DNA from: Pseudomonas hamedanensis
GTDB lineage: Bacteria > Pseudomonadota > Gammaproteobacteria > Pseudomonadales > Pseudomonadaceae
Assembly (NCBI RefSeq): GCF_014268595.2
Contig: NZ_CP077091.1
Coordinates: 3,808,001-3,872,000, forward strand
DNA: 64,000 nt
Direction: 5' to 3'
Numbering within the stretch: position 1 is the stretch's first letter; the number at the start of each line of letters is the position of its first letter. Shown piece after piece: positions 1 to 64,000 of the stretch. The position numbers were made by a program, and so were the translations under genes. The notes under the pieces are model-generated. The model had not been told where the DNA came from. It saw only the letters and a program-made list of their open reading frames with translations, and did no database searches.

Positions 1-228
1 GCTGCGCAACACGTTCAGACCATCGACACCGGGCAGCTCCCAGTCGACGATAGCCAAGTCATACGGCACCTCACTGAGCAACGACATGGCTTGCTGGCCG
101 TCGGCGCACAGATCCAGGCGGGCGTCGCAACGCACGTTCAGCAGCACCTGCTTGAGCAGGTCGCGAGACCACGGGTCCGCCTCGGCAATCAGCACCCTGG
201 GTGCGGCGGGTAAATCAACGGCATTCAT
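1..228 (-). CDS. Response regulator receiver domain, N-terminal part (runs off the left edge)
   Basis: The 76 visible residues form the first half of a CheY-like receiver domain. A hydrophobic strand (RVLIAEADPW) carries the acidic Mg-binding pocket, and the phosphoacceptor aspartate lies in AIVDWELPGVDGL. The start at 228 is preceded by a clear purine-rich ribosome site (AGGAGAG). The rest of the protein, including any output domain, lies outside the window. It could therefore be a stand-alone receiver, a DNA-binding regulator or an HD-GYP/GGDEF-type regulator. Its direction and the intervening terminator make it a separate unit from gabT. Confidence 0.85.
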   Translation of the reverse strand, partial: MNAVDLPAAPRVLIAEADPWSRDLLKQVLLNVRCDARLDLCADGQQAMSLLSEVPYDLAIVDWELPGVDGLNVLRS

Positions 229-314
229 GCGCGCTCTCCTTGCAATGCCTGAACCTTAGCCAATGCTGGCCATTCGATACAGCGCAAACGCGTCCGATGC
301 GTTTCAAGGGGCGT

Positions 315-340
315 AAAAAAACCCGCCGAAGCGGGTTTTT
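315..340 (-). terminator. Rho-independent terminator of gabT
   Basis: A short GC stem (ACCCGC/GCGGGT) is flanked by A7 on the left and T5 on the right, so it can act in both directions. It lies 24 bases past the gabT stop and most likely ends the gabD-gabT transcript on the minus strand. Confidence 0.85.
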
Positions 341-363
341 GTAGAGCAGGTCACACCATCGGA

Positions 364-1641
364 TCAGAGTTCAGCGAAGCACTCTTCGATGATCGCCAGG
401 CCTTTGTCCAGTTGCTCGTCCGGCGAGGTCAGCGGTACGAGTACGCGCAGCACGTTGCCGTAAGTGCCGCACGACAGCAGGATCAGACCCTTGTCGCGCG
501 CCTTGGCCACGACCGACGCAACGGCCGCCGCGTTCGGCTTGTGGCTGTCGCCGTTTTCGAACAGCTCGACCGCGATCATCGCGCCCAGCGCACGCACTTC
601 ACCGATCACCGGGTACTTGGCCTGGATCGCCTTCAGGCCGGTGACCAGACGCTCGCCGACAGCCTTGCAGCGGTCCAGCAGTTGTTCTTCTTCGAACACT
701 TCCATGACCGCCAGCGCAGCCGCGCAAGCGATCGGGCTACCGGCGTAGGTGCCGCCCAGACCGCCCGGGGCAATGGCGTCCATGTACTCGGCCTTGCCGC
801 AAACACCGGCCAGCGGGAAGCCGCCTGCGATGGATTTGGCGAAGGTGGTCAGGTCAGCGGCAACGCCCATCTGTTCCATGGCGAAGAACGTGCCGGTACG
901 GCCAGCGCCGGTCTGCACTTCGTCAGCGATCAGCAGGATGCCATGCTGGTCGCACAGCGCGCGCAGACGCTTCATGAACTCTTTCGGCGCGACGTAGAAA
1001 CCACCTTCGCCCTGCACCGGCTCGATGATGATCGCGGCGATGTCTTTCGGCTCGGCGTCGTTCTTGAAGATGCGCTCGATGGAAGCGATCGAATCATCGA
1101 TGCTCACGCCGTGCAACTCGTTCGGGTACAGCGCGCGGAAGATGCCGCCGGGCATCAGGCCCATGCCGGCCGAGTACGGCACGACTTTACCGGTCAGGCC
1201 CAGGGTCATCATGGTGCGGCCGTGGTAGGCGCCGGTGAAGGCGATCACGCCGGCACGGCCAGTGGCGGCGCGAGCGATCTTCACGGCGTTTTCCACGGCT
1301 TCGGAACCAGTGGTCACCAGCAGGGTTTTCTTGGCGAAATCACCTGGCACCTTGGCGTTGATTTTTTCGCACAGCTCCACGTACGGCTCGTAGGCCAGTA
1401 CCTGGAAGCAGGTGTGGGTCAGCTTGTTCAGCTGTTCGGTCACGGCGGCGATAATTTTCGGGTGTACGTGGCCGGTGTTCAGTACGGCGATGCCGCCGGC
1501 GAAGTCGATGAACTCACGACCTTCAACGTCGGTCACGGTGGCGTTCTTTGCCGATTCGGCGAAGATCGGGTGAATCTGGCCGACACCACGTGGAACAGCT
1601 GCGGTGCGACGGGCCATCAGTTCAGCGTTAGTCTTGCTCAT
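364..1641 (-). CDS. gabT: 4-aminobutyrate--2-oxoglutarate aminotransferase
   Basis: This PLP-dependent class III aminotransferase converts 4-aminobutyrate and 2-oxoglutarate to succinic semialdehyde and glutamate, feeding the product to GabD. The 425 residues match the family length. Visible features are the cofactor-binding TGSEAVENAVKIAR segment (about 111-124), IADEVQTGAGRTG with the pyridine-nitrogen aspartate D240, and the Schiff-base lysine K269 in TTFAKSIAGG. I chose the start at 1641 (MSKTNAELM) because a GAGGA ribosome site precedes it; the ATG twelve bases upstream would overlap that site. It follows gabD in the same direction after a 185-base gap that holds a hairpin. A close family member such as 5-aminovalerate aminotransferase is the only realistic alternative. 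Confidence 0.95.
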   Translation of the reverse strand: MSKTNAELMARRTAAVPRGVGQIHPIFAESAKNATVTDVEGREFIDFAGGIAVLNTGHVHPKIIAAVTEQLNKLTHTCFQVLAYEPYVELCEKINAKVPGDFAKKTLLVTTGSEAVENAVKIARAATGRAGVIAFTGAYHGRTMMTLGLTGKVVPYSAGMGLMPGGIFRALYPNELHGVSIDDSIASIERIFKNDAEPKDIAAIIIEPVQGEGGFYVAPKEFMKRLRALCDQHGILLIADEVQTGAGRTGTFFAMEQMGVAADLTTFAKSIAGGFPLAGVCGKAEYMDAIAPGGLGGTYAGSPIACAAALAVMEVFEEEQLLDRCKAVGERLVTGLKAIQAKYPVIGEVRALGAMIAVELFENGDSHKPNAAAVASVVAKARDKGLILLSCGTYGNVLRVLVPLTSPDEQLDKGLAIIEECFAEL

Positions 1642-1770
1642 TACAGTCCTCATTCGCCGCTCATCGGGCGGCGTGGTTCAAGGATGAAGCGGGAGGAATC
1701 GGCGGTGGCAGCATGCGATGATCGACTGCCACGGCGTTCCCGGCCGCAGAGAAATTTCGGTTTGAAACGA

Positions 1771-1802
1771 CGCAAAGGGACAGCGCTCTCGTGCCCTTTG
1801 CG
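1771..1802 (-). terminator. Hairpin between gabD and gabT, possible attenuator or terminator
   Basis: CGCAAAGGG at 1771-1779 pairs with CCCTTTGCG at 1794-1802. The stem is 9 bp with a 14-base loop, 24 bases beyond the gabD stop. The bases after it on the minus strand (TCGTTT) form only a weak U-tract, so partial termination or mRNA stabilisation is as likely as full termination. Confidence 0.45.
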
Positions 1803-1825
1803 TTTACAGCGATCTCTTGCAGGGC

Positions 1826-3268
1826 TTAGATGCCCAGGCAGAGGTATTTGATTTCCAGATAATCTTCGATGCCGTATTTGGAGCCCTCGCGGCCCAGGCC
1901 CGAGGCCTTGATGCCGCCGAACGGCGCGACTTCGTTGGAGATCAGCCCGGTATTGACGCCGACCATGCCGTATTCCAACGCTTCGGCAACACGGAACACG
2001 CGGCCCAGGTCACGCGCATAGAAGTACGATGCCAGACCGAATTCGGTGTCGTTGGACATCGCGATCACTTCGGCTTCGTCTTTGAAACGGAACAGCGGCG
2101 CCAGCGGACCAAAGGTTTCTTCCTTGGCCACGGCTGCGTTTTTCGGCACGTTGGTCAGGATGGTCGGCTCGAAGAAGTTGCCTTCCATCGGCTTGCCGCC
2201 AGCCAGCACGGTCGCGCCTTTGCTCACTGCGTCGGCGATGTGTTCCTGAACCTTGGCCACGGCTTTTTCATCGATCAGCGGGCCGGTGGTGGTGCCGTCT
2301 TCCAGACCGTTGCCGATCTTCAGCTTGGCCACCGCCACTTTCAGCTTCTCGGCGAACGCGTCGTAGACCGAATCCTGAATGTACAGACGGTTGGCGCAGA
2401 CGCAGGTCTGGCCGTTGTTGCGGTATTTGGAAATGATCGCGCCTTCGACGGCCTTATCCAGATCGGCATCGTCAAACACGATGAACGGCGCGTTGCCGCC
2501 CAGCTCCAGCGAGACTTTCTTGATGTCTTTGGCGCACTCGGCCATCAACTGGCGACCGATTTCGGTCGAGCCGGTGAAGGACAGTTTGCGCACGATCGGG
2601 TTGCTGGTCAGCTCGCTGCCGATGTCGCCGGCGCTGCCGGAGACCACGCTGAACACGCCTGCCGGGATGCCGGCACGCTGCGCCAGTTCGGCCAGGGCGA
2701 AAGCTGAGAAAGGGGTTTGCGAAGCCGGCTTGAGCACCATGGTGCAACCGGCGGCCAGCGCCGGGCCGGCTTTACGGGTGATCATCGCCGCCGGGAAGTT
2801 CCACGGGGTAATGGCGGCGGTCACGCCGATCGGTTGCTTGATCACGATCAGGCGTTTGTCCGGCTGATGGCCCGGGATCACGTCACCGTAGATGCGCTTG
2901 GCTTCTTCGGCGAACCACTCGATGAACGACGCGGCGTAAACGATTTCACCCTTGGCCTCGGCCAGCGGCTTGCCCTGCTCGAGGGTCATCAGGCGCGCGA
3001 GGTCGTCCTGGTTTTCGATCATCAGTTCGAACCAGCGACGCAGCTTGCCAGCACGCTCCTTGGCGGTCAGTGCACGCCAGGCCGGCAGCGCCTTGTCGGC
3101 GGCTTCAATGGCACGGCGGGTTTCAGCCGCGCCCATCTTCGGCACGGTGCCGAGGATTTCGCCAGTGGCCGGGTTGTTGACCTTGATCGTCTGACCGTTG
3201 TCCGCATCGACCCAAGCGCCATCGATGAAGGCTTGCTGGCGGAACAACAGGGTGTCTTTAAGCTGCAT
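1826..3268 (-). CDS. gabD: NADP-dependent succinate-semialdehyde dehydrogenase
   Basis: This enzyme oxidises succinic semialdehyde to succinate, completing 4-aminobutyrate breakdown with GabT. The 480 residues beginning MQLKDTLLFRQQ have the standard GabD length. The ALDH signature is intact: the NADP-binding region PWNFPAAMITRK (about 155-166), the general-base glutamate E255 in LELGG, and the catalytic C289 in GQTCVCANR, with a second cysteine two residues on as in other GabD proteins. The frame stays open for about 99 codons upstream, but that extension looks non-coding and lacks a ribosome site. The likely substrate is succinic or glutaric semialdehyde, given the gabT neighbour. Confidence 0.96.
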   Translation of the reverse strand: MQLKDTLLFRQQAFIDGAWVDADNGQTIKVNNPATGEILGTVPKMGAAETRRAIEAADKALPAWRALTAKERAGKLRRWFELMIENQDDLARLMTLEQGKPLAEAKGEIVYAASFIEWFAEEAKRIYGDVIPGHQPDKRLIVIKQPIGVTAAITPWNFPAAMITRKAGPALAAGCTMVLKPASQTPFSAFALAELAQRAGIPAGVFSVVSGSAGDIGSELTSNPIVRKLSFTGSTEIGRQLMAECAKDIKKVSLELGGNAPFIVFDDADLDKAVEGAIISKYRNNGQTCVCANRLYIQDSVYDAFAEKLKVAVAKLKIGNGLEDGTTTGPLIDEKAVAKVQEHIADAVSKGATVLAGGKPMEGNFFEPTILTNVPKNAAVAKEETFGPLAPLFRFKDEAEVIAMSNDTEFGLASYFYARDLGRVFRVAEALEYGMVGVNTGLISNEVAPFGGIKASGLGREGSKYGIEDYLEIKYLCLGI

Positions 3269-3660
3269 GTCGGCTTTCCTTAACAGCACCGCGACCGGCG
3301 CGGAGCAAATTATGATTGTAGAAAGGCGCCTCGCAAGGCTGCCGTCAGGGAAATCAGCGACCGGGTGTGGCGCCTCAACCGTGCACGATGGGTGACACCG
3401 GCGCTGCAACACCCGACCAGAGAGCGTTTGAAATCTCAAACGGATCGTAGGTTCAAAGGGGGTAAAGGACAATAGGTCGTTCGAAAAAAAGAACAAATTG
3501 CCGTTTTTCAGATCAACGCACCCAACGCCCTTGCTGCAGGAAAAACCATAGAACAGTCCCGGCAAAGGGCCAAGCGAGGGTTTTGCAGAACGTTACCGCT
3601 TTATGGAATGCCACGACTTGCGCCGACACGCGCACTGACAAAACCCGCCAAACCCGGCAT
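3269..3660. other. Intergenic region upstream of gabD
   Basis: This stretch of nearly 400 bases between gabD and the tRNA promoter must carry the gabD promoter on the minus strand. I see no convincing gene and could not place a sigma-54 site with confidence. The only clear element is the inverted repeat at 3425-3442, described separately. Confidence 0.5.
3425..3442. promoter_or_regulatory. Perfect inverted repeat upstream of gabD, possible operator
   Basis: CGTTTGA-AATC-TCAAACG is a perfect 7-bp inverted repeat with a 4-base spacer, about 160 bases upstream of the gabD start. It has no T-tract, so a regulator binding site is more likely than a terminator. Which protein would bind it is unknown. 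Confidence 0.35.
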
Positions 3661-3690
3661 GGACGCCCCGAGCCGACCTAGGTATGATGT
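3660..3690 (+). promoter_or_regulatory. Promoter of the tRNA-Arg gene
   Basis: A TATGAT -10 box lies at 3683-3688, with a weak TGGACG -35 about 17 bases upstream. The C/G-rich discriminator just after it is typical of stringently controlled stable-RNA promoters. The tRNA begins at 3699. Confidence 0.6.
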
Positions 3691-3698
3691 CGCCCGCT

Positions 3699-3775
3699 GC
3701 ACCAGTAGCTCAGCTGGATAGAGTACTGCCCTCCGAAGGCAGGGGTCGTGGGTTCGAATCCCGCCTGGTGCACCA
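3699..3775 (+). tRNA. tRNA-Arg (anticodon CCG)
   Basis: This is a complete 77-nt cloverleaf. The acceptor GCACCAG pairs with CTGGTGC, the D-arm contains AGCTCAGCTGGAT, and the anticodon stem CTGCC/GGCAG encloses the loop CTCCGAA with anticodon CCG at 3733-3735. The T-loop is GGTTCGAATCC, and the CCA end is encoded. It reads the CGG arginine codon. Its own promoter lies upstream and a strong terminator follows. Confidence 0.97.
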
Positions 3776-3788
3776 CGAATCAAACGAG

Positions 3789-3823
3789 AAAGCCCCGGAC
3801 TGTGATGGTCCGGGGCTTTTTTG
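3789..3823 (+). terminator. Terminator of tRNA-Arg
   Basis: AGCCCCGGAC pairs with GTCCGGGGCT around a short loop, and a T6 run follows. It sits 14 bases after the tRNA CCA end. Confidence 0.93.
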
Positions 3824-3846
3824 TAGCTGATGCAAACACGTCAGCT

Positions 3847-4113
3847 TCACTCCGTCGTCCAGTCAAACTCGTCGTAATCATCATCGTCTTCCTCCTCAAC
3901 CTCTTCTTCAAAGATGTCCTCTTCTTCAAGCACATCCTCTTGCGGCTGATTCAGCAGAAATTCCTTACGCGTCTCGGTAATCGCTCGCCGCATGTCCTCG
4001 CCCTTTTGCGGGCAGTTGAGTAACTGGGCGATGCGGTCGATTTTCGGTGCCACGGTGTCCTCCAGCGCATCGGCAATAGGCCGATAGTGCGCGTTTTTGC
4101 GAGGCAATGCCAA
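3847..4113 (-). CDS. Small acidic-tailed protein of unknown function
   Basis: About 88 residues. The first half is mixed and probably helical (HYRPIADALEDTVAPKIDRIAQLL, then MRRAITETRKEFLLN). The C-terminal third is almost entirely Glu/Asp and ends DYDEFDWTTE. No ATG fits well: I placed the start at a TTG (4113, reading MALPRKNAHYRP) just past the oprD stop, but a start at the internal methionine of MRRAITE is possible. It lies directly downstream of oprD and may be co-transcribed. The acidic tail resembles nucleic-acid mimics and chaperone tails, but I recognise no family. Confidence 0.5.
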   Translation of the reverse strand: MALPRKNAHYRPIADALEDTVAPKIDRIAQLLNCPQKGEDMRRAITETRKEFLLNQPQEDVLEEEDIFEEEVEEEDDDDYDEFDWTTE

Positions 4114-4141
4114 ATGGCTGGGTGCGAAAACCGACAAATGC

Positions 4142-5500
4142 TCAGAACAGCTTGAACGGTACGTTTGCCACCAGCCGAAACTCGTCGTAGCTGCCGTCAA
4201 TCTGCCCGCCACTGGCCCGGTGGTTGTAGACGATGCTGCGCAGCACGGTGTTTTTCAAAGTCCCGGACTGCACGACATAAGCGACCATCAGACCATTCTC
4301 GTTGTGTTTGGCACCGTCGAGGCCGCGCACGTTGTAGCCCGTGTTACGACCTGCGCGATCGCCGTCGTAGTGTGTGCCGTCGATATTCCAGCCCTTGGCA
4401 TGCCAGAGGCTGGCGGTCAGGCCCGCAATGCCGTAGCTGGCCAGATCAAGGTCATAGCGCACCTGCCAGGATTTTTCGTTGGGACCGTTGTAGTCCGAGT
4501 ACAGCGAGTTGGCCATGTAGTTGCCGGTCGATTCCCATACGTAGTCGAAGTATTCGTCGCCGGACACCTGCTGCCAGGCGGCGGTCAGCGCATGGGCACC
4601 GTGGGCGGCGGTCACCGCCAGGCTATAGGCGTCGTTATCGATAAAGCCCAGATGCTGCTCGCCCTGATCGCGGGTGCGGTAATAGTTGAAACTGGTTTTC
4701 ACAGCCAGATCCGCGCGGCTGCCGGCCTGATGAATCACGCCCAGATAATACTGCTGCCACATGTCTTCGAAGCGCGAGCCGTAGGCGCTGAAGGTCAGGC
4801 CGCCCGGACTCTTGGCAGTGCCGCCGGCGTAGCTGATGCGCGAGCCGCTGTAGGCGCGATTGCCGAAGGTGGTGGTCAAGCGTTCGCTACCGCTGCCGGT
4901 GCGCGGAATGGCGCGTTCGAAACTTCCTGCTTGCAGCGCCAGCCAGTCGCGTTCATTGCTATTGAGGGCAACGCCCTGGAAGGTGGAAGGCAGGGCGCGG
5001 TTGTCTTTGTAGCGCAGGATCGGATTTTCCGTGAGCATGCGCCCGGCCTTGAGCTCGGTGCTCGACATCCGCAGCTTCATCGCCCCTACCCCCAGCCGGC
5101 TCCAGGTCGGCACGGCGTCGCCCGCGCTGTCGACCAGTAAGCGGTCGCCGCCATTGGCAACCGCGCCGTGGCCGCGTTCGAGGGTGACCGCGCTGAACAA
5201 TGAGGCATCCACACCCAATCCCAAATCACCCTGGGTGTAGCCGGAGCTGTAATTGAGCATGCCGGTCTGCACCCAGGTGATGCGCTCGCGGGTTGGCTGT
5301 GCCACGCCGTATTTCTTGATCACCAGGTGCGTGCTGCGCTGGGTGTGCTGATTGGAATAATAGTGGCGCAGGTTCAGGTTCAGCTGGCTACCTTCGAGCA
5401 AACCTGTGGCCCGATCCTGCGGCGATACCGCTTCGGCGGCCCAGCCGGATGGCACGACGGCCAGGGTTGCAACCACCGCGCGAAATACATGTGCTTTCAT
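4142..5500 (-). CDS. OprD-family outer-membrane porin
   Basis: This is a substrate-specific 18-strand porin of the OprD (Occ) family, which takes up small carboxylates or amino-acid-like solutes. The 452 residues begin with a Sec signal peptide (MKAHVFRAVVATLAVVPSGWA) cut before AEAVSPQ. The mature part shows alternating barrel strands and the family-typical N-terminal segment (GSQLNLNLRHYYSNQ) and C-terminus ending in phenylalanine (VPFKLF). An in-frame start 63 bases upstream would disrupt the signal peptide. It lies 75 bases after an amidase gene and downstream of an MHS transporter, which suggests one uptake-and-hydrolysis unit. The transported substrate cannot be read from sequence. Confidence 0.9.
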   Translation of the reverse strand: MKAHVFRAVVATLAVVPSGWAAEAVSPQDRATGLLEGSQLNLNLRHYYSNQHTQRSTHLVIKKYGVAQPTRERITWVQTGMLNYSSGYTQGDLGLGVDASLFSAVTLERGHGAVANGGDRLLVDSAGDAVPTWSRLGVGAMKLRMSSTELKAGRMLTENPILRYKDNRALPSTFQGVALNSNERDWLALQAGSFERAIPRTGSGSERLTTTFGNRAYSGSRISYAGGTAKSPGGLTFSAYGSRFEDMWQQYYLGVIHQAGSRADLAVKTSFNYYRTRDQGEQHLGFIDNDAYSLAVTAAHGAHALTAAWQQVSGDEYFDYVWESTGNYMANSLYSDYNGPNEKSWQVRYDLDLASYGIAGLTASLWHAKGWNIDGTHYDGDRAGRNTGYNVRGLDGAKHNENGLMVAYVVQSGTLKNTVLRSIVYNHRASGGQIDGSYDEFRLVANVPFKLF

Positions 5501-5575
5501 CAAAACGTGCCTGCAAAAGAAAAGACGCACCGCTGCGACGCGGTGCGCTTGGGCGATACACACAAGCGCAGGGCA

Positions 5576-6970
5576 TCAGCGCAACGGTACGGACGGCCAG
5601 CGCTCGATCGGTCCGCGCCAGCTCTCGTATGCCTTGGCGCAGCGCAACAGCCACTGATCGGCGAAGCGCGGAGCAATCATCTGCAAACCGATCGGCATGC
5701 CTTGGGTGGTGAAGCCGCAGTTGATCGACAGCGCCGGTTGCTCGCCCATGTTCCACGGCACGGTGAACACGATGTGTTCGAACGGTTGGCGCGGATCGTT
5801 GCCCGGCGAGGGCCACTCGGCAGGAAAACTGCTGACCTGATTGGTCGGAGACAAGACCAGGTCGAGATCGTCAAAGACCCTTGCACAGCGGCGCCGCATT
5901 TCGAAAGTCTGGTTGAAGCCGTCGACCGCCTGCACCGCACTCATCGTTGCGGCGGGGGCCGCCCACGCCTCGATGTACGGCAAGACCTTGCTGCGCTGCT
6001 CCGGGCTCAGGGCCTGCAATTGCGCCAACTGTCGGGCGCGCCAGAAATCATCGAGGCCATCCAGCAAACGGCGATCCATCACCGGCCCGATCAGCACCAC
6101 TTGCGCACCGTGTGCCTCGAACAGCCGCGCCGCCTGACGCACCGCGTCGCACACTTCGCTGTCGGGCTGAAAACCGCAACCAGGGTCCAGCATCAAGCCG
6201 ACTTTCACGCCCAGCAGCGCCGGCACTTGTAACTGCCAGTCCAGCGTTTGCGCGGCGAGGCTGGTTGCGTCGCGGCGGTCCGGGCGCGTCAGGTAGCCCA
6301 TCATCAACGCGCAGTCATCGACGGTGCGGGTCATCGGCCCGGCGCAGCGACCGGTGTAATACGGATCAATCGGAATCCGGCCCAGGGTTGGCTTGAAACC
6401 GACCAGGCCACACCAGCCCGCCGGCAGCCGCACCGAACCGCCGATGTCGGTTCCGACATGCAGCGGCCCGTAACCGGCGGCCGCCGCTGCGGCTGCACCG
6501 GCACTCGAACCTCCGGGGTTACAGGCAGGGTTCCAGGGATTGCGCGTGATGCCATGCAGACTCGACAAGCCCGAGGACAGCATGCCGAAGTCCGGCACTG
6601 TGGTTTTGCCCAGAATGATCGCCCCGCTCTCACGCAGACGCGCAGCCGGCGGCGCGTCTTCGCTCGCCGGCACCGCAGATATGGCAGCGGTTCCTTGGGT
6701 AACGCAGTCGCCCTGAGTGGCAATCAGCTCCTTGAGAGTCACCGGTACGCCGTCGAGGCCGCCGCGCGGCGCGCCCCGGCTCCAGCGTTCGCTCGATGCT
6801 CGCGCCTGCTCGCGTATGCGCTGCGGATCGAACGCACACAGCGCTGCGATGCTCGGCTCCCAGCGTTCGATGTGGGCCAGCAGGTGATCGAAATACTCCA
6901 GCGGCGACAACTGGCGGCGGGCGTACAGGTCGAGCAATTGCGTCGCCGATAAATCGTGTAATGCCATCAT
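5576..6970 (-). CDS. Amidase-signature family hydrolase
   Basis: This is an amidase-signature enzyme that hydrolyses an amide to a carboxylate and an amine or ammonia. The Ser-cisSer-Lys triad is intact: K80 in PVTLKEL, S155 in NPGGSSAG, and nucleophile S179 in GTDIGGSVR. At 464 residues it has typical length, and with no signal peptide it should be cytoplasmic. The start could be 6970 or the adjacent methionine at 6967. It lies between the MHS transporter gene (48 bases) and the oprD-type gene (75 bases) on the same strand, so its substrate is probably the solute these import. It is not GatA, because no gatB or gatC is nearby. Confidence 0.9.
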   Translation of the reverse strand: MMALHDLSATQLLDLYARRQLSPLEYFDHLLAHIERWEPSIAALCAFDPQRIREQARASSERWSRGAPRGGLDGVPVTLKELIATQGDCVTQGTAAISAVPASEDAPPAARLRESGAIILGKTTVPDFGMLSSGLSSLHGITRNPWNPACNPGGSSAGAAAAAAAGYGPLHVGTDIGGSVRLPAGWCGLVGFKPTLGRIPIDPYYTGRCAGPMTRTVDDCALMMGYLTRPDRRDATSLAAQTLDWQLQVPALLGVKVGLMLDPGCGFQPDSEVCDAVRQAARLFEAHGAQVVLIGPVMDRRLLDGLDDFWRARQLAQLQALSPEQRSKVLPYIEAWAAPAATMSAVQAVDGFNQTFEMRRRCARVFDDLDLVLSPTNQVSSFPAEWPSPGNDPRQPFEHIVFTVPWNMGEQPALSINCGFTTQGMPIGLQMIAPRFADQWLLRCAKAYESWRGPIERWPSVPLR

Positions 6971-7018
6971 CTATAGCCATCCGTGCCAGAGCCGTGGTGC
7001 GTAACTGCTTCGCTTGCC

Positions 7019-8332
7019 TTAACGTTCCGGGACCAGCGCCGGCCGCGTCCAGGCCGGCTCGTGCCGACCGAAAAACAGGGCGCAGCCAACCCCCACAGCG
7101 CCCATCACCGCCGCATAAGCCACGCACACCCACGGGCTCCACGGCATCAGGGCGATGAGCAGCAGCGGCGTGGTGCTCGCCCACAGTGCGTAGGCGATGT
7201 TGTAGGTAAACGAAATGCCCGAGACGCGGATGTGCGCGGGAAACAGGCTGACCATCACCGACGGAACCGCGCCGACCACGCCGCAGCTCAACCCGGCCAG
7301 CGCGTAAGCCAGCCCGAGCCAGGCGCCGCCACTGATCAGGCAGCCATAAAGCAGTGCGATGCCGACCGGCAGCAATACGCTGTATAGCTTGACCGTGCGC
7401 CAGGCGCCGATGCGATCGACGATCAGCCCGGCGATCACGCAGCCGATGTTGAGAAAAACGATGCCCAGACTGCTCAGGGCAAAGGTGTGGCCGGGCGTCA
7501 TGCCGAAACTTTTCTGCATGACGGTTGGCGTGATCACCACCAGTACCACCACGGCCGATGTCAGCACGCAGGTCAGGATGAACGCTGGCAGCAAAGTCTT
7601 GCGATGTTCGCGCAGCACGGTACGCAACGGCAGTTCGGCATCCGCCGCACGGCGTGCCTGCAATGCCACGAAAACCGGTGTCTCGTTCAACCAGCGGCGC
7701 AGCCAGACGCCGATAACGCCGAACACCCCGCCCAGTAAAAACGGCAGGCGCCAGGCGTAATCGAGAATCTCCGCCGGGGTAAACACTTGCGCCAGCAGGG
7801 TCGCCGTCAGCGCGCCGAGCAGATAACCGAAGGTCAATCCGGCCTGAAGGAACCCCAGCGCATAACCACGATGCCCGGCTGGGGCATGCTCGGCCACGAA
7901 CACCCAGGCGCTGGGTACTTCGCCGCCCACGGCGGCGCCTTGCAGGACCCGCAACAGCAGCAGCAACAGCGGTGCGAAATAGCCGATCTGGGCGTAGGTC
8001 GGCATGATTCCGATCACCAGGCAAGGCACCGCCATCATCAGGATGCTCAGGCTGAACACGCGTTTGCGGCCCGACTGGTCGGCAAAATGCGCCATCAGGA
8101 TTCCGCCCAGCGGGCGCGCCAGGTAGCCGGTGACAAAAATGCCGAAGCTTTGCAGCAAGCGCAGCCATTCCGGCATGTCTGGCGGAAAGAACAGTTGGCT
8201 GAGGGTCAGGGCAAAAAACACAAAGATGATGAAGTCATAGATTTCCAGGGCACCGCCAAGGGCGGCAAGGCCCAGGGTCTTGTAGTCGGACCGGGAAAAT
8301 CGGTGAGGGGGCGAGACATAAAGAGCAGTCAT
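7019..8332 (-). CDS. MFS transporter, metabolite:H+ symporter (MHS) type
   Basis: This 12-helix inner-membrane symporter has 437 residues from MTALYVSPPHRF. Family marks are the first-helix motif ALGGALEIYDFIIFVFF, the loop 2-3 motif LMAHFADQSGRKRVF, and GAAVGGEVPSAWVFVAEHAP in the fourth to fifth helix region, as in citrate/proline-betaine/shikimate symporters. I took the start at 8332, which is preceded by a weak GAGCTC purine site, rather than the in-frame one 36 bases upstream. It is the first gene of the transporter-amidase-porin run and is divergent from the biosynthetic cluster, sharing a 238-base intergenic region. The substrate is unknown; an organic acid or amide is plausible. Confidence 0.88.
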   Translation of the reverse strand: MTALYVSPPHRFSRSDYKTLGLAALGGALEIYDFIIFVFFALTLSQLFFPPDMPEWLRLLQSFGIFVTGYLARPLGGILMAHFADQSGRKRVFSLSILMMAVPCLVIGIMPTYAQIGYFAPLLLLLLRVLQGAAVGGEVPSAWVFVAEHAPAGHRGYALGFLQAGLTFGYLLGALTATLLAQVFTPAEILDYAWRLPFLLGGVFGVIGVWLRRWLNETPVFVALQARRAADAELPLRTVLREHRKTLLPAFILTCVLTSAVVVLVVITPTVMQKSFGMTPGHTFALSSLGIVFLNIGCVIAGLIVDRIGAWRTVKLYSVLLPVGIALLYGCLISGGAWLGLAYALAGLSCGVVGAVPSVMVSLFPAHIRVSGISFTYNIAYALWASTTPLLLIALMPWSPWVCVAYAAVMGAVGVGCALFFGRHEPAWTRPALVPER

Positions 8333-8507
8333 GGATGAGCTCTGAATAGGCCAGTAAAGGAGCGACACCGGCGCACGAAGCGCCCTTGCGAATCGGCTTG
8401 CTCCTGCGCCACCTGATCAGTTTCAACAGCGCGGTATCGTCTATGCAAACGCAACGCCGGACAACAAAACCCAAGCTCTGTGCTGCTTTTTAGAGGAAAT
8501 CTGTACA

Positions 8508-8535
8508 TTGAGTTTTCGCTTGTTTAAACAATAAT
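8508..8535 (+). promoter_or_regulatory. Candidate promoter of the biosynthetic cluster with an embedded palindrome
   Basis: TTGAGT at 8508-8513 and AATAAT at 8530-8535 are separated by 16 bases and fit a sigma-70 promoter. The palindrome TGTTTAAACA (8521-8530) fills the spacer, where a bound repressor would block polymerase. The predicted transcript starts about 30 bases before the first gene. Confidence 0.55.
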
Positions 8536-8570
8536 CAGGCCCTCCCTAATCCCCGGATATTTGGCCAATC

Positions 8571-9500
8571 ATGGAAGAAATCACCAGTAACTTCGCCGAT
8601 TTTGCGCATCCAGACACAGAGTCCATTGCCATCATCCGAGGCCGCGTCCTACAAGCCTTGCAACACTATCTGCTGGAACGCGACTTCAAACAGCTGATGC
8701 CGATCCTGATGTCGCCGATCACCGATCCGTTGAACCATGCGGTGTATCCGGCAGAGATCCAGTACGAACAACGGCGCCTGAAACTGACGGCGAGCATGAT
8801 CTTTCACAAGCAGTTGGCACTGACTGCCAAGGGCCACGACAAGATCTTCATCGTCGCGCCGAACATTCGCCTGGAGAAGGCCGAAATCAAGGACTCGGAA
8901 AACCACTTGCTGGAATTTTCCCAGTTCGATTTCGAGATCCGCGATGGCGACATGCACCAGGTCATGGCGCTGATCGAAGGCCTGATCAAGCATGTCTTCA
9001 GCGAGGTCAACCAGCATTGCGCTGGCGAGCTGAAGCAACTGGGTCGGCAACTGCCGCACTTTGCCACGGCTTTCCCGATCTACAGTTCCGACGAACTGCG
9101 CGCCGAGCATGGCGACGACTTCGAAAAAATCATGTCGGCGCAAGCGCACACGCCGTTCTTCGTCACCAACTACCGCCGCGAGTTCTACGACCGCGAAACC
9201 CCGGGCAAGCGCGGTACGTACAACAACTATGACCTGATCTATCCCGATGGCTATGGCGAAGCCTTGTCGGGTGCCGAGCGCGAGTTCGAATACGAGCAGA
9301 TCGTCTACCGCATGAACGAGCTGTCGATGGACTTGCAGCCGTTTGCCAATTACCTGGAAGTGGCTCGCCGTGGCTTGCTGCACCCGAGCGCCGGCGGCGG
9401 TCTGGGCATCGAGCGCCTGCTCAAGTTCATTTGCGGCAAGCGGCGCATCCGCGACGTCGCGCTGTTCGACCGCACCGTCGGTACCCGCTTCCTGTTCTGA
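8571..9500 (+). CDS. Stand-alone class II aminoacyl-tRNA-synthetase-like ligase, archaeal asparagine synthetase type
   Basis: The 309 residues consist of a class II catalytic core without an anticodon-binding domain. Motif 2 is visible as NIRLE with R100 and E102, then HLLEFSQFDFEI (112-123). Motif 3 is GGGLGIERLLKF with R282. The segment PILMSPITDPLNH and the order of the motifs resemble the AspRS/AsnRS branch. In particular they recall the archaeal asparagine synthetase derived from it, a protein of about the same size that makes asparagine from aspartate, ATP and ammonia. By inference it adenylates the carboxylate of an aspartate-like substrate and passes it to ammonia or an amine. It is the first gene after the candidate promoter, 65 bases before the monooxygenase gene. 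An EpmA-like role is unlikely, as pseudomonads of this group normally modify EF-P by rhamnosylation. Confidence 0.78.
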   Translation: MEEITSNFADFAHPDTESIAIIRGRVLQALQHYLLERDFKQLMPILMSPITDPLNHAVYPAEIQYEQRRLKLTASMIFHKQLALTAKGHDKIFIVAPNIRLEKAEIKDSENHLLEFSQFDFEIRDGDMHQVMALIEGLIKHVFSEVNQHCAGELKQLGRQLPHFATAFPIYSSDELRAEHGDDFEKIMSAQAHTPFFVTNYRREFYDRETPGKRGTYNNYDLIYPDGYGEALSGAEREFEYEQIVYRMNELSMDLQPFANYLEVARRGLLHPSAGGGLGIERLLKFICGKRRIRDVALFDRTVGTRFLF

Positions 9501-9565
9501 TCCGCATCTGAATCGCAACGCCTGCCCCGCTTCGGCGGTGGCCGGCTGCGCCATGGAGAAACACT

Positions 9566-10636
9566 ATGCCTGCACTGCGCATTCACTGGTGCTCACCGCT
9601 CGATAGCGGTCAGCAAAAGGCTTCGGAAAAATACAACACCGGTGCCCTCGATTTCGCCGGCATCGTCGACTTTGCCCAGGAAGCCGATGAGTTGGGCATC
9701 GACTCGCTGCTGATGGGAATCAGCTACCACATGCCCGATCCGCTGCCGATGATCGGCGCGCTGGTGCGTGAAACCGAGCGGGTCAAATTCATCCTTGCCT
9801 ACCGTCCCGGCCTGCTGCCGCCGACGCTGTTCACCCAGATCGTCAACACCGTTTCCTGGATGTCCGACAAGCGCATTGCGCTGAACCTGGTGGCCGGTAT
9901 CTCGCCGGATGAACAAGCTTATTACGGCGACTTCGTTGCCCACGACGGTCGCTATGAACGTACCGGCGAATTCCTCGACGTCCTGCATCGGTTCTGGAAA
10001 GGCGAATCCCCGTTGACCTACCACGGCGCCCACTACCGCATCGAAAAAGCCCAGTTGGGCCTGCCCTTCAAAGATGCCGAGCGGCCGCGCATTTACCTCA
10101 GCGGCGCCTCGGACATTGCCCAGCAGATCGCCATCGCGCACAGCGATTGCTGGCTGCGTTACGGCGATACTCCCGAGGGGATTGCCGAGGCCAGCCGCAC
10201 CGTGTTGCAGGCCGGTTGCTCGGTGGGCATCCGCATGCACGTACTGGCCCGCGAAACTCGTGAAGAAGCGCTGGCCGCCGTCGAAAGCATGATGGAAAAC
10301 CCCGACGAGCAGCACCGCGAATGGGTCCGCGAATTTGTCGGGCGCTGCGATTCCCAAGCGGTGAAGACCTCGTTCCAACTGGCGGAAAAAGCTCAGCACG
10401 ACTGGCTGTCGCCGATGCTCTGGTCGGGCGCGGTAGCTTATCGCGGCGGCCCGGCACTGTGCGTGGTCGGCAGTTATCAGGAAGTCGCCGAGTACCTGTT
10501 CGAGTACAAAAAGGTTGGCGTCAGCGAGTTCATTTTCTCCGGCTGGCCGACCCGCGACGAAATGCGCCGGTTCTGCAAGTACGTGCTGCCTTACCTGCGC
10601 GAGCTGGAAACGGTGTGGGATCGCGATCATGCCTGA
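9566..10636 (+). CDS. SsuD-like flavin-dependent monooxygenase (luciferase-like family)
   Basis: This 356-residue TIM-barrel enzyme of the bacterial luciferase-like family uses FMNH2 and O2. It aligns by eye along its length with alkanesulfonate monooxygenase SsuD. It has RYERTGEFLDVLHRFWKGE (130-148), the catalytic-site arginine and histidine R223 and H225 in IRMHVLARE, and R293 in AYRGGPAL. It has no cognate flavin reductase in the window and must borrow FMNH2. Inside a run of amino-acid-modifying genes it more likely hydroxylates or oxidatively cleaves the pathway intermediate than desulfonates a nutrient; this is inference. The ribosome site GGAGAAA precedes the start, and the gene overlaps the next one by 8 bases. 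Confidence 0.85.
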   Translation: MPALRIHWCSPLDSGQQKASEKYNTGALDFAGIVDFAQEADELGIDSLLMGISYHMPDPLPMIGALVRETERVKFILAYRPGLLPPTLFTQIVNTVSWMSDKRIALNLVAGISPDEQAYYGDFVAHDGRYERTGEFLDVLHRFWKGESPLTYHGAHYRIEKAQLGLPFKDAERPRIYLSGASDIAQQIAIAHSDCWLRYGDTPEGIAEASRTVLQAGCSVGIRMHVLARETREEALAAVESMMENPDEQHREWVREFVGRCDSQAVKTSFQLAEKAQHDWLSPMLWSGAVAYRGGPALCVVGSYQEVAEYLFEYKKVGVSEFIFSGWPTRDEMRRFCKYVLPYLRELETVWDRDHA

Positions 10637-11873
10637 GGTCAGCGCCGATGCCCGGCGCAGGGCGATTCGCCTGTTCGGTGCCGGACTGTTATGCGCCTTG
10701 CTCGCAGAACAGACCGTGCTGTTTGCCGTTCCGTTGATGATTTTTCAACTGACCGGCAACGTGCGCTATTCCGGCATCGCCTTCGCGCTTGAATGGCTGC
10801 CCGCGCTGATTGCCTACCCGTTTGCCGGGTTACTCGCCGACCGCTTTGGCGGCCGCTTGTTGTTCCGCGCAGCCAACACGGCCCGCGGACTGAGCCTGGG
10901 CGTCACCTTGTGGATTTGCTGGTTTGCGCCGCAATGGACGATCTGGGCCCTGATCGGTAACGGCATCGTGCTGTCGGTGCTGATGGCTCCGGTGCGCATG
11001 GCGGTGGAGAAAAGCGTACCGCTGATCGCTGGCCCCGAGCGCCTCGCCCATTGTCAGTCGCTGGTGCAGAACATGGAGCTGCTGGCGATGGCGCTCGGCC
11101 CGGCACTCGCGGCCGGCTTGGCGATGTACACCGACAAGCGCTGGTTGTTGGGCCTCGCCGCGCTGGCGCTGTTCGCCGCCGCGTTGTGCTGGAGAAACCT
11201 GCCGACGGCGCGAACCCCTGCCAGCGGTCCGGGCAGCGTGCTCAAGGATCTGGCTCTGGGCTGGCGACTGTTGCTCGGCAACCGGCCGGTGCTGACGCTG
11301 GCCGGCCTGAACTTCACCATCAACCTGGCGTTTGCCGCGGTACTGAGCGCCAACGCGTTTGTCATCAGCGGGGTCTTCAGCGCTGCCGACGGCGTGTTCG
11401 GTCTGATGAACGCCGGGGCCGGCGCCCTCGGCCTGCTGAATTTCATTCTGGTGCCGCGCCTGCTAGCCCGGCTGTCGATCTATCGGCTGGGCGCGCTGGG
11501 CTTCGCCTTGTTGTGCCTGGGCCTGATCTGCATGGGCGTGGCCAGCGGCGTGGTGCTGTATGCCCTGAGCTTTCTGCTGGCGATGGCCGGGTGTGCGTGG
11601 TTCAACGTGTTCAATCGCACGCAGCGGATCAAAGCCATCGACAAAGCCCATCTGGGCAAAGTCATGGGGCCGTTTTACCTGGTCAATCTGCTGTCCTATC
11701 CGCTGGGCGGTCTGCTCACCGCCAGCGTCGGCCACGTCTACGGCCCGCAGGTGCTGATTCTGGTGTTGGCGCTGGTGCTGACCGTGCCCGGCACTCTGCT
11801 GTTCATCCTGACCACCCGGCGCTTCCAGTTGGCTCTGGGTGCTCCGTCGCTCGCCATGGAGGCGTCCCAATGA
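10629..11873 (+). CDS. MFS transporter, probable product exporter
   Basis: This major-facilitator protein has 414 residues and about 12 hydrophobic helices. The loop 2-3 motif is ADRFGGRLLFRAANTARG, as in the EntS-like group of drug and siderophore exporters. The start at 10629 overlaps the monooxygenase stop by 8 bases, and its own stop overlaps the next start (ATGA at 11870-11873), so the genes are translationally coupled. The likely role is to export the cluster product and protect the producer. The direction of transport is inferred from family and context. Confidence 0.82.
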   Translation: MPEVSADARRRAIRLFGAGLLCALLAEQTVLFAVPLMIFQLTGNVRYSGIAFALEWLPALIAYPFAGLLADRFGGRLLFRAANTARGLSLGVTLWICWFAPQWTIWALIGNGIVLSVLMAPVRMAVEKSVPLIAGPERLAHCQSLVQNMELLAMALGPALAAGLAMYTDKRWLLGLAALALFAAALCWRNLPTARTPASGPGSVLKDLALGWRLLLGNRPVLTLAGLNFTINLAFAAVLSANAFVISGVFSAADGVFGLMNAGAGALGLLNFILVPRLLARLSIYRLGALGFALLCLGLICMGVASGVVLYALSFLLAMAGCAWFNVFNRTQRIKAIDKAHLGKVMGPFYLVNLLSYPLGGLLTASVGHVYGPQVLILVLALVLTVPGTLLFILTTRRFQLALGAPSLAMEASQ

Positions 11874-12325
11874 AAGTCCTGCCGCACTGCCTGCTCGCTA
11901 CCGTCGAGTCCGACTCGCACATGTGGAACCTGGTGTACTTGCAATTGTGGCTCGGCGAACACGGCTTGCAGGTGAAAAACCTGGGCAGTTGCACGCCGAT
12001 CGACGCCGTACTCGGCGCGCTTGAACAGCGTCGCAGCGACCTGCTGGTGATCAGCAGCGTCAATGGCCATGGGTATTCGCAAGGCCTGGAACTGATTCGT
12101 CAGGTGCGCCAGCGGTATCCCCATCTGCGCTGTGTGATCGGCGGCAAACTGACCACCTCCGAGGCGCAAACCCTGGCGGTGCGCCGGGCGTTGATCGACG
12201 CCGGCTACAACCAGGTGTTCGTCGGCGCCGATGCGATCGAGCAATTCAGCGCGTACCTGAGCACCCTGCCCACGCAACCCGACGCCGAACCTGCACTTGC
12301 CCTCTGTGCGCCGTCCTGGGGCTGA
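11870..12325 (+). CDS. Cobalamin-binding small subunit of a glutamate-mutase-like enzyme
   Basis: The 151 residues form a B12-binding Rossmann domain like GlmS/MutS, the sigma subunit of glutamate mutase. The base-off/His-on motif is present as D15-S-H17, with H17 as the predicted lower cobalt ligand. Later motifs are SSVNGHG (62-68) and GGK (91-93). In the usual DxHxxG motif the last position is Gly; here it is Asn20, which is unusual. Together with the large subunit at 15102 it should carry out a radical carbon-skeleton rearrangement of glutamate to 3-methylaspartate or a close analogue. The two subunit genes are separated by an ATP-grasp and a PP-loop gene. No reactivase (MutL/GlmL) gene is seen. 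Confidence 0.85.
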   Translation: MKVLPHCLLATVESDSHMWNLVYLQLWLGEHGLQVKNLGSCTPIDAVLGALEQRRSDLLVISSVNGHGYSQGLELIRQVRQRYPHLRCVIGGKLTTSEAQTLAVRRALIDAGYNQVFVGADAIEQFSAYLSTLPTQPDAEPALALCAPSWG

Positions 12326-12367
12326 TCCCCGACCGCCGCCGACTTCGCCCATTCAAGGATCACTACG

Positions 12368-13606
12368 ATGCACATCGTTATCGTCAACCGCTGGCCGCGT
12401 TTTCATGATGAGCGCCGCTGGGACAATGAACTGACTCGCTACGAGGCGTTCTTCGATCATCAACAGCACCGCATCAGTTACGTGGTCGATGCGCCCGGCG
12501 CCCAGGGCGTGCTCACCCCGGCGCAGCAGATTGCCCATCAGGTGCAGGTCGAGGACGTCAATCAATACGAGCAATTGCTGGGAGCGGTCCAAGAGGTCAT
12601 CGCGCGTGTCGGGCCGGTCGACCAGTTAATCGCGCTGTCCGAGTTCACCCTGGAAATTGCCGCGCGGGTACGCCAGGCCCTGAATATCCCGGGAGACGGG
12701 CCGGATGAAGTGGCGGTGTACCGCGACAAGGCGCGCATGAAGGAAATCCTCCAGGCTCAGGGTTTGCCGGTGCCGGCGTTTGCCCGCTGCCAATCGGTCG
12801 AGCAGGCCCTGCACTTTGCCAGCGAGATCGGGTTTCCGCTGATCGTCAAACCGGTCGACGGTGCCGCGAGCATGGGCGTGGAGAAAGTCGAGAACGAAGC
12901 TGACCTGCGCCGCCTGCTCGCCACCCTCGACCTCAGCCGTTATGAGATCGAAGCCTTCATGCACGGCCAGACCTACCACATCGACGGCTTTGCCGATGTC
13001 GACGGCAGCGTGCCGTTTCAAGTGGTATCGCGCTACATCAACAGTTGTCTGGATTTCGCCAAGGCCCAGCCTTTGGGCTCGGTCATCGTTCAGGCATCGC
13101 CCCTGCGCAAACGCATCGAAGCGTTCAGCCAACAGATCCTGCGCGCCTTGAACCTGCGCTGTACCGCGTTTCACCTTGAGATTTTCGTCGAGCCGGACGA
13201 GTCGCTGGTGTTCCTCGAAATCGGCGCGCGGGTTGGCGGCAGTGAAGTGCCGCACCTGATCAACAAGGTATTCGGGGTCAATCTTTACGAACACTGGCTG
13301 CGCCGCCTCGCAGGCGATCAGGTGCCCGTGCCCGTCATCGACGACGATCCGAGTGGCGGCTGGCTGGTCATTCCCAAACCCGCACAGCTGCCTTGCCGCG
13401 TGGTGAAGGCGCAATCACTGCGCGAAGCATTGCCCAACCTGTGGCGCGAGCTGTTGCCCCAACCGGGAGAAATCCTCGAGGCCGGCGGCAGTTACGACGC
13501 CCTGCACAGTGGCCGCTTCATTTTTGTCGGCGGCAGCGAAGTCGCGACTGAGCACGATATCCGCCACACCACCCAGACGTACCAATTCCAGGCTGAAGCG
13601 CTATGA
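12368..13606 (+). CDS. ATP-grasp ligase, first copy
   Basis: This 412-residue ATP-grasp enzyme is of the amino-acid ligase type (BacD/DabC-like). The nucleotide-binding lysine and glycine-rich loop lie in GFPLIVKPVDGAASMGVEKV, and the metal-binding end is HLEIFVEP...LEIGARVGGSEVPHLI. It should form an acyl-phosphate on a carboxylate and join it to an amine, giving an amide or dipeptide. The start at 12368 has an AAGGATCAC ribosome site, and the stop overlaps the next start in ATGA. A second, diverged ATP-grasp gene lies at 16342, so two separate bonds may be made. The substrates are not readable from sequence. Confidence 0.85.
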   Translation: MHIVIVNRWPRFHDERRWDNELTRYEAFFDHQQHRISYVVDAPGAQGVLTPAQQIAHQVQVEDVNQYEQLLGAVQEVIARVGPVDQLIALSEFTLEIAARVRQALNIPGDGPDEVAVYRDKARMKEILQAQGLPVPAFARCQSVEQALHFASEIGFPLIVKPVDGAASMGVEKVENEADLRRLLATLDLSRYEIEAFMHGQTYHIDGFADVDGSVPFQVVSRYINSCLDFAKAQPLGSVIVQASPLRKRIEAFSQQILRALNLRCTAFHLEIFVEPDESLVFLEIGARVGGSEVPHLINKVFGVNLYEHWLRRLAGDQVPVPVIDDDPSGGWLVIPKPAQLPCRVVKAQSLREALPNLWRELLPQPGEILEAGGSYDALHSGRFIFVGGSEVATEHDIRHTTQTYQFQAEAL

Positions 13607-15099
13607 ACGCCATTCAATTGCAAGCCAGTCACGACGAACCGTTGCTGGGCGAACTCAATCGTTATCTGAAGGCCGACGAACGTCGCGCCGTCGCCACGAT
13701 CGGCGAGCGCCTGATCGCCGCGGCGGGTGGCCTCGACCGACTGACCGACTACAAACTGATGGTCGCCTACGGCGGTGGCAAGGACAGCTCCTACACCGTG
13801 GCCATGCTGCGCGCCACGCAGTTGCATCTGTCGGTGTTGCACGGTCGCACCTTTCAGCTGCGCATCGCCAACATGCGCCACGCCGGCGTACCGGATGCGG
13901 TGATGGCCAACATTGATCGGGTCTACCGCGCCTTGCACCTGTTCGACGATTCGCGAGTGGAAATGCTAGTGGTCGATCATCAGCAAATCCGCCCATTCGA
14001 ACGCCATCTGCCGTTCCCTGACAATGTGCAGGCGATGAACCGTTTTGACGTGTTGATGAACGGCCACCGTACCGCTGGCGACGGCCGACCGACCTTCTGC
14101 AACAGCTGCAACCTGGCCGTGGCCGATTTTTATGGACGCGCAGCGTGGTGGCAGGGCGGGGTCGACGCGGTCGTCACCGGCGACTCGCGCAAGGAACAGA
14201 AACACTACTTCACCTGGATCATGCGTCTGGCGCAGCGCCTGGGCCTGAACGTCGACGAGTGTCGCCGCCAGGGTTTTCGCGGACTGCTGCAAGCGCTCGA
14301 TGGCGTGGCCCAGAGCTATTTCATCGAGCTGTTCGGCGAAGGCTTCGACCAGCAGCGCGAGGAGCGTCGCGTCGCCTGCGGCGATGAGCATGCCGACCCG
14401 GCGTTCGTCAGTATTTACGATCTGGTCAGCTACAAAGTCGAGGATCACTGGGAACTGATCACCGAGTTTCTCGATTTCCGCTTCGAAGAGCTGGCGTTCA
14501 GTTTCACCGAATCGGACTGCGCCAACCCAATGCTGATGGCGCACTTTCGCGGGCTTAAAGCCGAGTACGTCCAAGGCCGCCGCTACAACCAGGGGATTGC
14601 CGAATATCTCGAACTGGCGCAGGCGCTGATGCGCAAAAAAGAAATGCCCCAGCGCCTGATCGATCTGGCCATGGCCGCCTATGCCGACGAACAGGGCATG
14701 CAAGCCCGTCGCACACTTGCCGCGCGCTTTGCCGAGCAGGCCTTCGGACTGGATGAGGCGCAACTGGTCTGCATGCAGTTTGCCCCGTTCGTCGACCGCG
14801 GCCGCGAGCTGTCGAGCTTTCTAGGACTTTGCCACCCGCAGCAGTTGGGCAACATCGACCTGCTGCACCAGATCCTCGCCGGCGAACACAACGAACCGGG
14901 CCTCAGCCAGTGGCTGAGCCAGGTCAGCGGTCTGCCGTTACCGGCGTTGCGCAGCTTGTATGCGCACCAACGGATCGACTTCGACAGCGATGCCACGCTG
15001 ATCGCCCGGGTCCGTGCCGGCGATCCGCATAAGGGCCGCGTCAGTCGCTACGACCCGGCCACCGGTGAAACCGTGGTCGAACTGGTCTCGGGGCGCTAG
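13603..15099 (+). CDS. PP-loop ATP pyrophosphatase family protein with a CxxC pair
   Basis: The 498 residues have an N-terminal HUP-type domain with the PP-loop YGGGKDSS (56-63), which binds ATP and activates a substrate as an adenylate. A CxxC pair (C166, C169 in TFCNSCN) follows, as in PP-loop enzymes that carry zinc or handle sulfur. The motif VVTGDSRKEQKHYF resembles the second half of the active site in amidotransferase-type members. The C-terminal 200 or more residues are mostly helical and I do not recognise them. Possible roles are amidation, amidine formation or thiolation of the intermediate. It is coupled to the ATP-grasp gene by a 4-base overlap, and the next gene starts two bases after its stop. 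Confidence 0.75.
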   Translation: MNAIQLQASHDEPLLGELNRYLKADERRAVATIGERLIAAAGGLDRLTDYKLMVAYGGGKDSSYTVAMLRATQLHLSVLHGRTFQLRIANMRHAGVPDAVMANIDRVYRALHLFDDSRVEMLVVDHQQIRPFERHLPFPDNVQAMNRFDVLMNGHRTAGDGRPTFCNSCNLAVADFYGRAAWWQGGVDAVVTGDSRKEQKHYFTWIMRLAQRLGLNVDECRRQGFRGLLQALDGVAQSYFIELFGEGFDQQREERRVACGDEHADPAFVSIYDLVSYKVEDHWELITEFLDFRFEELAFSFTESDCANPMLMAHFRGLKAEYVQGRRYNQGIAEYLELAQALMRKKEMPQRLIDLAMAAYADEQGMQARRTLAARFAEQAFGLDEAQLVCMQFAPFVDRGRELSSFLGLCHPQQLGNIDLLHQILAGEHNEPGLSQWLSQVSGLPLPALRSLYAHQRIDFDSDATLIARVRAGDPHKGRVSRYDPATGETVVELVSGR

Positions 15100-15101
15100 G
15101 C

Positions 15102-16361
15102 ATGACCACGTCTTGCGGCGGCTATTTTGAGCAGTTCATCGAGCGTGCCCGTGCCCGCGGCGAACTGGTGGTGCAACCGCGCATGGGCTTTGGCACCCTT
15201 CAGCAGATGCGCGCCGGGCTGGCCAGTGTCGCCGACCTGCCCTGCGCGGCCATCGGCACCATCACCCTGGACAGCTACACCCGCGTCGGCGATTACCAGA
15301 GCGCCTTGCAGTGTCTCAACAGTGCTGCGCCGATGAACGGTTTTCCGATCATCAGCCACCCTATCGAAGCGGTGCGCAGCATGCTCTCCGGGCTGTACGG
15401 TACGCAGTTTCCGATCCAGATCCGCCACGGCACGGCCAAACCGCAAAACGTATTCCAGCGCCTCGCAGCCCTGGGGCTGGACGCCACGGAAGGCGGCCCG
15501 GTGTCGTATTGCATGCCTTACAGCCGCTTGCCGCTGGCCGAGGCGGTCAGCGCCTGGGCCGACAGCTGCCGGTTACTGGCCGACGCGACCGAGCATGCGC
15601 ACATCGAGAGTTTCGGTGGCTGCCTGCTCGGGCAGCTGTGCCCGCCGTCGCTGCTGGTCGCCATGACCTTGCTCGAAGCGCTGTTCTTCCGCCAGCACGG
15701 GATTCGCAGTGTTTCGCTCAGCTACGCCCAGGGCACTTCGCTGGAGCAGGACTTCGGCGCGTTGCAGGCATTACGCGAATTGGCCGCCGACTATCTGGAC
15801 GGTGCCCACTGGCATGTCGTGGTGTATTCCTACATGGGCGTCTTTCCGACCACACAGCACGGCGCCCGCCGTTTGATTGGCGACAGCGCGCGCCTGACTC
15901 AGGCCGCCGGTTGCGAACGGCTGATCGTCAAGACCGTCGCCGAATCGCGGCAGATCCCCAGTGTCGACGACAACCTCGATGCCTTGCGCATGGCGGCCGA
16001 AGCGGCGGCCGGGGAGCTGCCAACGATGGACGCGGGCGGCGCTGGCTACTACGAGCAAACCCTCTTCGAAGCGCGACGACTGGTGGAAACCGTGCTGGAC
16101 CTGCACGCCGACATTGGTCTGGCGCTGATCCAGGCATTCGCTCGCGGCTTGCTCGACATCCCTTATTGCCTGCATCCGGACAACCCCGGACGCGCCACCA
16201 CCCGCATCGACGACCGCGGCGCGCTGCGCTGGGGCAATACCGGCGGCCTGCCGTTGCCGCGTGGCAGCGGCGGGTCGCTGAACGGCCCCGGCGTCAGTTC
16301 CAGCGAACTGTTTCAGATGTTGCATTACACGGTAAATCGTTATGACCAACCCTTGCATTGA
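15102..16361 (+). CDS. Large (epsilon) subunit of a glutamate-mutase-like enzyme
   Basis: This 419-residue TIM-barrel subunit is homologous to GlmE/MutE. The substrate-holding arginine claw of Clostridium cochlearium glutamate mutase (R66, R100, R149) corresponds to R27 (QPRMG), R61 (DSYTR) and R108 (IRHGT). E171, Y177 and Y181 correspond to E130 (TEGG), Y136 and Y140 (SYCMPY). All six are kept, which argues that glutamate or a close analogue is the substrate. It is shorter than the roughly 480-residue clostridial protein at both ends, with the missing N-terminus accounting for about 39 residues. The reaction with the small subunit would be glutamate to 3-methylaspartate. It overlaps the next gene by 20 bases. 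Confidence 0.9.
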   Translation: MTTSCGGYFEQFIERARARGELVVQPRMGFGTLQQMRAGLASVADLPCAAIGTITLDSYTRVGDYQSALQCLNSAAPMNGFPIISHPIEAVRSMLSGLYGTQFPIQIRHGTAKPQNVFQRLAALGLDATEGGPVSYCMPYSRLPLAEAVSAWADSCRLLADATEHAHIESFGGCLLGQLCPPSLLVAMTLLEALFFRQHGIRSVSLSYAQGTSLEQDFGALQALRELAADYLDGAHWHVVVYSYMGVFPTTQHGARRLIGDSARLTQAAGCERLIVKTVAESRQIPSVDDNLDALRMAAEAAAGELPTMDAGGAGYYEQTLFEARRLVETVLDLHADIGLALIQAFARGLLDIPYCLHPDNPGRATTRIDDRGALRWGNTGGLPLPRGSGGSLNGPGVSSSELFQMLHYTVNRYDQPLH

Positions 16362-17595
16362 TTCCAGCCTCGCGCCGTTCATTCTGGTCGACGCATATTC
16401 CACGGGCGCCCTGTTGGCCCGTGCACTGGCCGGCGAGCGGCGCTTGCTGCATGTACGCTCCCGCGCGCAGATGCCGGCGGCGTTTGCCGCAAGTTGCCCG
16501 ACGGAGCTGTTCGTCGCCGATTACAGCGTCGCCGACGAAGGCCTGGAAGCGTTGATTGCCAGGCTCGCCGCGCACCAGCCGGCGGCAGTGTTGACTGGCA
16601 GTGAATTTGGCGTCGAGCTGGCCGATTTGCTCGCCGCCCGCCTCGGCCTGCCCGGCAATGACCCGGCAACATCGGCGGCCCGCCGTGACAAATCGCTGAT
16701 GGCCGAGCAGGTCGCTCAGGCCGGACTGCCGGTGGCGGCGCAGTTGCGCACCCGCTCGATGGCCGAGGCGCTCGCCTGGTTCAAGGCGCGTGGCGGCGCC
16801 AGCGTCGTCGCCAAGCCGCTGGACAGTGCTGGCTCCGACAACGTGTTCATCTGCCACGACGCGCTGGAGCTGCAGGCCGCGGTCGAAACGATTCTCGGGG
16901 CGACCAACCTGATGATGCTCGACAACCAGGCGCTGCTGTTACAGGAATACCTGAGCGGCGATGAGTACGTGATCAACAGCGTCAGTCATGAGGGCGAGCA
17001 CTGGATTACGGACGTATGGAAAAGCTCGAAAACCTTCGCTGCTGATGGTCGCAAGATCTATGACTGCGAGGACCTGCTGCCAGCCGACGCCTCGCAATTG
17101 CCACAGCTGATCGAATACGTGCAGGGCGTACTCGACGCACTGGGCATCGTCCATGGCCCGGCGCACACCGAGTTGATTCTGACCGCCGAAGGCCCGCGTC
17201 TGCTGGAAACCGGCGCGCGGCTTTCCGGGCTGGCCTGCCCGCCTGCCCTGCAAGCGGCGACCGGTAACGATCAGGTCGCGCTGACCTGTCTGAGCTATCT
17301 GGCGCCTGCGCGTCTGGGCCAATGGCCCAAGCGCTATCAGCTGCTGCAACACGCCAGGTGCCTGAACCTGATCGCCCATCGCCCCGGTCTGTTTGCGCAG
17401 GAACAGGCACGCCAGCGCCTGGAAACCCTGGCGAGTTTTCATAACGTCAGATTCCGCCGCGCCGAGGGGGCAGCGATCACGCCCACCATTGACCTGAACA
17501 GTTCGCCCGGTGCGGTGTTTCTGTTGCACCCGCTGTCCGCGCGTATCGAGGCCGATCACGCCGCGTGGCGAGGCTGGGAACGCGACTGGTTGTAA
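16342..17595 (+). CDS. ATP-grasp ligase, second copy
   Basis: This ATP-grasp enzyme of 417 residues is clearly different from the one at 12368. Visible elements are [19 protein letters not shown] (ATP-binding lysine and loop), [17 protein letters not shown], and the metal-binding [22 protein letters not shown]. It resembles ligases of the carnosine-synthase/dipeptide-ligase group, in which an amino acid is activated as acyl phosphate. The product is likely a peptide or amide bond. It starts inside the end of the mutase gene (20-base overlap) and precedes the panB-like gene by 43 bases, which contain a small CCCCG/CGGGG hairpin at about 17606-17620. Confidence 0.84.
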
Positions 17596-17638
17596 CCACA
17601 GACAACCCCGCCAACGGGGCTTGAAAAGGAAAGAGAGC

Positions 17639-18457
17639 ATGAGCCTGCATACCCGAACCAAACGACTGAGCGTGCCGCAATTGGTCGCCATGAAGGGACA
17701 ACAGAAAATCGTCTCCCTGACCGCCTACACCAGCCATATAGCGAAGTTGATGGACCCGATCGTCGATTTCATCCTGGTCGGCGATTCCACCGCCATGGTC
17801 GGTTACGGCCGCACGTCGACCCTGGACCTGAGCCTGGATGAAATCATTGCGCACACCCGCGCGGTGGTCAGCAGTACGCGCCTGGCGTGTGTGATTGCCG
17901 ACATGCCCTTCGGCAGTTATCAGGAGTCGCCGCAACAGGCCTACCGTAACTGTGCGCAGGTGCTGGCACGGACCGGCTGCGACGCGATCAAGCTTGAAGG
18001 CGGCGCCGTGCTGGCCGAAACCGTGGAGTTTCTGGTCAAGCGCGGCATCCCGGTGATGGCGCATATCGGCCTGATGCCGCAATACGTTCACACCATGGGC
18101 GGTTTCAAGGCACAGGGCATGAACGAAACGGCGGCGCAGGCGATTGAAGCCGATGCGCGCGCGCACCTTGCCGCCGGCGCTTTCAGCCTGCTGCTCGAAG
18201 GCGTTGCCGAAGGTGTCGCGCGGCGGGTGACCGAGCTGTCGCCAATGCCGACCATTGGCATTGGCGCCTCGCCGTCATGCGACGGCCAGGTGCTGGTGAC
18301 CGAGGACATGCTGGGCCTGGGCGGGGACCACGTGCCACGTTTCGTCAAACAGTACGCCGATGTCGGCGCGCTGATCACTCAGGCCTGCGACGCCTTTGCC
18401 ACGCAAGTGCGCGAGGGCACGTTCCCCGAGGCCCGGCACTGCTATGGCGTCGACTGA
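17639..18457 (+). CDS. PanB-like ketopantoate hydroxymethyltransferase paralogue
   Basis: The 272 residues match PanB of the PEP mutase/isocitrate lyase superfamily, which adds a hydroxymethyl group from 5,10-methylene-tetrahydrofolate to 2-oxoisovalerate. The E. coli metal ligands D45, D84 and E114 correspond to D49 (LVGDS), D88 (IADMPF) and E120 (IKLEGG). K112 corresponds to K118, and the base E181 to E187 (LLLEGV). The enzyme is therefore probably active. No panC is beside it, so a housekeeping pantothenate role is less likely than hydroxymethylation of a pathway 2-oxo acid; this is inference. The start at 17639 has the ribosome site AAGGAAAGAGAG. The gene ends the cluster and overlaps the convergent regulator gene by 16 bases. 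Confidence 0.85.
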
Positions 18458-19863
18458 GCGGCGGACACGGCGCTCTCATCGTGAATCGCCTGAGTCAGCA
18501 TCTTCAATGCGTGGGCAATGTCCTTGCTCCAGTCGAGGGTGTAGCTCAAGCGCAGGTGATGCTGCCATGCGCCCTGCTGACTGAATATCTCGCCGGGCGC
18601 AATCACGATGCGTTTGGCCAGCAGACGCTCGAACACCCGGCGCATGTTCACTGGCCGCGTCGCTTCGACCCAGAATGCGGCGCCGCCCAGCGGGGCGACG
18701 ATGCGCAACTGACCGTCGGTGTGTTCGTGCAGCATTTCCTGCATGCGCTGCATGCGACCGACCAACAGACTGCGCAACATTTGTGTGTGCTGATCGATCC
18801 GGCGCGTGGTGTACAAGCGCGCGATCGCCTTTTGCCGGATCGGCGACAAGCGAAACGCCCGCTCAAGAAACAGCCGATGCAGTTCGGGGCCCTGAAACCG
18901 GCTCAGCACATAGCCGTAGGGGGCTTCCGAACCGATGATCTTGTCGAAGGTGGAAAACACCACCAGACGCTCGGGGTCGGCAAAATCACGGTAGCGCGTC
19001 GCGCCTGGCGCGAAACAGAACTCGCCGTAGCTGTCGTTTTCAAACAGCCAGATGCGCCGTTCCGCCAGCCAGCGGCAGATCAGTTTCTTGTCCTCGCCCG
19101 GCATCAGGCTGCCATGGGGAATATTCACCGTCGACGACAGCACCGCCACGCTGATCGGCTCGCGCTGCAACAACAGCTGCAGTTGCGGCAAGTCAAAGCG
19201 CCCATCATCGCCCAACGGCAGTTCAATGACGCGAATCCGCGCGGCCTGCAACTGGCGCAGAATCGCCCAGGAACACGGCGACTCCACCAGCGCCACGGTG
19301 CCGGTCAGTTGCAGCGCTTCGAGGGATAACTCCAGCACGCTGCGCAGGTCCGAGCCGATGTACACGTGCTCGGCGCGCCAGTAGCAGCGCGTCGAGCGGG
19401 TGTAGCGATCCGCCAGAACGCTGCGCAACTCGGTCTCGCCAAAGGGCTGATACAGCGGCGCGTGGGAACGCGGGTACTGGCGCGTCAATTCGCGCTCGGT
19501 CATCAGCAGCGGGTTTTCCAACGACAGCAGCATCGCCGGTGCATCGCTGCTCAGCGCCAGCATGCCGGGCTGCCGGGCACTGGCGAAAACGCTGTCGAGC
19601 AGGTTCGGCGAGCCCTCGCTGACCAGCGCCGAAGGCATGGCCCGGGTGTAGTAACCGAGCTTGGGGCGCGCATAGATCCGCCCCTGATCCTCGAGCAGGG
19701 AGTAGGCATATTTGGTCGTGGAGACTGACACGTTCAAACGCTGCGCCAATTGCCGCAGCGACGGCAGTTTCTGCTCGCCTTCGGGATGGGCGGCTTCGAT
19801 CAGTTCGACGAGATAGCGATAAACAGCCTGGTAGGCGAATGTCGAATCTTTACTTGGGTTCAT
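18442..19863 (-). CDS. MocR-type transcriptional regulator (GntR winged helix plus aminotransferase-like domain)
   Basis: The 473 residues start at [18 protein letters not shown]. An N-terminal GntR winged helix is visible ([34 protein letters not shown], about 33-66). A fold-type I aminotransferase-like domain follows, with the PLP-lysine region [15 protein letters not shown] retained. MocR proteins sense PLP or amino-acid derivatives. The gene faces the cluster and its end overlaps the panB-like gene, so it is the best candidate regulator of the cluster. Longer upstream starts are possible, but the winged helix begins right after the chosen one. A 6-bp inverted repeat (CGAGGT/ACCTCG, 19911-19926) lies about 50 bases upstream and could be an autoregulatory site. 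Confidence 0.88.
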
Positions 19864-20304
19864 GCTCAATCGCTTCAAATCCTGGTGCGTTAGGTACTGC
19901 GCTCGCCCGTCGAGGTCAAAACCTCGAGGCCAGCGCTTGCACTCGGCCATCCATGCCAACGCTCGGGCATCGTACCGATACCGTCGGGCAAAAGCGTCAT
20001 CAGCAATGGGCGTTTTCAGTCGTCACGCCACGTGCCGGGAGTGATCGGCACGGCGTTCTCCATGAACATGCGTCGCTAGCCTGGCACCCGATATCTTCAG
20101 CAGTCCGGGTGACAAATTCCAGCGTTCAGGGTTGAACCGTTGCAAAGGGTAGCGCACATCGCCATCGGCGCGATGCGATGGCGACCGTGGCCGCACCCGG
20201 GAAGGCGCCAGGCGCGTGTCGACGCAGCTGGCGAGTGCTCGCGGTCATCGAGCAATGCAATCTCACCGCGTGGGCCACAGGCCGCACGCGGTGTGGTCAG
20301 CCGA
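19864..20304. other. Intergenic region between the MocR-type gene and the YbhB-like gene
   Basis: These 441 bases should hold the promoter of the regulator gene. Two structures are visible: the inverted repeat at 19911-19926 and a strong hairpin at 20264-20293 just past the ybhB-like stop. In the hairpin, CACCGCGTG pairs with CACGCGGTG and an inner GGCC/GGCC can extend the stem. There is no U-tract, so it may protect the 3' end rather than terminate. I see no convincing gene. Confidence 0.5.
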
Positions 20305-20865
20305 TCAGCGGTGATAACGCCGCACCGCGCTGCTGTTGCGCAGCACATGGCCTTTGATTTTTTCCATCAGCTCGGCGCGGGTCAACCCGGCCGGCAAGGC
20401 GTCGGGGGCCAGATCCAGCGCGTAGATCTGAATGATGTAATGGTGCGCGCTGTCGCCCACCGGCGGGCACGGTCCCATGTAATGGGTGTTGCCCTTGCTG
20501 TTGGTGCCGCCGACACCTTCGAGGCTCGATTTTGCACCGACACCGGCCGCAATCTGGCGCGTGCCGGCTTTGATGCCGTAGTGAATCCAGTGATCGACGC
20601 CCAGGCCTTTCTGGCCGTCCGGGTCGTGCATGACGATCGCGTAGCTCTGGGTGCCGGCAGGGCCTGCGTTCCAACTCAGCGCCGGCGACTGGTTCTTGCC
20701 GCCGCAACCGGGCGCATCGCTGGCCGCCGCCGAGGTGAACAGGCGGTTATCGGACACGCCCGGGATGCTGAGGGTGAAACGCTCCTGGGCCTGCGCCGGG
20801 AACTGCACGCAAAGGGCGACGGCAACGGCCGCCAGCCAAGGGTTGAGAGAGGTCAATCGGGTCAT
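20305..20865 (-). CDS. YbhB/YbcL-family (phosphatidylethanolamine-binding-like) exported protein
   Basis: The 186 residues begin with a Sec signal peptide (MTRLTSLNPWLAAVAVALCVQFPAQA) cut before QERFTL. A PEBP-like fold of the YbhB/YbcL type follows. Family marks are SPALSWNAGPAGTQSYAIVMHDPDG with the DPD motif, HWIHYGI, and the GPCPPVGDSAHHY loop of the anion-binding pocket. The protein is periplasmic. The molecular role of the bacterial family is poorly defined. The start at 20865 was preferred over an upstream GTG because it begins the signal peptide cleanly. Confidence 0.88.
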   Translation of the reverse strand: MTRLTSLNPWLAAVAVALCVQFPAQAQERFTLSIPGVSDNRLFTSAAASDAPGCGGKNQSPALSWNAGPAGTQSYAIVMHDPDGQKGLGVDHWIHYGIKAGTRQIAAGVGAKSSLEGVGGTNSKGNTHYMGPCPPVGDSAHHYIIQIYALDLAPDALPAGLTRAELMEKIKGHVLRNSSAVRRYHR

Positions 20866-21007
20866 TTCCGGGAGCACCTTTGTGCAGTGGGGCCGTCGTC
20901 GGCCTGCAAACTATAGCGGTACCGTTCGTGCCGTGGCAGTGGCAAATGGCTGAACCTCGCGCAGCCACGCAAACTCACAAGAGAAATTGCCCGCGAGGAA
21001 GCCAACG

Positions 21008-22531
21008 ATGTCCCTGCACCGTGTCGCCCGTTTCACCGATGTCCCGCAAGACCGTGGCCTGCAAGTCGAAATCGGCGACTGCAAGATCGTTCTGTTGCGT
21101 GCCAACGGCCAGTTGCGTGCGTTTCAGGGCCTCTGTCCCCATGCAGGGGCGCCGCTGGCGGAAGGCGCGCTGTGTCATGGAAGGCTGATCTGCCCTTGGC
21201 ACAAAGCCGCATTCCGCGCCGAGGACGGCGGCCTGTGCGAGCCGCCGTCGCTCGACAGCCTCAAGCGTTATCCTTTGGAGTTGCGCGGCGATGACGTCTG
21301 GGTCGATGACCAGTCCCTGCCCGATCCACACACCCCGCCGGCTGACGATCCGCGCACCTTCGTGGTGGTCGGCGCGGGAGCGGCAGGCACCGCTTGCGCC
21401 GCGGCCCTGCGGGAGAAAGGTTTTGGCGGGCGCATCGTGTTGATCGACGGCGAAGCGGATCCCGGCTACGACCGCACGGCACTGAGCAAATTCGTTCTCG
21501 CCGGGCAGATGTCGCCGAAAGAAGTCCCGCACCTGCGCGAAGAGGCGTTCTATCAAGCGCAGCGCATCGAACGGGTGCAAGGCGAAGTCAGCGCACTCGA
21601 CGCGCAAGACAAAGTCCTTAAGCTGAACAACGGCGGCACCCTGCGTTACGACGCCGCCGTGCTCGCCACCGGCGGCGTGCCCAATGCGCTGCAACTGCCC
21701 GGCGCCGGGCTGGCCAACGTCTTCGTTCTGCGCTCCAAGGCCCACGCCGAACAGCTCATGAATGCCGCCACGCCTGGCCAACGTGCAGTGATCATCGGCG
21801 ACAGTTTCATCGCCCTCGAATGTGCTTCGGCCCTGCGCCAGCACGGCCTCGACGTCACGGTGCTGGCGCGGCATGCAACGCCTTTCGCCGCGCAATTTGG
21901 CGAAGCGGTGGGTCAAGCGATTCGCGCATTGCACGAAGAGCACGGCGTGAAGTTCATCATCGGCCATGAAACCACGCAAATCCTCGGCGAAGACAAGGTC
22001 GAGGCGGTGTTGCTGGACAACGGGCTGCGGCTTGCCGCGGATCTGGTGCTGGCCGGTATCGGCGTTCATCCGGCCACCGAGGCATTCGCGTCGTTGCCCA
22101 AAGAAGACGACCAGTCGTTGCGCGTCGACGATGGCATGCGCGTGTGCGAAGGGCTGTGGGCCATCGGCGATATCGCCACGTTCCCGTTGAGCGGTCAGCC
22201 AACACGCATCGAGCACTGGCGCCTGGCCCAGCAACACGCGCGCATCGCCGCCGCCAACATGCTCGGCGGCGAGGAACATTATCTGGATGTGCCGTTTTTC
22301 TGGACGAACCACTTCGGCAAGAACTACGACTATCTCGGACATGCCGAAGAATGGAACGAAGTCGAGTTCAGCGGCGAGCCGCAGAAACCGCCGTTCATTG
22401 GCCTGTTCGTGAACAACGGCCTCGTCGTCGCGGCGGTGGCATGTGACAAGCAACGCGCGATGGCACTGCTGGCCGAGCGGATGAAGCAACCTTTGCGGAT
22501 GAAAGAGGCCTGGACGCTGATTCAGGCCTGA
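21008..22531 (+). CDS. Rieske [2Fe-2S]/FAD-dependent oxidoreductase (ferredoxin reductase type)
   Basis: This 507-residue fusion begins with a Rieske domain (about 1-105) whose cluster ligands lie in GLCPHAGAP and ICPWHKAAF. An FAD/NAD(P)H disulfide-reductase-like domain follows, with VVVGAGAAGTACA as the FAD Rossmann motif near residue 118, a second dinucleotide motif AVIIGDSFIALECA, and the FAD-contacting GLWAIGDIA. The C-terminal domain resembles that of AIF-like and rubredoxin/ferredoxin reductases. It should pass electrons from NAD(P)H through FAD, perhaps via its own Rieske centre. No partner oxygenase is adjacent. The start at 21008 has the ribosome site GAGGAAG. Confidence 0.9.
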   Translation: MSLHRVARFTDVPQDRGLQVEIGDCKIVLLRANGQLRAFQGLCPHAGAPLAEGALCHGRLICPWHKAAFRAEDGGLCEPPSLDSLKRYPLELRGDDVWVDDQSLPDPHTPPADDPRTFVVVGAGAAGTACAAALREKGFGGRIVLIDGEADPGYDRTALSKFVLAGQMSPKEVPHLREEAFYQAQRIERVQGEVSALDAQDKVLKLNNGGTLRYDAAVLATGGVPNALQLPGAGLANVFVLRSKAHAEQLMNAATPGQRAVIIGDSFIALECASALRQHGLDVTVLARHATPFAAQFGEAVGQAIRALHEEHGVKFIIGHETTQILGEDKVEAVLLDNGLRLAADLVLAGIGVHPATEAFASLPKEDDQSLRVDDGMRVCEGLWAIGDIATFPLSGQPTRIEHWRLAQQHARIAAANMLGGEEHYLDVPFFWTNHFGKNYDYLGHAEEWNEVEFSGEPQKPPFIGLFVNNGLVVAAVACDKQRAMALLAERMKQPLRMKEAWTLIQA

Positions 22532-22571
22532 CATTGATTCCTACAGGGCGCCGGCGCCGCTGTCGTATCAA

Positions 22572-23105
22572 TCAGGCCAGCGGATTCAGCGGCTCGCGAT
22601 TGTCGTCTTTCTCGGCATGCACAAAGATCACCCGCGGATGCTGCAGCGGCGCCAGCGGAGGTGGCAATTGCTCCGGCTGCACCGGCCAGAAATGCGTTTC
22701 CACGTGACTGATGTCACCCTCCTGATCGTTGTGAATGGTCATCACCCCGGGGGTGCGCAGCTTCTGGAAACGCTCATCGCACAGCTTGAAACTTTCGCTC
22801 AACCCTTGATCGTCGATCACTGGCGATGGCAAACGGCGCTGGGCAAAACTGCGGCTTTTCCGCTGTTGATAACGCGCCCAACCGATCAGAATCACCGCGT
22901 TGATCAGCGCCACCCAGAGATAGACCTGCAAGGTCCCCAGCGCTTCGAACGCCGAGTTGTCGATACGCGGTCCGCCGGCGTGGGTTTCGATCAGCGGCCA
23001 GAGCCCGCGCACCAGCAAGAACAACAAGCCAATCCATGCCAGCAGGGTGAGGATGACATCGATCACCACCAGAAATGGCCGCTGACGAGTCCGGATAATT
23101 TTCAT
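22572..23105 (-). CDS. pgaD: Poly-beta-1,6-N-acetylglucosamine synthesis protein PgaD
   Basis: The 177 residues have two N-terminal membrane helices (about 12-35 and 58-78) and a cytoplasmic C-terminal tail. They match PgaD, the small inner-membrane partner that together with PgaC forms the synthase activated by cyclic-di-GMP. The tail here is longer than in E. coli PgaD. The gene is last in the pga operon, and its start overlaps the pgaC stop by 4 bases. It converges on the Rieske reductase gene with only 40 bases between them. Confidence 0.88.
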
Positions 23106-24457
23106 TTGATGACCTCTTCCTGGTCGTCGCCAATCGGTTTGATACCCCGGTCAGGGCTGACCCAGCGCGCACGTTTCTGATGTTGGCCGAACAGAACCTT
23201 CGGAAAGCTGACCAAGGTAGTCAGCAGACTGACAAGCCAGAACACCAGCGGATACCAGACCACCCAGAACATGGTCTTGCCCAGGCCCGGTTCATAACGA
23301 CGGTCGATGACGATGCTAACCGCGAACTGCACCAGGCAGACAAACGCCAGCAGCAAACCGGTAAACGCCGGCGGCATCAGATGATCCACGGCAATGGCGT
23401 CCGGCATCACCACGAACTTGCCCACGGCCCAGAAAATCACCGACAGCAAAAAGGTGAACGCCCAACCGGTCGAGAGGCAATATTCGAACAGCAAGGGCCA
23501 CAGGTAACGGTGCCGGTACTGCCAGATGCCGCGAATGTTCTTGAACAGCACCTCGGCGCCGCCCTGGGCCCAGCGCAGACGCTGCTTCCACAGCCCGCCC
23601 AGTGTCTCGGGCATCAGAATCCAGCACAGCGCGCGCGGTTCGTAGAAGATGCTCCAGTGATCCAGTTGCAGCTTCCAGCTGATGTCGATGTCTTCGGTGA
23701 TCATGTCCGGGCTCCAGTAGCCCACGCGGTTCAGCGCGGTACGCCGAAACGCGACGATCACTCCCGACACGGTGAAGATCCGCCCGAACACCCGTTGCGT
23801 GCGCTTGATCAGGCCGATGATCGATGAGAACTCGCCGACCTGCACTCGCCCGACAAGCGTCGAGCGTGTGCGGATTCGCGGGTTGCCGGTCACCGCGCCA
23901 AGACGGGCGTTATCCAGCATCGGCGCGACCAGATAAGCCGCAGTATTGGGCGCCAGCAATGCGTCGCCATCGATGCACACCAGATACTCACTGCGCGCGG
24001 CGATGGCGCCCATGCGCAGGGCCACAGCCTTGCCCTGGTTTTCCGCCAGGTGCAGCACTCGCAGACGCGGGTCCTCCTTGGCCAGGGCGTCGAGCACTTC
24101 GGCCGTATTGTCCCTGGAGCCGTCATTGATCGCGATAACTTCGATGTTCGGGTAATGCTGGGCCAGCGCCGCATGAATGGTGTCGGCGGCGTTGTCGCCT
24201 TCGTTGTAGCAAGGGATCAGGATCGAGATCAGCGGCTCGCCTTCCAGTGGCGGCGGCAAGGTGTCGTCCTTCCAGGGCCAGTGACGCTCCCAGTGCAGCC
24301 AGAAATACAGGCCACCGGCAATCCATAACCCGGACATGAACAACGGATAGAAGAACACGAAGTCCATCAGGAACTGCCCGGTGAGCAGAAAGATCAGCCC
24401 CAGTGGCACACCGAGGACAATCGCCAGAACAAGCAGGGCCAGCAGTCTATCCAGCAT
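23102..24457 (-). CDS. pgaC: Poly-beta-1,6-N-acetylglucosamine synthase (glycosyltransferase 2)
   Basis: This is the processive inner-membrane glycosyltransferase that polymerises UDP-GlcNAc into PNAG. The 451 residues contain N-terminal helices, then the GT2 core with [14 protein letters not shown], the DGDALL aspartates (VCIDGDA), the acceptor-site [10 protein letters not shown] (TED motif), and the processive QxxRW motif as [10 protein letters not shown]. At least two further helices follow. All catalytic motifs are present. The gene lies between pgaB and pgaD, with one base separating it from the pgaB stop. Confidence 0.95.
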
Positions 24458-24458
24458 G

Positions 24459-26462
24459 TTATGGATTCCATTTATTGGAGAGCGCAGGCCTGACGGTTTT
24501 CAGGTCCGGCAGGTTGTCGAGGAAGTTGTCCGGGTAGTAACCGAAACTGGTCGCGCCCTGACGTTTCAGACGCCCCATCCAGTCCGCCAACTGCGCGCCA
24601 TCGATGTCGGCCTGATCCTTCTGCGTCCAGTCCCGTGCCTGCAATTCGAACACCGTGCGGTTGAGCGCACCCGGACGTTGCTTGACGGTTTCCACCAGTT
24701 TTTCCAGCCATGGGCCGGACTGTTCCCGGGTCTGTTTTTCCATCAGCGGCATGGCCATCGGCGCCGTCCAGTCGTAGGTGGTGAGGAAGTCATCGAGGTT
24801 CTGCGCGAACCACGCCTCGCTGTCGGGATTGAGCATCGGCTCGGCAAACAGGTTGCGCGCGGTCAGCACTTGCGGGCCGCGAATCGCGCGAACCCTGGCG
24901 GTGAGTTCGTTGGTGAAGTCGATCAGGTAACGACTCTTGAAGCGCGTCCAGCGTTGCATCGCCGCCGGATCGTCACGCAGCGCAGCAATCGAGCCCGGCA
25001 ATCCCTGAGCAGCGTAGGCCCTCAGGGCGTCAGGGCTGGCGTCTTCGAAATCCGAGAGCAGCGCATCGTCGTGGTAGAGGATGCCGTCGACCGAGGCCAG
25101 GCGCGCCACGTCCTCGTAGATTTCACCGACGATTCGCCGTACCTCGGGATTGAACGGCGACAGGCGTTTGTACTGGCTCGGATCCACTGACGTGACGCCG
25201 GTTTGCGGATCCCAGCGGGTCACGCGTGGCAGCTTCGAATCCAGCTCGAAACTGAGCACCGGCATCCACGCATAAACCTTCACATGCGCACGGGTGCGCA
25301 GTTGCCAGGCGACGCGGTCGAACAGATCCGCACGCACCGGCAAGTGGCGGTTGGGGAAGTACAACGAGTGCACCAGGCCGTCGCCCTTGGGATCGGCGAA
25401 GGCTTGCAGAAATACCGTGTTGGCGCCCATGTCAGCCATTCGCTGCACCAGTTTGCCGAGGTTGATGTCCTGCTGCGCCGGGTCTGGGTCATACACATTG
25501 TCGAGGTCGACATGCACCACGCGCATAGCCGATTCGGCCTGCACCGAGACGATGCTGTTGGCGAAATGCTCGCCGTCGGGGTCAGAGGCAACGAGGAAGC
25601 GCGGAGCGCTCATCAGGTTGTCGAGGGCATCGAGACCATCATCCAGAGTCAGGGCCATTTCATAGCCCTGTTCGCCCACCACGGCCAACGACGTGCCGTC
25701 TGCCGCACCGTATGGCCAGACCCAGACTCGCGGTCGTTTCCCGGTGGCCTTGCGGATTTTCTCCGAGATGTTGTTGACGTCGGTGCGAATCCGCGCCTGG
25801 AAGTCGGCTTCGGATTCATAGCGTTTGCTGACCGGATCGTAGCGTCGGGTCGCAGCGGCGGGCTGCAGGTTGCCCTGCGGGTTGGCGAGAATGCCTTTGT
25901 GGTTGGCATCGGTGTGCGCGGCGATTTCCACCAGCCCGGATTGGGAAATCTCGCGCACCTGCTCCCAGGTCAGAAAGTCGGAACGCGCACGCGGTGTGCC
26001 GGCGAAATCCACCGGCTGGTTGAGCGGCGTGTCGACCCAACTGCCGACCGGCGCCAGCAGCGCATGCCAGTTATAGGCACGTAGCACCGGCAATACGCGG
26101 GTGTAGAAGCTTGCATAACCGTCGTCGAAACTGAGCAGAACCGCTTTCGCCGGCAGCTGTGGGCCGCCCTTGCGCGCCGCCATGATCTGATCGACCGTGA
26201 CCGGCTGGTAGCCATTCTCGCGCAGCCAGGCGAGCTGCTCGATCAGGCGCTCGGTGCGCACCGCCACCACCGCCTGATCGGGGTCGCGGTCTTCGACATC
26301 GTGATAGGCAATGCCCAGCACATGGTTTTTCGGCCACGGTTTTTCACTGGCCGGCACGGTCCGCTCGGCGGGCGGCACGAAGGCCGGGGCTTGCTGGGCG
26401 CAGGCGCTGATCAGCAGCGCTCCCAGCAAAAGGATGAAACGCGAAATCAGAGGCATCTTCAA
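24459..26462 (-). CDS. pgaB: PNAG N-deacetylase lipoprotein PgaB
   Basis: This outer-membrane lipoprotein partially deacetylates PNAG in the periplasm before export. The 667 residues begin with a lipoprotein signal ending LLISACAQQ (lipid cysteine near residue 21). The polysaccharide deacetylase domain (about 45-300) has the metal and catalytic segment [12 protein letters not shown]. The C-terminal domain (about 310-660) is the PNAG-binding, glycoside-hydrolase-like part seen in PgaB, with [18 protein letters not shown]. It lies 6 bases after pgaA and is co-transcribed. Confidence 0.95.
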
Positions 26463-26468
26463 ACTCTT

Positions 26469-28949
26469 CTAGAAGCGCAAAGTCAGGTCGACGAGCAGAC
26501 GCAGATCGGTTTCCCGATCACCGTCATAAGGGCGGTTGATCACGCTGAACAGGCCGCCCACCTCGAACACATCGTTCCAGGCATACCGTTGCCCATAGCC
26601 GAGCAGCGCCATGCCACCGGTACCGTGCTCACGCTGGCTGTACGTGCCCGCGCCGGCCTGGAATTGCTGGCTCCAGGCGGTTTCGTAGCGGTGATAGAGC
26701 ACGTGATTGACGTTGACCAGCGGCATCACGCTGAAGTCGGATTTCGGGTTGAAGTACGGCACGTCGTCGGATTTGGAGTTGTGGCTGGTGCCGACTTCCA
26801 GACCGGCGTCGACCTGCAGGTTCGGCGCGCTGTAGACACCCTCGCGGCCGGTGAGCAAAGCTTCGACGCGGTTGTTGCCGTCACTGAAGTGCGACGGGCT
26901 CACCGACAGGCGCCATTCGCGACGCTCGTTGGCGCGCCAGCGCAGAAACGCACTGCCGCCATTGGCCTTGATGTCACTGTTGAGCGCGCGCAATGGCGTC
27001 TCGGCGGACAAGTATTCGAGGCTGCCGCCGTACTGCCAGTGGTCGTTGATGTCGCGGGCAATCGCCAGGCGTGCGCCCTGTTTGTCGCCAAAGCCGTAAT
27101 CGTGATTCGACACTTCGGCTTCGAGGGTCATGTTGCGGCTGCGCCGCTCCAGGCCGACCCGCTGGAAGCGGTGGTGGCCGGTGCCTTCGGCGAAATCCCC
27201 GGTGGCATAACCGGCGCCGGCAAACACGCGCCAGTCTTCGTTGATCGGCGGGCTGTACAAGGTGCTCTGGATACCGAAATCACGGCTGCCGCTGACGGCA
27301 CCGGCATCGCCACTGCCACCGCCATTGGCCTTGCCGCCGTAGGCTTCGACGCGCAACTCGGCCATGTCGTGGACTTCCCGCTCGCGGGCCAGACGCTGGA
27401 CCTGACGGTTGTCCGGATAACGTGCGACCACGTCGTCGACCAGCGCATCGTTCTGCCGCCATTCCTGCAGTTCCATCGCCGTGCGCGCCTGAGCGACTTC
27501 CAGACCCGCATCGCGGGGGGCCAGGCTCTCGGTTTCCTTGAGCTGGTTTTCCGCGCGGCGCGGCCATTGCCGGGCCAGGTACAGGTCTGCCTGGGCCAGA
27601 CGCAACCCGAGGTTGCCCGGGGCCTGATTGACCAGGGTCTGCAAGCGCTCCTCGCCGTGGGGCAGGTCGGCACTGTAGGTGCCGGCCTGCGCCGCCAGTT
27701 GCTGGGCGTCCATCCATTCATCGTTGGGGTTGCCGATCGGCAAACCTTTGAGCTCGACGCGCGGGCGCTGGGCTTTCGCCGCGTCTTCAGCGACCTTGCG
27801 CGCCTCGTCGGCGCGGTCGCTTTCGAGCAACGCGTAATACAGTGCCGTGGTATCGACGAGCCGATCGCCTGCATCCGCGTCCGGGGCCGACAGCACCTGA
27901 CGGTAGAGATCGGTGGCGGTGTCCGGCTGGCGCTGATCGAGGTAGGACGCCGCCACCCAACGCAAGGCATAGGTCGGAATCGCCACGCCTTCGGCTTGCA
28001 ATTTCTGGTACTCGGCGATGACATCGGCGGTCCGCGCCCGAGCCTTGAGCGCGCCCATGCGGTCGATGCGCCAGCGGGTCACGTCGTCATGGGCCGCGGC
28101 ATCGGGTGCCCAGGTCGCGAGCAATTTGTCGTAATCGGCCAGCGCGCGGTCGGCGATTACGTAGCGTTCTTTTTCGCTGCGCGTGGCCAGCTCGGCGAGG
28201 CGCACGCGCTCGGCCGCCAGATCGCCTTCGAGACGGCGCAGGGTCACCGCATCGATCAGCCCCGGCCGCTGTCGGGCCAGACGCAGCGCTGGTTCTGGCA
28301 GACGGGCCTTTTGCAGGGCAACCACGTATTCGCGGGCCACTTCCGGTTTGTTGCCGGCGCGGATAAACGCCTGATCGAATTCGAACAGCGCGTCGTACTG
28401 TTTGCCGGCGCGACCGAGGGCATAGCCCAGGGCGAGGCGGCGGGAAGGGTCATCAGGTTTCGCCGCCACCAGCGCCTTGGCCCGCGTGACGGCTTCGTCG
28501 GGTTTGCCGGCGTCGGCCTGAGTCAGCGCCAGACCCAGTTGCAGGTCGGCGTTGTCCGGTTCCCGTGCCAGGGCCTTGTTGTAAACCTCAGTGGCTTGAT
28601 CCCAACGCTTGAGATTGCGATAGGCGCGGGCGGTGGCGGTCAGTGCCTGCACCGGCAAGACGCGGTCGCGGCCCTGGGTTTCATAAACCTTGATGACTTC
28701 GGCGTCGAACCCCGCCCAACTGGCGATTTGCAGGTGATCGCTGATCTGACCGTCACTCGCCTGCCCCGGCGGCACCTGGCGCAATACCGTCAGCGCCGGC
28801 GTGTAATGCCCGGCACGGGCATCGCGGACCATTTCGTCGTAGGGCGTGTCGGCCAGCGCCAGCAGCGGCCAGAGCAACTGGCTGCACAGGGCGACTCGGA
28901 ACAGAGGGCGCAAACCACGATGTAATACAGGCACATCAATACGCGGCAT
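26469..28949 (-). CDS. pgaA: PNAG outer-membrane export porin PgaA
   Basis: The 826 residues start with a signal-like sequence (GLRPLFRVALCSQLLWPLLALA). A long periplasmic TPR superhelix follows (about 30-510), for example DHLQIASWAGFDAEVIKVYET and AYRNLKRWDQATEVYNKAL. The C-terminal part is a 16-strand beta barrel ending in phenylalanine (LVDLTLRF). This is the architecture of PgaA/HmsH, which takes deacetylated PNAG from PgaB through the outer membrane. It is the first gene of pgaABCD. The 250 bases upstream on the minus strand should hold the promoter; I could not place it with certainty. Confidence 0.94.
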   Translation of the reverse strand: MPRIDVPVLHRGLRPLFRVALCSQLLWPLLALADTPYDEMVRDARAGHYTPALTVLRQVPPGQASDGQISDHLQIASWAGFDAEVIKVYETQGRDRVLPVQALTATARAYRNLKRWDQATEVYNKALAREPDNADLQLGLALTQADAGKPDEAVTRAKALVAAKPDDPSRRLALGYALGRAGKQYDALFEFDQAFIRAGNKPEVAREYVVALQKARLPEPALRLARQRPGLIDAVTLRRLEGDLAAERVRLAELATRSEKERYVIADRALADYDKLLATWAPDAAAHDDVTRWRIDRMGALKARARTADVIAEYQKLQAEGVAIPTYALRWVAASYLDQRQPDTATDLYRQVLSAPDADAGDRLVDTTALYYALLESDRADEARKVAEDAAKAQRPRVELKGLPIGNPNDEWMDAQQLAAQAGTYSADLPHGEERLQTLVNQAPGNLGLRLAQADLYLARQWPRRAENQLKETESLAPRDAGLEVAQARTAMELQEWRQNDALVDDVVARYPDNRQVQRLAREREVHDMAELRVEAYGGKANGGGSGDAGAVSGSRDFGIQSTLYSPPINEDWRVFAGAGYATGDFAEGTGHHRFQRVGLERRSRNMTLEAEVSNHDYGFGDKQGARLAIARDINDHWQYGGSLEYLSAETPLRALNSDIKANGGSAFLRWRANERREWRLSVSPSHFSDGNNRVEALLTGREGVYSAPNLQVDAGLEVGTSHNSKSDDVPYFNPKSDFSVMPLVNVNHVLYHRYETAWSQQFQAGAGTYSQREHGTGGMALLGYGQRYAWNDVFEVGGLFSVINRPYDGDRETDLRLLVDLTLRF

Positions 28950-29151
28950 TCGTCAGCATCCTTACATGGCCAGCCGGGTCACAATGCCCTCCTTGCCCAT
29001 TCGTAACGGCGGCCGCGATGTGCAATCCACGGCCAGGCTTTAAAGCCGGGCAATCTTGCACGCAAGCGTAGTCGAAAATTCACAACACAATAATTGTTCA
29101 GAATCCTGCAGGCGGTTCAGCGAGGTCAGCGAAAACCGCGGTGGCGGACAG

Positions 29152-29188
29152 CAAAACGCCCGGCGCCTGTCAAACAGGGCCGGGCGTC
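29152..29188 (-). terminator. Terminator of the DUF945 gene
   Basis: CGCCCGGC pairs with GCCGGGCG, with an inner CCTG/CAGG step. On the minus strand the stem is followed by a short T4 run. It lies about 20 bases past the stop at 29208. Confidence 0.8.
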
Positions 29189-29207
29189 TCGATGACACGC
29201 GGTGGGG

Positions 29208-30713
29208 TTACTGCACTTGGGTGACGCCAGCGAACTTGCTCATCAGGAAGCTGACAAACTGCTCCACGGTCATCTTCTGGCCGTTGAATTCAACCTGATT
29301 CGCCGCGTAATGCAGCTTGGTCACGACGTTGGTGCCGTCGGCGACTGCCAATTGCGAACCGACCGCCATGCCAGCGAACATATCAGCCGCTTCCTTGGAC
29401 TGGTCGACGATGGCTTTGGCGTCAGTCTGGCCATCGAGTTGTGCCTGCACACTGAGCAGATCGACCAGCATCGGCTTCGACACCTGGACGTTGAGGTCAA
29501 GCAGCGCGATCAGTTGCTTGCCTAGCTGATCCGGCGGCAGATCCATCGATTGCGGCTTGGTCAGGTCAATCACCAGATTGGCGCGGCTCTCGCCGTTGGC
29601 GGTGTTGAACGACAGGTTCTCCAGCGCAAACTGCGGCCCGGCGGCCAGCAGCTTCTGCAAATCGGCTTTGACTTGGGCGTTCTCAGCTTCGGTCAGATTC
29701 AGCTCCGGCGCCGGCAGGCCAGCTGCTTCGGCCTCGGCTGCGGCTTTTTCGTAGGGCTGCAGTTTGGTCTGGTAGATCTGCATCAGCGACATCGTCGAGG
29801 CGATGTCGAGGTTTTTCAGGCTCATGGCCATGGCGGCCGAACCGATCTTCTTGTCGTTGAGCGTCACTTCGCCGATTTTGTAGTCGGCGCGGCCGGCAGC
29901 GTTGCTGCCGCTTTCTTCGGTGCGGTTCTTCATTTCGAAGTTCTTCACCCCAAGCACCGATTGCTTGGCGCCGAACGTGGTTTTACTGCTGGTCACTTCC
30001 AGGGTGTTTTCGCCGGTGTAGTAGCCGAAGCTGCTCTTGGCCAGGTTGCTCGCCAGGGTCAGGCCATTGAGTTCGAGCTGGACCGGCGTCAGGTCTTCGG
30101 CCACGGTCACCAGCTTCAGGTTGTCCATGTAACCGTCAGCCTTGACCTTTTGCGCCTGAGCGCTGGCGGCGATGTCCATGGTCAGGCCAGAAAATTTCAG
30201 GCTCGACTGCTCATCCAGTGCGGTTTCGAACGGCAGCAGGTTGAGGGTGCTGGTGGTCGATTCGTCGTAGCCGATGTTGGTCACACCTTTGAGCGGCGCG
30301 GCGCCCTTGGTCGCGGCGAACCATTTTTCGGTGGTCGGGCTCTTTTCCAGTTCGTAGTTGCTGGTGGCCATGACCGGTAGCCATTTCAGCGAGATCAGGC
30401 GCGAGAAGGGCAGCGGGCCGTGCTCGATGCGGTCGGTAAACAGCAGCTCGACCGGCGCGTCGCCGAACATCTCGCCTTCGCCCTTCAGGCGATAGTGCGC
30501 GGTGCTGGTGAACGTGTGGCGGTCCAGCGACAGCAGTTCCAGCGATGCACTGCCGTTGGAGCCGGCCATGGCGCTCTGCAGTTCCTTGTTGGCGTTGCCG
30601 ACGGCGTTGTTCAGCACCCCTTCGATCTTGGTCCCGGTGTACCAGGCCCCGCCTGCGCTGATCGCGCCGATGGCAACAACAATTCCGAGAAGCACGCCTG
30701 CTGATTTATTCAT
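29208..30713 (-). CDS. YdgA/DUF945-family protein
   Basis: The 501 residues begin with a single hydrophobic helix near the N-terminus (SAGVLLGIVVAIGAISAGGAWYTG), probably an uncleaved anchor. A long, mostly beta, periplasmic part rich in Lys, Leu, Thr and Ser follows. The sequence matches the DUF945 group typified by E. coli YdgA (for example GTKIEGVLNNAVGNANKEL and LKNLDIASTMSLMQIY). No catalytic motif is visible and the function of the family is not settled; E. coli YdgA is known mainly as an inner-membrane protein. It stands alone, with a terminator behind it and a REPIN about 200 bases upstream. Confidence 0.85.
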   Translation of the reverse strand: MNKSAGVLLGIVVAIGAISAGGAWYTGTKIEGVLNNAVGNANKELQSAMAGSNGSASLELLSLDRHTFTSTAHYRLKGEGEMFGDAPVELLFTDRIEHGPLPFSRLISLKWLPVMATSNYELEKSPTTEKWFAATKGAAPLKGVTNIGYDESTTSTLNLLPFETALDEQSSLKFSGLTMDIAASAQAQKVKADGYMDNLKLVTVAEDLTPVQLELNGLTLASNLAKSSFGYYTGENTLEVTSSKTTFGAKQSVLGVKNFEMKNRTEESGSNAAGRADYKIGEVTLNDKKIGSAAMAMSLKNLDIASTMSLMQIYQTKLQPYEKAAAEAEAAGLPAPELNLTEAENAQVKADLQKLLAAGPQFALENLSFNTANGESRANLVIDLTKPQSMDLPPDQLGKQLIALLDLNVQVSKPMLVDLLSVQAQLDGQTDAKAIVDQSKEAADMFAGMAVGSQLAVADGTNVVTKLHYAANQVEFNGQKMTVEQFVSFLMSKFAGVTQVQ

Positions 30714-30911
30714 GAATGACCTGATCGATTTCCGTGGCTGTGAATGGGGTCGTCTTCCTTGAACCCGGGATCGGGTCGCGGCTCGACTGTGCGCAATTGA
30801 GCGGTGGAGATTAGCACCGGGCGCGGGAGACGGCCCAATGATTAAAGGTTAAAGAGTGTCTATGGGAGGAATTGACAGCTGACAGGGTTTAAGAGTTTCA
30901 GTGTTTGGAAA

Positions 30912-30989
30912 GGCGCTATCGCGAGCAGGCTCACTCCTACAATTTGGAATGCATTCCCCTGTAGGAGTGAGCCTGCTCGCGATAGCGCC
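30912..30989. repeat. REPIN (inverted pair of REP sequences)
   Basis: GGCGCTATCGCGAGCAGG at the left and its inverted copy at the right form a perfect inverted pair of about 29 bases each around a 20-base spacer. The same REP family recurs at 42133 and 43248. It lies 17 bases past the stop of the gene ending at 31007 and may act as a 3'-end hairpin. Confidence 0.9.
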
Positions 30990-31006
30990 GGTGAATTCAC
31001 AACACA

Positions 31007-31642
31007 TCAGGAATATTGAACCTCGATTTCATCGAGCTGATGATCAAAGCTCTTGAGCCGCGCCGTCCAGGTGTACACCAGCACTTCAAAATCGCGGTCG
31101 ATCACCGCCCCGCCCGCCCCGTCAGCCCGCACATCGCAAAAATCCAGCTGATAGCGCTCGCGGGCCATGGCCGTGGCGACATCGGACAGCTCACGGGCAT
31201 TGTTCAGCCAGTGCCAACCCTCGTCGGCAATCTGCTTGTCGAGTTCCAGGCATTGTTTTTTCAGCGCTTCGAGGCTTTTTTCCAGGGGCGTTCCGGTCAG
31301 TTCGCCCATGACTTCGGCGAAGGTGCGCCCCGGTTGCCAGTAGCTGCCCCAGAAATACCGGTCGAACACCGTTTCGACCCGGCGCAGGGCGACCTTGGTG
31401 TCCCAGATCAGCACCAGCATTTTGCCCTGCTCCAACTGGCGCTTCTTGACCCGCTGAACCTGGACCGATGCCCATGCCACCACCACGATTGCCATGACCG
31501 CGATCAGCGCCACGGCGCTGTCGAGAAAAATCATCGCCTTGTCGATCTGGTGGGCCAGCATGATGCCGTAGAAATAAGTGGCCGACAGCAGCACGAGCGC
31601 CGTCAGGACACACCAGAAGCCGAGCGCGTAAGGGTTCTTCAT
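31007..31642 (-). CDS. Membrane protein of unknown function with two N-terminal helices
   Basis: The 211 residues show two membrane helices (about 7-28 and 38-60), a short basic linker (VQRVKKRQLEQ), and a cytoplasmic domain with conserved-looking tryptophans and heptad-like helices (YFWGSYWQPGRTFAEVM, SLEALKKQCLELDKQI). I do not recognise the family. It stands alone: a REPIN follows its stop, and the efflux operon ends 93 bases upstream. Codon use looks like the neighbours, so I take it as a genuine resident gene. Confidence 0.75.
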   Translation of the reverse strand: MKNPYALGFWCVLTALVLLSATYFYGIMLAHQIDKAMIFLDSAVALIAVMAIVVVAWASVQVQRVKKRQLEQGKMLVLIWDTKVALRRVETVFDRYFWGSYWQPGRTFAEVMGELTGTPLEKSLEALKKQCLELDKQIADEGWHWLNNARELSDVATAMARERYQLDFCDVRADGAGGAVIDRDFEVLVYTWTARLKSFDHQLDEIEVQYS

Positions 31643-31735
31643 CGTTGGTTTCCCCTAGACCAGCACGAGCAATGAGCATGCAGGGAGCGCTTTGCACGGG
31701 GCGCCCCGTCAATACCTCAAAGCATAGCAACGGCC

Positions 31736-33178
31736 TCAGGGATTGCTGGCGTCAGAAGCGTGCGTTCGTCCGCTTTCCCAGCCACCGCCCAGGGCGAGGA
31801 ACAAATCGATCTGGCTCATCGCGACCTGGGTGTTGGCCGTGGCCAGCTGCGCGGTGACATCGGTGTAGGTGCGCGTGGCTTGCAGGTCGGCAAGAAACGA
31901 CTCCCGGCCGGCCTGGAAGAAGCGGTGGGTCTGCTCGGCGGCGAGCTTCGCCGACTGCTCAGCCTCGGCCAGCGCATCGCGACGTTGCAGCAGTGCGCTG
32001 TACTGGGCCAGACCGGTCTGGGTCTCGCGGATGGCGTTGAGCACCACGCCGTCAAAATGTGCCAGTGCGCCTTGAGTGTTGGCTTCGGCTTCACGAATAC
32101 GCGCGCGGGCGCCGTTGGTCGGGACCTTCCAGCTCAGTGAAGGGCCAAAGCCCCAGCGGTTGGTCGACGGATCGCCAAGATCATCAATGATGCCGACCGT
32201 GCCGATCGTCGCGCCAATGCTGATGTCCGGGTACAGCTCGCCGGTGGCGATACCGATGCCGGCGGTCGCCGCCGCAAGACGCCGTTCGGCCTGACGGATA
32301 TCCGGGCGACGCTTGAGCAGCGCAGCGCCGTCACCGACGGGCACGAGCTGAGCGATTTTCGGCAGTTCGGCGCAGGTGGCCGTGCCCGCCGGCAATTGCT
32401 CGACCGGCTTGGCCAGCAACATCGACAGGCGGAACAGCCCGGCCTGACGCGCCGCTTCATAGCGTGGCAGATCGGCGCGCAGGGATTTGAATTGGGTTTG
32501 CGAACGGGTGACCTGGGTTTCATCGCCACGCCCGGCGTCGCGCAGACGCTGGATCAACGTGGTGCTCTGCGATTGCAGATCGAGGGAATGCTCGGCGATT
32601 TCCCGCTCTTCGTTGGCGGCGCAGACCTGGGTGTAAGCACGAACCACGTCCGCCACCAGCGTGATGCGCGCGGTATCGGCGGCGGCCTGGGTCGCATCGG
32701 CATTGGCTTTTGCCGCTTCGATGCCGCGCTGCAAAGTCCCCCACAGGTCGAATTGATACGAAGCGCTGATGCCGATATCGGCAATGTTGGCCACCGGGAC
32801 TTTTTCCGGCAACAGGAACGCCTGACCGGATTCCTGCAAGCGCTGGGCGCCCATCTTCACCCCGCCGCTCCAGCCGCCAGCGGCCTCGGCTTCATCCACC
32901 TGAGCGCGTGCCCGCGACAGGTTGGCCGCGGCCACACGCAGGTCGGTGTTGGACGCCATGGCCTGCTGCACCAACTGATCAAGGCGCGGATCTTTATACA
33001 GCCGCCACCAGTCCGCCGGCACTGGCGCCGAGACCACCGGTTTGCCGGCGACCGCCAGTTCACCCTGAATATCCTTGCGCTGCACCACCGCGTCGGCGGG
33101 CACCTGATAATCCGGACCGACCATCTGACACGCCGAGAGCATCACGCCAAAACCGGCGACCAAAAGCGCCCTGCTCAT
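31736..33178 (-). CDS. Outer-membrane efflux lipoprotein, NodT/OprM type
   Basis: This TolC-like outer-membrane channel has 480 residues. The lipoprotein signal ends MLSACQMVGPDYQ (lipid cysteine near residue 17). Two repeated coiled-coil/barrel halves follow, with typical segments RRPDIRQAERRLAAATAGIGIATGELYPDI and LALGGGWE near the end. It is the last gene of a MarR-FUSC-DUF1656-HlyD-NodT operon and overlaps the HlyD stop by 4 bases. It should provide the exit duct for the FUSC pump. Confidence 0.92.
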   Translation of the reverse strand: MSRALLVAGFGVMLSACQMVGPDYQVPADAVVQRKDIQGELAVAGKPVVSAPVPADWWRLYKDPRLDQLVQQAMASNTDLRVAAANLSRARAQVDEAEAAGGWSGGVKMGAQRLQESGQAFLLPEKVPVANIADIGISASYQFDLWGTLQRGIEAAKANADATQAAADTARITLVADVVRAYTQVCAANEEREIAEHSLDLQSQSTTLIQRLRDAGRGDETQVTRSQTQFKSLRADLPRYEAARQAGLFRLSMLLAKPVEQLPAGTATCAELPKIAQLVPVGDGAALLKRRPDIRQAERRLAAATAGIGIATGELYPDISIGATIGTVGIIDDLGDPSTNRWGFGPSLSWKVPTNGARARIREAEANTQGALAHFDGVVLNAIRETQTGLAQYSALLQRRDALAEAEQSAKLAAEQTHRFFQAGRESFLADLQATRTYTDVTAQLATANTQVAMSQIDLFLALGGGWESGRTHASDASNP

Positions 33179-34062
33179 GGCCGGGGCTCCTGCGGTTGGT
33201 CATCGATTATCGACACGGTGGCGGTGCGTCCGGCAATCATGCGGAAATCTGCCGGCACATCATCGAACGCAATGCGCACCGGAATCCGCTGCGCCAGGCG
33301 CACCCAGCTGAACGCCGGGTTGACGTTGGGCAGCAGGTTGCTGCCGCTGGTGCGGTCGCGGTCCTCGATGCCGGCGACGATGCTCTCGACATGCCCGCGC
33401 AGTTTTGCCCGGTCGCCGATCACGCGGATATCCACCGATTGCCCGACGTGAATACCGTCGAGTTTGGTCTCTTCGAAATAGCCGTCGATGTGGAATGAAT
33501 TGCTGTCGACCACCGATAACACCGGACGTCCGGCGGTGACGAATTCCTGCGGACGCGGCGCGCGGTCGTTGACGTAACCGTCGACCGGGCTGCGGATCAC
33601 CGAGCGATCGAGGTTGAGCTGCGCACTGTCCACCGCCACCAGCGCTTCGGCCAGCGCCGATTGCGCACGGGCCACGCGCGACTGGCTTTCTTCCAGTTGC
33701 TCCGCTGGCACCAGGTTGCCCAGCCCGCGGTTACGCTTGGCTTCACGCTGCGCCTGGGCGAGGGTTTCTTCGCGGTCGGCAACGGCGGCCCTGGCTTGAC
33801 GCAACGCCAGTTTGAAGCGGTCCTGGTCGATGCTGAACAACACCTGACCACGCTTGATCAACTGGTTGTCTTTCACCTCGACCTGCTGGATCAACCCGGA
33901 CACGTCCGGCGCAATCTGGATGACGTCGGCGCGAATATGGCCGTCGCGGGTCCACGGCGCGAACATGTAATACATCACCATGCGCCAGACAAGGACAACG
34001 GCAAACGTCACGATCAGCAAGGTCAGAACCACGCGACCGATGGTCAAAAACGGTTTTTTCAT
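33175..34062 (-). CDS. HlyD/EmrA-family periplasmic adaptor (AaeA-like)
   Basis: The 295 residues begin with one membrane helix (about 8-30), followed by the split biotinyl-lipoyl domain (PDVSGLIQQVEVKDNQLIKRGQVLFSID), a short alpha hairpin (AVADREETLAQAQREAKRN), and the second half IRSPVDGYVNDRAPRPQEFV. It links the FUSC pump with the outer-membrane channel. The gene overlaps both neighbours by 4 bases, which fits coupled translation. Confidence 0.92.
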   Translation of the reverse strand: MKKPFLTIGRVVLTLLIVTFAVVLVWRMVMYYMFAPWTRDGHIRADVIQIAPDVSGLIQQVEVKDNQLIKRGQVLFSIDQDRFKLALRQARAAVADREETLAQAQREAKRNRGLGNLVPAEQLEESQSRVARAQSALAEALVAVDSAQLNLDRSVIRSPVDGYVNDRAPRPQEFVTAGRPVLSVVDSNSFHIDGYFEETKLDGIHVGQSVDIRVIGDRAKLRGHVESIVAGIEDRDRTSGSNLLPNVNPAFSWVRLAQRIPVRIAFDDVPADFRMIAGRTATVSIIDDQPQEPRP

Positions 34063-34268
34063 GTCATCAGGTATCGACTGAGTGAGTCCACGCCGTACAG
34101 CAGCACGGCATAGAGCGCCACGTTGAACAATGCCCGGTGCCAGACCAGACGGTAAAAGTGCAGACGTGTGAGCACGCCATGCACCAGCAGAAACAACACA
34201 TAGGTGATGCCCATCAGCACCAGCAGGGTCGGCAGGAAGATGCCGCTGATATCCAGATCACCGATCAT
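34059..34268 (-). CDS. DUF1656 small membrane protein (AaeX-like)
   Basis: The 69 residues contain two membrane helices (FLPTLLVLMGITYVLFLLVHGV and ALFNVALYAVLLYGV). DUF1656 genes of this size regularly sit between FUSC and HlyD genes, as aaeX does in E. coli. The role is unknown but presumably accessory to the pump. It overlaps the FUSC gene and the HlyD gene by 4 bases each. Confidence 0.9.
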   Translation of the reverse strand: MIGDLDISGIFLPTLLVLMGITYVLFLLVHGVLTRLHFYRLVWHRALFNVALYAVLLYGVDSLSRYLMT

Positions 34269-36328
34269 AGGGGCGCTCCATCGGGCAGCGGTTCTTCGGG
34301 CTCGGCGCTGGAGACGAATTCGACGCCGGGCAGCAAGGCCAGACGCAAACCGCTCAAGGCGTGCAACAGGTGCAGACGGGTTTCGTCATCGCCCTGGCCA
34401 TTCAGCGCACGGCGGGTACGGTCCAGAGTCATCAGCAGACCGCTCGGCGCCGGCAGGCGTTCGCCGGATTTGAGGCAGGCGCGGAAATACTCGCCGACCT
34501 CGGCCACCACTTGCTGTAGTAGTGCCTTCGGCACGCCAGTGACGCGCGGGGTGTAGGCGAGCAGGTCGAGCATATTCAGGCCGACGCGCACTTCGCGCAT
34601 TGCAATGCCGGTGTCCTGACCGGTCAGGGCCAGACGCGGCAGGTGCTGCATCAACCGATCGAGCAATTGCACACCCAGTTGCCGATGTTCGGCGAGATTG
34701 GCCGGCTCGGTCATGCTGACAATGTCTTTCCAACTGAAACGGGTCAGGCGCTTGGCCGCCAGTTCAGCCCCGAACGGCCGCGCCACCAGCGTCCAGATAA
34801 AGGCGAACAACAGCCCCAGCGGCCCGGCGAGGTTGGAATTGGCGAAGGCAAAAAAGTCCGCGTCGTACGCCCCCTGAATGCTGATGAACGACGAGGTGTT
34901 AACCAGCGTCAGCAGCATGCCGAGGTAGAAACGCGGCTGCACCGTCAGCGTGCCGATGCAAATGAACGGCACGGAAAACGCCAGCACCAGCATCGGGAAA
35001 TCGTGCAGGTTGGGCAGAATCAAAAACAGATAAAGGCTGGCGAACAGCACCGACATGCCGGTCCAGAAAAAGAACCGGTAAATCTGCGGTGCCGGGTCGT
35101 CCATCGAGGCGAAGAAACTGCACGCCACCGCCGCCAGAATCACCGCGCTGCCGCCATCCGGCCAGCCGAGCAGGATCCACAAAACCGAAGCGGCGATGAT
35201 TGCCAGAATGGTCGAGGTTGCCGAGTACAGCATCAGCCCGCGATCGATGAACGACGTCAAACGACCGAGGCGCCAGTGCCGATACACCGCGCGCCAGCTG
35301 TCCTGGCGCTCGCACAAAATCGCATCCTGCAAGCTGCGGCAGTCCTGCCACAAGTCGATGAACTCACCGAGGCGGTAAATGGCGTTGGAGAACAACAGTT
35401 GCTTGCGATCCTCCAGCGCTGCGGCGCTCGGTTGCAGCGCCTCGAGTTGCCCCCTCAGCGCTTGCCAGCGTTCCAGATTGGCATCGGCATGGCTCAGCCA
35501 TTCCTGGGTCGCGGCGAGCAACGGCTGGAATTTTTCCACCAGTTCCGGCGTACGACGTTCAAGGGCGTACAGCGAATCCTCGAGCGCATCGATCACCGGT
35601 AACAGGTGAATCATCCGCCCGCGCAGCTCCTTGGTGTTGCGCACGGTTTGCGGCCGCGCGCCTTCGTGGGGTAACTGGCCGATCATCAGTTCGAGGCTGT
35701 TGAAATTGGCGACCATGGCCATGCGCAGCGCGGTAACTTCTTCCGGCTGCACGTCGCGGCTGAGAAACTTCAGGCTGTAGCTCGTCGCATCGGCGAACCA
35801 CTTGCTCACCGCATCGTTGAACACCGGCGCCAGGCGCCGCGGCCAGAACATCGCGCCGACCACGGCGGCAACAGCGATGCCAAGGAAAATCTCTTCGGTG
35901 CGCGCCTCGGCTACGTCCCACACTGCCAGCGGATTATCGACCACCGGCAGGGCAATCAGCGGCAACGTGTAACCGGCCAGCATCAGCGCGTAGCTGTTGG
36001 CGGTGCGCAGGTGCAGGGACATGAACAACAAGATGCCGGTCCACAAGGCGATGACCACCACCAGCACATACGGGCTCTGCACAAACATCGGCACGAACAG
36101 CACCGCTGCCGCAGCACCCAGAAAAGTACCCGCCGCGCGGTAGAGTGCTTTGGAGCTGGTCGGGCCGAGAAACGGGCTGGAGACGATGTACACCGTGGCC
36201 ATCGCCCAATACGGACGCGGCATTTGCATGAGCAGGGCGATGTACAGCGCAATCATCGACGCTGCAAAAGTACGGACCCCGTAAAACCAGTCACGGGCCG
36301 GCGGCATGCCAGTGAAAAAACCGTTCAC
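34265..36328 (-). CDS. FUSC-family efflux pump (AaeB-like)
   Basis: This 687-residue inner-membrane protein has two blocks of about six helices (about 15-170 and 375-520), each followed by a cytoplasmic domain. This is the FUSC/AaeB architecture used for export of aromatic acids and related compounds. Typical segments are VRTFAASMIALYIALLMQMPRPYWAMATVYIVSSP and LGWPDGGSAVILAAVACSFFASMDDPAPQIYRFF. The substrate is unknown. It overlaps the marR stop by 4 bases and the DUF1656 start by 4. Confidence 0.92.
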   Translation of the reverse strand: MNGFFTGMPPARDWFYGVRTFAASMIALYIALLMQMPRPYWAMATVYIVSSPFLGPTSSKALYRAAGTFLGAAAAVLFVPMFVQSPYVLVVVIALWTGILLFMSLHLRTANSYALMLAGYTLPLIALPVVDNPLAVWDVAEARTEEIFLGIAVAAVVGAMFWPRRLAPVFNDAVSKWFADATSYSLKFLSRDVQPEEVTALRMAMVANFNSLELMIGQLPHEGARPQTVRNTKELRGRMIHLLPVIDALEDSLYALERRTPELVEKFQPLLAATQEWLSHADANLERWQALRGQLEALQPSAAALEDRKQLLFSNAIYRLGEFIDLWQDCRSLQDAILCERQDSWRAVYRHWRLGRLTSFIDRGLMLYSATSTILAIIAASVLWILLGWPDGGSAVILAAVACSFFASMDDPAPQIYRFFFWTGMSVLFASLYLFLILPNLHDFPMLVLAFSVPFICIGTLTVQPRFYLGMLLTLVNTSSFISIQGAYDADFFAFANSNLAGPLGLLFAFIWTLVARPFGAELAAKRLTRFSWKDIVSMTEPANLAEHRQLGVQLLDRLMQHLPRLALTGQDTGIAMREVRVGLNMLDLLAYTPRVTGVPKALLQQVVAEVGEYFRACLKSGERLPAPSGLLMTLDRTRRALNGQGDDETRLHLLHALSGLRLALLPGVEFVSSAEPEEPLPDGAPL

Positions 36329-36780
36329 GAATTGACCACCACAGGCGAACTCGCCGCCTCAAAAGCCCTGAGTACCCGAAGCGTAGCCTCCAGATCACTG
36401 CGCTCGATGCCTTCCAGCACTTCATGGCGCAAGCGCACCAGTTCGGCCTCCACCGCCTGCACCAGCTCGCGGCCGGTATCGGTCAGGCTCAGGCACTTGG
36501 CGCGACGATCCTGGGCATCTTCAGTGCGACGGACGTAACCGGCCTGGCACAGCTGATCAAGCAGACGCACCAGCGACGGACTCTCCATCCCAGCCGCTTG
36601 CGCCACCTGCACCTGACGCACGCCCTCGCCCAAGCGCCCGATCATCAACAATGGAACGGCGCAGGCTTCGGAAATTCCGTAATTGACCAGCGTGGTCTGG
36701 CAGATCTTCCGCCAATGCCGGGCGGCCACCACCATGGCGCTGCTGATGTTCATCTGGAGACTGTCGAGGGGATCGGGCAC
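36325..36780 (-). CDS. MarR-family regulator of the FUSC efflux operon
   Basis: The 151 residues have the MarR winged-helix fold: VRQVQVAQAAGMESPSLVRLLDQLCQAGYVRRTEDAQDRRAKCLSLTDTGREL covers recognition helix and wing. It is the first gene of the operon it probably represses, relieved by an aromatic ligand as in EmrR/MarR systems. A candidate operator lies 16 bases before its start. Confidence 0.92.
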   Translation of the reverse strand: MPDPLDSLQMNISSAMVVAARHWRKICQTTLVNYGISEACAVPLLMIGRLGEGVRQVQVAQAAGMESPSLVRLLDQLCQAGYVRRTEDAQDRRAKCLSLTDTGRELVQAVEAELVRLRHEVLEGIERSDLEATLRVLRAFEAASSPVVVNS

Positions 36781-36795
36781 GGGATAACGGACACT

Positions 36796-36809
36796 GTTAG
36801 TTTGCTAAC
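36796..36809. promoter_or_regulatory. Candidate MarR operator
   Basis: The inverted repeat GTTAG-TTTG-CTAAC lies 16-29 bases upstream of the marR start, where it would overlap the promoter. Size and symmetry suit a MarR dimer. Assignment is by position only. Confidence 0.5.
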
Positions 36810-37035
36810 TATCAATATCGCACTGGAGGGGAATTTCAGTCAAGTTTTGAAACAAATTGCCGCGCTTGGCCGAATGAGGGACACGCTGTGGGAAGGTATT
36901 TGGATCGACAGACAGGACATCCCAATGCATATGGGAGAAATACGTCAACCAGAGAGCGTCACGGAGGGAGGCGTACCCACGAGTCGGATTCGTAATTTTC
37001 CGTAGAAAAAATCTACTGCGAGGGATAAAACGAAG

Positions 37036-37096
37036 TTTTTTTTACAGTAAGCAGGTTTTTTTTACATCTGAGCCTTTTCCCGCAATTTTTTTTACA
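37036..37096. repeat. Three phased TTTTTTTTACA tracts
   Basis: Identical 11-base units (T8 then ACA) begin at 37036, 37056 and 37086, spaced 20 and 30 bases apart, so they lie on the same face of the helix. Such phased tracts bend DNA. They lie between the antitoxin/toxin remnant and the marR promoter region, in an AT-rich patch that also holds GTAGA/TCTAC at 37002-37016. The role is unknown; a nucleoid-protein (MvaT/H-NS-like) site is one possibility. Confidence 0.6.
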
Positions 37097-37166
37097 CGCT
37101 GCACCTCATGCCAAACGATAGATCCCGTTTGTGCGCAGACGGCAGAAACTCAAGCTTATAAGTCAT
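37092..37166 (-). pseudogene. Decayed RelE/StbE-type toxin gene (N-terminal remnant)
   Basis: An ATG overlapping the antitoxin stop opens a 24-residue frame reading MTYKLEFLPSAHKRDLSF and ending at a TAA inside a T-tract. The first 11 residues match the usual start of RelE/StbE toxins (MTYKLEFLPSAL-like), and the 11-base overlap is normal for such operons. After that the sequence no longer resembles a toxin, so about 70 residues are lost. It is most likely a deletion remnant. Confidence 0.7.
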
Positions 37167-37401
37167 CCAGGCTTACCGAAATGGGCGTTTCGTGAAGGCG
37201 CGAACGAACAATGTCAGCCAGCTCAAGATCATCAAGCCGCTCCATCATTGCTTCGTAAACTTCGGCCGGCACCATATAGCCCATGACGCGATTGTGGTTG
37301 AGAACAGCGACGGCACCACCGTGCGCACCGTTGAACACAGCAGTAGGATTTTTCTTCAGTTCAGAAACACTGACAGCCATATCGGCGAGAACGCTTTGCA
37401 T
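37156..37401 (-). CDS. Phd/YefM (StbD-like) antitoxin
   Basis: The 81 residues match short Phd/StbD antitoxins: the DNA-binding N-terminus MAVSVSELKKNPTAVF, then GGAVAVLNHNRVMGYMVPAEVYEAMMERLDD, and a C-terminal toxin-binding tail. It normally represses its own operon and neutralises a RelE-type ribonuclease. Here the toxin gene behind it is reduced to a stub, so this is an orphan antitoxin. The ribosome site AAGG precedes the start. Confidence 0.88.
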   Translation of the reverse strand: MQSVLADMAVSVSELKKNPTAVFNGAHGGAVAVLNHNRVMGYMVPAEVYEAMMERLDDLELADIVRSRLHETPISVSLDDL

Positions 37402-37491
37402 AATAAAGACCTTAAATTGGGGCGTGATTTTTGGTCTATTTATGCCACTTGGACAACCTTGGCGTCAGACGTGACTGCAAATTCGCAATGA

Positions 37492-37737
37492 TCACCCCGC
37501 CCGCCCCTTACGCAACATTACATCCAACCGATCCACCACATCCGCCCAATCCGCGTCTTCCAAAATTTCGTCGCGCAAAAGCTGCGCCTGACTTTCCGAC
37601 CAGAAAAACGCGTCAGCCAGATGCAATTCCGGCTTGAGCGGGGAATGGCTGGCGATGAACTGGTCGATGCCGGTCGGGTCGTCAGCGAGGCCGAGCTGTT
37701 TGAACAGGGCCGGGAGGCTGTGCTGCGGATTTTCCAT
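37492..37737 (-). CDS. DUF2789 protein
   Basis: The 81 residues beginning MENPQHSLPALFKQLGLADDP match DUF2789, a small helical family common in Pseudomonas and of unknown function. The start at 37737 has a strong GAGGAG ribosome site. An in-frame ATG at 37797 would add 20 residues, but these are encoded by the inverted repeat that covers this ribosome site. The gene follows the efflux lipoprotein gene by 76 bases on the same strand. Confidence 0.85.
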   Translation of the reverse strand: MENPQHSLPALFKQLGLADDPTGIDQFIASHSPLKPELHLADAFFWSESQAQLLRDEILEDADWADVVDRLDVMLRKGRAG

Positions 37738-37797
37738 GATCAACTCCTCTGGAATCGGGCCCGGCGTTACGCCGTTTGTTGCAGAGGAGTTGATCAT
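37736..37797 (-). promoter_or_regulatory. Inverted repeat that can sequester the DUF2789 ribosome site and start codon
   Basis: ATGATCAACTCCTCT (37736-37750, plus strand) and AGAGGAGTTGATCAT (37783-37797) are a perfect 15-bp inverted repeat around a 32-base loop that has its own GGCG/CGCC hairpin. In the minus-strand mRNA the 3' arm contains the ribosome site and AUG of the DUF2789 gene. There is no U-tract. Translation control is likelier than termination. Confidence 0.65.
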
Positions 37798-37813
37798 AGC
37801 TGTCGCTGCGGGT

Positions 37814-39394
37814 TCAGGGTTTGGCGACGTCCGGCGAGCCTGCGGCCAGTTGCGCTGCTGGATAGACCGACTGCCATCCGCCGCCCAGCGCTTTGTACAA
37901 CCCGACCATCGCCAGGGAAACGCCGGTTGAGCTTTCCACCCATTGTTCCTGCGTGGCGAGCAAGGCGCTCTGTACGGTGAGGACGTTGACGAAATCGACC
38001 ACGCCTTCGACGTATTGCTGTTGCGCGGTGCGCAGGGCGATCTGGTTCTGGCGCACGGCTTCGGCGAGGCTGTCGCGACGGCGCTGACTGGCGTTGTAGG
38101 CGGTCAACTGGTCGTCGATTTCATGCCAGGCGCGCAGCACGGTTTGCAGGTAGGCGATGGCCGCTTCCTGTTGCTGGGCTTCACGCAGTTGCAGCATGCC
38201 GCGCAGGCGTCCGCCGTCGAACAACGGCAGGCTGAACTGCGGACCGATGCCAAAGGCGCGCGAGCCCCAGGAACCGAAGTCGCTGAGCTGCATCGCCTGC
38301 GAACCGAGGTTGCCGGACAGGGTGATGCGCGGATAAAAATCGCCCTTGGCTACGCCGATGTTGGCGGTGGCGGCGTGCAGGCGTGCTTCGGCTTGGCGGA
38401 TATCCGGGCGGCGCTCGGCCAGTTGCGAAGGCAGGCCGATGGCGACTTGCAGCGGCGACTGCGGCACCGCCGCGTCTGTGGATAACTCCTTCGCCAAGGC
38501 CTGCGGTGGTTCGCCCATCAACAGACTGATCGCGTTGATCAGTTGCGCCTGACGCTGCTCAAGTGCCGGCAGGCGTGCCTCGATGGCAGCGACTTGCGCG
38601 GCAGCTTCGGCGACGTCGAGATCGGTTGCCACGCCATCGGCCAGACGCAACTGCGAGAGTTTCAGGCTGTGCCGGGCAACGTCGAGGTTCTGCTCGGTGA
38701 CGGCGCGAGTGTTCTGTACGCCGCGCAACTGGATGTAGTTTTGCGCGGTGTCGGCGAGCACCGTTAGCAACACGCCGCGACGATCGTTTTCCGCCACTTC
38801 GAGATTGGCATCAGCGGCTTCGGTTTCGCGGCGCACACGGCCCCAGAAGTCCAGTTCCCACGAGGCCGAAAAGCCAGCGTCCCACAGGTTGAAAGCGGAA
38901 TTGCCGTCATGCCCCGATGGATCGTTCAGGCCCTCGCCGCTGTTGCGCTTGCGCGCGTAGCTACCGGTAGCGGCGCTGTTTGGGTAACGCTCGGCGGTGA
39001 TCACTTGGCGTGCAGCGCGGCTTTGTTGCAGGCGGCTGCTGGCCAATTGCAGGTCGAGGTTGTTGCTCAGTGCGCGTTGGGTGAGCGCGGAAAGCTGCGG
39101 ATCGTGGAACGTTTCCCACCAGTGCTCATTCAGGGGTTCGCTGACGGCCTGGCTGGGGGCCGACCGGGCCGGTTTAGCCCAGTCGGCAGGTTGCGTGGCC
39201 TCGGGTTTCTGGAAGTCGGGGCCAACGGTGCAGGCGCTGAGGCCGAAAAAGCTCAGCACAACAAGAGACTGGAACAGGCCTGTGTGGCGAGGGAGCTTGC
39301 TCCCGCTCGAGTGCGCAGCACTCGCGATTTTTGCGGCTACTTCGCAGCCCAGCGGGAGCAAGCTCCCTCGCCACAGGTTTTTGCGCAGGTTCAT
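37814..39394 (-). CDS. Outer-membrane efflux lipoprotein (NodT type) with REPIN-encoded signal extension
   Basis: This TolC-like channel has 526 residues in total. The lipoprotein signal core LFQSLVVLSFFGLSAC is normal, with the lipid cysteine near residue 55. It is preceded by about 40 odd residues (MNLRKNLWRGSLLPLGC...) that are the translation of a REPIN inserted in frame. The mature part shows both NodT halves (ERRPDIRQAEARLHAATANIGVAKGDFYPRI, ALGGGWQSVYP). Its ATG overlaps the upstream HlyD stop by 4 bases, so the original start was probably MNLRK. Initiation inside the insertion cannot be excluded. Confidence 0.88.
   Translation of the reverse strand: MNLRKNLWRGSLLPLGCEVAAKIASAAHSSGSKLPRHTGLFQSLVVLSFFGLSACTVGPDFQKPEATQPADWAKPARSAPSQAVSEPLNEHWWETFHDPQLSALTQRALSNNLDLQLASSRLQQSRAARQVITAERYPNSAATGSYARKRNSGEGLNDPSGHDGNSAFNLWDAGFSASWELDFWGRVRRETEAADANLEVAENDRRGVLLTVLADTAQNYIQLRGVQNTRAVTEQNLDVARHSLKLSQLRLADGVATDLDVAEAAAQVAAIEARLPALEQRQAQLINAISLLMGEPPQALAKELSTDAAVPQSPLQVAIGLPSQLAERRPDIRQAEARLHAATANIGVAKGDFYPRITLSGNLGSQAMQLSDFGSWGSRAFGIGPQFSLPLFDGGRLRGMLQLREAQQQEAAIAYLQTVLRAWHEIDDQLTAYNASQRRRDSLAEAVRQNQIALRTAQQQYVEGVVDFVNVLTVQSALLATQEQWVESSTGVSLAMVGLYKALGGGWQSVYPAAQLAAGSPDVAKP
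39281..39377. repeat. REPIN inside a coding region
   Basis: TGTGGCGAGGGAGCTTGCTC at the left and its inverted copy GAGCAAGCTCCCTCGCCACA at the right flank about 50 bases that contain a second imperfect inverted pair (CGAGTGCGCAGCACTCG). It belongs to a different REP family from those at 30912 and 42133. It keeps the frame of the efflux lipoprotein gene open. Confidence 0.9.
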
Positions 39395-40461
39395 CGCTGC
39401 GTCACCTCGCGCCCGGACGCCGTTGAACTCGCAGTATCAATGCTCGCCTCCACCGACATGCCTACCCGCAACCGCTCGGCCAGTGGCTGCCCCGGTTCCA
39501 GCACGATTTTCACCGGGATGCGCTGCACCACCTTGGTGAAGTTACCGGTGGCGTTGTCCGGTTTCACCGCTGCGAAAGTCACCCCCGTTGCCGGCGCGAC
39601 GCTCTCGACGCGGCCACTCAAGGCTTCGCCGCCGAGGCTGTCGACACGCACTTGCACGTCCTGCCCCGGCTGCACATCGGTCAATTGCGTTTCCTGAAAA
39701 TTGGCAACCACATAGGCCTGCTGCAACGGCACCACCGCCAGCAGTTTGCTGCCCGGCGTCACATAGGCACCGACACGCACCGCGCGCTCGCCGACCATGC
39801 CGTCTTGCGGTGCGGTAATGCGCGTATAGGACAGGTTGAAACTGGCGATTTCCAGCGCCGCCTGCGCGTGTTTCAAATTGCCTTCGGCGGCGTTGCGTTG
39901 GGCGCTGAGTATCTCGACCTGCTTGCGTTCGGCCGCCAGTTTCGCCGTCGCCGTGTCGAGGCGTGCCGAGGCCTGATCAATTCGCGTGCGTGCCTGCTGT
40001 GCGTTCTGCACCGTACCGGCGCCAACACCGGCGAGGTGGTTGTAGCGGTTCAGCTCCTGCTGAGCGAACGCCATTTCTGCCTTGGCCGAGACCACCGAAG
40101 CCTGCGCCTGGGCGATCAGCGATGCCTGCCGTTCCAGGGTCGCGTTGGCGTTCTGCAACTGCGCCCGCGCCACCAGGGTTTGCGCATCCGCCGCTTCGGC
40201 TGCCGCACGCAAGTCACGGTCATCGATCAGCGCCAGCAACTGCCCGGCCTTCACTTGCTGGTTATCTTCGACCAGCACCTGCTTGATGAACCCGGCCACG
40301 CGCGGCACGACCAGCGTGTAGTCGGCCGAGACAAAAGCGTCATTGGTGGTTTGCTCGGTGCGTTTGCCGAACAGCCCGGGCATCGCCAGGTATACCAGCA
40401 CGCCGACCGCCAGCGCGGCAGCCACGGCCACCGCGAGTTTTTGTTTGGATTGAGTCGTCAT
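39391..40461 (-). CDS. HlyD/EmrA-family periplasmic adaptor
   Basis: The 356 residues start MTTQSKQKLAVAVAAALAVGVLVYLAMPGLF, with one membrane helix. A split lipoyl domain (PRVAGFIKQVLVEDNQQVKAGQLLALIDDRD) surrounds a long alpha hairpin rich in Ala and Gln (about 100-190), and a beta-barrel domain ends the protein. This is the EmrA type that couples to DHA2 pumps. The frame is open upstream as well, but that part lies in the opposite reading of the pump gene and is not coding. It lies 26 bases after the MFS gene. Confidence 0.92.
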   Translation of the reverse strand: MTTQSKQKLAVAVAAALAVGVLVYLAMPGLFGKRTEQTTNDAFVSADYTLVVPRVAGFIKQVLVEDNQQVKAGQLLALIDDRDLRAAAEAADAQTLVARAQLQNANATLERQASLIAQAQASVVSAKAEMAFAQQELNRYNHLAGVGAGTVQNAQQARTRIDQASARLDTATAKLAAERKQVEILSAQRNAAEGNLKHAQAALEIASFNLSYTRITAPQDGMVGERAVRVGAYVTPGSKLLAVVPLQQAYVVANFQETQLTDVQPGQDVQVRVDSLGGEALSGRVESVAPATGVTFAAVKPDNATGNFTKVVQRIPVKIVLEPGQPLAERLRVGMSVEASIDTASSTASGREVTQR

Positions 40462-40487
40462 AAAAACCTTCTGTTTCAGTGCAGCAA

Positions 40488-42026
40488 TCAGGTCGGCGCG
40501 CGCGGCGGATAAATCCGCGTCGGCAGCCAGAAAATCAGCAGGATCAGCGTCACCGCGACGCCGGCCATGCACACGTAGAGATCGGAAGAAGTCAGCACCA
40601 CGGCCTGTTCGTGCAGGCGATGGGCAAGGCCCGGATCGCTGTGGTCGGCCAGCGGCGAGTTGCCGAGGCTGTCGACCAGCATCGTCGAATGGAAATGCAG
40701 GCGCGCGGTGGTCAGCGCTTCGATCACCCCAGTGGCGACCACCGCAGCGAGGCCTTTCACAGTGTTGAACCACGCCGACGCGAAGGGGCCATCCAGCGGC
40801 GTGATGCTGCCGGTCGACAGCATCAGCAGCGGTAACACCGCCATCGGCTGACCGAAAACCTGCAGCCACTGCAGAACGTAAAAATCGTCACGGATCCACG
40901 CCGACGTCAGGTGCGAACCGCCCAGACAGGACAGCGCCAGCATGCTCAACCCGATCCCGAGCACCCAGCGGCAATCGACCCAGCGCAAGTTACACAGCGC
41001 CGCCACCAGCGGCAGCGCAAGCAATTGCGGCAACGCAGCGATGAGCATGATCGGCGCGGTTTGCGCCGGGCGATAACCTTGCACCTGAGCCAGATAACTC
41101 GACGGAATCAGCACCACCGCCAGCAGCACGACAAGCACCCCGGCCAAGGTGATCAGCGCGAACGACAGATTGCGAATGCCGAGCATCTGCAATTTGAAAA
41201 ACGGAATCGGCTGCGACCATTCATTGATCATGAAAGCCACCAGCAGCAGCGCACCGGCGCCGAGCAGTCCGCAGATCAGGTTCGACTCGAACCAGTCCAG
41301 CCGATTGCCCTGCAACAGGCCAATCACCAGCATGCAGATCGCTGGAAAGCCCAGCAGCAGGCCTTTCCAGTTGAACGACTTCAGCCGCTCCAGCCGCAGC
41401 GGATCCTGCGGCAAGCCGTAGGCGACGGCGGCCATAGCGATCAGGCACGGCACGATGATCTGCCAGAAGGTCCATTGCCAGCCGACGTATTCGGTCCACA
41501 GACCGGCCAGCGGCGTGCCGAGGCCGGGGCCGAACGTTGCGGTCAGTGCGTAGCCGGCCAGTCCGTACAGTTTGATGTTTGCCGGCAAAAAGCGCAGCGC
41601 GACGGTCATCAGCATCGGCGGCAGCGCGCCGCCGGCCAGACCTTGGAGGATGCGCATCAACAGCAGACTTTCGTAATTCGGGGCGAACGGACACAGGACG
41701 CCGAGCGCGGTAAACAGGCCGATTGCGCAGAGGGTGAAGCGGCGCAGCGAAAAGGTCACCGAGCACCACGGCGCAAAGGCCATGGCCGCGACCGATGTGG
41801 CGGTGTAGCTCGCGACCAGCCAGGTGCCTTCGTCGTAGCCGATGTGTAGCGCGCCACGGATATCGGCCAGCGCGACTTTGGTGACCATCTCGTTGAGGCC
41901 CGAGACCAGCACGGCCAACAGCACGCCGACCAGACCGATGATGATCCGCGCCCCGAACACCGGGGGCGTGGTCGCCGTCGCCGGGCTGGCCGCGGCGAGG
42001 GGTGCCGTGACCGTCAGGGATGTCAT
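40488..42026 (-). CDS. MFS drug transporter, DHA2 (14-helix) type, EmrB-like
   Basis: The 512 residues have about 14 helices. Marks include GLNEMVTKVALADIRGALHIGYDEGTWLVASYT in helix 1 to 2, LLMRILQGLAGGALPPMLMTVALRFLP in helix 4, and the antiporter motif region GLAGYALTATFGPGLGTPLAGLW in helix 5. With the HlyD and NodT genes it forms a tripartite exporter. It is the first gene of its operon. Substrates are unknown. Confidence 0.92.
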   Translation of the reverse strand: MTSLTVTAPLAAASPATATTPPVFGARIIIGLVGVLLAVLVSGLNEMVTKVALADIRGALHIGYDEGTWLVASYTATSVAAMAFAPWCSVTFSLRRFTLCAIGLFTALGVLCPFAPNYESLLLMRILQGLAGGALPPMLMTVALRFLPANIKLYGLAGYALTATFGPGLGTPLAGLWTEYVGWQWTFWQIIVPCLIAMAAVAYGLPQDPLRLERLKSFNWKGLLLGFPAICMLVIGLLQGNRLDWFESNLICGLLGAGALLLVAFMINEWSQPIPFFKLQMLGIRNLSFALITLAGVLVVLLAVVLIPSSYLAQVQGYRPAQTAPIMLIAALPQLLALPLVAALCNLRWVDCRWVLGIGLSMLALSCLGGSHLTSAWIRDDFYVLQWLQVFGQPMAVLPLLMLSTGSITPLDGPFASAWFNTVKGLAAVVATGVIEALTTARLHFHSTMLVDSLGNSPLADHSDPGLAHRLHEQAVVLTSSDLYVCMAGVAVTLILLIFWLPTRIYPPRAPT

Positions 42027-42132
42027 GAATGAAAACTCCGGGGGGTGAAATACCGGAGCATTTTAGTGGGGCTTAGTGCTGACGAAAATTGACTTATTGG
42101 TAGGTTATAAGTGCATCAGACACAACAGTTAT

Positions 42133-42229
42133 CCCTGTAGGAGTGAGCCTGCTCGCGATAGCGGTGTGTCAGTTTGAAAATCCGTCGGCTGGTGTACCGC
42201 TATCGCGAGCAGGCTCACTCCTACAGGGG
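42133..42229. repeat. REPIN
   Basis: CCCTGTAGGAGTGAGCCTGC on the left and its inverted copy on the right form arms of about 33 bases, continuing into GCTCGCGATAGCGGT, around a 30-base spacer. It is the same family as 30912. It lies 20 bases beyond the stop of the LysR gene. Confidence 0.92.
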
Positions 42230-42248
42230 ATTTGTGTGAAATTCGGGA

Positions 42249-43166
42249 TCAGGGTTGTGCCGCCAGCCACGTCTCATCGCAACAGGCCTTGAGCGTTTCG
42301 CGCAGCCAGCGGTGGGCGGGGTCCTTGTCGAAACGCGGGTGCCAGGCCTGGGTCAGCATCAGCATCGGCAGCGGGATCGGCAGGTCGAATGAGCGCAGTT
42401 TCAGGCCCAGCCGTCGCACGCTGAGCAGCGCTTCCTTGGGCACTGGCAGGATCAGGTCGGAGTCCGGCAAGGCGAACATCGCCGCATGAAAACTCGGCGC
42501 AATCACTGCCACCCGCCGTTCCAGCCCCAAGGCATTCAATGCCGTATCAATAGGCCCGCGGGCGATACCCCGGCGCGACATGCTGATATGCGAGAAACCG
42601 GCGTAGCGCTCAGCGGTGATCTCGCCGTCGAGCAACGGGTGATCTTCGCGCACAAGCCCGACGAAGTGAGTGGAGAACAGATTCTGGATTTTCACTTCCG
42701 GCGTGACGGGCCGGGTATTGCTCACGCTCAGGTCGATCCGTCCTTCGCGCAATGCCTCGTCGTCGCCATCGCCTTCGGGGACGAAGCGCAGCTCGCAGTG
42801 CGGTGCCAGTTGATCAAGGGTGTCGAACAACTTGCCGCCGTAGACACCGATGAAAAAGTCGTTGGCGCGAATGCTGAAACGCCGCCGCAAAGTGCCCAAC
42901 TCCACGCTGTCGGCCGAACGGAACAGCAGCGCCGCCTGCTCGACCACGTCGCGCACTTGTTCGCGCAATTCCAAAGCTTTGGGAGTCGGCACCAGACCGC
43001 GTCCGGCACGTACCAGGATCGGATCGCCGATGGCTTCGCGGATGCGCGTCAGCGTGCGGCTCATCGCCGCCGGGCTGAGGTTCATTCGCCGCGCCGCACC
43101 GACCACACTGCCCTCGTCGAGCAGGGCATCGAGGGCGACCAGCAGGTTCATGTCCGGGAGTTGCAT
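42249..43166 (-). CDS. LysR-family transcriptional regulator
   Basis: The 305 residues begin MQLPDMNLLVALDALLDEGSVVGAARRMNLSPAAMSRTLTRIREAIGDPILVRAGRGLVPTP, a NodD-like winged helix with HTH at about 20-40. A two-lobed effector-binding domain follows. Its target is unclear: it could serve the divergent side or the tau-like operon upstream on the same strand. Starts at 43175 or 43166 are both possible; I prefer 43166, where the protein aligns best with the family. Confidence 0.9.
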   Translation of the reverse strand: MQLPDMNLLVALDALLDEGSVVGAARRMNLSPAAMSRTLTRIREAIGDPILVRAGRGLVPTPKALELREQVRDVVEQAALLFRSADSVELGTLRRRFSIRANDFFIGVYGGKLFDTLDQLAPHCELRFVPEGDGDDEALREGRIDLSVSNTRPVTPEVKIQNLFSTHFVGLVREDHPLLDGEITAERYAGFSHISMSRRGIARGPIDTALNALGLERRVAVIAPSFHAAMFALPDSDLILPVPKEALLSVRRLGLKLRSFDLPIPLPMLMLTQAWHPRFDKDPAHRWLRETLKACCDETWLAAQP

Positions 43167-43247
43167 GCTGAGCACTCATGGCTGATCTGGATTGATCCGG
43201 GTGCAATGCTAGCAAACATCCTTTGGGATCGGCGGCGTCTTTGAAAA

Positions 43248-43322
43248 AGCTATCGCGAGCAGGCTCACTCCTACAGGGGGAACGCATTTCAAATGTAGGC
43301 CTTCGCCTGCTCGCGATGAGGC
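43248..43322. repeat. Degenerate REPIN
   Basis: A full REP (GCTATCGCGAGCAGGCTCAC) is followed after a short spacer by an imperfect inverted partner (GTAGGCCTTCGCCTGCTCGC). It lies just past the ABC permease stop at 43340. Confidence 0.85.
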
Positions 43323-43339
43323 CAGTCGCTGCACCACAG

Positions 43340-44206
43340 CTATCGTTGCATACCCCACCGCTTGACGGTCACTCGCTCCAACGTATCAAACACCAGATTC
43401 TCCACCAGCAAACCAATCAGAATCACCACCGCCAACCCGGCAAACACCTTGTCGGTGTACAGCTCATTGCGATTCTGGAAGATGTACCAGCCCAACCCGC
43501 CCTTGCCGCTGGTCGCACCAAACACCAATTCGGCAGCGATCAACGTGCGCCAGGCAAACGCCCAGCCAATCTTCAGCCCCGCGAGAATCGATGGCAGCGC
43601 CGCCGGGATCAGGACGAACAACACCAGCCGCAGCCCCTTGAGTCCGTAGTTGCGCCCGGCCATGCGCAGGGTTTCGGAGACGCCGAGAAAACCGGCATAA
43701 GTATTGAGCGCCAGCGCCCACAACACCGAATGCACCAGCACGAAAATCAGGCTGTTCTGCCCCAGACCAAACCACAGCAGGGCCAGCGGCAACAGGGCAA
43801 TCGCCGGCAACGGATTGAACATCGAGGTCATCGTGCTCAACAGATCGCGTCCCAACTGCGTCGACACTGCCAGGGTGGTCAAGGCAAACGCCAGAACAAT
43901 GCCGATCAAGTACCCCTTGATCAGCACCACCAGGGATATCCACACCTTGGCCAACAGCTCGCCACTGAGCAGGCCGTCGAACAAGGCGTGGGCGGTTTGC
44001 AGAAAGCTCGGCAGCATCAGATCGTTGTTCTGAATCCGCGCGACCACTTCCCAGACGATCGCCAATACGATCAGGATCAGGCTTTTGCGCAGCCAGCCCT
44101 GTTGCCACAATCGCGTGCCGAGCGGTAATTCGCGCTCGACCGGCACGGCAGTCAGCGGCTCGAGCACGGTTTCGAATTCTTCACGCACGGAGGGTGAATG
44201 GCTCAT
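43340..44206 (-). CDS. ABC transporter permease, TauC/SsuC type
   Basis: The 288 residues have about six helices and the permease EAA loop (TAKVWISL... and the later RMAGRNYGLKGLRLVLFVLIPAALPSILAGLKIGWAFAWRTLIAAEL). This is the nitrate/sulfonate/taurine permease group. The start at 44206 has an AGAGGA ribosome site. It follows the ATPase gene in one operon with a TauD-like gene. The binding-protein gene expected in such systems is not in the window. Confidence 0.9.
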   Translation of the reverse strand: MSHSPSVREEFETVLEPLTAVPVERELPLGTRLWQQGWLRKSLILIVLAIVWEVVARIQNNDLMLPSFLQTAHALFDGLLSGELLAKVWISLVVLIKGYLIGIVLAFALTTLAVSTQLGRDLLSTMTSMFNPLPAIALLPLALLWFGLGQNSLIFVLVHSVLWALALNTYAGFLGVSETLRMAGRNYGLKGLRLVLFVLIPAALPSILAGLKIGWAFAWRTLIAAELVFGATSGKGGLGWYIFQNRNELYTDKVFAGLAVVILIGLLVENLVFDTLERVTVKRWGMQR

Positions 44207-44226
44207 CGGGTAATCCTCTCGGCCGC

Positions 44227-45087
44227 TCAATAGGCGATGCGAATATCGTTGAAGTCATGGTCACGCTCGGTCTCCGGCGACTGACCTTCATCGAAGAGCA
44301 GACGATGAATGCGCCGCGCCGACTCCTGAAACGCCACGCCGCCGAGGCTGTGCAGATCGTATTGATGGCTGTGCACTTCGGCGCGCACCCGGCCCGGATG
44401 CGGCGACAGCAGAAGAATGCGATTGCCCACCACCAGCGCTTCTTCAATCGAATGGGTGACGAACAGCAACGTGAAGCGCACTTCCTCCCAGAGCAGCAGC
44501 AACTCCTCCTGCATCTTGCGTCGCGTCAGCGCGTCGAGGGCGGCGAAGGGTTCGTCCATCAACAGAATTTTCGGCTGCATCGCCAGCGCCCGAGCGATCG
44601 CCACCCGCGCTTTCATGCCGCCGGACAAGGTGTGCGGGTAGGCGTCGGCGAACGCAGCCAGGCCGACCTTTTCCAGATAGTGCAGCGCACGGTATTCCGC
44701 GTCTTTTTTGTTCAAGGTGCGCGAGGCGAGCAACGGAAACATCACGTTCTGCTTCACGGTTTTCCACGGCGGCAATTGGTCGAATTCCTGGAACACCACA
44801 ATCCGGTCCGGCCCCGGCGCATCGACACGCTGGCCTTGCAGGCGGATTTCGCCTTCGCAGGGCTGGATGAACCCGGCGACCGCTTTGAGCAATGTGGATT
44901 TCCCGCAACCGGACGGGCCGAGCAACACATAGCGGTCGGCCGGATCGATTTCAAAACTGACCTGGTGGGTGGCGCGCACCACGCGTTGCGGCGTGCGGTA
45001 TTCGAGGCTGACGCGATCGACCGCCAGCAACGCGTCGCTGCGGGCAATCGGGTTGCTGGCCGCGTGGCCTGGCAAGGGAGCGTTCAT
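44227..45087 (-). CDS. ABC transporter ATPase, TauB/SsuB type
   Basis: The 286 residues carry Walker A GPSGCGKST, Q-loop VVFQEFDQLPPW, signature LSGGMKARVAIARA, Walker B ILLMDEP and the H-loop FVTHSIEEA. The C-terminal 30 residues extend beyond typical TauB. It lies 21 bases after the dioxygenase gene and before the permease gene, so all three are one unit for an organosulfur or similar substrate. Confidence 0.92.
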   Translation of the reverse strand: MNAPLPGHAASNPIARSDALLAVDRVSLEYRTPQRVVRATHQVSFEIDPADRYVLLGPSGCGKSTLLKAVAGFIQPCEGEIRLQGQRVDAPGPDRIVVFQEFDQLPPWKTVKQNVMFPLLASRTLNKKDAEYRALHYLEKVGLAAFADAYPHTLSGGMKARVAIARALAMQPKILLMDEPFAALDALTRRKMQEELLLLWEEVRFTLLFVTHSIEEALVVGNRILLLSPHPGRVRAEVHSHQYDLHSLGGVAFQESARRIHRLLFDEGQSPETERDHDFNDIRIAY

Positions 45088-45108
45088 GGTTCAACAATCT
45101 CCGGCAAA

Positions 45109-46005
45109 TCAGAAAGGCGCATCGCCCTGGATGGTCGTGCGATACAGCTTTCGGCGCAGGTGCGCCGGGCAGCCGGCGGCCAGGTGGATCAGCGAACGGT
45201 TGTCCCAGAACACCAGATCATGCGGCTGCCACTGATGGCGGTAGATGTTTTGCGGCAGCACGCTGTGGGCGTACAGCTCGGCCAGCAATTGACGGCTCTC
45301 GTCGTCCGGCAGGCCGACGATGCGCGTGGTGAAGCCTTCGCTGATGAACAAGGCCTTGCGGCCGTTTTCCGGATGGGTGCGCACCACCGGGTGCACGACT
45401 TCGGCGACTTGCGCCAGTTGCTCTGGGGTCAGGGTCGGCCGCCAGTTACCTTCGAATTTGGTTTCGCTGTAGCGCGCGGTATAGGAATGCGCGGCGAAGC
45501 GTCCCTCAACCGCATTGCGCAAGGCTGATGGCAGGTCGTCCCAGGCTTTGTGCATGTCGGCAAACAGCGTGTCGCCGCCCTCGACGGGCAGCTCCTGCGC
45601 GTGCAGCATCGAGCCAAGGCTCGGCAGTTCTTTGTAAGAAAGATCGGAATGCCAGAACTTGCCGGCGTCACCGAGACCGATGTTCTGGCCGTTTTCGATG
45701 ATATTGGAAACGATGAGGATTTCCGGGTGATCCGCCAGCAGGAATTGCTTGAGCACATGGATCTGCAACACGCCGAAGCGGCGGCTGAAGTCGATTTGCT
45801 GTTGTGGGGTGATCTGCTGATCGCGGAAAACCACGACATGGTGATCCAGGTGCGCGCGGTGAATGCGCGCAAAATCCTGATCGTTGACTGGCCGACTCAG
45901 CTCCAGACCAACAATTTCGGCGCCAACGGCACCGCTGAATGGACGAATTTCAAAGCTTTGTGGCGCGGCGGTCGCGGCGCTCGGGGTGGCAGTAGCTGCG
46001 GACAT
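45109..46005 (-). CDS. TauD/TfdA-family 2-oxoglutarate-dependent dioxygenase
   Basis: The 298 residues show the Fe(II) facial triad: HSD in KFWHSDLSYKELP, and the distal histidine in DNRSLIHLA. The 2-oxoglutarate arginine lies shortly after, near LRRKLYRTTIQGD. Family members hydroxylate taurine, alkylsulfonates, sulfate esters or chlorophenoxy acids, releasing sulfite or sulfate or cleaving the ether. The transporter genes behind it suggest an imported sulfonate or sulfate ester. It differs enough from E. coli TauD that I do not assign taurine. Confidence 0.9.
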   Translation of the reverse strand: MSAATATPSAATAAPQSFEIRPFSGAVGAEIVGLELSRPVNDQDFARIHRAHLDHHVVVFRDQQITPQQQIDFSRRFGVLQIHVLKQFLLADHPEILIVSNIIENGQNIGLGDAGKFWHSDLSYKELPSLGSMLHAQELPVEGGDTLFADMHKAWDDLPSALRNAVEGRFAAHSYTARYSETKFEGNWRPTLTPEQLAQVAEVVHPVVRTHPENGRKALFISEGFTTRIVGLPDDESRQLLAELYAHSVLPQNIYRHQWQPHDLVFWDNRSLIHLAAGCPAHLRRKLYRTTIQGDAPF

Positions 46006-46377
46006 CAATCATCTCCCACGCACGGCGCGCTCACGGGCGCGCACGTCGATCAGACACTCACGCTCGATTGCGTGTCGGTTCAGGTCGTGCGGCGCGCCGA
46101 TTGGTCGGCAGGTACGCAGGTGGGTGACTTTATCGCTATAAGAATGGGAAATTAAATACCGTTAATGAATAACGATATGGCGAATGGTGAGGAATGGAAT
46201 TGGGAGTCGAGTGACGTTTTGTGTCACTAATTGGCCGGAGGTGGCGATTTCACCGACGCCTTCGCGAGCAAGCTCGCTCCCACATTGGATCTTTACCGAA
46301 CACAAAATTTTCGGTCACAGGAGATCAACTGTGGGAGCGAGCTTGCTCGCGAAGAGGCCGTCAGGAGCACCGAGGAT
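46006..46377. other. Intergenic region upstream of the tauD-like gene, with REPIN
   Basis: These 372 bases lie between lapC and the dioxygenase gene. The right part holds the REPIN at 46258-46360, and the left part should carry the operon promoter. There is no gene for a periplasmic binding protein. Confidence 0.6.
46258..46360. repeat. REPIN, third family
   Basis: CTTCGCGAGCAAGCTCGCTC on the left and its inverse GAGCGAGCTTGCTCGCGAAG on the right flank about 55 bases. It differs from the families at 30912 and 39281. It lies 18 bases past the lapC stop. Confidence 0.92.
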
Positions 46378-47745
46378 CTAGCGCTCGTGCAACGCCTCTG
46401 CCCGAGCCCGAATGATCGGCTTGAGCAGATAACTCAACACCGACTTCTTGCCCGTGATGATATCCACCGAAGCGACCATCCCCGGAATGATCAGCAAGGG
46501 CTTCTCATCCGTGCCCAAATGGCTGCGCTCAGTGCGCACCTTGATCACGTAGTAAGTAGTTTTCTTGTCTTCGTCAGTGATGGTGTCGGCGCCGATCTGC
46601 TCCAGCTGCGCCTTCAGCCCGCCATAAATGGTGTAGTCATACGCGGTGAATTTGACGATCGCTTCCTGCCCCGGATGCAGGAAGGCGATGTCCTGCGGGC
46701 GGATCTTGGCTTCGACCAGCAGGGTGTCGTCCAGCGGCACGATTTCGACCATGTCACTGCCCGGCTGGATCACGCCGCCAATGGTGTTGACCAACAATTT
46801 ATTGACGATGCCGCGCACCGGCGAGGTGACCAGCGTACGGCTGACGCGGTCTTCCAGGGCTTTGCCGGTGGCTTGAGCCTTATTCAGATCGGTGCGCGCT
46901 TCGTTGAGCTGGGTCAGCGCTTCGCTACGGAATTTGCCCCGGGTCTCGTCGATTTTGCGCTGCACTTCCTTGATCGCCGATTCGGCGCGCGGAATCGCCA
47001 GGGTTGTGGCATCGAGCTGACCCCGGGTTTCCACTTCGGCACGCTTGAGGCGCAACACTTCCACCGGAGACACCGCGCCCTGCGCCACCAGCGGCTCGGA
47101 CATGTTGATTTCCTGGCGCTGCAAGCCGAGCTGCTGACGGTACTGCGCCTGCTTGGAGCTGAACTCACGCAGCTCTTGCTGACGCTGGATCAACTGCTCC
47201 TGCAGGCCGCCGATCTCGTCATGCAATTGCTGGCGACGGCTGATGTACAGGGACTCTTCGCTTTTCGCTTGACCCGGCACGGCCTTGAGCACGTCTTCGG
47301 GGAAGTTCAGTGGGCGGTCGTCGACTTCGGCGCTCAGACGCTCGACCCGCAGCAGCATCGACAGGCGATCGGCCTCGGTTTCGCCGACGTTGGAGGCAAA
47401 CCGCGTGTCGTCGAGACGAATCAACGGCGCGCCGGCCTCGACGATCTGGCCTTCCTTGACGAACAGTTCGGAGACAATCCCGCCCTCAAGGTTCTGGATT
47501 TTCTGAATCTTCGACGACGGAATCGCCTTGCCGTCGCCCTTGGTCACTTCATCGATCACGGCGAAGTTGGCCCAAAGCATGAGGAACACAAAGAAGCCGA
47601 TGATCGCCCAGATGGTCAGGCGCACAACGCGCGGGGCGTCTTCGATCAGCGCCTTGTTGACCTCCGGCAGCGGCTGACCCTGCAGCGAGGCAGAGCCTTT
47701 GAAGTAACGACGGATCGACTCCTTGACACCGGACTTAAGCAACAC
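46378..47745 (-). CDS. lapC: Type I secretion membrane-fusion protein LapC
   Basis: This HlyD-type adaptor of the LapA exporter has 455 residues. One membrane helix (LTIWAIIGFFVFLMLWANFAV, about 42-62) precedes a lipoyl half (GGIVSELFVKEGQIVEAGAPLIRLDD). Long coiled coils (about 130-290) and the second lipoyl half with the C-terminal barrel (VRGIVNKLLVNTIGGVIQPG) follow. The C-terminal signature HLGTDEKPLLIIPGMVASVDIITGKKSVLSYLLKPI is typical of HlyD. It overlaps the lapB stop by 11 bases and is the last gene of lapEBC. Confidence 0.94.
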   Translation of the reverse strand: MLLKSGVKESIRRYFKGSASLQGQPLPEVNKALIEDAPRVVRLTIWAIIGFFVFLMLWANFAVIDEVTKGDGKAIPSSKIQKIQNLEGGIVSELFVKEGQIVEAGAPLIRLDDTRFASNVGETEADRLSMLLRVERLSAEVDDRPLNFPEDVLKAVPGQAKSEESLYISRRQQLHDEIGGLQEQLIQRQQELREFSSKQAQYRQQLGLQRQEINMSEPLVAQGAVSPVEVLRLKRAEVETRGQLDATTLAIPRAESAIKEVQRKIDETRGKFRSEALTQLNEARTDLNKAQATGKALEDRVSRTLVTSPVRGIVNKLLVNTIGGVIQPGSDMVEIVPLDDTLLVEAKIRPQDIAFLHPGQEAIVKFTAYDYTIYGGLKAQLEQIGADTITDEDKKTTYYVIKVRTERSHLGTDEKPLLIIPGMVASVDIITGKKSVLSYLLKPIIRARAEALHER

Positions 47746-49891
47746 TGATCTGCCCCTTCTTCAACGCTTCCATCACCGCGGCTTTCGGGCCGTCGGCGAG
47801 AATCTGCCCGCGGTCGATCACCAGCAGACGATCGACCAGCGACAACAGCGAAGCCCGATGCGTGACCAGCACCACGGTCTTGTTTTCAATCACCGCCGCG
47901 AGGCGTTGCTTGAGGCGTTCTTCGCCGGTGTTGTCCATCGCACTGGTCGGCTCGTCCATCAGCAGAATCGGCGGATTGAGCAGCAGCGCCCGGGCCAGCG
48001 CAACGTTCTGCCGTTGGCCGCCGGAGAGGTTCTGCCCACGCTCGCCGACTTGCAGCTCGTAGCCTTGCGGGTGAAGGCGGGCGAATTCGTGGACGCCGGC
48101 CAGCTCGGCAGCTTGCAGGACTAATTCGTCTTCTACATAACGTGCGCCGGAAACCAGGTTGTCACGCAACGTGCCGGACAGCAGTTGAATGTCCTGTGGC
48201 ACGTAGCCGATGTTGTAGCGCAGTTCGCTGACGTCGATCTGGCGGATGTCCACGCCATCGACCAGCAACGCGCCGTCGTCCGGCTGATACAGGCCGACCA
48301 GCAGTTTGGCCAGAGAGCTTTTGCCCGAGCCGCTGCGGCCGATGATGCCGATTTTCTCGCCGGGACGGATCACCAGGTTGATGTTTTTCAGCGCCGGGTT
48401 CTGCTGGTCCGGATAGGTGAAATTGAGCTGGCGGCACTCGATCGCGCCTTGCAGCACCTTGCGGCTCAACGGGCGCTCCTCGAAATTGCGCTCCTGTGGC
48501 AGCTCCATCATCTGGTCGACCGAGGTCATGGTCACCCGTGCCTGTTGATAGCGAGTGAGCAGACCGGACAGCGAGGCCAGCGGGCTCAGGGCGCGGCCAC
48601 TGAGCATGTAGCAGGCGATCAGCCCGCCCATGCTCAGGTTGCCGGCGATGATCTGGTACACGCCGAAGACAATCATGATTACCCCGACCAGTTGCTGGAT
48701 CAGCAGGGTGATGTTCATCGCCAGGCCGGAAAGCATTTTCACCCGCAGCTCGAGACGGCTGAGGGTGCCGATGGTCTGCTCCCACTGATACTGGCGCTCG
48801 CTTTCGGCGTTGTTGACCTTGACCGCGTCGAGGCCGGCGAGGGTTTCGATCAGGCTTGACTGGCGCTCGGCACCGAGGGCCATGGTGCGTTCCATGGTTG
48901 CCACCAGCGGCTTCTGCAAGGCGTAGCCGATCAGCAGCGCAATCGGGAACGCCAGCACCGGAATCCACACCAGATGCCCGCCGAGAATTGCGATGACGAT
49001 GAAAATCAGAAGGGTGAACGGCAGGTCGATCAGGCTGGTCAGGGTCAGCGAGGCGAGGAAGTCGCGCAGGCTCTGAAACTCATGAATGTTCTGCGCAAAA
49101 CTGCCGACCCGCGCCGGGCGGTACTTCATCGCCATGCCGACGATGCGCTCGAACAGCGTGGCGGAGATGATCAGGTCGGTTTTCTTGCCCGCCAGATCCA
49201 GACACAAGCTGCGCAGGCTCTTGAGGATCAGGTCGAAGATGTAGGCGCCAGTGATGCCCAGCGCCAATACCCACAGGGTCGCCTCAGCCTGGTTCGGCAC
49301 CACGCGGTCATAGACGTTCATCACGAACAGCGGCGCGGCCATGGCGATGATGTTGATCAGGAAACTGGCGGCGATCGCATCGGCGTACAGCCAGCGCGAA
49401 CGCTTGAGGGTGTCGCGAAACCACGAACGTGCACGCGGAATCAGCGTGCCGTGGTTGACGTCGAATTTATGCTGCGGCTGGGCGAAGAACACTTTGCCGA
49501 TGTAATCGTCAGTCAGCAGTTCGCGGCTGACCACCGATTCGCCGCCATCGCTTTCACTGAGCAGCACCCGCGCTTCGTTTTCGCCCTGCCAGCCGAGCAG
49601 GACGGCGCTACGACCATCCTTGAGCAGCAACAGCGCGGGCATGGCAATCGCCGGAATTTCTTCGAGCTTGCGCTGCAACACCCGACCTTGCAGGCCGGCG
49701 CGAGCCGCCGCACGCGGCAGCAACTCGACGCTCAGGCGCTGTTTGGGCAGCGGCAGGCCGGTGGTCAGCATCGCCGCGCTGGCGGGTTTCTGGTGGAGCA
49801 TGCAAAGGGCGAGCAGACCGTCCAGTAACGGATCGTCGTGCAACGCGCGCGGATCATGACTGAGATGAACTCGACTGACTTCTGATTCCAC
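47735..49891 (-). CDS. lapB: Type I secretion ABC transporter LapB
   Basis: The 718 residues consist of an N-terminal C39-like domain (about 1-135), a six-helix transmembrane domain (about 160-450) and an ATPase. The ATPase has Walker A IIGRSGSGKSSLAKLL, signature NLSGGQRQNVALARAL, Walker B PPILLMDEPTSAMD and H-loop VLVTHRASLL. The C39 domain appears to lack the catalytic cysteine and may only dock substrate, as in other adhesin exporters. It energises LapA export. The start at a GTG (49891, MESEVSRVHL) is preferred because it has an AAAGAG ribosome site at good distance. Confidence 0.94.
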   Translation of the reverse strand: MESEVSRVHLSHDPRALHDDPLLDGLLALCMLHQKPASAAMLTTGLPLPKQRLSVELLPRAAARAGLQGRVLQRKLEEIPAIAMPALLLLKDGRSAVLLGWQGENEARVLLSESDGGESVVSRELLTDDYIGKVFFAQPQHKFDVNHGTLIPRARSWFRDTLKRSRWLYADAIAASFLINIIAMAAPLFVMNVYDRVVPNQAEATLWVLALGITGAYIFDLILKSLRSLCLDLAGKKTDLIISATLFERIVGMAMKYRPARVGSFAQNIHEFQSLRDFLASLTLTSLIDLPFTLLIFIVIAILGGHLVWIPVLAFPIALLIGYALQKPLVATMERTMALGAERQSSLIETLAGLDAVKVNNAESERQYQWEQTIGTLSRLELRVKMLSGLAMNITLLIQQLVGVIMIVFGVYQIIAGNLSMGGLIACYMLSGRALSPLASLSGLLTRYQQARVTMTSVDQMMELPQERNFEERPLSRKVLQGAIECRQLNFTYPDQQNPALKNINLVIRPGEKIGIIGRSGSGKSSLAKLLVGLYQPDDGALLVDGVDIRQIDVSELRYNIGYVPQDIQLLSGTLRDNLVSGARYVEDELVLQAAELAGVHEFARLHPQGYELQVGERGQNLSGGQRQNVALARALLLNPPILLMDEPTSAMDNTGEERLKQRLAAVIENKTVVLVTHRASLLSLVDRLLVIDRGQILADGPKAAVMEALKKGQISVA

Positions 49892-49924
49892 GCTCGACAC
49901 TCTTTGACAGTTGAAAGGGATAAC

Positions 49925-51277
49925 TCAATTCATCCCAGGCAGCTGGACCTTGGGCTTCACGTCGTTCTGCACAACGGATGCCAACGGCGCGACCACTCCC
50001 TGGCTTCTGAGCAACTCGCCCATGGTCGCCTTGATTCGGTACTGAGTAAATAACTGAATGTTCTTGATTTCCGCCAGGCGCCGCGAGGCGGTGAACAGCT
50101 CGTTTTCGCTGTCGAGCAAGTCGAGCAGGGTTCGCTCACCGAGGCTGAATTGACGCTGGTACGCGGTGCGCACCGAGGTGCTGTGATCGACGTATTGCTG
50201 GGCGATCGGCACTTGCGCGTTGGCGTTGTTCAAGGCGTTCCAGGCCAGGCCCAGCTCTTCGTTCAACTGCCGCAGGGCGTTGTTGCGGATGTCCAGCGCC
50301 TGGTTGGCCAGGTACGACTTGGATTCCAGGTCGGCCTTGTTGCTGCCGCCCGAATAGAGGTTGAAGCGCATGCGCAGCATGGCCTGCCATTCGTTATTGT
50401 GGCCGTTCTGGCCGTCGAGATCGTTGTCGGCGGTGCGCCCCAGTTCGGCATCGAAACGTGGGTAGAAGGTCGACTTGGCGGTGGCGTACTGCTTTTCGGC
50501 CGCGGCGATATCCGACTCTGCCGAACGCAGGATCGGGCTGTTTTCCAGCATCTGCGCGCGGGCTTCGTTGAGGTTGGCCGGCATCATCGCCATGAACGGC
50601 ACCGGTCGTTCCAGCTGATCAGGCATCTGGCCGACGGCGCTGAGGAAGTTGGTTTCGGCGTCGGCGAGGTTGGTCTGCTCGGTGATCAGGTTGTTGCGGG
50701 CCTGAGCCATCCGCGCTTCAGCCTGGTCAAGGTCGGCACCGCTGCCGACGCCGCGCTGGGTGCGCAACTGGATCTGATCGTAGATGCGCTGGTGACTTTT
50801 GAGGTTTTCCTCGGCCAGTCGTACGAATTCGCGGCGGGTCAGCACGTCCAGATACACCTGGGCGACGGTCAGTGCGGTGCGCTCGGAGGTGCCGAGCAAG
50901 GAATAGGCACGGGAGCTGACGTTGGCTTGTTGACGCGCAACCTCGTTGGACGTCGCAAAACCGTCAAAAACCATTTGCGAGAGACGTAAACTTGACTCGC
51001 TGCGGTTCAACGTCTCCCAGTGATTGCCGCCACCGTTGGCCCGAGTGGTCACGCTGTCGGTGCCCTCACGGCCATAACCGCCCAGCAGATCGACCTTGGG
51101 CAGGTATCCCCCCTTCGCCGCCTTTAACTGATAATCCGCCGCCAATCGACTGTTGACCCCCGCCTGAACCTCCGGATGGACATCCAAAGCCTGTTGCATG
51201 GCTTCTGGTAAGGATTGTGCTTGTACAAAAGAGGCGGCGAGAGCGAAGGGAGCGGCGAGGAGCAAAAGCGAACGCAT
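49925..51277 (-). CDS. lapE: TolC-like outer-membrane protein LapE
   Basis: The 450 residues begin MRSLLLLAAPFALAASFVQA, a Sec signal. Two TolC halves of barrel and coiled coil follow, with typical segments DLLGGYGREGTDS, QMVFDGFATSNEVARQQ and the second-half MRFNLYSGGSNKADLESK. It is the outer-membrane pore of the LapA secretion system and, in Pf0-1, also holds LapA at the surface. The in-frame upstream extension lacks a ribosome site. It is the first gene of lapEBC and divergent from lapA. Confidence 0.94.
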   Translation of the reverse strand: MRSLLLLAAPFALAASFVQAQSLPEAMQQALDVHPEVQAGVNSRLAADYQLKAAKGGYLPKVDLLGGYGREGTDSVTTRANGGGNHWETLNRSESSLRLSQMVFDGFATSNEVARQQANVSSRAYSLLGTSERTALTVAQVYLDVLTRREFVRLAEENLKSHQRIYDQIQLRTQRGVGSGADLDQAEARMAQARNNLITEQTNLADAETNFLSAVGQMPDQLERPVPFMAMMPANLNEARAQMLENSPILRSAESDIAAAEKQYATAKSTFYPRFDAELGRTADNDLDGQNGHNNEWQAMLRMRFNLYSGGSNKADLESKSYLANQALDIRNNALRQLNEELGLAWNALNNANAQVPIAQQYVDHSTSVRTAYQRQFSLGERTLLDLLDSENELFTASRRLAEIKNIQLFTQYRIKATMGELLRSQGVVAPLASVVQNDVKPKVQLPGMN

Positions 51278-51637
51278 GGTTGGAATTTCCCGGAACTTCT
51301 TGTCTTGAATCACAGCAGAACGTGGCGCTGCGTCGGATGATGGCAACCCGGAATGACCGTATGTCGGAAAGTTCAAAACAGGAACTGGATCACACGCTGA
51401 AGGACAGGTCGCCGCGGAAATATCAATGTGACATTACTGGGACGATTGTTTAGGATGGCTCCCAGAAGGTCAATAGTTTGGCATAAAGTAAATCGCGAAA
51501 AACTATAGCCAAAATATTGACGAAACAAAGCGTCAACTTGTTATCGAATTTTTTAAAAGTACGTCCAGACTGAAGTGGCGCGATGGCCCGTCAGGTCCAT
51601 GGAAGTCAACTGAATGTGGCACCCCGGAGAGTCTTCA
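51278..51637. other. Divergent lapE/lapA control region
   Basis: This AT-rich 360 bases between two divergent biofilm units contains the candidate lapA promoter and FleQ-like half-sites described separately. The part near lapE (51278-51420) should hold the lapEBC promoter; I could not place it. I see no gene. Confidence 0.6.
51469..51544 (+). promoter_or_regulatory. Candidate lapA promoter with FleQ-like half-sites
   Basis: TTGACG (51517-51522) and TGTTAT (51539-51544) are 16 bases apart and resemble a sigma-70 promoter about 95 bases before the lapA start. GTCAAT (51469-51474) and ATTGAC (51516-51521) match half-sites of the FleQ consensus. An inverted repeat TTGACG-N8-CGTCAA (51517-51536) spans the spacer. 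FleQ is known to control lapA in pseudomonads; binding here is inference. Confidence 0.45.
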
Positions 51638-54600
51638 ATGAGCAGTGTTGTTGCCGTCGTCAAAAGCATTGTCGGTCAGGTTTTCGTGGTGTCCCCAGAG
51701 GGCGTGCGTCGGGTACTCGTTGAAGGCGATCGCCTGTATGTCGGCGACCAGATCGATACCGGTCTGTCCGGCGCCGTGTCGCTGGAACTGGCCGATGGCC
51801 GCACTCTGGATCTGGGTCGAGACACCCAGTGGAGCGCCAACGCACCCGACTCCAGCACCGACCTGGCCGAAGCCACCGCGCAGGCAGCGCCGTCGGTAGC
51901 AGAACTGCAGCAAGCCATCGCCGCCGGTGTCGACCCGACCACCGCCCTTGAGTCCACCGCCGCCGGCCCGAGCGCCGCCGGCACAGGTGGCGCGGCGGGC
52001 GGCGGTCACAGCTTCGTGATGCTCGACGCCACCGCTGGCCGTGTCGATCCGACCATTGGCTTCCCGACAGCGGGGATCAACGCTGCCGGGCAGGTCGCGC
52101 AGAACACCACGGGCGGCCAGACCACCGACACCACCGCCAATGCACTGCGTGACTCGACCCTGAGCCTCAGCGCCACGCCGACCATCACCGAAGCCGGCGG
52201 CGTGCTGGTGTACACCGCAACCCTGACCCAGGCGCCACTCACCGACCTGACCATCACTTTGTCCAACGGCGCAGTGATCGTCATCCCGGCTGGCTCGACC
52301 ACCGGCACCGTCAACGTGCCGCTGGCGCCGAACGACACGGTGTACAACGACCCGACCCAGATCGACGTGACCGTCACCGGCACCTCCGGCGGCAACGGCA
52401 TCACGGTGACCCCGCCGACCACTCCGGCGACGACGCAAGTCACCGACACCGTCGACACCACCACCGTCACCCTGACGACAGCCCCGAGCGTCACGGAAGG
52501 TGGGCAGATCACCTACACCGCGACCCTGACCGATCCGGCGCAGACACCGGTAACCGTCACTCTATCGAACGGCTCGACCATCACCATCGCTGCGGGCCAG
52601 ACGACTGGCACCGTCAATGTGCCGACCGCCGCCAATGACGTGTACAACAATGGCAGCACCGTCAGCACCACCATCACTGGCGCTACCGGCGGTAACTTTG
52701 AGAACCTGGTGCCGAATCCGACGCCTGCGGTCACTACGATTACCGATTCGGTGGATAACACCGGCCTGACTTTGACGGCGACCAACAACATCGTTGAAGG
52801 CGGTCAGATCACCTACACCGCGACCCTGACCAACCCGGCGCAAACTCCGGTAACCGTCACTCTGTCGAATGGCTCGACCATCACCATTGCCGCTGGCGAA
52901 ACCACTGGCACCCTCAACGTGCCAACTGCCGCCAACGACGTGTACAACAATGGCAGCACCGTCAGCACCACCATCACTGGTGCCACCGGCGGCAATTTCG
53001 AAAACCTGGTGCCAAGCAACACGCCTGCGGTCACCACGATTACCGATTCGGTCGATAACACCGGCCTGACTTTGACGGCGACCAACAACATCGTTGAAGG
53101 CGGCCAGATCACCTACACCGCGACCCTGACCAACCCGGCGCAAACTCCGGTTACCGTCACCCTGTCCAACGGCTCGACCATCACCATCGCTGCTGGCGAA
53201 ACCACTGGCACCGTCAATGTGCCGACCGCCGCCAATGACGTGTACAACAATGGCAGCACCGTCAGCACCACCATCACTGGTGCCACCGGTGGCAATTTCG
53301 AAAACCTGGTGCCGAATCCGACGCCTGCGGTCACCACGATTACCGACTCGGTCGATAACACCGGCCTGAGCCTTAGCGCCACTGGTTCGGTGGCCGAGGG
53401 TGGTTCGATCGTTTACACCGCGACCCTGACCAATCCGGCGGGCACGCCTGTCACCGTGACATTGAGCAACGGCTCGGTGATTACCATCGACGCGGGCAAG
53501 ACCACCGGCACCGTGACCGTTCCGGCCCCGGCTGATGACGTCTATAAAGATGCCGGCCAGATCGAAGTCACGATCAAGGACGCGAGCGGCGGCAACTTCG
53601 AGAACCTGGTGCCGAGCACCAACCCTGCGGTGACGGAAATCACCGATACCGTCGACACCTCGACGGTGAAACTGAGCGCTGACACCTCGGTCGCCGAAGG
53701 CGGCACCGTCACCTACACCGCCACGGTCGGCGCGCCAGTCACCGGTTCGCCTGTCGTTGTGACCCTGGCTAACGGTCAGAGCATCACCATCGGCGTCGGC
53801 CAAACCAGCGGCAGCGTGACCACCACCGCACCAAACGATGCGCTGGCCGGCAATGCCGCACTGACCAATTCGATCACCAACGTCAGCGGCGGTAACTACG
53901 AAAATCTGGTCGCCGATAAAACGCCTGTATCCACCGCAGTGACCGACGTTACCGACACCACCAGCTTGTCGCTGTCCGCGACCGGCACCGTGGCCGAAGG
54001 TGGCCAGATCACCTACACGGCGACCTTGAGCAACCCGGCCGGTACCCCGGTCACCGTGAATCTGAGCAATGGCTCGGTGATCACTATCGAGGCCGGCAAG
54101 ACCACCGGTACCGTGACCGTCGACGCACCGAAGGACGACGTCTATAAGGACGCCGGAAAAGTCGAAGTCAGCATCAAGGATGCCACGGGCGGCAACTTCG
54201 AAAACCTCGTCCCGAACGCCACGCCAGCGGTGACCGATGTCACCGATACCGTCGACACCTCGACGGTGAAATTGACGGCTGACATTTCGGTTGCCGAAGG
54301 CGGGACCGTCACTTACACCGCTACCGTAGGTGCGCCAGTGACCGGCTCGCCAGTCGTCGTGACATTGGCCAACGGTCAGAACATCACCATCGCTGTCGGC
54401 CAGACTACCGGCACCGTGACCTTCACCGCACCGAACGATGCGCTGACCGGTCAGGCTTCGCTGAGCAACTCGATCACCAACGTCACTGGCGGTAACTTCG
54501 AAAACCTTGTGGCGGATAAAACCCCAGTCAGCACCACCGTGACCGACACCGTCGACACCACCAACCTGTCGCTGAGCGCGACCGGCACCGTGGCCGAAGG

Positions 54601-57600
54601 TGGCCAGATCACCTACACGGCGACCTTGAGCAACCCGGCCGGTACCCCGGTCACCGTGAATCTGAGCAATGGCTCGGTGATCACTATCGAGGCCGGCAAG
54701 ACCACCGGTACCGTGACCGTTGACGCACCGAAGGACGACGTCTATAAGGACGCCGGAAAAGTCGAAGTCAGCATCAAGGACGCCACGGGCGGCAACTTCG
54801 AAAACCTCGTCCCGAACGCCACGCCAGCGGTGACCGATGTCACCGATACCGTCGATACCTCGACCGTGAAACTGAGCGCTGACACTTCCGTGGCTGAAGG
54901 CGGGACCGTCACCTACACCGCTACCGTTGGCGCGCCAGTGACCGGCTCGCCAGTCGTCGTGACATTGGCCAACGGTCAGAACATCACCATCGCTGTCGAC
55001 CAGACTACCGGCACCGTGACCTTCACCGCACCGAACGATGCGCTGACCGGTCAGGCTTCGCTGAGCAACTCGATCACCAACGTCACTGGCGGTAACTTCG
55101 AAAACCTTGTGGCGGATAAAACCCCAGTCAGCACCACCGTGACCGACACCGTCGACACCACCAACCTGTCGCTGAGCGCGACCGGCACCGTGGCCGAAGG
55201 TGGCCAGATCACCTACACGGCGACCTTGAGCAACCCGGCCGGTACCCCGGTCACCGTGAATCTGAGCAATGGCTCGGTGATCACTATCGAGGCCGGCAAG
55301 ACCACCGGTACCGTGACCGTCGACGCACCGAAGGACGACGTCTATAAGGACGCCGGAAAAGTCGAAGTCAGCATCAAGGATGCCACGGGCGGCAACTTCG
55401 AAAACCTCGTCCCGAACGCCACGCCAGCGGTGACCGATGTCACCGATACCGTCGACACCTCCAGCGTGAAACTGAGCGCTGACACTTCCGTGGCTGAAGG
55501 CGGCACCGTCACTTACACCGCTACGGTCGGCGCGCCAGTGACCGGCTCGCCCGTGGTAGTGGCCCTGGCTAATGGTCAGCAGATCACCATCGAAGTCGGC
55601 AAAACCACCGGCAGCGTGACCTTCACCGCACCGAATGACGCGTTAACCGGTCAGGCGTCGCTGAGCAACTCGATCACCAACGTGACCGGCGGTAACTTCG
55701 AAAACCTCGTTGCCGACAAAACCCCGGTCAGTACCACTGTGACCGATACCGTCGACACCACCAACCTGTCGCTGTCCGCGACCGGTTCCGTGGCCGAGGG
55801 CGGTCAGATTACGTACACCGCAACCCTGACCAATGCCGCTGGCTCGCCAGTGACCGTGACCCTCTCGAACGGCGCGGTAATCACTATCAAAGCTGGCGAA
55901 ACCAGCGGTAATGTCACCGTTCCCGCACCAACCGATGACGTCTACAAAGACGCCGGTTCGGTTCAGGCCACGATCAGCACCGCCACCGGTGGCAACTTCG
56001 AAAACCTGGTGCCTAGCACTGCGCCGGCCGTGACAACAGTCACCGACACCATCGATACTTCGACGGTCAAACTGACAGCCGATACCTCGGTGACTGAAGG
56101 CGGCACCGTCACCTACACCGCGACTGTGGGCGCTCCGGTCACTGGCTCCCCTGTCGTTGTGACATTGGCCAACGGTCAGAACATCACCATTGCTGTTGGC
56201 CAAACTACAGGCACCGCAACCTTCACCGCACCGAACGATGCGCTGACCGGTCAGGCGTCGCTGAGTAATTCGATCACCAACGTCACTGGCGGTAATTTCG
56301 AAAATCTGGTTGCGGACAAAACCCCAGTCTCAACTTCCGTCACAGACATTGCGGACCCTACAAATCTATCGCTGAGTGCGACCGGTTCTGTGGCTGAAGG
56401 TGGTCAGATCACTTACACCGCGACACTGACCAACGCCGCAGGCTCGCCAGTGACCGTGACGTTGAGCAACGGCGCGGTGATCACCATCAAAGCTGGCGAA
56501 ACCAGCGGCAATGCAACCGTTCCGGCGCCAACCGATGACGTCTACAAAGACGCCGGTTCGGTTCAGGCAACGATCAGCAGCGCCACCGGTGGCAACTTCG
56601 AAAATCTCGTGCCAAGCACTGCGCCAGCCGTGACAACTGTCACTGACACCATCGATACCTCGACGGTGAAATTGACGGCTGACACCAGCGTTGCTGAAGG
56701 CGGCACCGTCACTTACACCGCTACTGTCGGGGCGCCGGTCACCGGTTCGCCTGTCGTCGTGACCCTGGCGAACGGTCAGAACATCACCATCGAAGTCGGC
56801 AAGACCACCGGCAGCGTGACCTTCACCGCCCCGAACGATGCGCTGACTGGTCAGGCGTCGCTGAGCAATTCGATCACCAACGTCACTGGGGGTAACTTCG
56901 AAAACCTTGTGGCGGATAAAACCCCAGTCAGCACCACCGTGACCGACACCGTCGACACCACCAACCTGTCGCTGTCCGCGACCGGTTCCGTGGCCGAGGG
57001 TGGGCAGATCACTTACACCGCAATCCTGACCAACGCCGCTGGCTCGCCAGTGACCGTAACGTTGAGCAACGGCGCGGTGATCACTATCAAAGCTGGCGAA
57101 ACCAGCGGTAATGTCACCGTTCCAGCACCAACCGATGACGTCTACAAAGACGCCGGTTCGGTTCAGGCAACGATCAGCAGCGCCACCGGCGGTAACTTCG
57201 AAAACCTGGTGCCAAGCACTACGCCAGCCGTGACGACCGTCACCGACACCATCGATACCTCGACGGTGAAACTGACGGCTGATACCAGCGTTGCTGAAGG
57301 CGGTACCGTCACTTACACCGCCACCGTTGGCGCGCCAGTGACCGGTTCGCCCGTGGTGGTGGCCCTGGCTAATGGTCAGCAGATCACCATCGAAGTCGGC
57401 AAAACCACCGGCACCGTAACCTTCACCGCGCCGAATGACGCGTTGACTGGTCAGGCGTCGCTAAGCAACTCGATCACCAACGTGACCGGCGGTAACTTCG
57501 AAAACCTCGTCGCCGACAAGACCCCGGTCAACACAACCGTGACTGATACCGTCGACACGACCAACCTGTCGCTGAGCGCGACCGGTTCCGTGGCAGAAGG

Positions 57601-60600
57601 TGGTCAGATTACGTACACCGCGACACTGACCAACGCCGCTGGCTCGCCAGTCACCGTGACCCTGTCGAACGGTGCGGTAATCACCATCAAAGCTGGCGAA
57701 ACCAGCGGTAATGTCACCGTTCCAGCACCGACCGATGACGTCTACAAAGACGCCGGCTCCGTGCAGGCAACCATCAGCAGCGCCACCGGTGGAAATTTCG
57801 AGAACCTTGTTCCGAGCACCACACCAGCAATCACTCAAGTAACCGACACCATCGATACCTCGACGGTCAAATTGACCGCTGATACCTCGGTGGCTGAAGG
57901 CGGCACCGTCACCTACACCGCCACCGTTGGCGCGCCTGTGACCGGTTCGCCCGTGGTGGTGGCCCTGGCTAATGGTCAGCAGATCACTATCGAAGTCGGC
58001 AAGACTACCGGCAGCGTGACCTTCATCGCGCCGAACGATGCGCTGACTGGTCAGGCGTCGCTGAGCAACTCGATCACCAACGTGACCGGCGGTAACTTCG
58101 AAAACCTCGTCGCCGACAAAACCCCGGTCAGCACCACCGTGACCGACACCGTCGACACCACCAACCTGTCGCTGAGCGCGACCGGGTCCGTGGCCGAGGG
58201 CGGTCAGATCACTTACACCGCAACCCTGACCAACGCCGCTGGCTCGCCAGTGACCGTAACGTTGAGCAACGGCGCGGTGATCACTATCAAAGCTGGCGAA
58301 ACCAGCGGTAATGTCACCGTTCCAGCACCAACCGATGACGTCTACAAAGACGCCGGTTCGGTTCAGGCAACGATCAGCAGCGCCACCGGCGGTAACTTCG
58401 AAAACCTGGTGCCAAGCACTACGCCAGCCGTGACGACCGTCACCGACACCATCGATACCTCGACGGTGAAACTGACGGCTGATACCAGCGTTGTTGAAGG
58501 CGGTACCGTCACTTACACCGCCACCGTTGGCGCGCCAGTGACCGGTTCGCCAGTCGTCGTGACGTTGGCGAACGGTCAGAACATCACCATCGAAGTTGGC
58601 AAAACCACCGGCAGCGTGACCTTCACCGCACCGAATGACGCGTTTACTGGTCAGGCGTCGCTGAGCAATTCGATCACCAACGTGACCGGTGGCAATTTCG
58701 AAAACCTTGTTGCTGATAAAACCCCAGTCAGCACTGCTGTGACCGACACCGTCGACACCACCAACCTGTCGCTGTCCGCGACCGGTTCCGTGGCTGAGGG
58801 CGGTCAGATTACGTACACCGCAACCCTGACCAACGCCGCAGGCTCGCCAGTGACCGTGACGCTGAGCAACGGCGCCGTGATCACCATCAAGGCTGGCGAA
58901 ACCAGCGGCACTGCAACCGTTCCAGCGCCAACCGATGACGTCTACAAAGACGCCGGTTCGGTGCAGGCAACCATCAGCAGCACCACCGGCGGCAACTTCG
59001 AAAACCTGGTGCCAAGCACTACGCCAGCCGTGACAACCGTCACCGACACCATCGATACCTCGACGGTCAAATTGACCGCCGATACTTCGGTGACTGAAGG
59101 CGGCACCGTCACCTACACCGCGACTGTCGGCGCGCCTGTGACCGGTTCGCCCGTGGTGGTGGCCCTGGCTAATGGTCAGCAGATCACTATCGAAGTCGGC
59201 AAGACTACCGGCAGCGTGACCTCCACCGCGCCGAACGATGCGCTGACTGGTCAGGCTTCGCTGAGTAACTCGATCACCAACGTCACTGGCGGTAATTTCG
59301 AAAACCTCGTCGCTGACAAAACTCCGGTCAGCACTGCTGTGACCGACACCGTCGACACCACCAACCTGTCGCTGTCCGCGACTGGCACAGTGGCCGAGGG
59401 CGGTTCGATCGTTTACACCGCCACGCTGAGCAACCCGGCCGGTACGCCGGTCACGGTCACCCTGTCCAACGGCGCGGTAATCACCATCAAAGCTGGCGAA
59501 ACCAGCGGTAATGCCACCGTTCCCGCACCAACCGATGACGTCTACAAAGACGCAGGTTCCGTGCAGGCAACCATCAGCAGCGCCACCGGCGGTAACTTCG
59601 AAAATCTCGTGCCGAGCAATGTTCCGGCTGTGACGACTGTCACCGACACCATCGATACCTCGACCGTCAAGCTGAGCGCTGACACCTCGGTTGCTGAAGG
59701 CGGCACGGTTACTTACACCGCTACCGTCGGCGCGCCAGTCACCGGCTCCCCTGTCGTCGTGACCCTGGCTAACGGTCAGAACATCACCATCGAAGTTGGC
59801 AAAACCACCGGCACCGTGACCTTCACCGCACCGAACGATGCATTGACCGGTCAGGCGTCGCTGAGCAACTCGATCACCAACGTGACCGGTGGCAATTTCG
59901 AAAACCTCGTCGCCGACAAAACCCCGGTCAGCACCACCGTGACCGACACCGTCGACACCACCAACCTGTCGCTGTCCGCGACCGGTTCCGTGGCCGAGGG
60001 TGGTCAGATTACGTACACCGCAACCCTGACCAACGCCGCAGGCTCGCCAGTGACCGTGACGCTGAGCAACGGCGCCGTGATCACCATCAAGGCTGGCGAA
60101 ACCAGCGGCACTGCAACCGTTCCAGCGCCAACCGATGACGTCTACAAAGACGCCGGTTCGGTGCAGGCAACGATCAGCAGCGCCACCGGTGGCAACTTCG
60201 AGAACCTCGTTCCGAGTACGACGCCTGCGATCACTCAAGTCACCGACACCATCGATACCTCAACGGTCAAACTGACCGCTGATACTTCGGTGACTGAAGG
60301 CGGCACCGTGACCTACACCGCCACGGTTGGCGCTCCAGTTACCGGCTCGCCGGTTGTCGTGACGTTGGCCAACGGTCAGAACATCACCATTGCTGTTGGC
60401 CAAACTACAGGCACCGCGACCTTCACCGCGCCAAACGATGCGCTGACTGGTCAGGCGTCGCTGAGCAACTCGATCACCAACGTGACCGGTGGCAATTTCG
60501 AAAACCTCGTCGCCGACAAGACTCCGGTCAGCACTGCTGTGACCGACACCGTCGACACCACCAACCTGTCGCTGTCCGCGACCGGTTCCGTGGCTGAGGG

Positions 60601-63600
60601 TGGTCAGATTACATACACCGCAACCCTGACCAACGCCGCTGGCTCGCCAGTGACCGTGACGCTGAGCAACGGCGCCGTGATCACCATCAAGGCTGGCGAA
60701 ACCAGCGGCACTGCAACCGTTCCCGCGCCAACCGATGACGTCTACAAAGACGCCGGTTCGGTTCAGGCAACGATCAGCAACGCCACCGGCGGCAACTTCG
60801 AGAAACTGGTCACCAGCAGCACACCAGCCGTCACCAGCGTCACCGATACGATCGACACCACCACCGTAAAACTGACCGCGACCGCTACGGCGGCCGAAGG
60901 CGGCAATGTCGTCTACACCGCTACAGTCGGAGCCCCTGTCACCGGCTCGCCAGTGGTCGTAACCCTGGCTAATGGTCAGCAGATCACGATCGACATCGGC
61001 AAGACCACTGGCACCGCGACCGCCGTCGTGCCGAACGATGTACTGACCGGCCACGCGCCGCTGGTTAACTCGATCACCAACGCGACCGGTGGCAATTTCG
61101 AAAACCTCGTCGCCGACAAAACCCCGGTCAGCACAAACGTGACCGACACCGTCGACACCACCAATCTGTCGCTGAGCGCGACCGGTTCCGTGGCCGAGGG
61201 CGGTCAGATCACTTACACCGCGACACTGACCAACGCCGCCGGCTCGCCCGTCACCGTGACCTTGTCCAACGGCGCCACGATTACCATTGAAGCCGGGAAA
61301 ACCAGCGGCACCGTGACCGTTTCGGCGCCAACCGACGACGTCTACAAAGACGCCGGTTCCGTGCAGGCAACGATCAGCAGCGCCACTGGCGGCAACTTCG
61401 AGAACCTGGTGCCGAGCACAACGCCAGCCGTGACAACCGTCACCGACACCGTCGACACCACCACCGTCAGCATCAGCGGCAGCACTTCGGTAACTGAAGG
61501 CCAGACCGCCAGCTACACCGTCAGCCTGAATCACCCGGCGCAAACCGAAGTGACCCTGAAAATCGTCTACAGCGGCACTGCCGCCGACGGTTCGGACTTC
61601 ACCGGTGTGTACACCGTGAAGATCCCGGCGGGCGCCAGCAGTGCGCAGTTCAACGTCGCTACTCTCGATGACAAGATCACCGAAGGCACCGAGAACTTCG
61701 TGGTCAAGATCGATTCGGCCACCGGCGGCAACTTTGAAAACCTCGCCGTCAGCGCCACCAATGGCAGCGTCAGCACCTCGATCATCGACAACGACGCACC
61801 ACCCGTGCTCGACCTGGACGCCAACAATTCCAGCGGCGCCACCGGTGCCGACTACAAGGTGACGTTCACCGAGAACACCCCGGGCGCTGGCGTGTCGATT
61901 GCCGACACCGACCTCAGCATCACTGACCCGGACAGCACCCTGCTGACCGGCGCCACCGTGGTACTGACCAACCGTCAGGACGGCGATGCGCTGAACCTGG
62001 GCAACAGCGTCAATGGCATCACCATCAACGCCAACAGCACCAACGGCACGGTGACCCTGACGCTGTCCGGCAACGCGACGCTGGCCGACTACATGCAGGT
62101 CATCAAGAACATCAGCTTCACCAACGGCAGTGAAAACCCGAGCACCGTGCCGCGCATCATCACCGTGACGGTGACCGATGGCAGCAATTACTCCAACACT
62201 GCGACCACCACGGTTAACGTGGTGGCGGTCAACGATGCACCGGTCGCCGCGCCGGGCAACGTCACCGGCACCGAAGACACGCCGCTGGTGCTTGGCTGGT
62301 CGACCTTCGGTGTGAGCGATGTCGATAGCCCGGCCAGCAGCCTCGGGGTGAAAATCACCCAGCTGCCAGGCGAAGGCAAACTGCAGTATCTGGACGGTTC
62401 GACCTGGAAAGACGTCGCCACCAACCAGACCTTCAGCAAGGCCGATATCGACGCCGGCAAACTGCGCTTCCTGCCCGATGCCAATGAATCGGGGACCAAC
62501 GGTTACGGCGGCAGCGGTGTGGGCAACAACCAGGCGGACTACGCGCAGATCAAGTTCCAGCCCGCCGACGGCCAGGCGCTGGGCAATACCGGCACAATCA
62601 AGATCGACATCACCCCCGTGGCGGACGCACCGACCGTGGGCGTGGCCGATAACAGCGTGAAGTCCACCGGACTGATCAAGGAAGTCTGGACCGGCCTGTC
62701 GGGCCTGGGCACCAGCGGTAACGGCGCCGACTCGACCACGTTGAAAAACGTCATCGACGGTGCCGGTAAACCGAACACCAGCGGCAGCGTCACCAATGTG
62801 CAGTCGGACGGCAGCGTCGCCGCCGGCACGGCATCGAAGACCTCGGGCCTGATCTATCTGGAAGCCGGCAAGACTTACACCTTCAGCGGCATCGCCGACG
62901 ACAGCCTGTTGATCACCATCGGCGGCAAAAGCGTGGCTTCGGGGACTTGGGGCGCGGGTGGTGCGATCAACGGTTCGTTCACCCCGACCACCAGCGGCTA
63001 CTACACGCTGGACATCTACCACCACAACCAGAGCGGCCCGGGCAGCTACGACGTCAACCTGTCAGTCAATGGCAGCGCGCCGATCGACCTGAGCAGCGCA
63101 GGTGTGCCGATCTACACCGGCGTGCAGGACCTGATCAATGCCGGCGTGACCGTTTCCGATCTGCACGGCAGCAACGGCGAAGGCTATTACGACGGCTACA
63201 AACTCAACACGGGCGCCGAAGGCACCACGGTGAAACTGTCGGCCATCACCACAGCGCTGACCGACACCGACGGCTCGGAAACCCTGAGCCTGAAAATCAG
63301 TGGCGCCCCGGTTGGTTCGGTCCTCAGCGATGGCGCCGGCCATAGCTTCACCGTCACTGCGAGCAATGGCGAAGCCAATATCACTGGCTGGAACCTCGGC
63401 TCCCTGACGGTGACCCCGCCAACCTATTACAACGGCCAGTTCAACCTGACCGTCACATCGACGTCCACCGAACAGGTCGGCGGCTCGGCCAGCAGCACCG
63501 CGACCATCCCGGTGACCGTGGTGCCTGCGGTCTACAACGCCACGGTTGCTACGGCGGGCGACGACACCTTCAACGGCACGGACGGCAACGACATCATGGT

Positions 63601-64000
63601 CGCCGACATCGGCGGTCTGACGGTGGTGCCGGGCACCAATTACAACATCGCGTTCATGGTCGACAGTTCCGGCAGCATGAGCAGCACCTCGCTCAACGCC
63701 GCCAAGGACTCGCTGACATCGGTGTTCAACAGCCTCAAGCAAAGTCTGGGCGGCAGTAACTCGGGCACCGTGAACATCTTCCTCGTCGACTTCGATACCC
63801 AGGTCAACAAGTCGGTGTCGGTGAACCTCAATGATCCGAACGCACTGGCGCAGCTCAAGGCAGTGCTGGACTCGATGGGTTCCGGCGGCGGCACCAACTA
63901 CGAGGACGTGTTCAAGACCACGGCCAACTGGTTCCAGAGCGCTGACGCGGTAGCCAACACCGGGGCGAAGAATCTCACCTACTTCATCACCGACGGCCAG
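51638..64000 (+). CDS. lapA: Giant surface adhesin LapA (runs off the right edge)
   Basis: The frame is open for 4121 codons to the window edge. The N-terminal retention module (1 to about 105) ends at TAAG (107-110), with A108/A109 at the LapG protease cut site known from Pf0-1. Spacer residues to about 170 lead into roughly 31 Ig-like repeats of about 100 residues (to about 3277), mostly alternating types A (VAEGGQITYTATL, DDVYKDAG) and B (EGGTVTYTATVGAP, ALTGQASLSNSITN). Next come a Calx-beta-like segment (about 3277-3385), cadherin-like segments (to about 3660), a PA14-like domain (about 3675-3807) and a vWFA domain with MIDAS DSSGS at 4009. The C-terminal RTX part and secretion signal lie beyond the window. 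The start has a CGGAGAG ribosome site. I checked the frame at several points and it is unbroken. Confidence 0.95.
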   Translation, partial: MSSVVAVVKSIVGQVFVVSPEGVRRVLVEGDRLYVGDQIDTGLSGAVSLELADGRTLDLGRDTQWSANAPDSSTDLAEATAQAAPSVAELQQAIAAGVDPTTALESTAAGPSAAGTGGAAGGGHSFVMLDATAGRVDPTIGFPTAGINAAGQVAQNTTGGQTTDTTANALRDSTLSLSATPTITEAGGVLVYTATLTQAPLTDLTITLSNGAVIVIPAGSTTGTVNVPLAPNDTVYNDPTQIDVTVTGTSGGNGITVTPPTTPATTQVTDTVDTTTVTLTTAPSVTEGGQITYTATLTDPAQTPVTVTLSNGSTITIAAGQTTGTVNVPTAANDVYNNGSTVSTTITGATGGNFENLVPNPTPAVTTITDSVDNTGLTLTATNNIVEGGQITYTATLTNPAQTPVTVTLSNGSTITIAAGETTGTLNVPTAANDVYNNGSTVSTTITGATGGNFENLVPSNTPAVTTITDSVDNTGLTLTATNNIVEGGQITYTATLTNPAQTPVTVTLSNGSTITIAAGETTGTVNVPTAANDVYNNGSTVSTTITGATGGNFENLVPNPTPAVTTITDSVDNTGLSLSATGSVAEGGSIVYTATLTNPAGTPVTVTLSNGSVITIDAGKTTGTVTVPAPADDVYKDAGQIEVTIKDASGGNFENLVPSTNPAVTEITDTVDTSTVKLSADTSVAEGGTVTYTATVGAPVTGSPVVVTLANGQSITIGVGQTSGSVTTTAPNDALAGNAALTNSITNVSGGNYENLVADKTPVSTAVTDVTDTTSLSLSATGTVAEGGQITYTATLSNPAGTPVTVNLSNGSVITIEAGKTTGTVTVDAPKDDVYKDAGKVEVSIKDATGGNFENLVPNATPAVTDVTDTVDTSTVKLTADISVAEGGTVTYTATVGAPVTGSPVVVTLANGQNITIAVGQTTGTVTFTAPNDALTGQASLSNSITNVTGGNFENLVADKTPVSTTVTDTVDTTNLSLSATGTVAEGGQITYTATLSNPAGTPVTVNLSNGSVITIEAGKTTGTVTVDAPKDDVYKDAGKVEVSIKDATGGNFENLVPNATPAVTDVTDTVDTSTVKLSADTSVAEGGTVTYTATVGAPVTGSPVVVTLANGQNITIAVDQTTGTVTFTAPNDALTGQASLSNSITNVTGGNFENLVADKTPVSTTVTDTVDTTNLSLSATGTVAEGGQITYTATLSNPAGTPVTVNLSNGSVITIEAGKTTGTVTVDAPKDDVYKDAGKVEVSIKDATGGNFENLVPNATPAVTDVTDTVDTSSVKLSADTSVAEGGTVTYTATVGAPVTGSPVVVALANGQQITIEVGKTTGSVTFTAPNDALTGQASLSNSITNVTGGNFENLVADKTPVSTTVTDTVDTTNLSLSATGSVAEGGQITYTATLTNAAGSPVTVTLSNGAVITIKAGETSGNVTVPAPTDDVYKDAGSVQATISTATGGNFENLVPSTAPAVTTVTDTIDTSTVKLTADTSVTEGGTVTYTATVGAPVTGSPVVVTLANGQNITIAVGQTTGTATFTAPNDALTGQASLSNSITNVTGGNFENLVADKTPVSTSVTDIADPTNLSLSATGSVAEGGQITYTATLTNAAGSPVTVTLSNGAVITIKAGETSGNATVPAPTDDVYKDAGSVQATISSATGGNFENLVPSTAPAVTTVTDTIDTSTVKLTADTSVAEGGTVTYTATVGAPVTGSPVVVTLANGQNITIEVGKTTGSVTFTAPNDALTGQASLSNSITNVTGGNFENLVADKTPVSTTVTDTVDTTNLSLSATGSVAEGGQITYTAILTNAAGSPVTVTLSNGAVITIKAGETSGNVTVPAPTDDVYKDAGSVQATISSATGGNFENLVPSTTPAVTTVTDTIDTSTVKLTADTSVAEGGTVTYTATVGAPVTGSPVVVALANGQQITIEVGKTTGTVTFTAPNDALTGQASLSNSITNVTGGNFENLVADKTPVNTTVTDTVDTTNLSLSATGSVAEGGQITYTATLTNAAGSPVTVTLSNGAVITIKAGETSGNVTVPAPTDDVYKDAGSVQATISSATGGNFENLVPSTTPAITQVTDTIDTSTVKLTADTSVAEGGTVTYTATVGAPVTGSPVVVALANGQQITIEVGKTTGSVTFIAPNDALTGQASLSNSITNVTGGNFENLVADKTPVSTTVTDTVDTTNLSLSATGSVAEGGQITYTATLTNAAGSPVTVTLSNGAVITIKAGETSGNVTVPAPTDDVYKDAGSVQATISSATGGNFENLVPSTTPAVTTVTDTIDTSTVKLTADTSVVEGGTVTYTATVGAPVTGSPVVVTLANGQNITIEVGKTTGSVTFTAPNDAFTGQASLSNSITNVTGGNFENLVADKTPVSTAVTDTVDTTNLSLSATGSVAEGGQITYTATLTNAAGSPVTVTLSNGAVITIKAGETSGTATVPAPTDDVYKDAGSVQATISSTTGGNFENLVPSTTPAVTTVTDTIDTSTVKLTADTSVTEGGTVTYTATVGAPVTGSPVVVALANGQQITIEVGKTTGSVTSTAPNDALTGQASLSNSITNVTGGNFENLVADKTPVSTAVTDTVDTTNLSLSATGTVAEGGSIVYTATLSNPAGTPVTVTLSNGAVITIKAGETSGNATVPAPTDDVYKDAGSVQATISSATGGNFENLVPSNVPAVTTVTDTIDTSTVKLSADTSVAEGGTVTYTATVGAPVTGSPVVVTLANGQNITIEVGKTTGTVTFTAPNDALTGQASLSNSITNVTGGNFENLVADKTPVSTTVTDTVDTTNLSLSATGSVAEGGQITYTATLTNAAGSPVTVTLSNGAVITIKAGETSGTATVPAPTDDVYKDAGSVQATISSATGGNFENLVPSTTPAITQVTDTIDTSTVKLTADTSVTEGGTVTYTATVGAPVTGSPVVVTLANGQNITIAVGQTTGTATFTAPNDALTGQASLSNSITNVTGGNFENLVADKTPVSTAVTDTVDTTNLSLSATGSVAEGGQITYTATLTNAAGSPVTVTLSNGAVITIKAGETSGTATVPAPTDDVYKDAGSVQATISNATGGNFEKLVTSSTPAVTSVTDTIDTTTVKLTATATAAEGGNVVYTATVGAPVTGSPVVVTLANGQQITIDIGKTTGTATAVVPNDVLTGHAPLVNSITNATGGNFENLVADKTPVSTNVTDTVDTTNLSLSATGSVAEGGQITYTATLTNAAGSPVTVTLSNGATITIEAGKTSGTVTVSAPTDDVYKDAGSVQATISSATGGNFENLVPSTTPAVTTVTDTVDTTTVSISGSTSVTEGQTASYTVSLNHPAQTEVTLKIVYSGTAADGSDFTGVYTVKIPAGASSAQFNVATLDDKITEGTENFVVKIDSATGGNFENLAVSATNGSVSTSIIDNDAPPVLDLDANNSSGATGADYKVTFTENTPGAGVSIADTDLSITDPDSTLLTGATVVLTNRQDGDALNLGNSVNGITINANSTNGTVTLTLSGNATLADYMQVIKNISFTNGSENPSTVPRIITVTVTDGSNYSNTATTTVNVVAVNDAPVAAPGNVTGTEDTPLVLGWSTFGVSDVDSPASSLGVKITQLPGEGKLQYLDGSTWKDVATNQTFSKADIDAGKLRFLPDANESGTNGYGGSGVGNNQADYAQIKFQPADGQALGNTGTIKIDITPVADAPTVGVADNSVKSTGLIKEVWTGLSGLGTSGNGADSTTLKNVIDGAGKPNTSGSVTNVQSDGSVAAGTASKTSGLIYLEAGKTYTFSGIADDSLLITIGGKSVASGTWGAGGAINGSFTPTTSGYYTLDIYHHNQSGPGSYDVNLSVNGSAPIDLSSAGVPIYTGVQDLINAGVTVSDLHGSNGEGYYDGYKLNTGAEGTTVKLSAITTALTDTDGSETLSLKISGAPVGSVLSDGAGHSFTVTASNGEANITGWNLGSLTVTPPTYYNGQFNLTVTSTSTEQVGGSASSTATIPVTVVPAVYNATVATAGDDTFNGTDGNDIMVADIGGLTVVPGTNYNIAFMVDSSGSMSSTSLNAAKDSLTSVFNSLKQSLGGSNSGTVNIFLVDFDTQVNKSVSVNLNDPNALAQLKAVLDSMGSGGGTNYEDVFKTTANWFQSADAVANTGAKNLTYFITDGQ
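53391..61470 (+). repeat. 600-bp tandem repeat array inside lapA
   Basis: From about 53391 the coding sequence repeats with an exact 600-base period (one A plus one B module), for about 13 periods. An array of single 300-base units precedes it (52441-53390). Neighbouring periods at 54001, 54601 and 55201 are nearly identical over hundreds of bases, which marks recent duplication. Others differ mainly at third positions. Such arrays change copy number by recombination and are prone to assembly collapse. Confidence 0.95.

Follow-up and report, generated by a model that had tools for sequence, protein, structure and literature searches.

A Co-Inherited Nine-Gene Biosynthetic Operon in Pseudomonas hamedanensis with a Four-Gene Core Recurring in Two Phyla

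The window analysed in this work, a whole stretch of 64,000 nucleotides of the Pseudomonas hamedanensis genome, contains nine genes (8571..18457) that are a real co-inherited biosynthetic operon. Its core consists of the genes encoding mutase S, mutase E, an AsnRS-like enzyme and a PP-loop enzyme; these four are found together at 34 of the 80 PP-loop loci fetched. The monooxygenase, two ATP-grasp ligases and the MFS exporter are a dispensable extension of this core. Its product would be an unusual amino acid, extended in the long form of the operon to a small peptide, and neither an NRPS nor a PKS would take part.

Organization of the Operon

All nine ORFs are open and located on the plus strand. 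The first gene (8571..9500) encodes the AsnRS-like, archaeal-type asparagine synthetase A (NF005054, 324.3 bits, cut-off 309). After a 65-base gap it is followed by the gene of a luciferase-like, SsuD-like FMNH2-dependent monooxygenase (9566..10636; PF00296, 152 bits), which overlaps by 8 bases with that of an MFS transporter, a putative exporter (10629..11873; PF07690, 72.8 bits). The latter shares 4 bases with the gene of the B12-binding mutase S subunit (11870..12325; PF02310, 51.7 bits, motif DSHMWN), and a 42-base gap separates this from ATP-grasp ligase 1 (12368..13606; PF13535, 49.3 bits). The next overlap, of 4 bases, leads to the PP-loop enzyme (13603..15099), identified solely through the GGKDS motif and fold prediction and belonging to a family that lacks a Pfam or NCBIfam model. 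Two bases further lies the gene of the glutamate mutase E subunit (15102..16361; PF06368, Met_asp_mut_E, 287.7 bits, cut-off 26.6), then, with a 20-base overlap, ATP-grasp ligase 2 of the L-amino-acid-ligase type (16342..17595; PRK07206, 361.7 bits, cut-off 302) and, after 43 bases, a cluster-type PanB paralogue (17639..18457; TIGR00222, 281.4 bits, cut-off 207.55).

These coordinates and junctions agree with the preliminary description of the region as nine plus-strand genes with overlaps or short gaps, and the family names given there hold against Pfam and NCBIfam profiles. The candidate promoter proposed in it finds no support, as the one promoter-like site, at 8508-8535, is not above chance (one found against a mean of 1.9 in 50 shuffles). 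An Rfam search (E 0.1) detected no known RNA or riboswitch between positions 5000 and 21000. Defence genes were considered as well and rejected, PADLOC matching none of five proteins.

The nine-gene unit was drawn too small, however: a regulator, a transporter and an amidase recur at its flanks. A MocR-type regulator (GntR and aminotransferase, PF00392 and PF00155; 18442..19959, minus strand, start codon uncertain) is present at all nine close Pseudomonas loci. On the other side, a divergently oriented MHS-type metabolite/H+ symporter (7019..8368, minus strand; TIGR00883, 272 bits, below the cut-off of 443), was found in all eight Pseudomonas loci where that side is visible and also beside the Burkholderia territorii cluster L046 (66%). 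Of 398 Pseudomonas genomes, 358 have relatives of this symporter, and 10 of the 11 cluster genomes have one copy more. The least secure member of the wider unit is an amidase of the PRK07042 type (5576..6970, minus strand; 774.7 bits, cut-off 458), found in seven of the eight Pseudomonas loci with that side visible and at 10 of the 34 cluster loci, all of them in Pseudomonas.

Distribution and Joint Inheritance

Searches for close copies of mutase E, the AsnRS-like gene and the PP-loop gene give an identical set of 11 of 398 Pseudomonas genomes. Joint inheritance of the operon seen in the preliminary description is borne out by this shared set and by the 34 core loci, and the separate occurrence in most relatives, named there as refuting it, does not hold for close copies of these three genes. 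An additional mutase pair, with 43-46% identity, is found on its own in 11 of the 398 genomes, and PP-loop relatives at a greater distance turn up in 302 further ones.

The 34 four-gene loci divide into 17 proteobacterial and 17 actinobacterial, and the gene order is preserved in the long-form clusters. The search for the same gene set in other genomes, suggested earlier, recovers the core in two phyla but not the extension in three short clusters, which have no monooxygenase, ligases or MFS exporter; an EamA transporter is present at two of the three. One cluster copy is plasmid-borne, near transfer genes, and the operon would be a mobile one.

Glutamate Mutase and the AsnRS-like Enzyme

The cluster MutE is the sole MutE of the host genome. 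When it is aligned with 6h9e/1cb7, residues R66, R100, R149, E171, Y177, Y181, K326 and E330 of the glutamate mutase active site are identical, and position K322 of glutamate mutase is occupied by arginine. The mutase scores below the equivalog cut-offs (TIGR01503, 166 of 390.1 bits; PRK02261, 45.7 of 110 bits). These scores mark MutS and MutE as a divergent subgroup of glutamate mutases. Mutase S is encoded at all 34 clusters.

The AsnRS-like protein (309 aa) aligns to nearly all of the archaeal asparagine synthetase 3p8t (E 5.7e-63) with long identical runs; it has no anticodon-binding domain, and the class II motifs 2 and 3 are present (RLE...HLLEF and GGGLGIER). Its gene was found at 34 of 34 clusters, the actinobacterial copies being 35-37% identical or less. 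The pairing of a glutamate mutase with an asparagine-synthetase-type enzyme, recognized in the preliminary description, is upheld by the retention of key residues in both.

The PP-Loop Enzyme

The PP-loop gene, which the preliminary description had listed without stress, is indeed present, and its weight has to be revised: encoded at 34 of 34 clusters and without a family model, it is a core member and the least explained one. Pfam gives no match to the protein with the threshold raised to E 10, and NCBIfam none at E 0.001, TIGR03573 included. Of the 8000 database candidates scored, 588 belong to its family at E <= 0.001. Cys166, Cys169 and Cys306 are invariant in all 121 alignment rows, and GGKDS is found in 120 of 121, the remaining row being gapped. 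For the predicted structure, amide- or carbonyl-activating PP-loop enzymes are among the fold matches listed, with scores too close together to tell between them; the 50 matches listed include no TtcA or QueC entry, which carries no weight. A search of solved structures with the PP-loop profile gave four chains at E <= 10 (best 0.16), which were judged non-relatives.

Monooxygenase, Ligases and Exporter

The gene families behind the oxidation, ligation and export proposed earlier are confirmed, but they form an extension that the three short clusters do without. The monooxygenase, present at 31 of 34 clusters, lies far below the SsuD cut-offs (TIGR03565, 200.2 of 518.2 bits; PRK00719, 203.2 of 510 bits), and the solved proteins nearest to it have sulfonates and sulfones as substrates. 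Ligase 1 (31 of 34) matches the L-amino acid ligase 4wd3 at E 1.1e-19, and ligase 2 matches the L-amino acid ligase 30vh at E 1.3e-69. Ligase 2 was found at 30 of 34 clusters; the contig of locus L033 ends before its position. An exporter-type MFS gene is present at 30 of 34, and the protein encoded in the window shows a weak likeness to EntS (34.9 bits, cut-off 324).

PanB and PanE

The cluster-type PanB is 40% identical to the other PanB of the host genome, a comparison made on identities alone (the PanB tree has long branches and weak support). It accompanies the proteobacterial clusters in four genera. At 15 of the 17 actinobacterial clusters a PanE-type gene was found, that of Micromonospora being only distantly related to the remaining 14. 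Both genes were unseen at four clusters with visible flanks. The preliminary description assigned the PanB family correctly; its role there as a simple tailoring step does not hold, because actinobacteria have PanE instead and four clusters show neither. The PanB/PanE pattern fits self-protection at ketopantoate, or tailoring.

Proposed Pathway and Alternative Explanations

MutS and MutE with B12 would convert glutamate to 3-methylaspartate, and the AsnRS-like enzyme would adenylate its side-chain carboxylate and add ammonia to form 3-methylasparagine; these two steps are fairly safe inferences. The PP-loop enzyme might then activate the amide with ATP and replace its oxygen. We estimate at roughly 55% the probability that the first two steps and an amide-activating PP-loop step belong to one small-molecule pathway. 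A thioamide is tentatively favoured as the product of the third step because of the three cysteines, at odds clearly below even, with an amidine or nitrile as alternatives. Where the long form is present, oxidation of the product may fall to the FMNH2 monooxygenase, addition of amino acids to the two ATP-grasp ligases and export of the result to the MFS protein. PanB in proteobacteria, or PanE in most actinobacteria, might shield the producer at the ketopantoate step, and MocR might regulate the operon.

An amidine or nitrile as the product of the PP-loop enzyme instead, with its cysteines binding zinc or a structural cluster, falls only somewhat short of an even chance. The ATP-activated amide could react with ammonia, as in N-acetyl sugar amidotransferases, or undergo elimination, as in ArtA. 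Against this, the placement of the three cysteines, judged by eye, resembles that in the [4Fe-4S] thiolases TtcA, TtuA and NcsA, and this arrangement is not seen, likewise by eye, at the corresponding place in the amidotransferase L118. The likeness to these tRNA thiolases, which share the PP-loop and three cysteines with the cluster enzyme, has its bounds: the cluster enzyme has no match to Pfam ATP_bind_3 (PF01171) at E 10, the hhalign alignment with TtcA covers the PP-loop alone and leaves the cysteines unaligned, and its gene sits among amino-acid genes rather than tRNA genes. The N-acetyl sugar amidotransferases (WbuX/WbpG type) differ in gene surroundings, and TIGR03573 matches neither the PP-loop protein nor any protein of the host genome. 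The nitrile synthetases ArtA/NitB and QueC/ToyM show no sequence-level match to the cluster enzyme; ArtA is, going by the title cited (PMC13060819), argininosuccinate-synthetase-like.

For PanB and PanE, producer self-protection is a plausible explanation, though less likely than not. They may instead be biosynthetic, acting on a 2-oxo acid of the 3-methylaspartate family by hydroxymethylation in proteobacteria and reduction in actinobacteria, so that the products differ; the odds are against this too, though it deserves serious weight. Both enzymes act on branched 2-oxo acids, the catalytic residues of PanB, judged by eye, look intact, and the protein passes the TIGR00222 equivalog cut-off; yet the four clusters with neither gene do not fit, and no dedicated aminotransferase gene was recognised within the operon. 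The product could also be a signal or metal-binding compound rather than an antimetabolite, as the weak EntS likeness of the MFS protein might suggest and as MocR regulation would suit for either use. This is improbable, as none of the nine genes was recognised as one for an uptake receptor or of siderophore type and PanB/PanE would be left without an obvious role. Very improbable is that the genes serve to take up and degrade a methylated amino acid or peptide, which would enter by way of the symporter and amidase: MHS symporters are normally importers, and the amidase adjoins this one, but several enzymes belong to ATP-driven bond-forming families, the transporters of the clusters themselves are of the exporter type (MFS, 30 of 34) or EamA (two of three short ones), the amidase is confined to Pseudomonas clusters, and the occurrence is patchy (11 of 398 genomes, with a plasmid copy near transfer genes).

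A joint reading, which we consider rather unlikely as a whole, would have the four-gene core make 3-methyl-thioasparagine (or the nitrile or amidine), the PP-loop enzyme carrying the chemistry of [4Fe-4S] thiolases over from tRNA to an amino acid in free form. Either this product or the corresponding 2-oxo acid would act as a mimic of the branched 2-oxo acids used in pantothenate synthesis, the spare PanB of proteobacteria and PanE of actinobacteria would be separate answers to self-poisoning, and the long form would pack the warhead into a peptide for delivery.

Comparison with Known Systems

Dapdiamide and bacilysin are NRPS-independent peptide antimetabolites built by ATP-grasp ligases. Like their pathways, the present operon combines amino-acid ligases of the ATP-grasp type with an MFS exporter and itself supplies an unusual amino acid, but it differs in its glutamate mutase, asparagine synthetase, PP-loop enzyme without a family model and PanB/PanE. 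Ligase 2 is related to the dapdiamide A synthase DdaF, at a score far below the cut-off (NF041595, 190.9 of 840 bits). Actinobacterial polyene macrolactam clusters (e.g., sceliphrolactam) are also reported to contain a glutamate mutase for 3-methylaspartate; they are polyketide pathways, whereas a PKS is absent from this operon. The ATP-grasp-containing systems with class-I tRNA-synthetase-like proteins (PMC2922099) have a different gene set. That the preliminary description did not recognise the combination from a characterised pathway is in line with our search: in the open-licence papers covered, the gene set is nowhere described, though a subscription paper may exist.

Although it is present in two phyla and in one case plasmid-borne, the core has a key enzyme whose family lacks any Pfam or NCBIfam model. 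There is no NRPS or PKS in the cluster, and rule-based cluster finders may therefore pass it by. If PanB/PanE confer self-protection at ketopantoate, the target would in consequence be pantothenate/CoA synthesis, and the product would suggest an inhibitor of this synthesis; if they serve tailoring, this would still be an unusual use of vitamin-pathway enzymes for a small molecule.

The operon and its predicted first steps

The host genome (G000) is a single contig of 6.05 Mb, and its nearest named relatives place it in Pseudomonas. Nine open ORFs fill the span 8571–18457, in agreement with the nine plus-strand genes of the preliminary description. Six of the eight junctions between them overlap or have gaps of no more than 42 bases, and the other two gaps are 43 and 65 bases. 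The family names proposed for the genes agree with Pfam and NCBIfam matches; the PP-loop protein (498 aa) has no Pfam match at E 10 and no NCBIfam match at E 0.001. The single candidate promoter was not upheld, as one site was found versus a mean of 1.9 in shuffled sequence. The gene-cluster observation itself is confirmed and extended.

Residues 11–385 of MutE align to solved glutamate mutase, and eight of the nine positions compared, which we take to be active-site residues, are conserved. The B12 histidine motif is present in MutS as DSHMWN. Both proteins score under the NCBIfam equivalog cut-offs and so belong to a divergent subgroup. The AsnRS-like protein scores above the cut-off of the asparagine synthetase A model and has long identical runs in common with the archaeal enzyme 3p8t. 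The natural reading of these families is that MutS and MutE would convert glutamate to 3-methylaspartate, from which the AsnRS-like enzyme would form 3-methylasparagine; at the level of protein families, these first two steps are well grounded.

Co-occurrence of the genes in Pseudomonas

MutE matches (E <= 0.001) were found in 24 of 398 genomes of the genus: 11 are close (66–100% identity; present in two contigs of genome G229), 11 are 43–46% identical, and two are weak. The AsnRS-like gene has matches in 304 genomes, 11 of them full length and close (72–100%); the best remaining among the matches listed has 28% identity over about 150 residues (27.1 bits), and the remaining ones listed lie within frames of mostly about 600 codons, which fits tRNA synthetases. 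PP-loop gene matches occur in 313 genomes, 11 at 70–100% and the next best at 55%. When the gene set was looked for in other genomes, as had been proposed, the close copies of MutE, AsnRS-like and PP-loop genes coincided in an identical set of 11 of the 398 genomes.

Twenty regions around MutE matches were compared: nine with close copies (not including G000 and G114) and eleven with the 43–46% copies. The full nine-gene set in unchanged order is seen at six of the nine; the MFS gene is missing from two (L025 and L026), and L024 ends at a contig edge. All eleven of the others (L013–L023) contain a second mutase S and E pair alone, with no other cluster genes; in L014, a fatty-acid-desaturase-like gene is directly upstream of it. 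In L028 and L044 (G215/Pseudomonas sp. TH15), the PP-loop gene reads as two pieces that overlap, as a frameshift or an error in sequencing would produce.

Distribution beyond Pseudomonas

A profile (A1) built from 16 PP-loop proteins found 165 relatives in species genomes, and tblastn detected MutE at 34 of the best 80 of these 165 loci. Eleven are from Pseudomonas, three from Burkholderiales (L043, L045, L046), and 17 from actinobacteria (L048–L063, L082) of the genera Streptomyces, Streptacidiphilus, Cellulomonas, Nocardia, and Micromonospora; three are short clusters, in Pseudogulbenkiania (L047, ending at a contig edge), Methylobacter (L065), and Salinisphaera (L109). The remaining 46 loci lack the mutase but do have a syringae-type PP-loop gene, and at 39 of them a MocR gene is present within the stretch covered.

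The AsnRS-like, MutS, PP-loop, and MutE genes are each present in all 34 clusters, the monooxygenase and ligase 1 each in 31, and the MFS gene and ligase 2 each in 30 (L033 ends at a contig edge before the ligase 2 gene). The seven-gene order from monooxygenase to ligase 2 is preserved in actinobacteria. The actinobacterial clusters have a distant AsnRS-like gene (34–37% identity, mostly 35–37%), added to the close one or replacing it, and 7 of the 17 have a flavin reductase, one match being weak. A GltB/FMN-dehydrogenase-like gene adjoins the distant AsnRS-like gene in all 17.

Pairwise distance-matrix correlations for eight genes over 27–28 loci (L033, L036, L044, L047, L065, and L109 excluded) are 0.69–0.93. 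These values are consistent with joint inheritance of the genes, and shared host ancestry would supply part of the signal. The cluster is a widely spread gene unit; no published account of the gene set was found in the open-licence literature searched.

The short cluster of Methylobacter sp. YRD-M1 (L135, L136) is located on a 349-kb plasmid near conjugation genes; of 72,556 plasmid records, this is the sole one to give a PP-loop match. The plasmid also has a cluster-type panB, separated from the cluster by a transposase and a group II intron, and F-type transfer genes.

Border genes and other features of the host genome

The gene of the MocR-type regulator (18442–19959, minus strand) has counterparts at all nine close Pseudomonas loci and at L046, L065, and L109 (29–50% identity). 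The MHS transporter gene (7019–8368, minus strand) recurs at all eight visible Pseudomonas loci and at L046, and its relatives are present in 358 of the 398 genomes (E <= 1e-120). With up to four candidates scored per genome, three copies were counted in 10 of the 11 cluster genomes and mostly one or two in the others, four of which have three or more. The amidase (5576–6970, minus strand) is the least secure cluster member.

A second PP-loop protein of the host (G000:C1:902132-903451; L131, L132) is 34% identical to the cluster one and has the PP-motif NQSGSRDS in place of GGKDS; its gene adjoins a MocR gene (49%). A further 302 of the 398 genomes contain distant PP-loop relatives. This genus-wide pair has apparently decayed in the host genome. 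An ORF of at least 4129 codons (51614–64000, plus strand) continues beyond the end of the window, and its position matches a strong shift in GC and AT skew; perhaps it encodes a giant surface protein.

PanB and PanE

The PanB paralogue is 39–40% identical to the other PanB of the genome, whose gene, by eye, is directly upstream of an apparent pantothenate synthetase gene. It shares 53–92% identity with the PanB proteins of seven further clusters and 56% with the one encoded roughly 5 kb away from the cluster on the Methylobacter plasmid; here "it" is the cluster paralogue. PanB was seen at 12 of 17 proteobacterial loci; L033, L047, and L065 end too early to judge, and L043 and L045 have no PanB within the flank covered. 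A PanE-type gene is present at 15 of 17 actinobacterial loci. Fourteen of these resemble one another; that of Micromonospora is only distantly related (32–37%), which suggests a separate recruitment. At L046, a weak PanE-like match (27–31%) lies beside a PanB-bearing cluster. The name PanE is applied broadly here: four proteins that were tested score above the TIGR00745 subfamily cut-off, and one above an equivalog cut-off.

The occurrence of PanB and PanE, two enzymes of one short pathway, with the same core argues that ketopantoate matters to the cluster system. The two may serve as tailoring enzymes of the product. Self-protection of the producer at the ketopantoate step would explain why either PanB or PanE may serve, and also why some clusters show neither.
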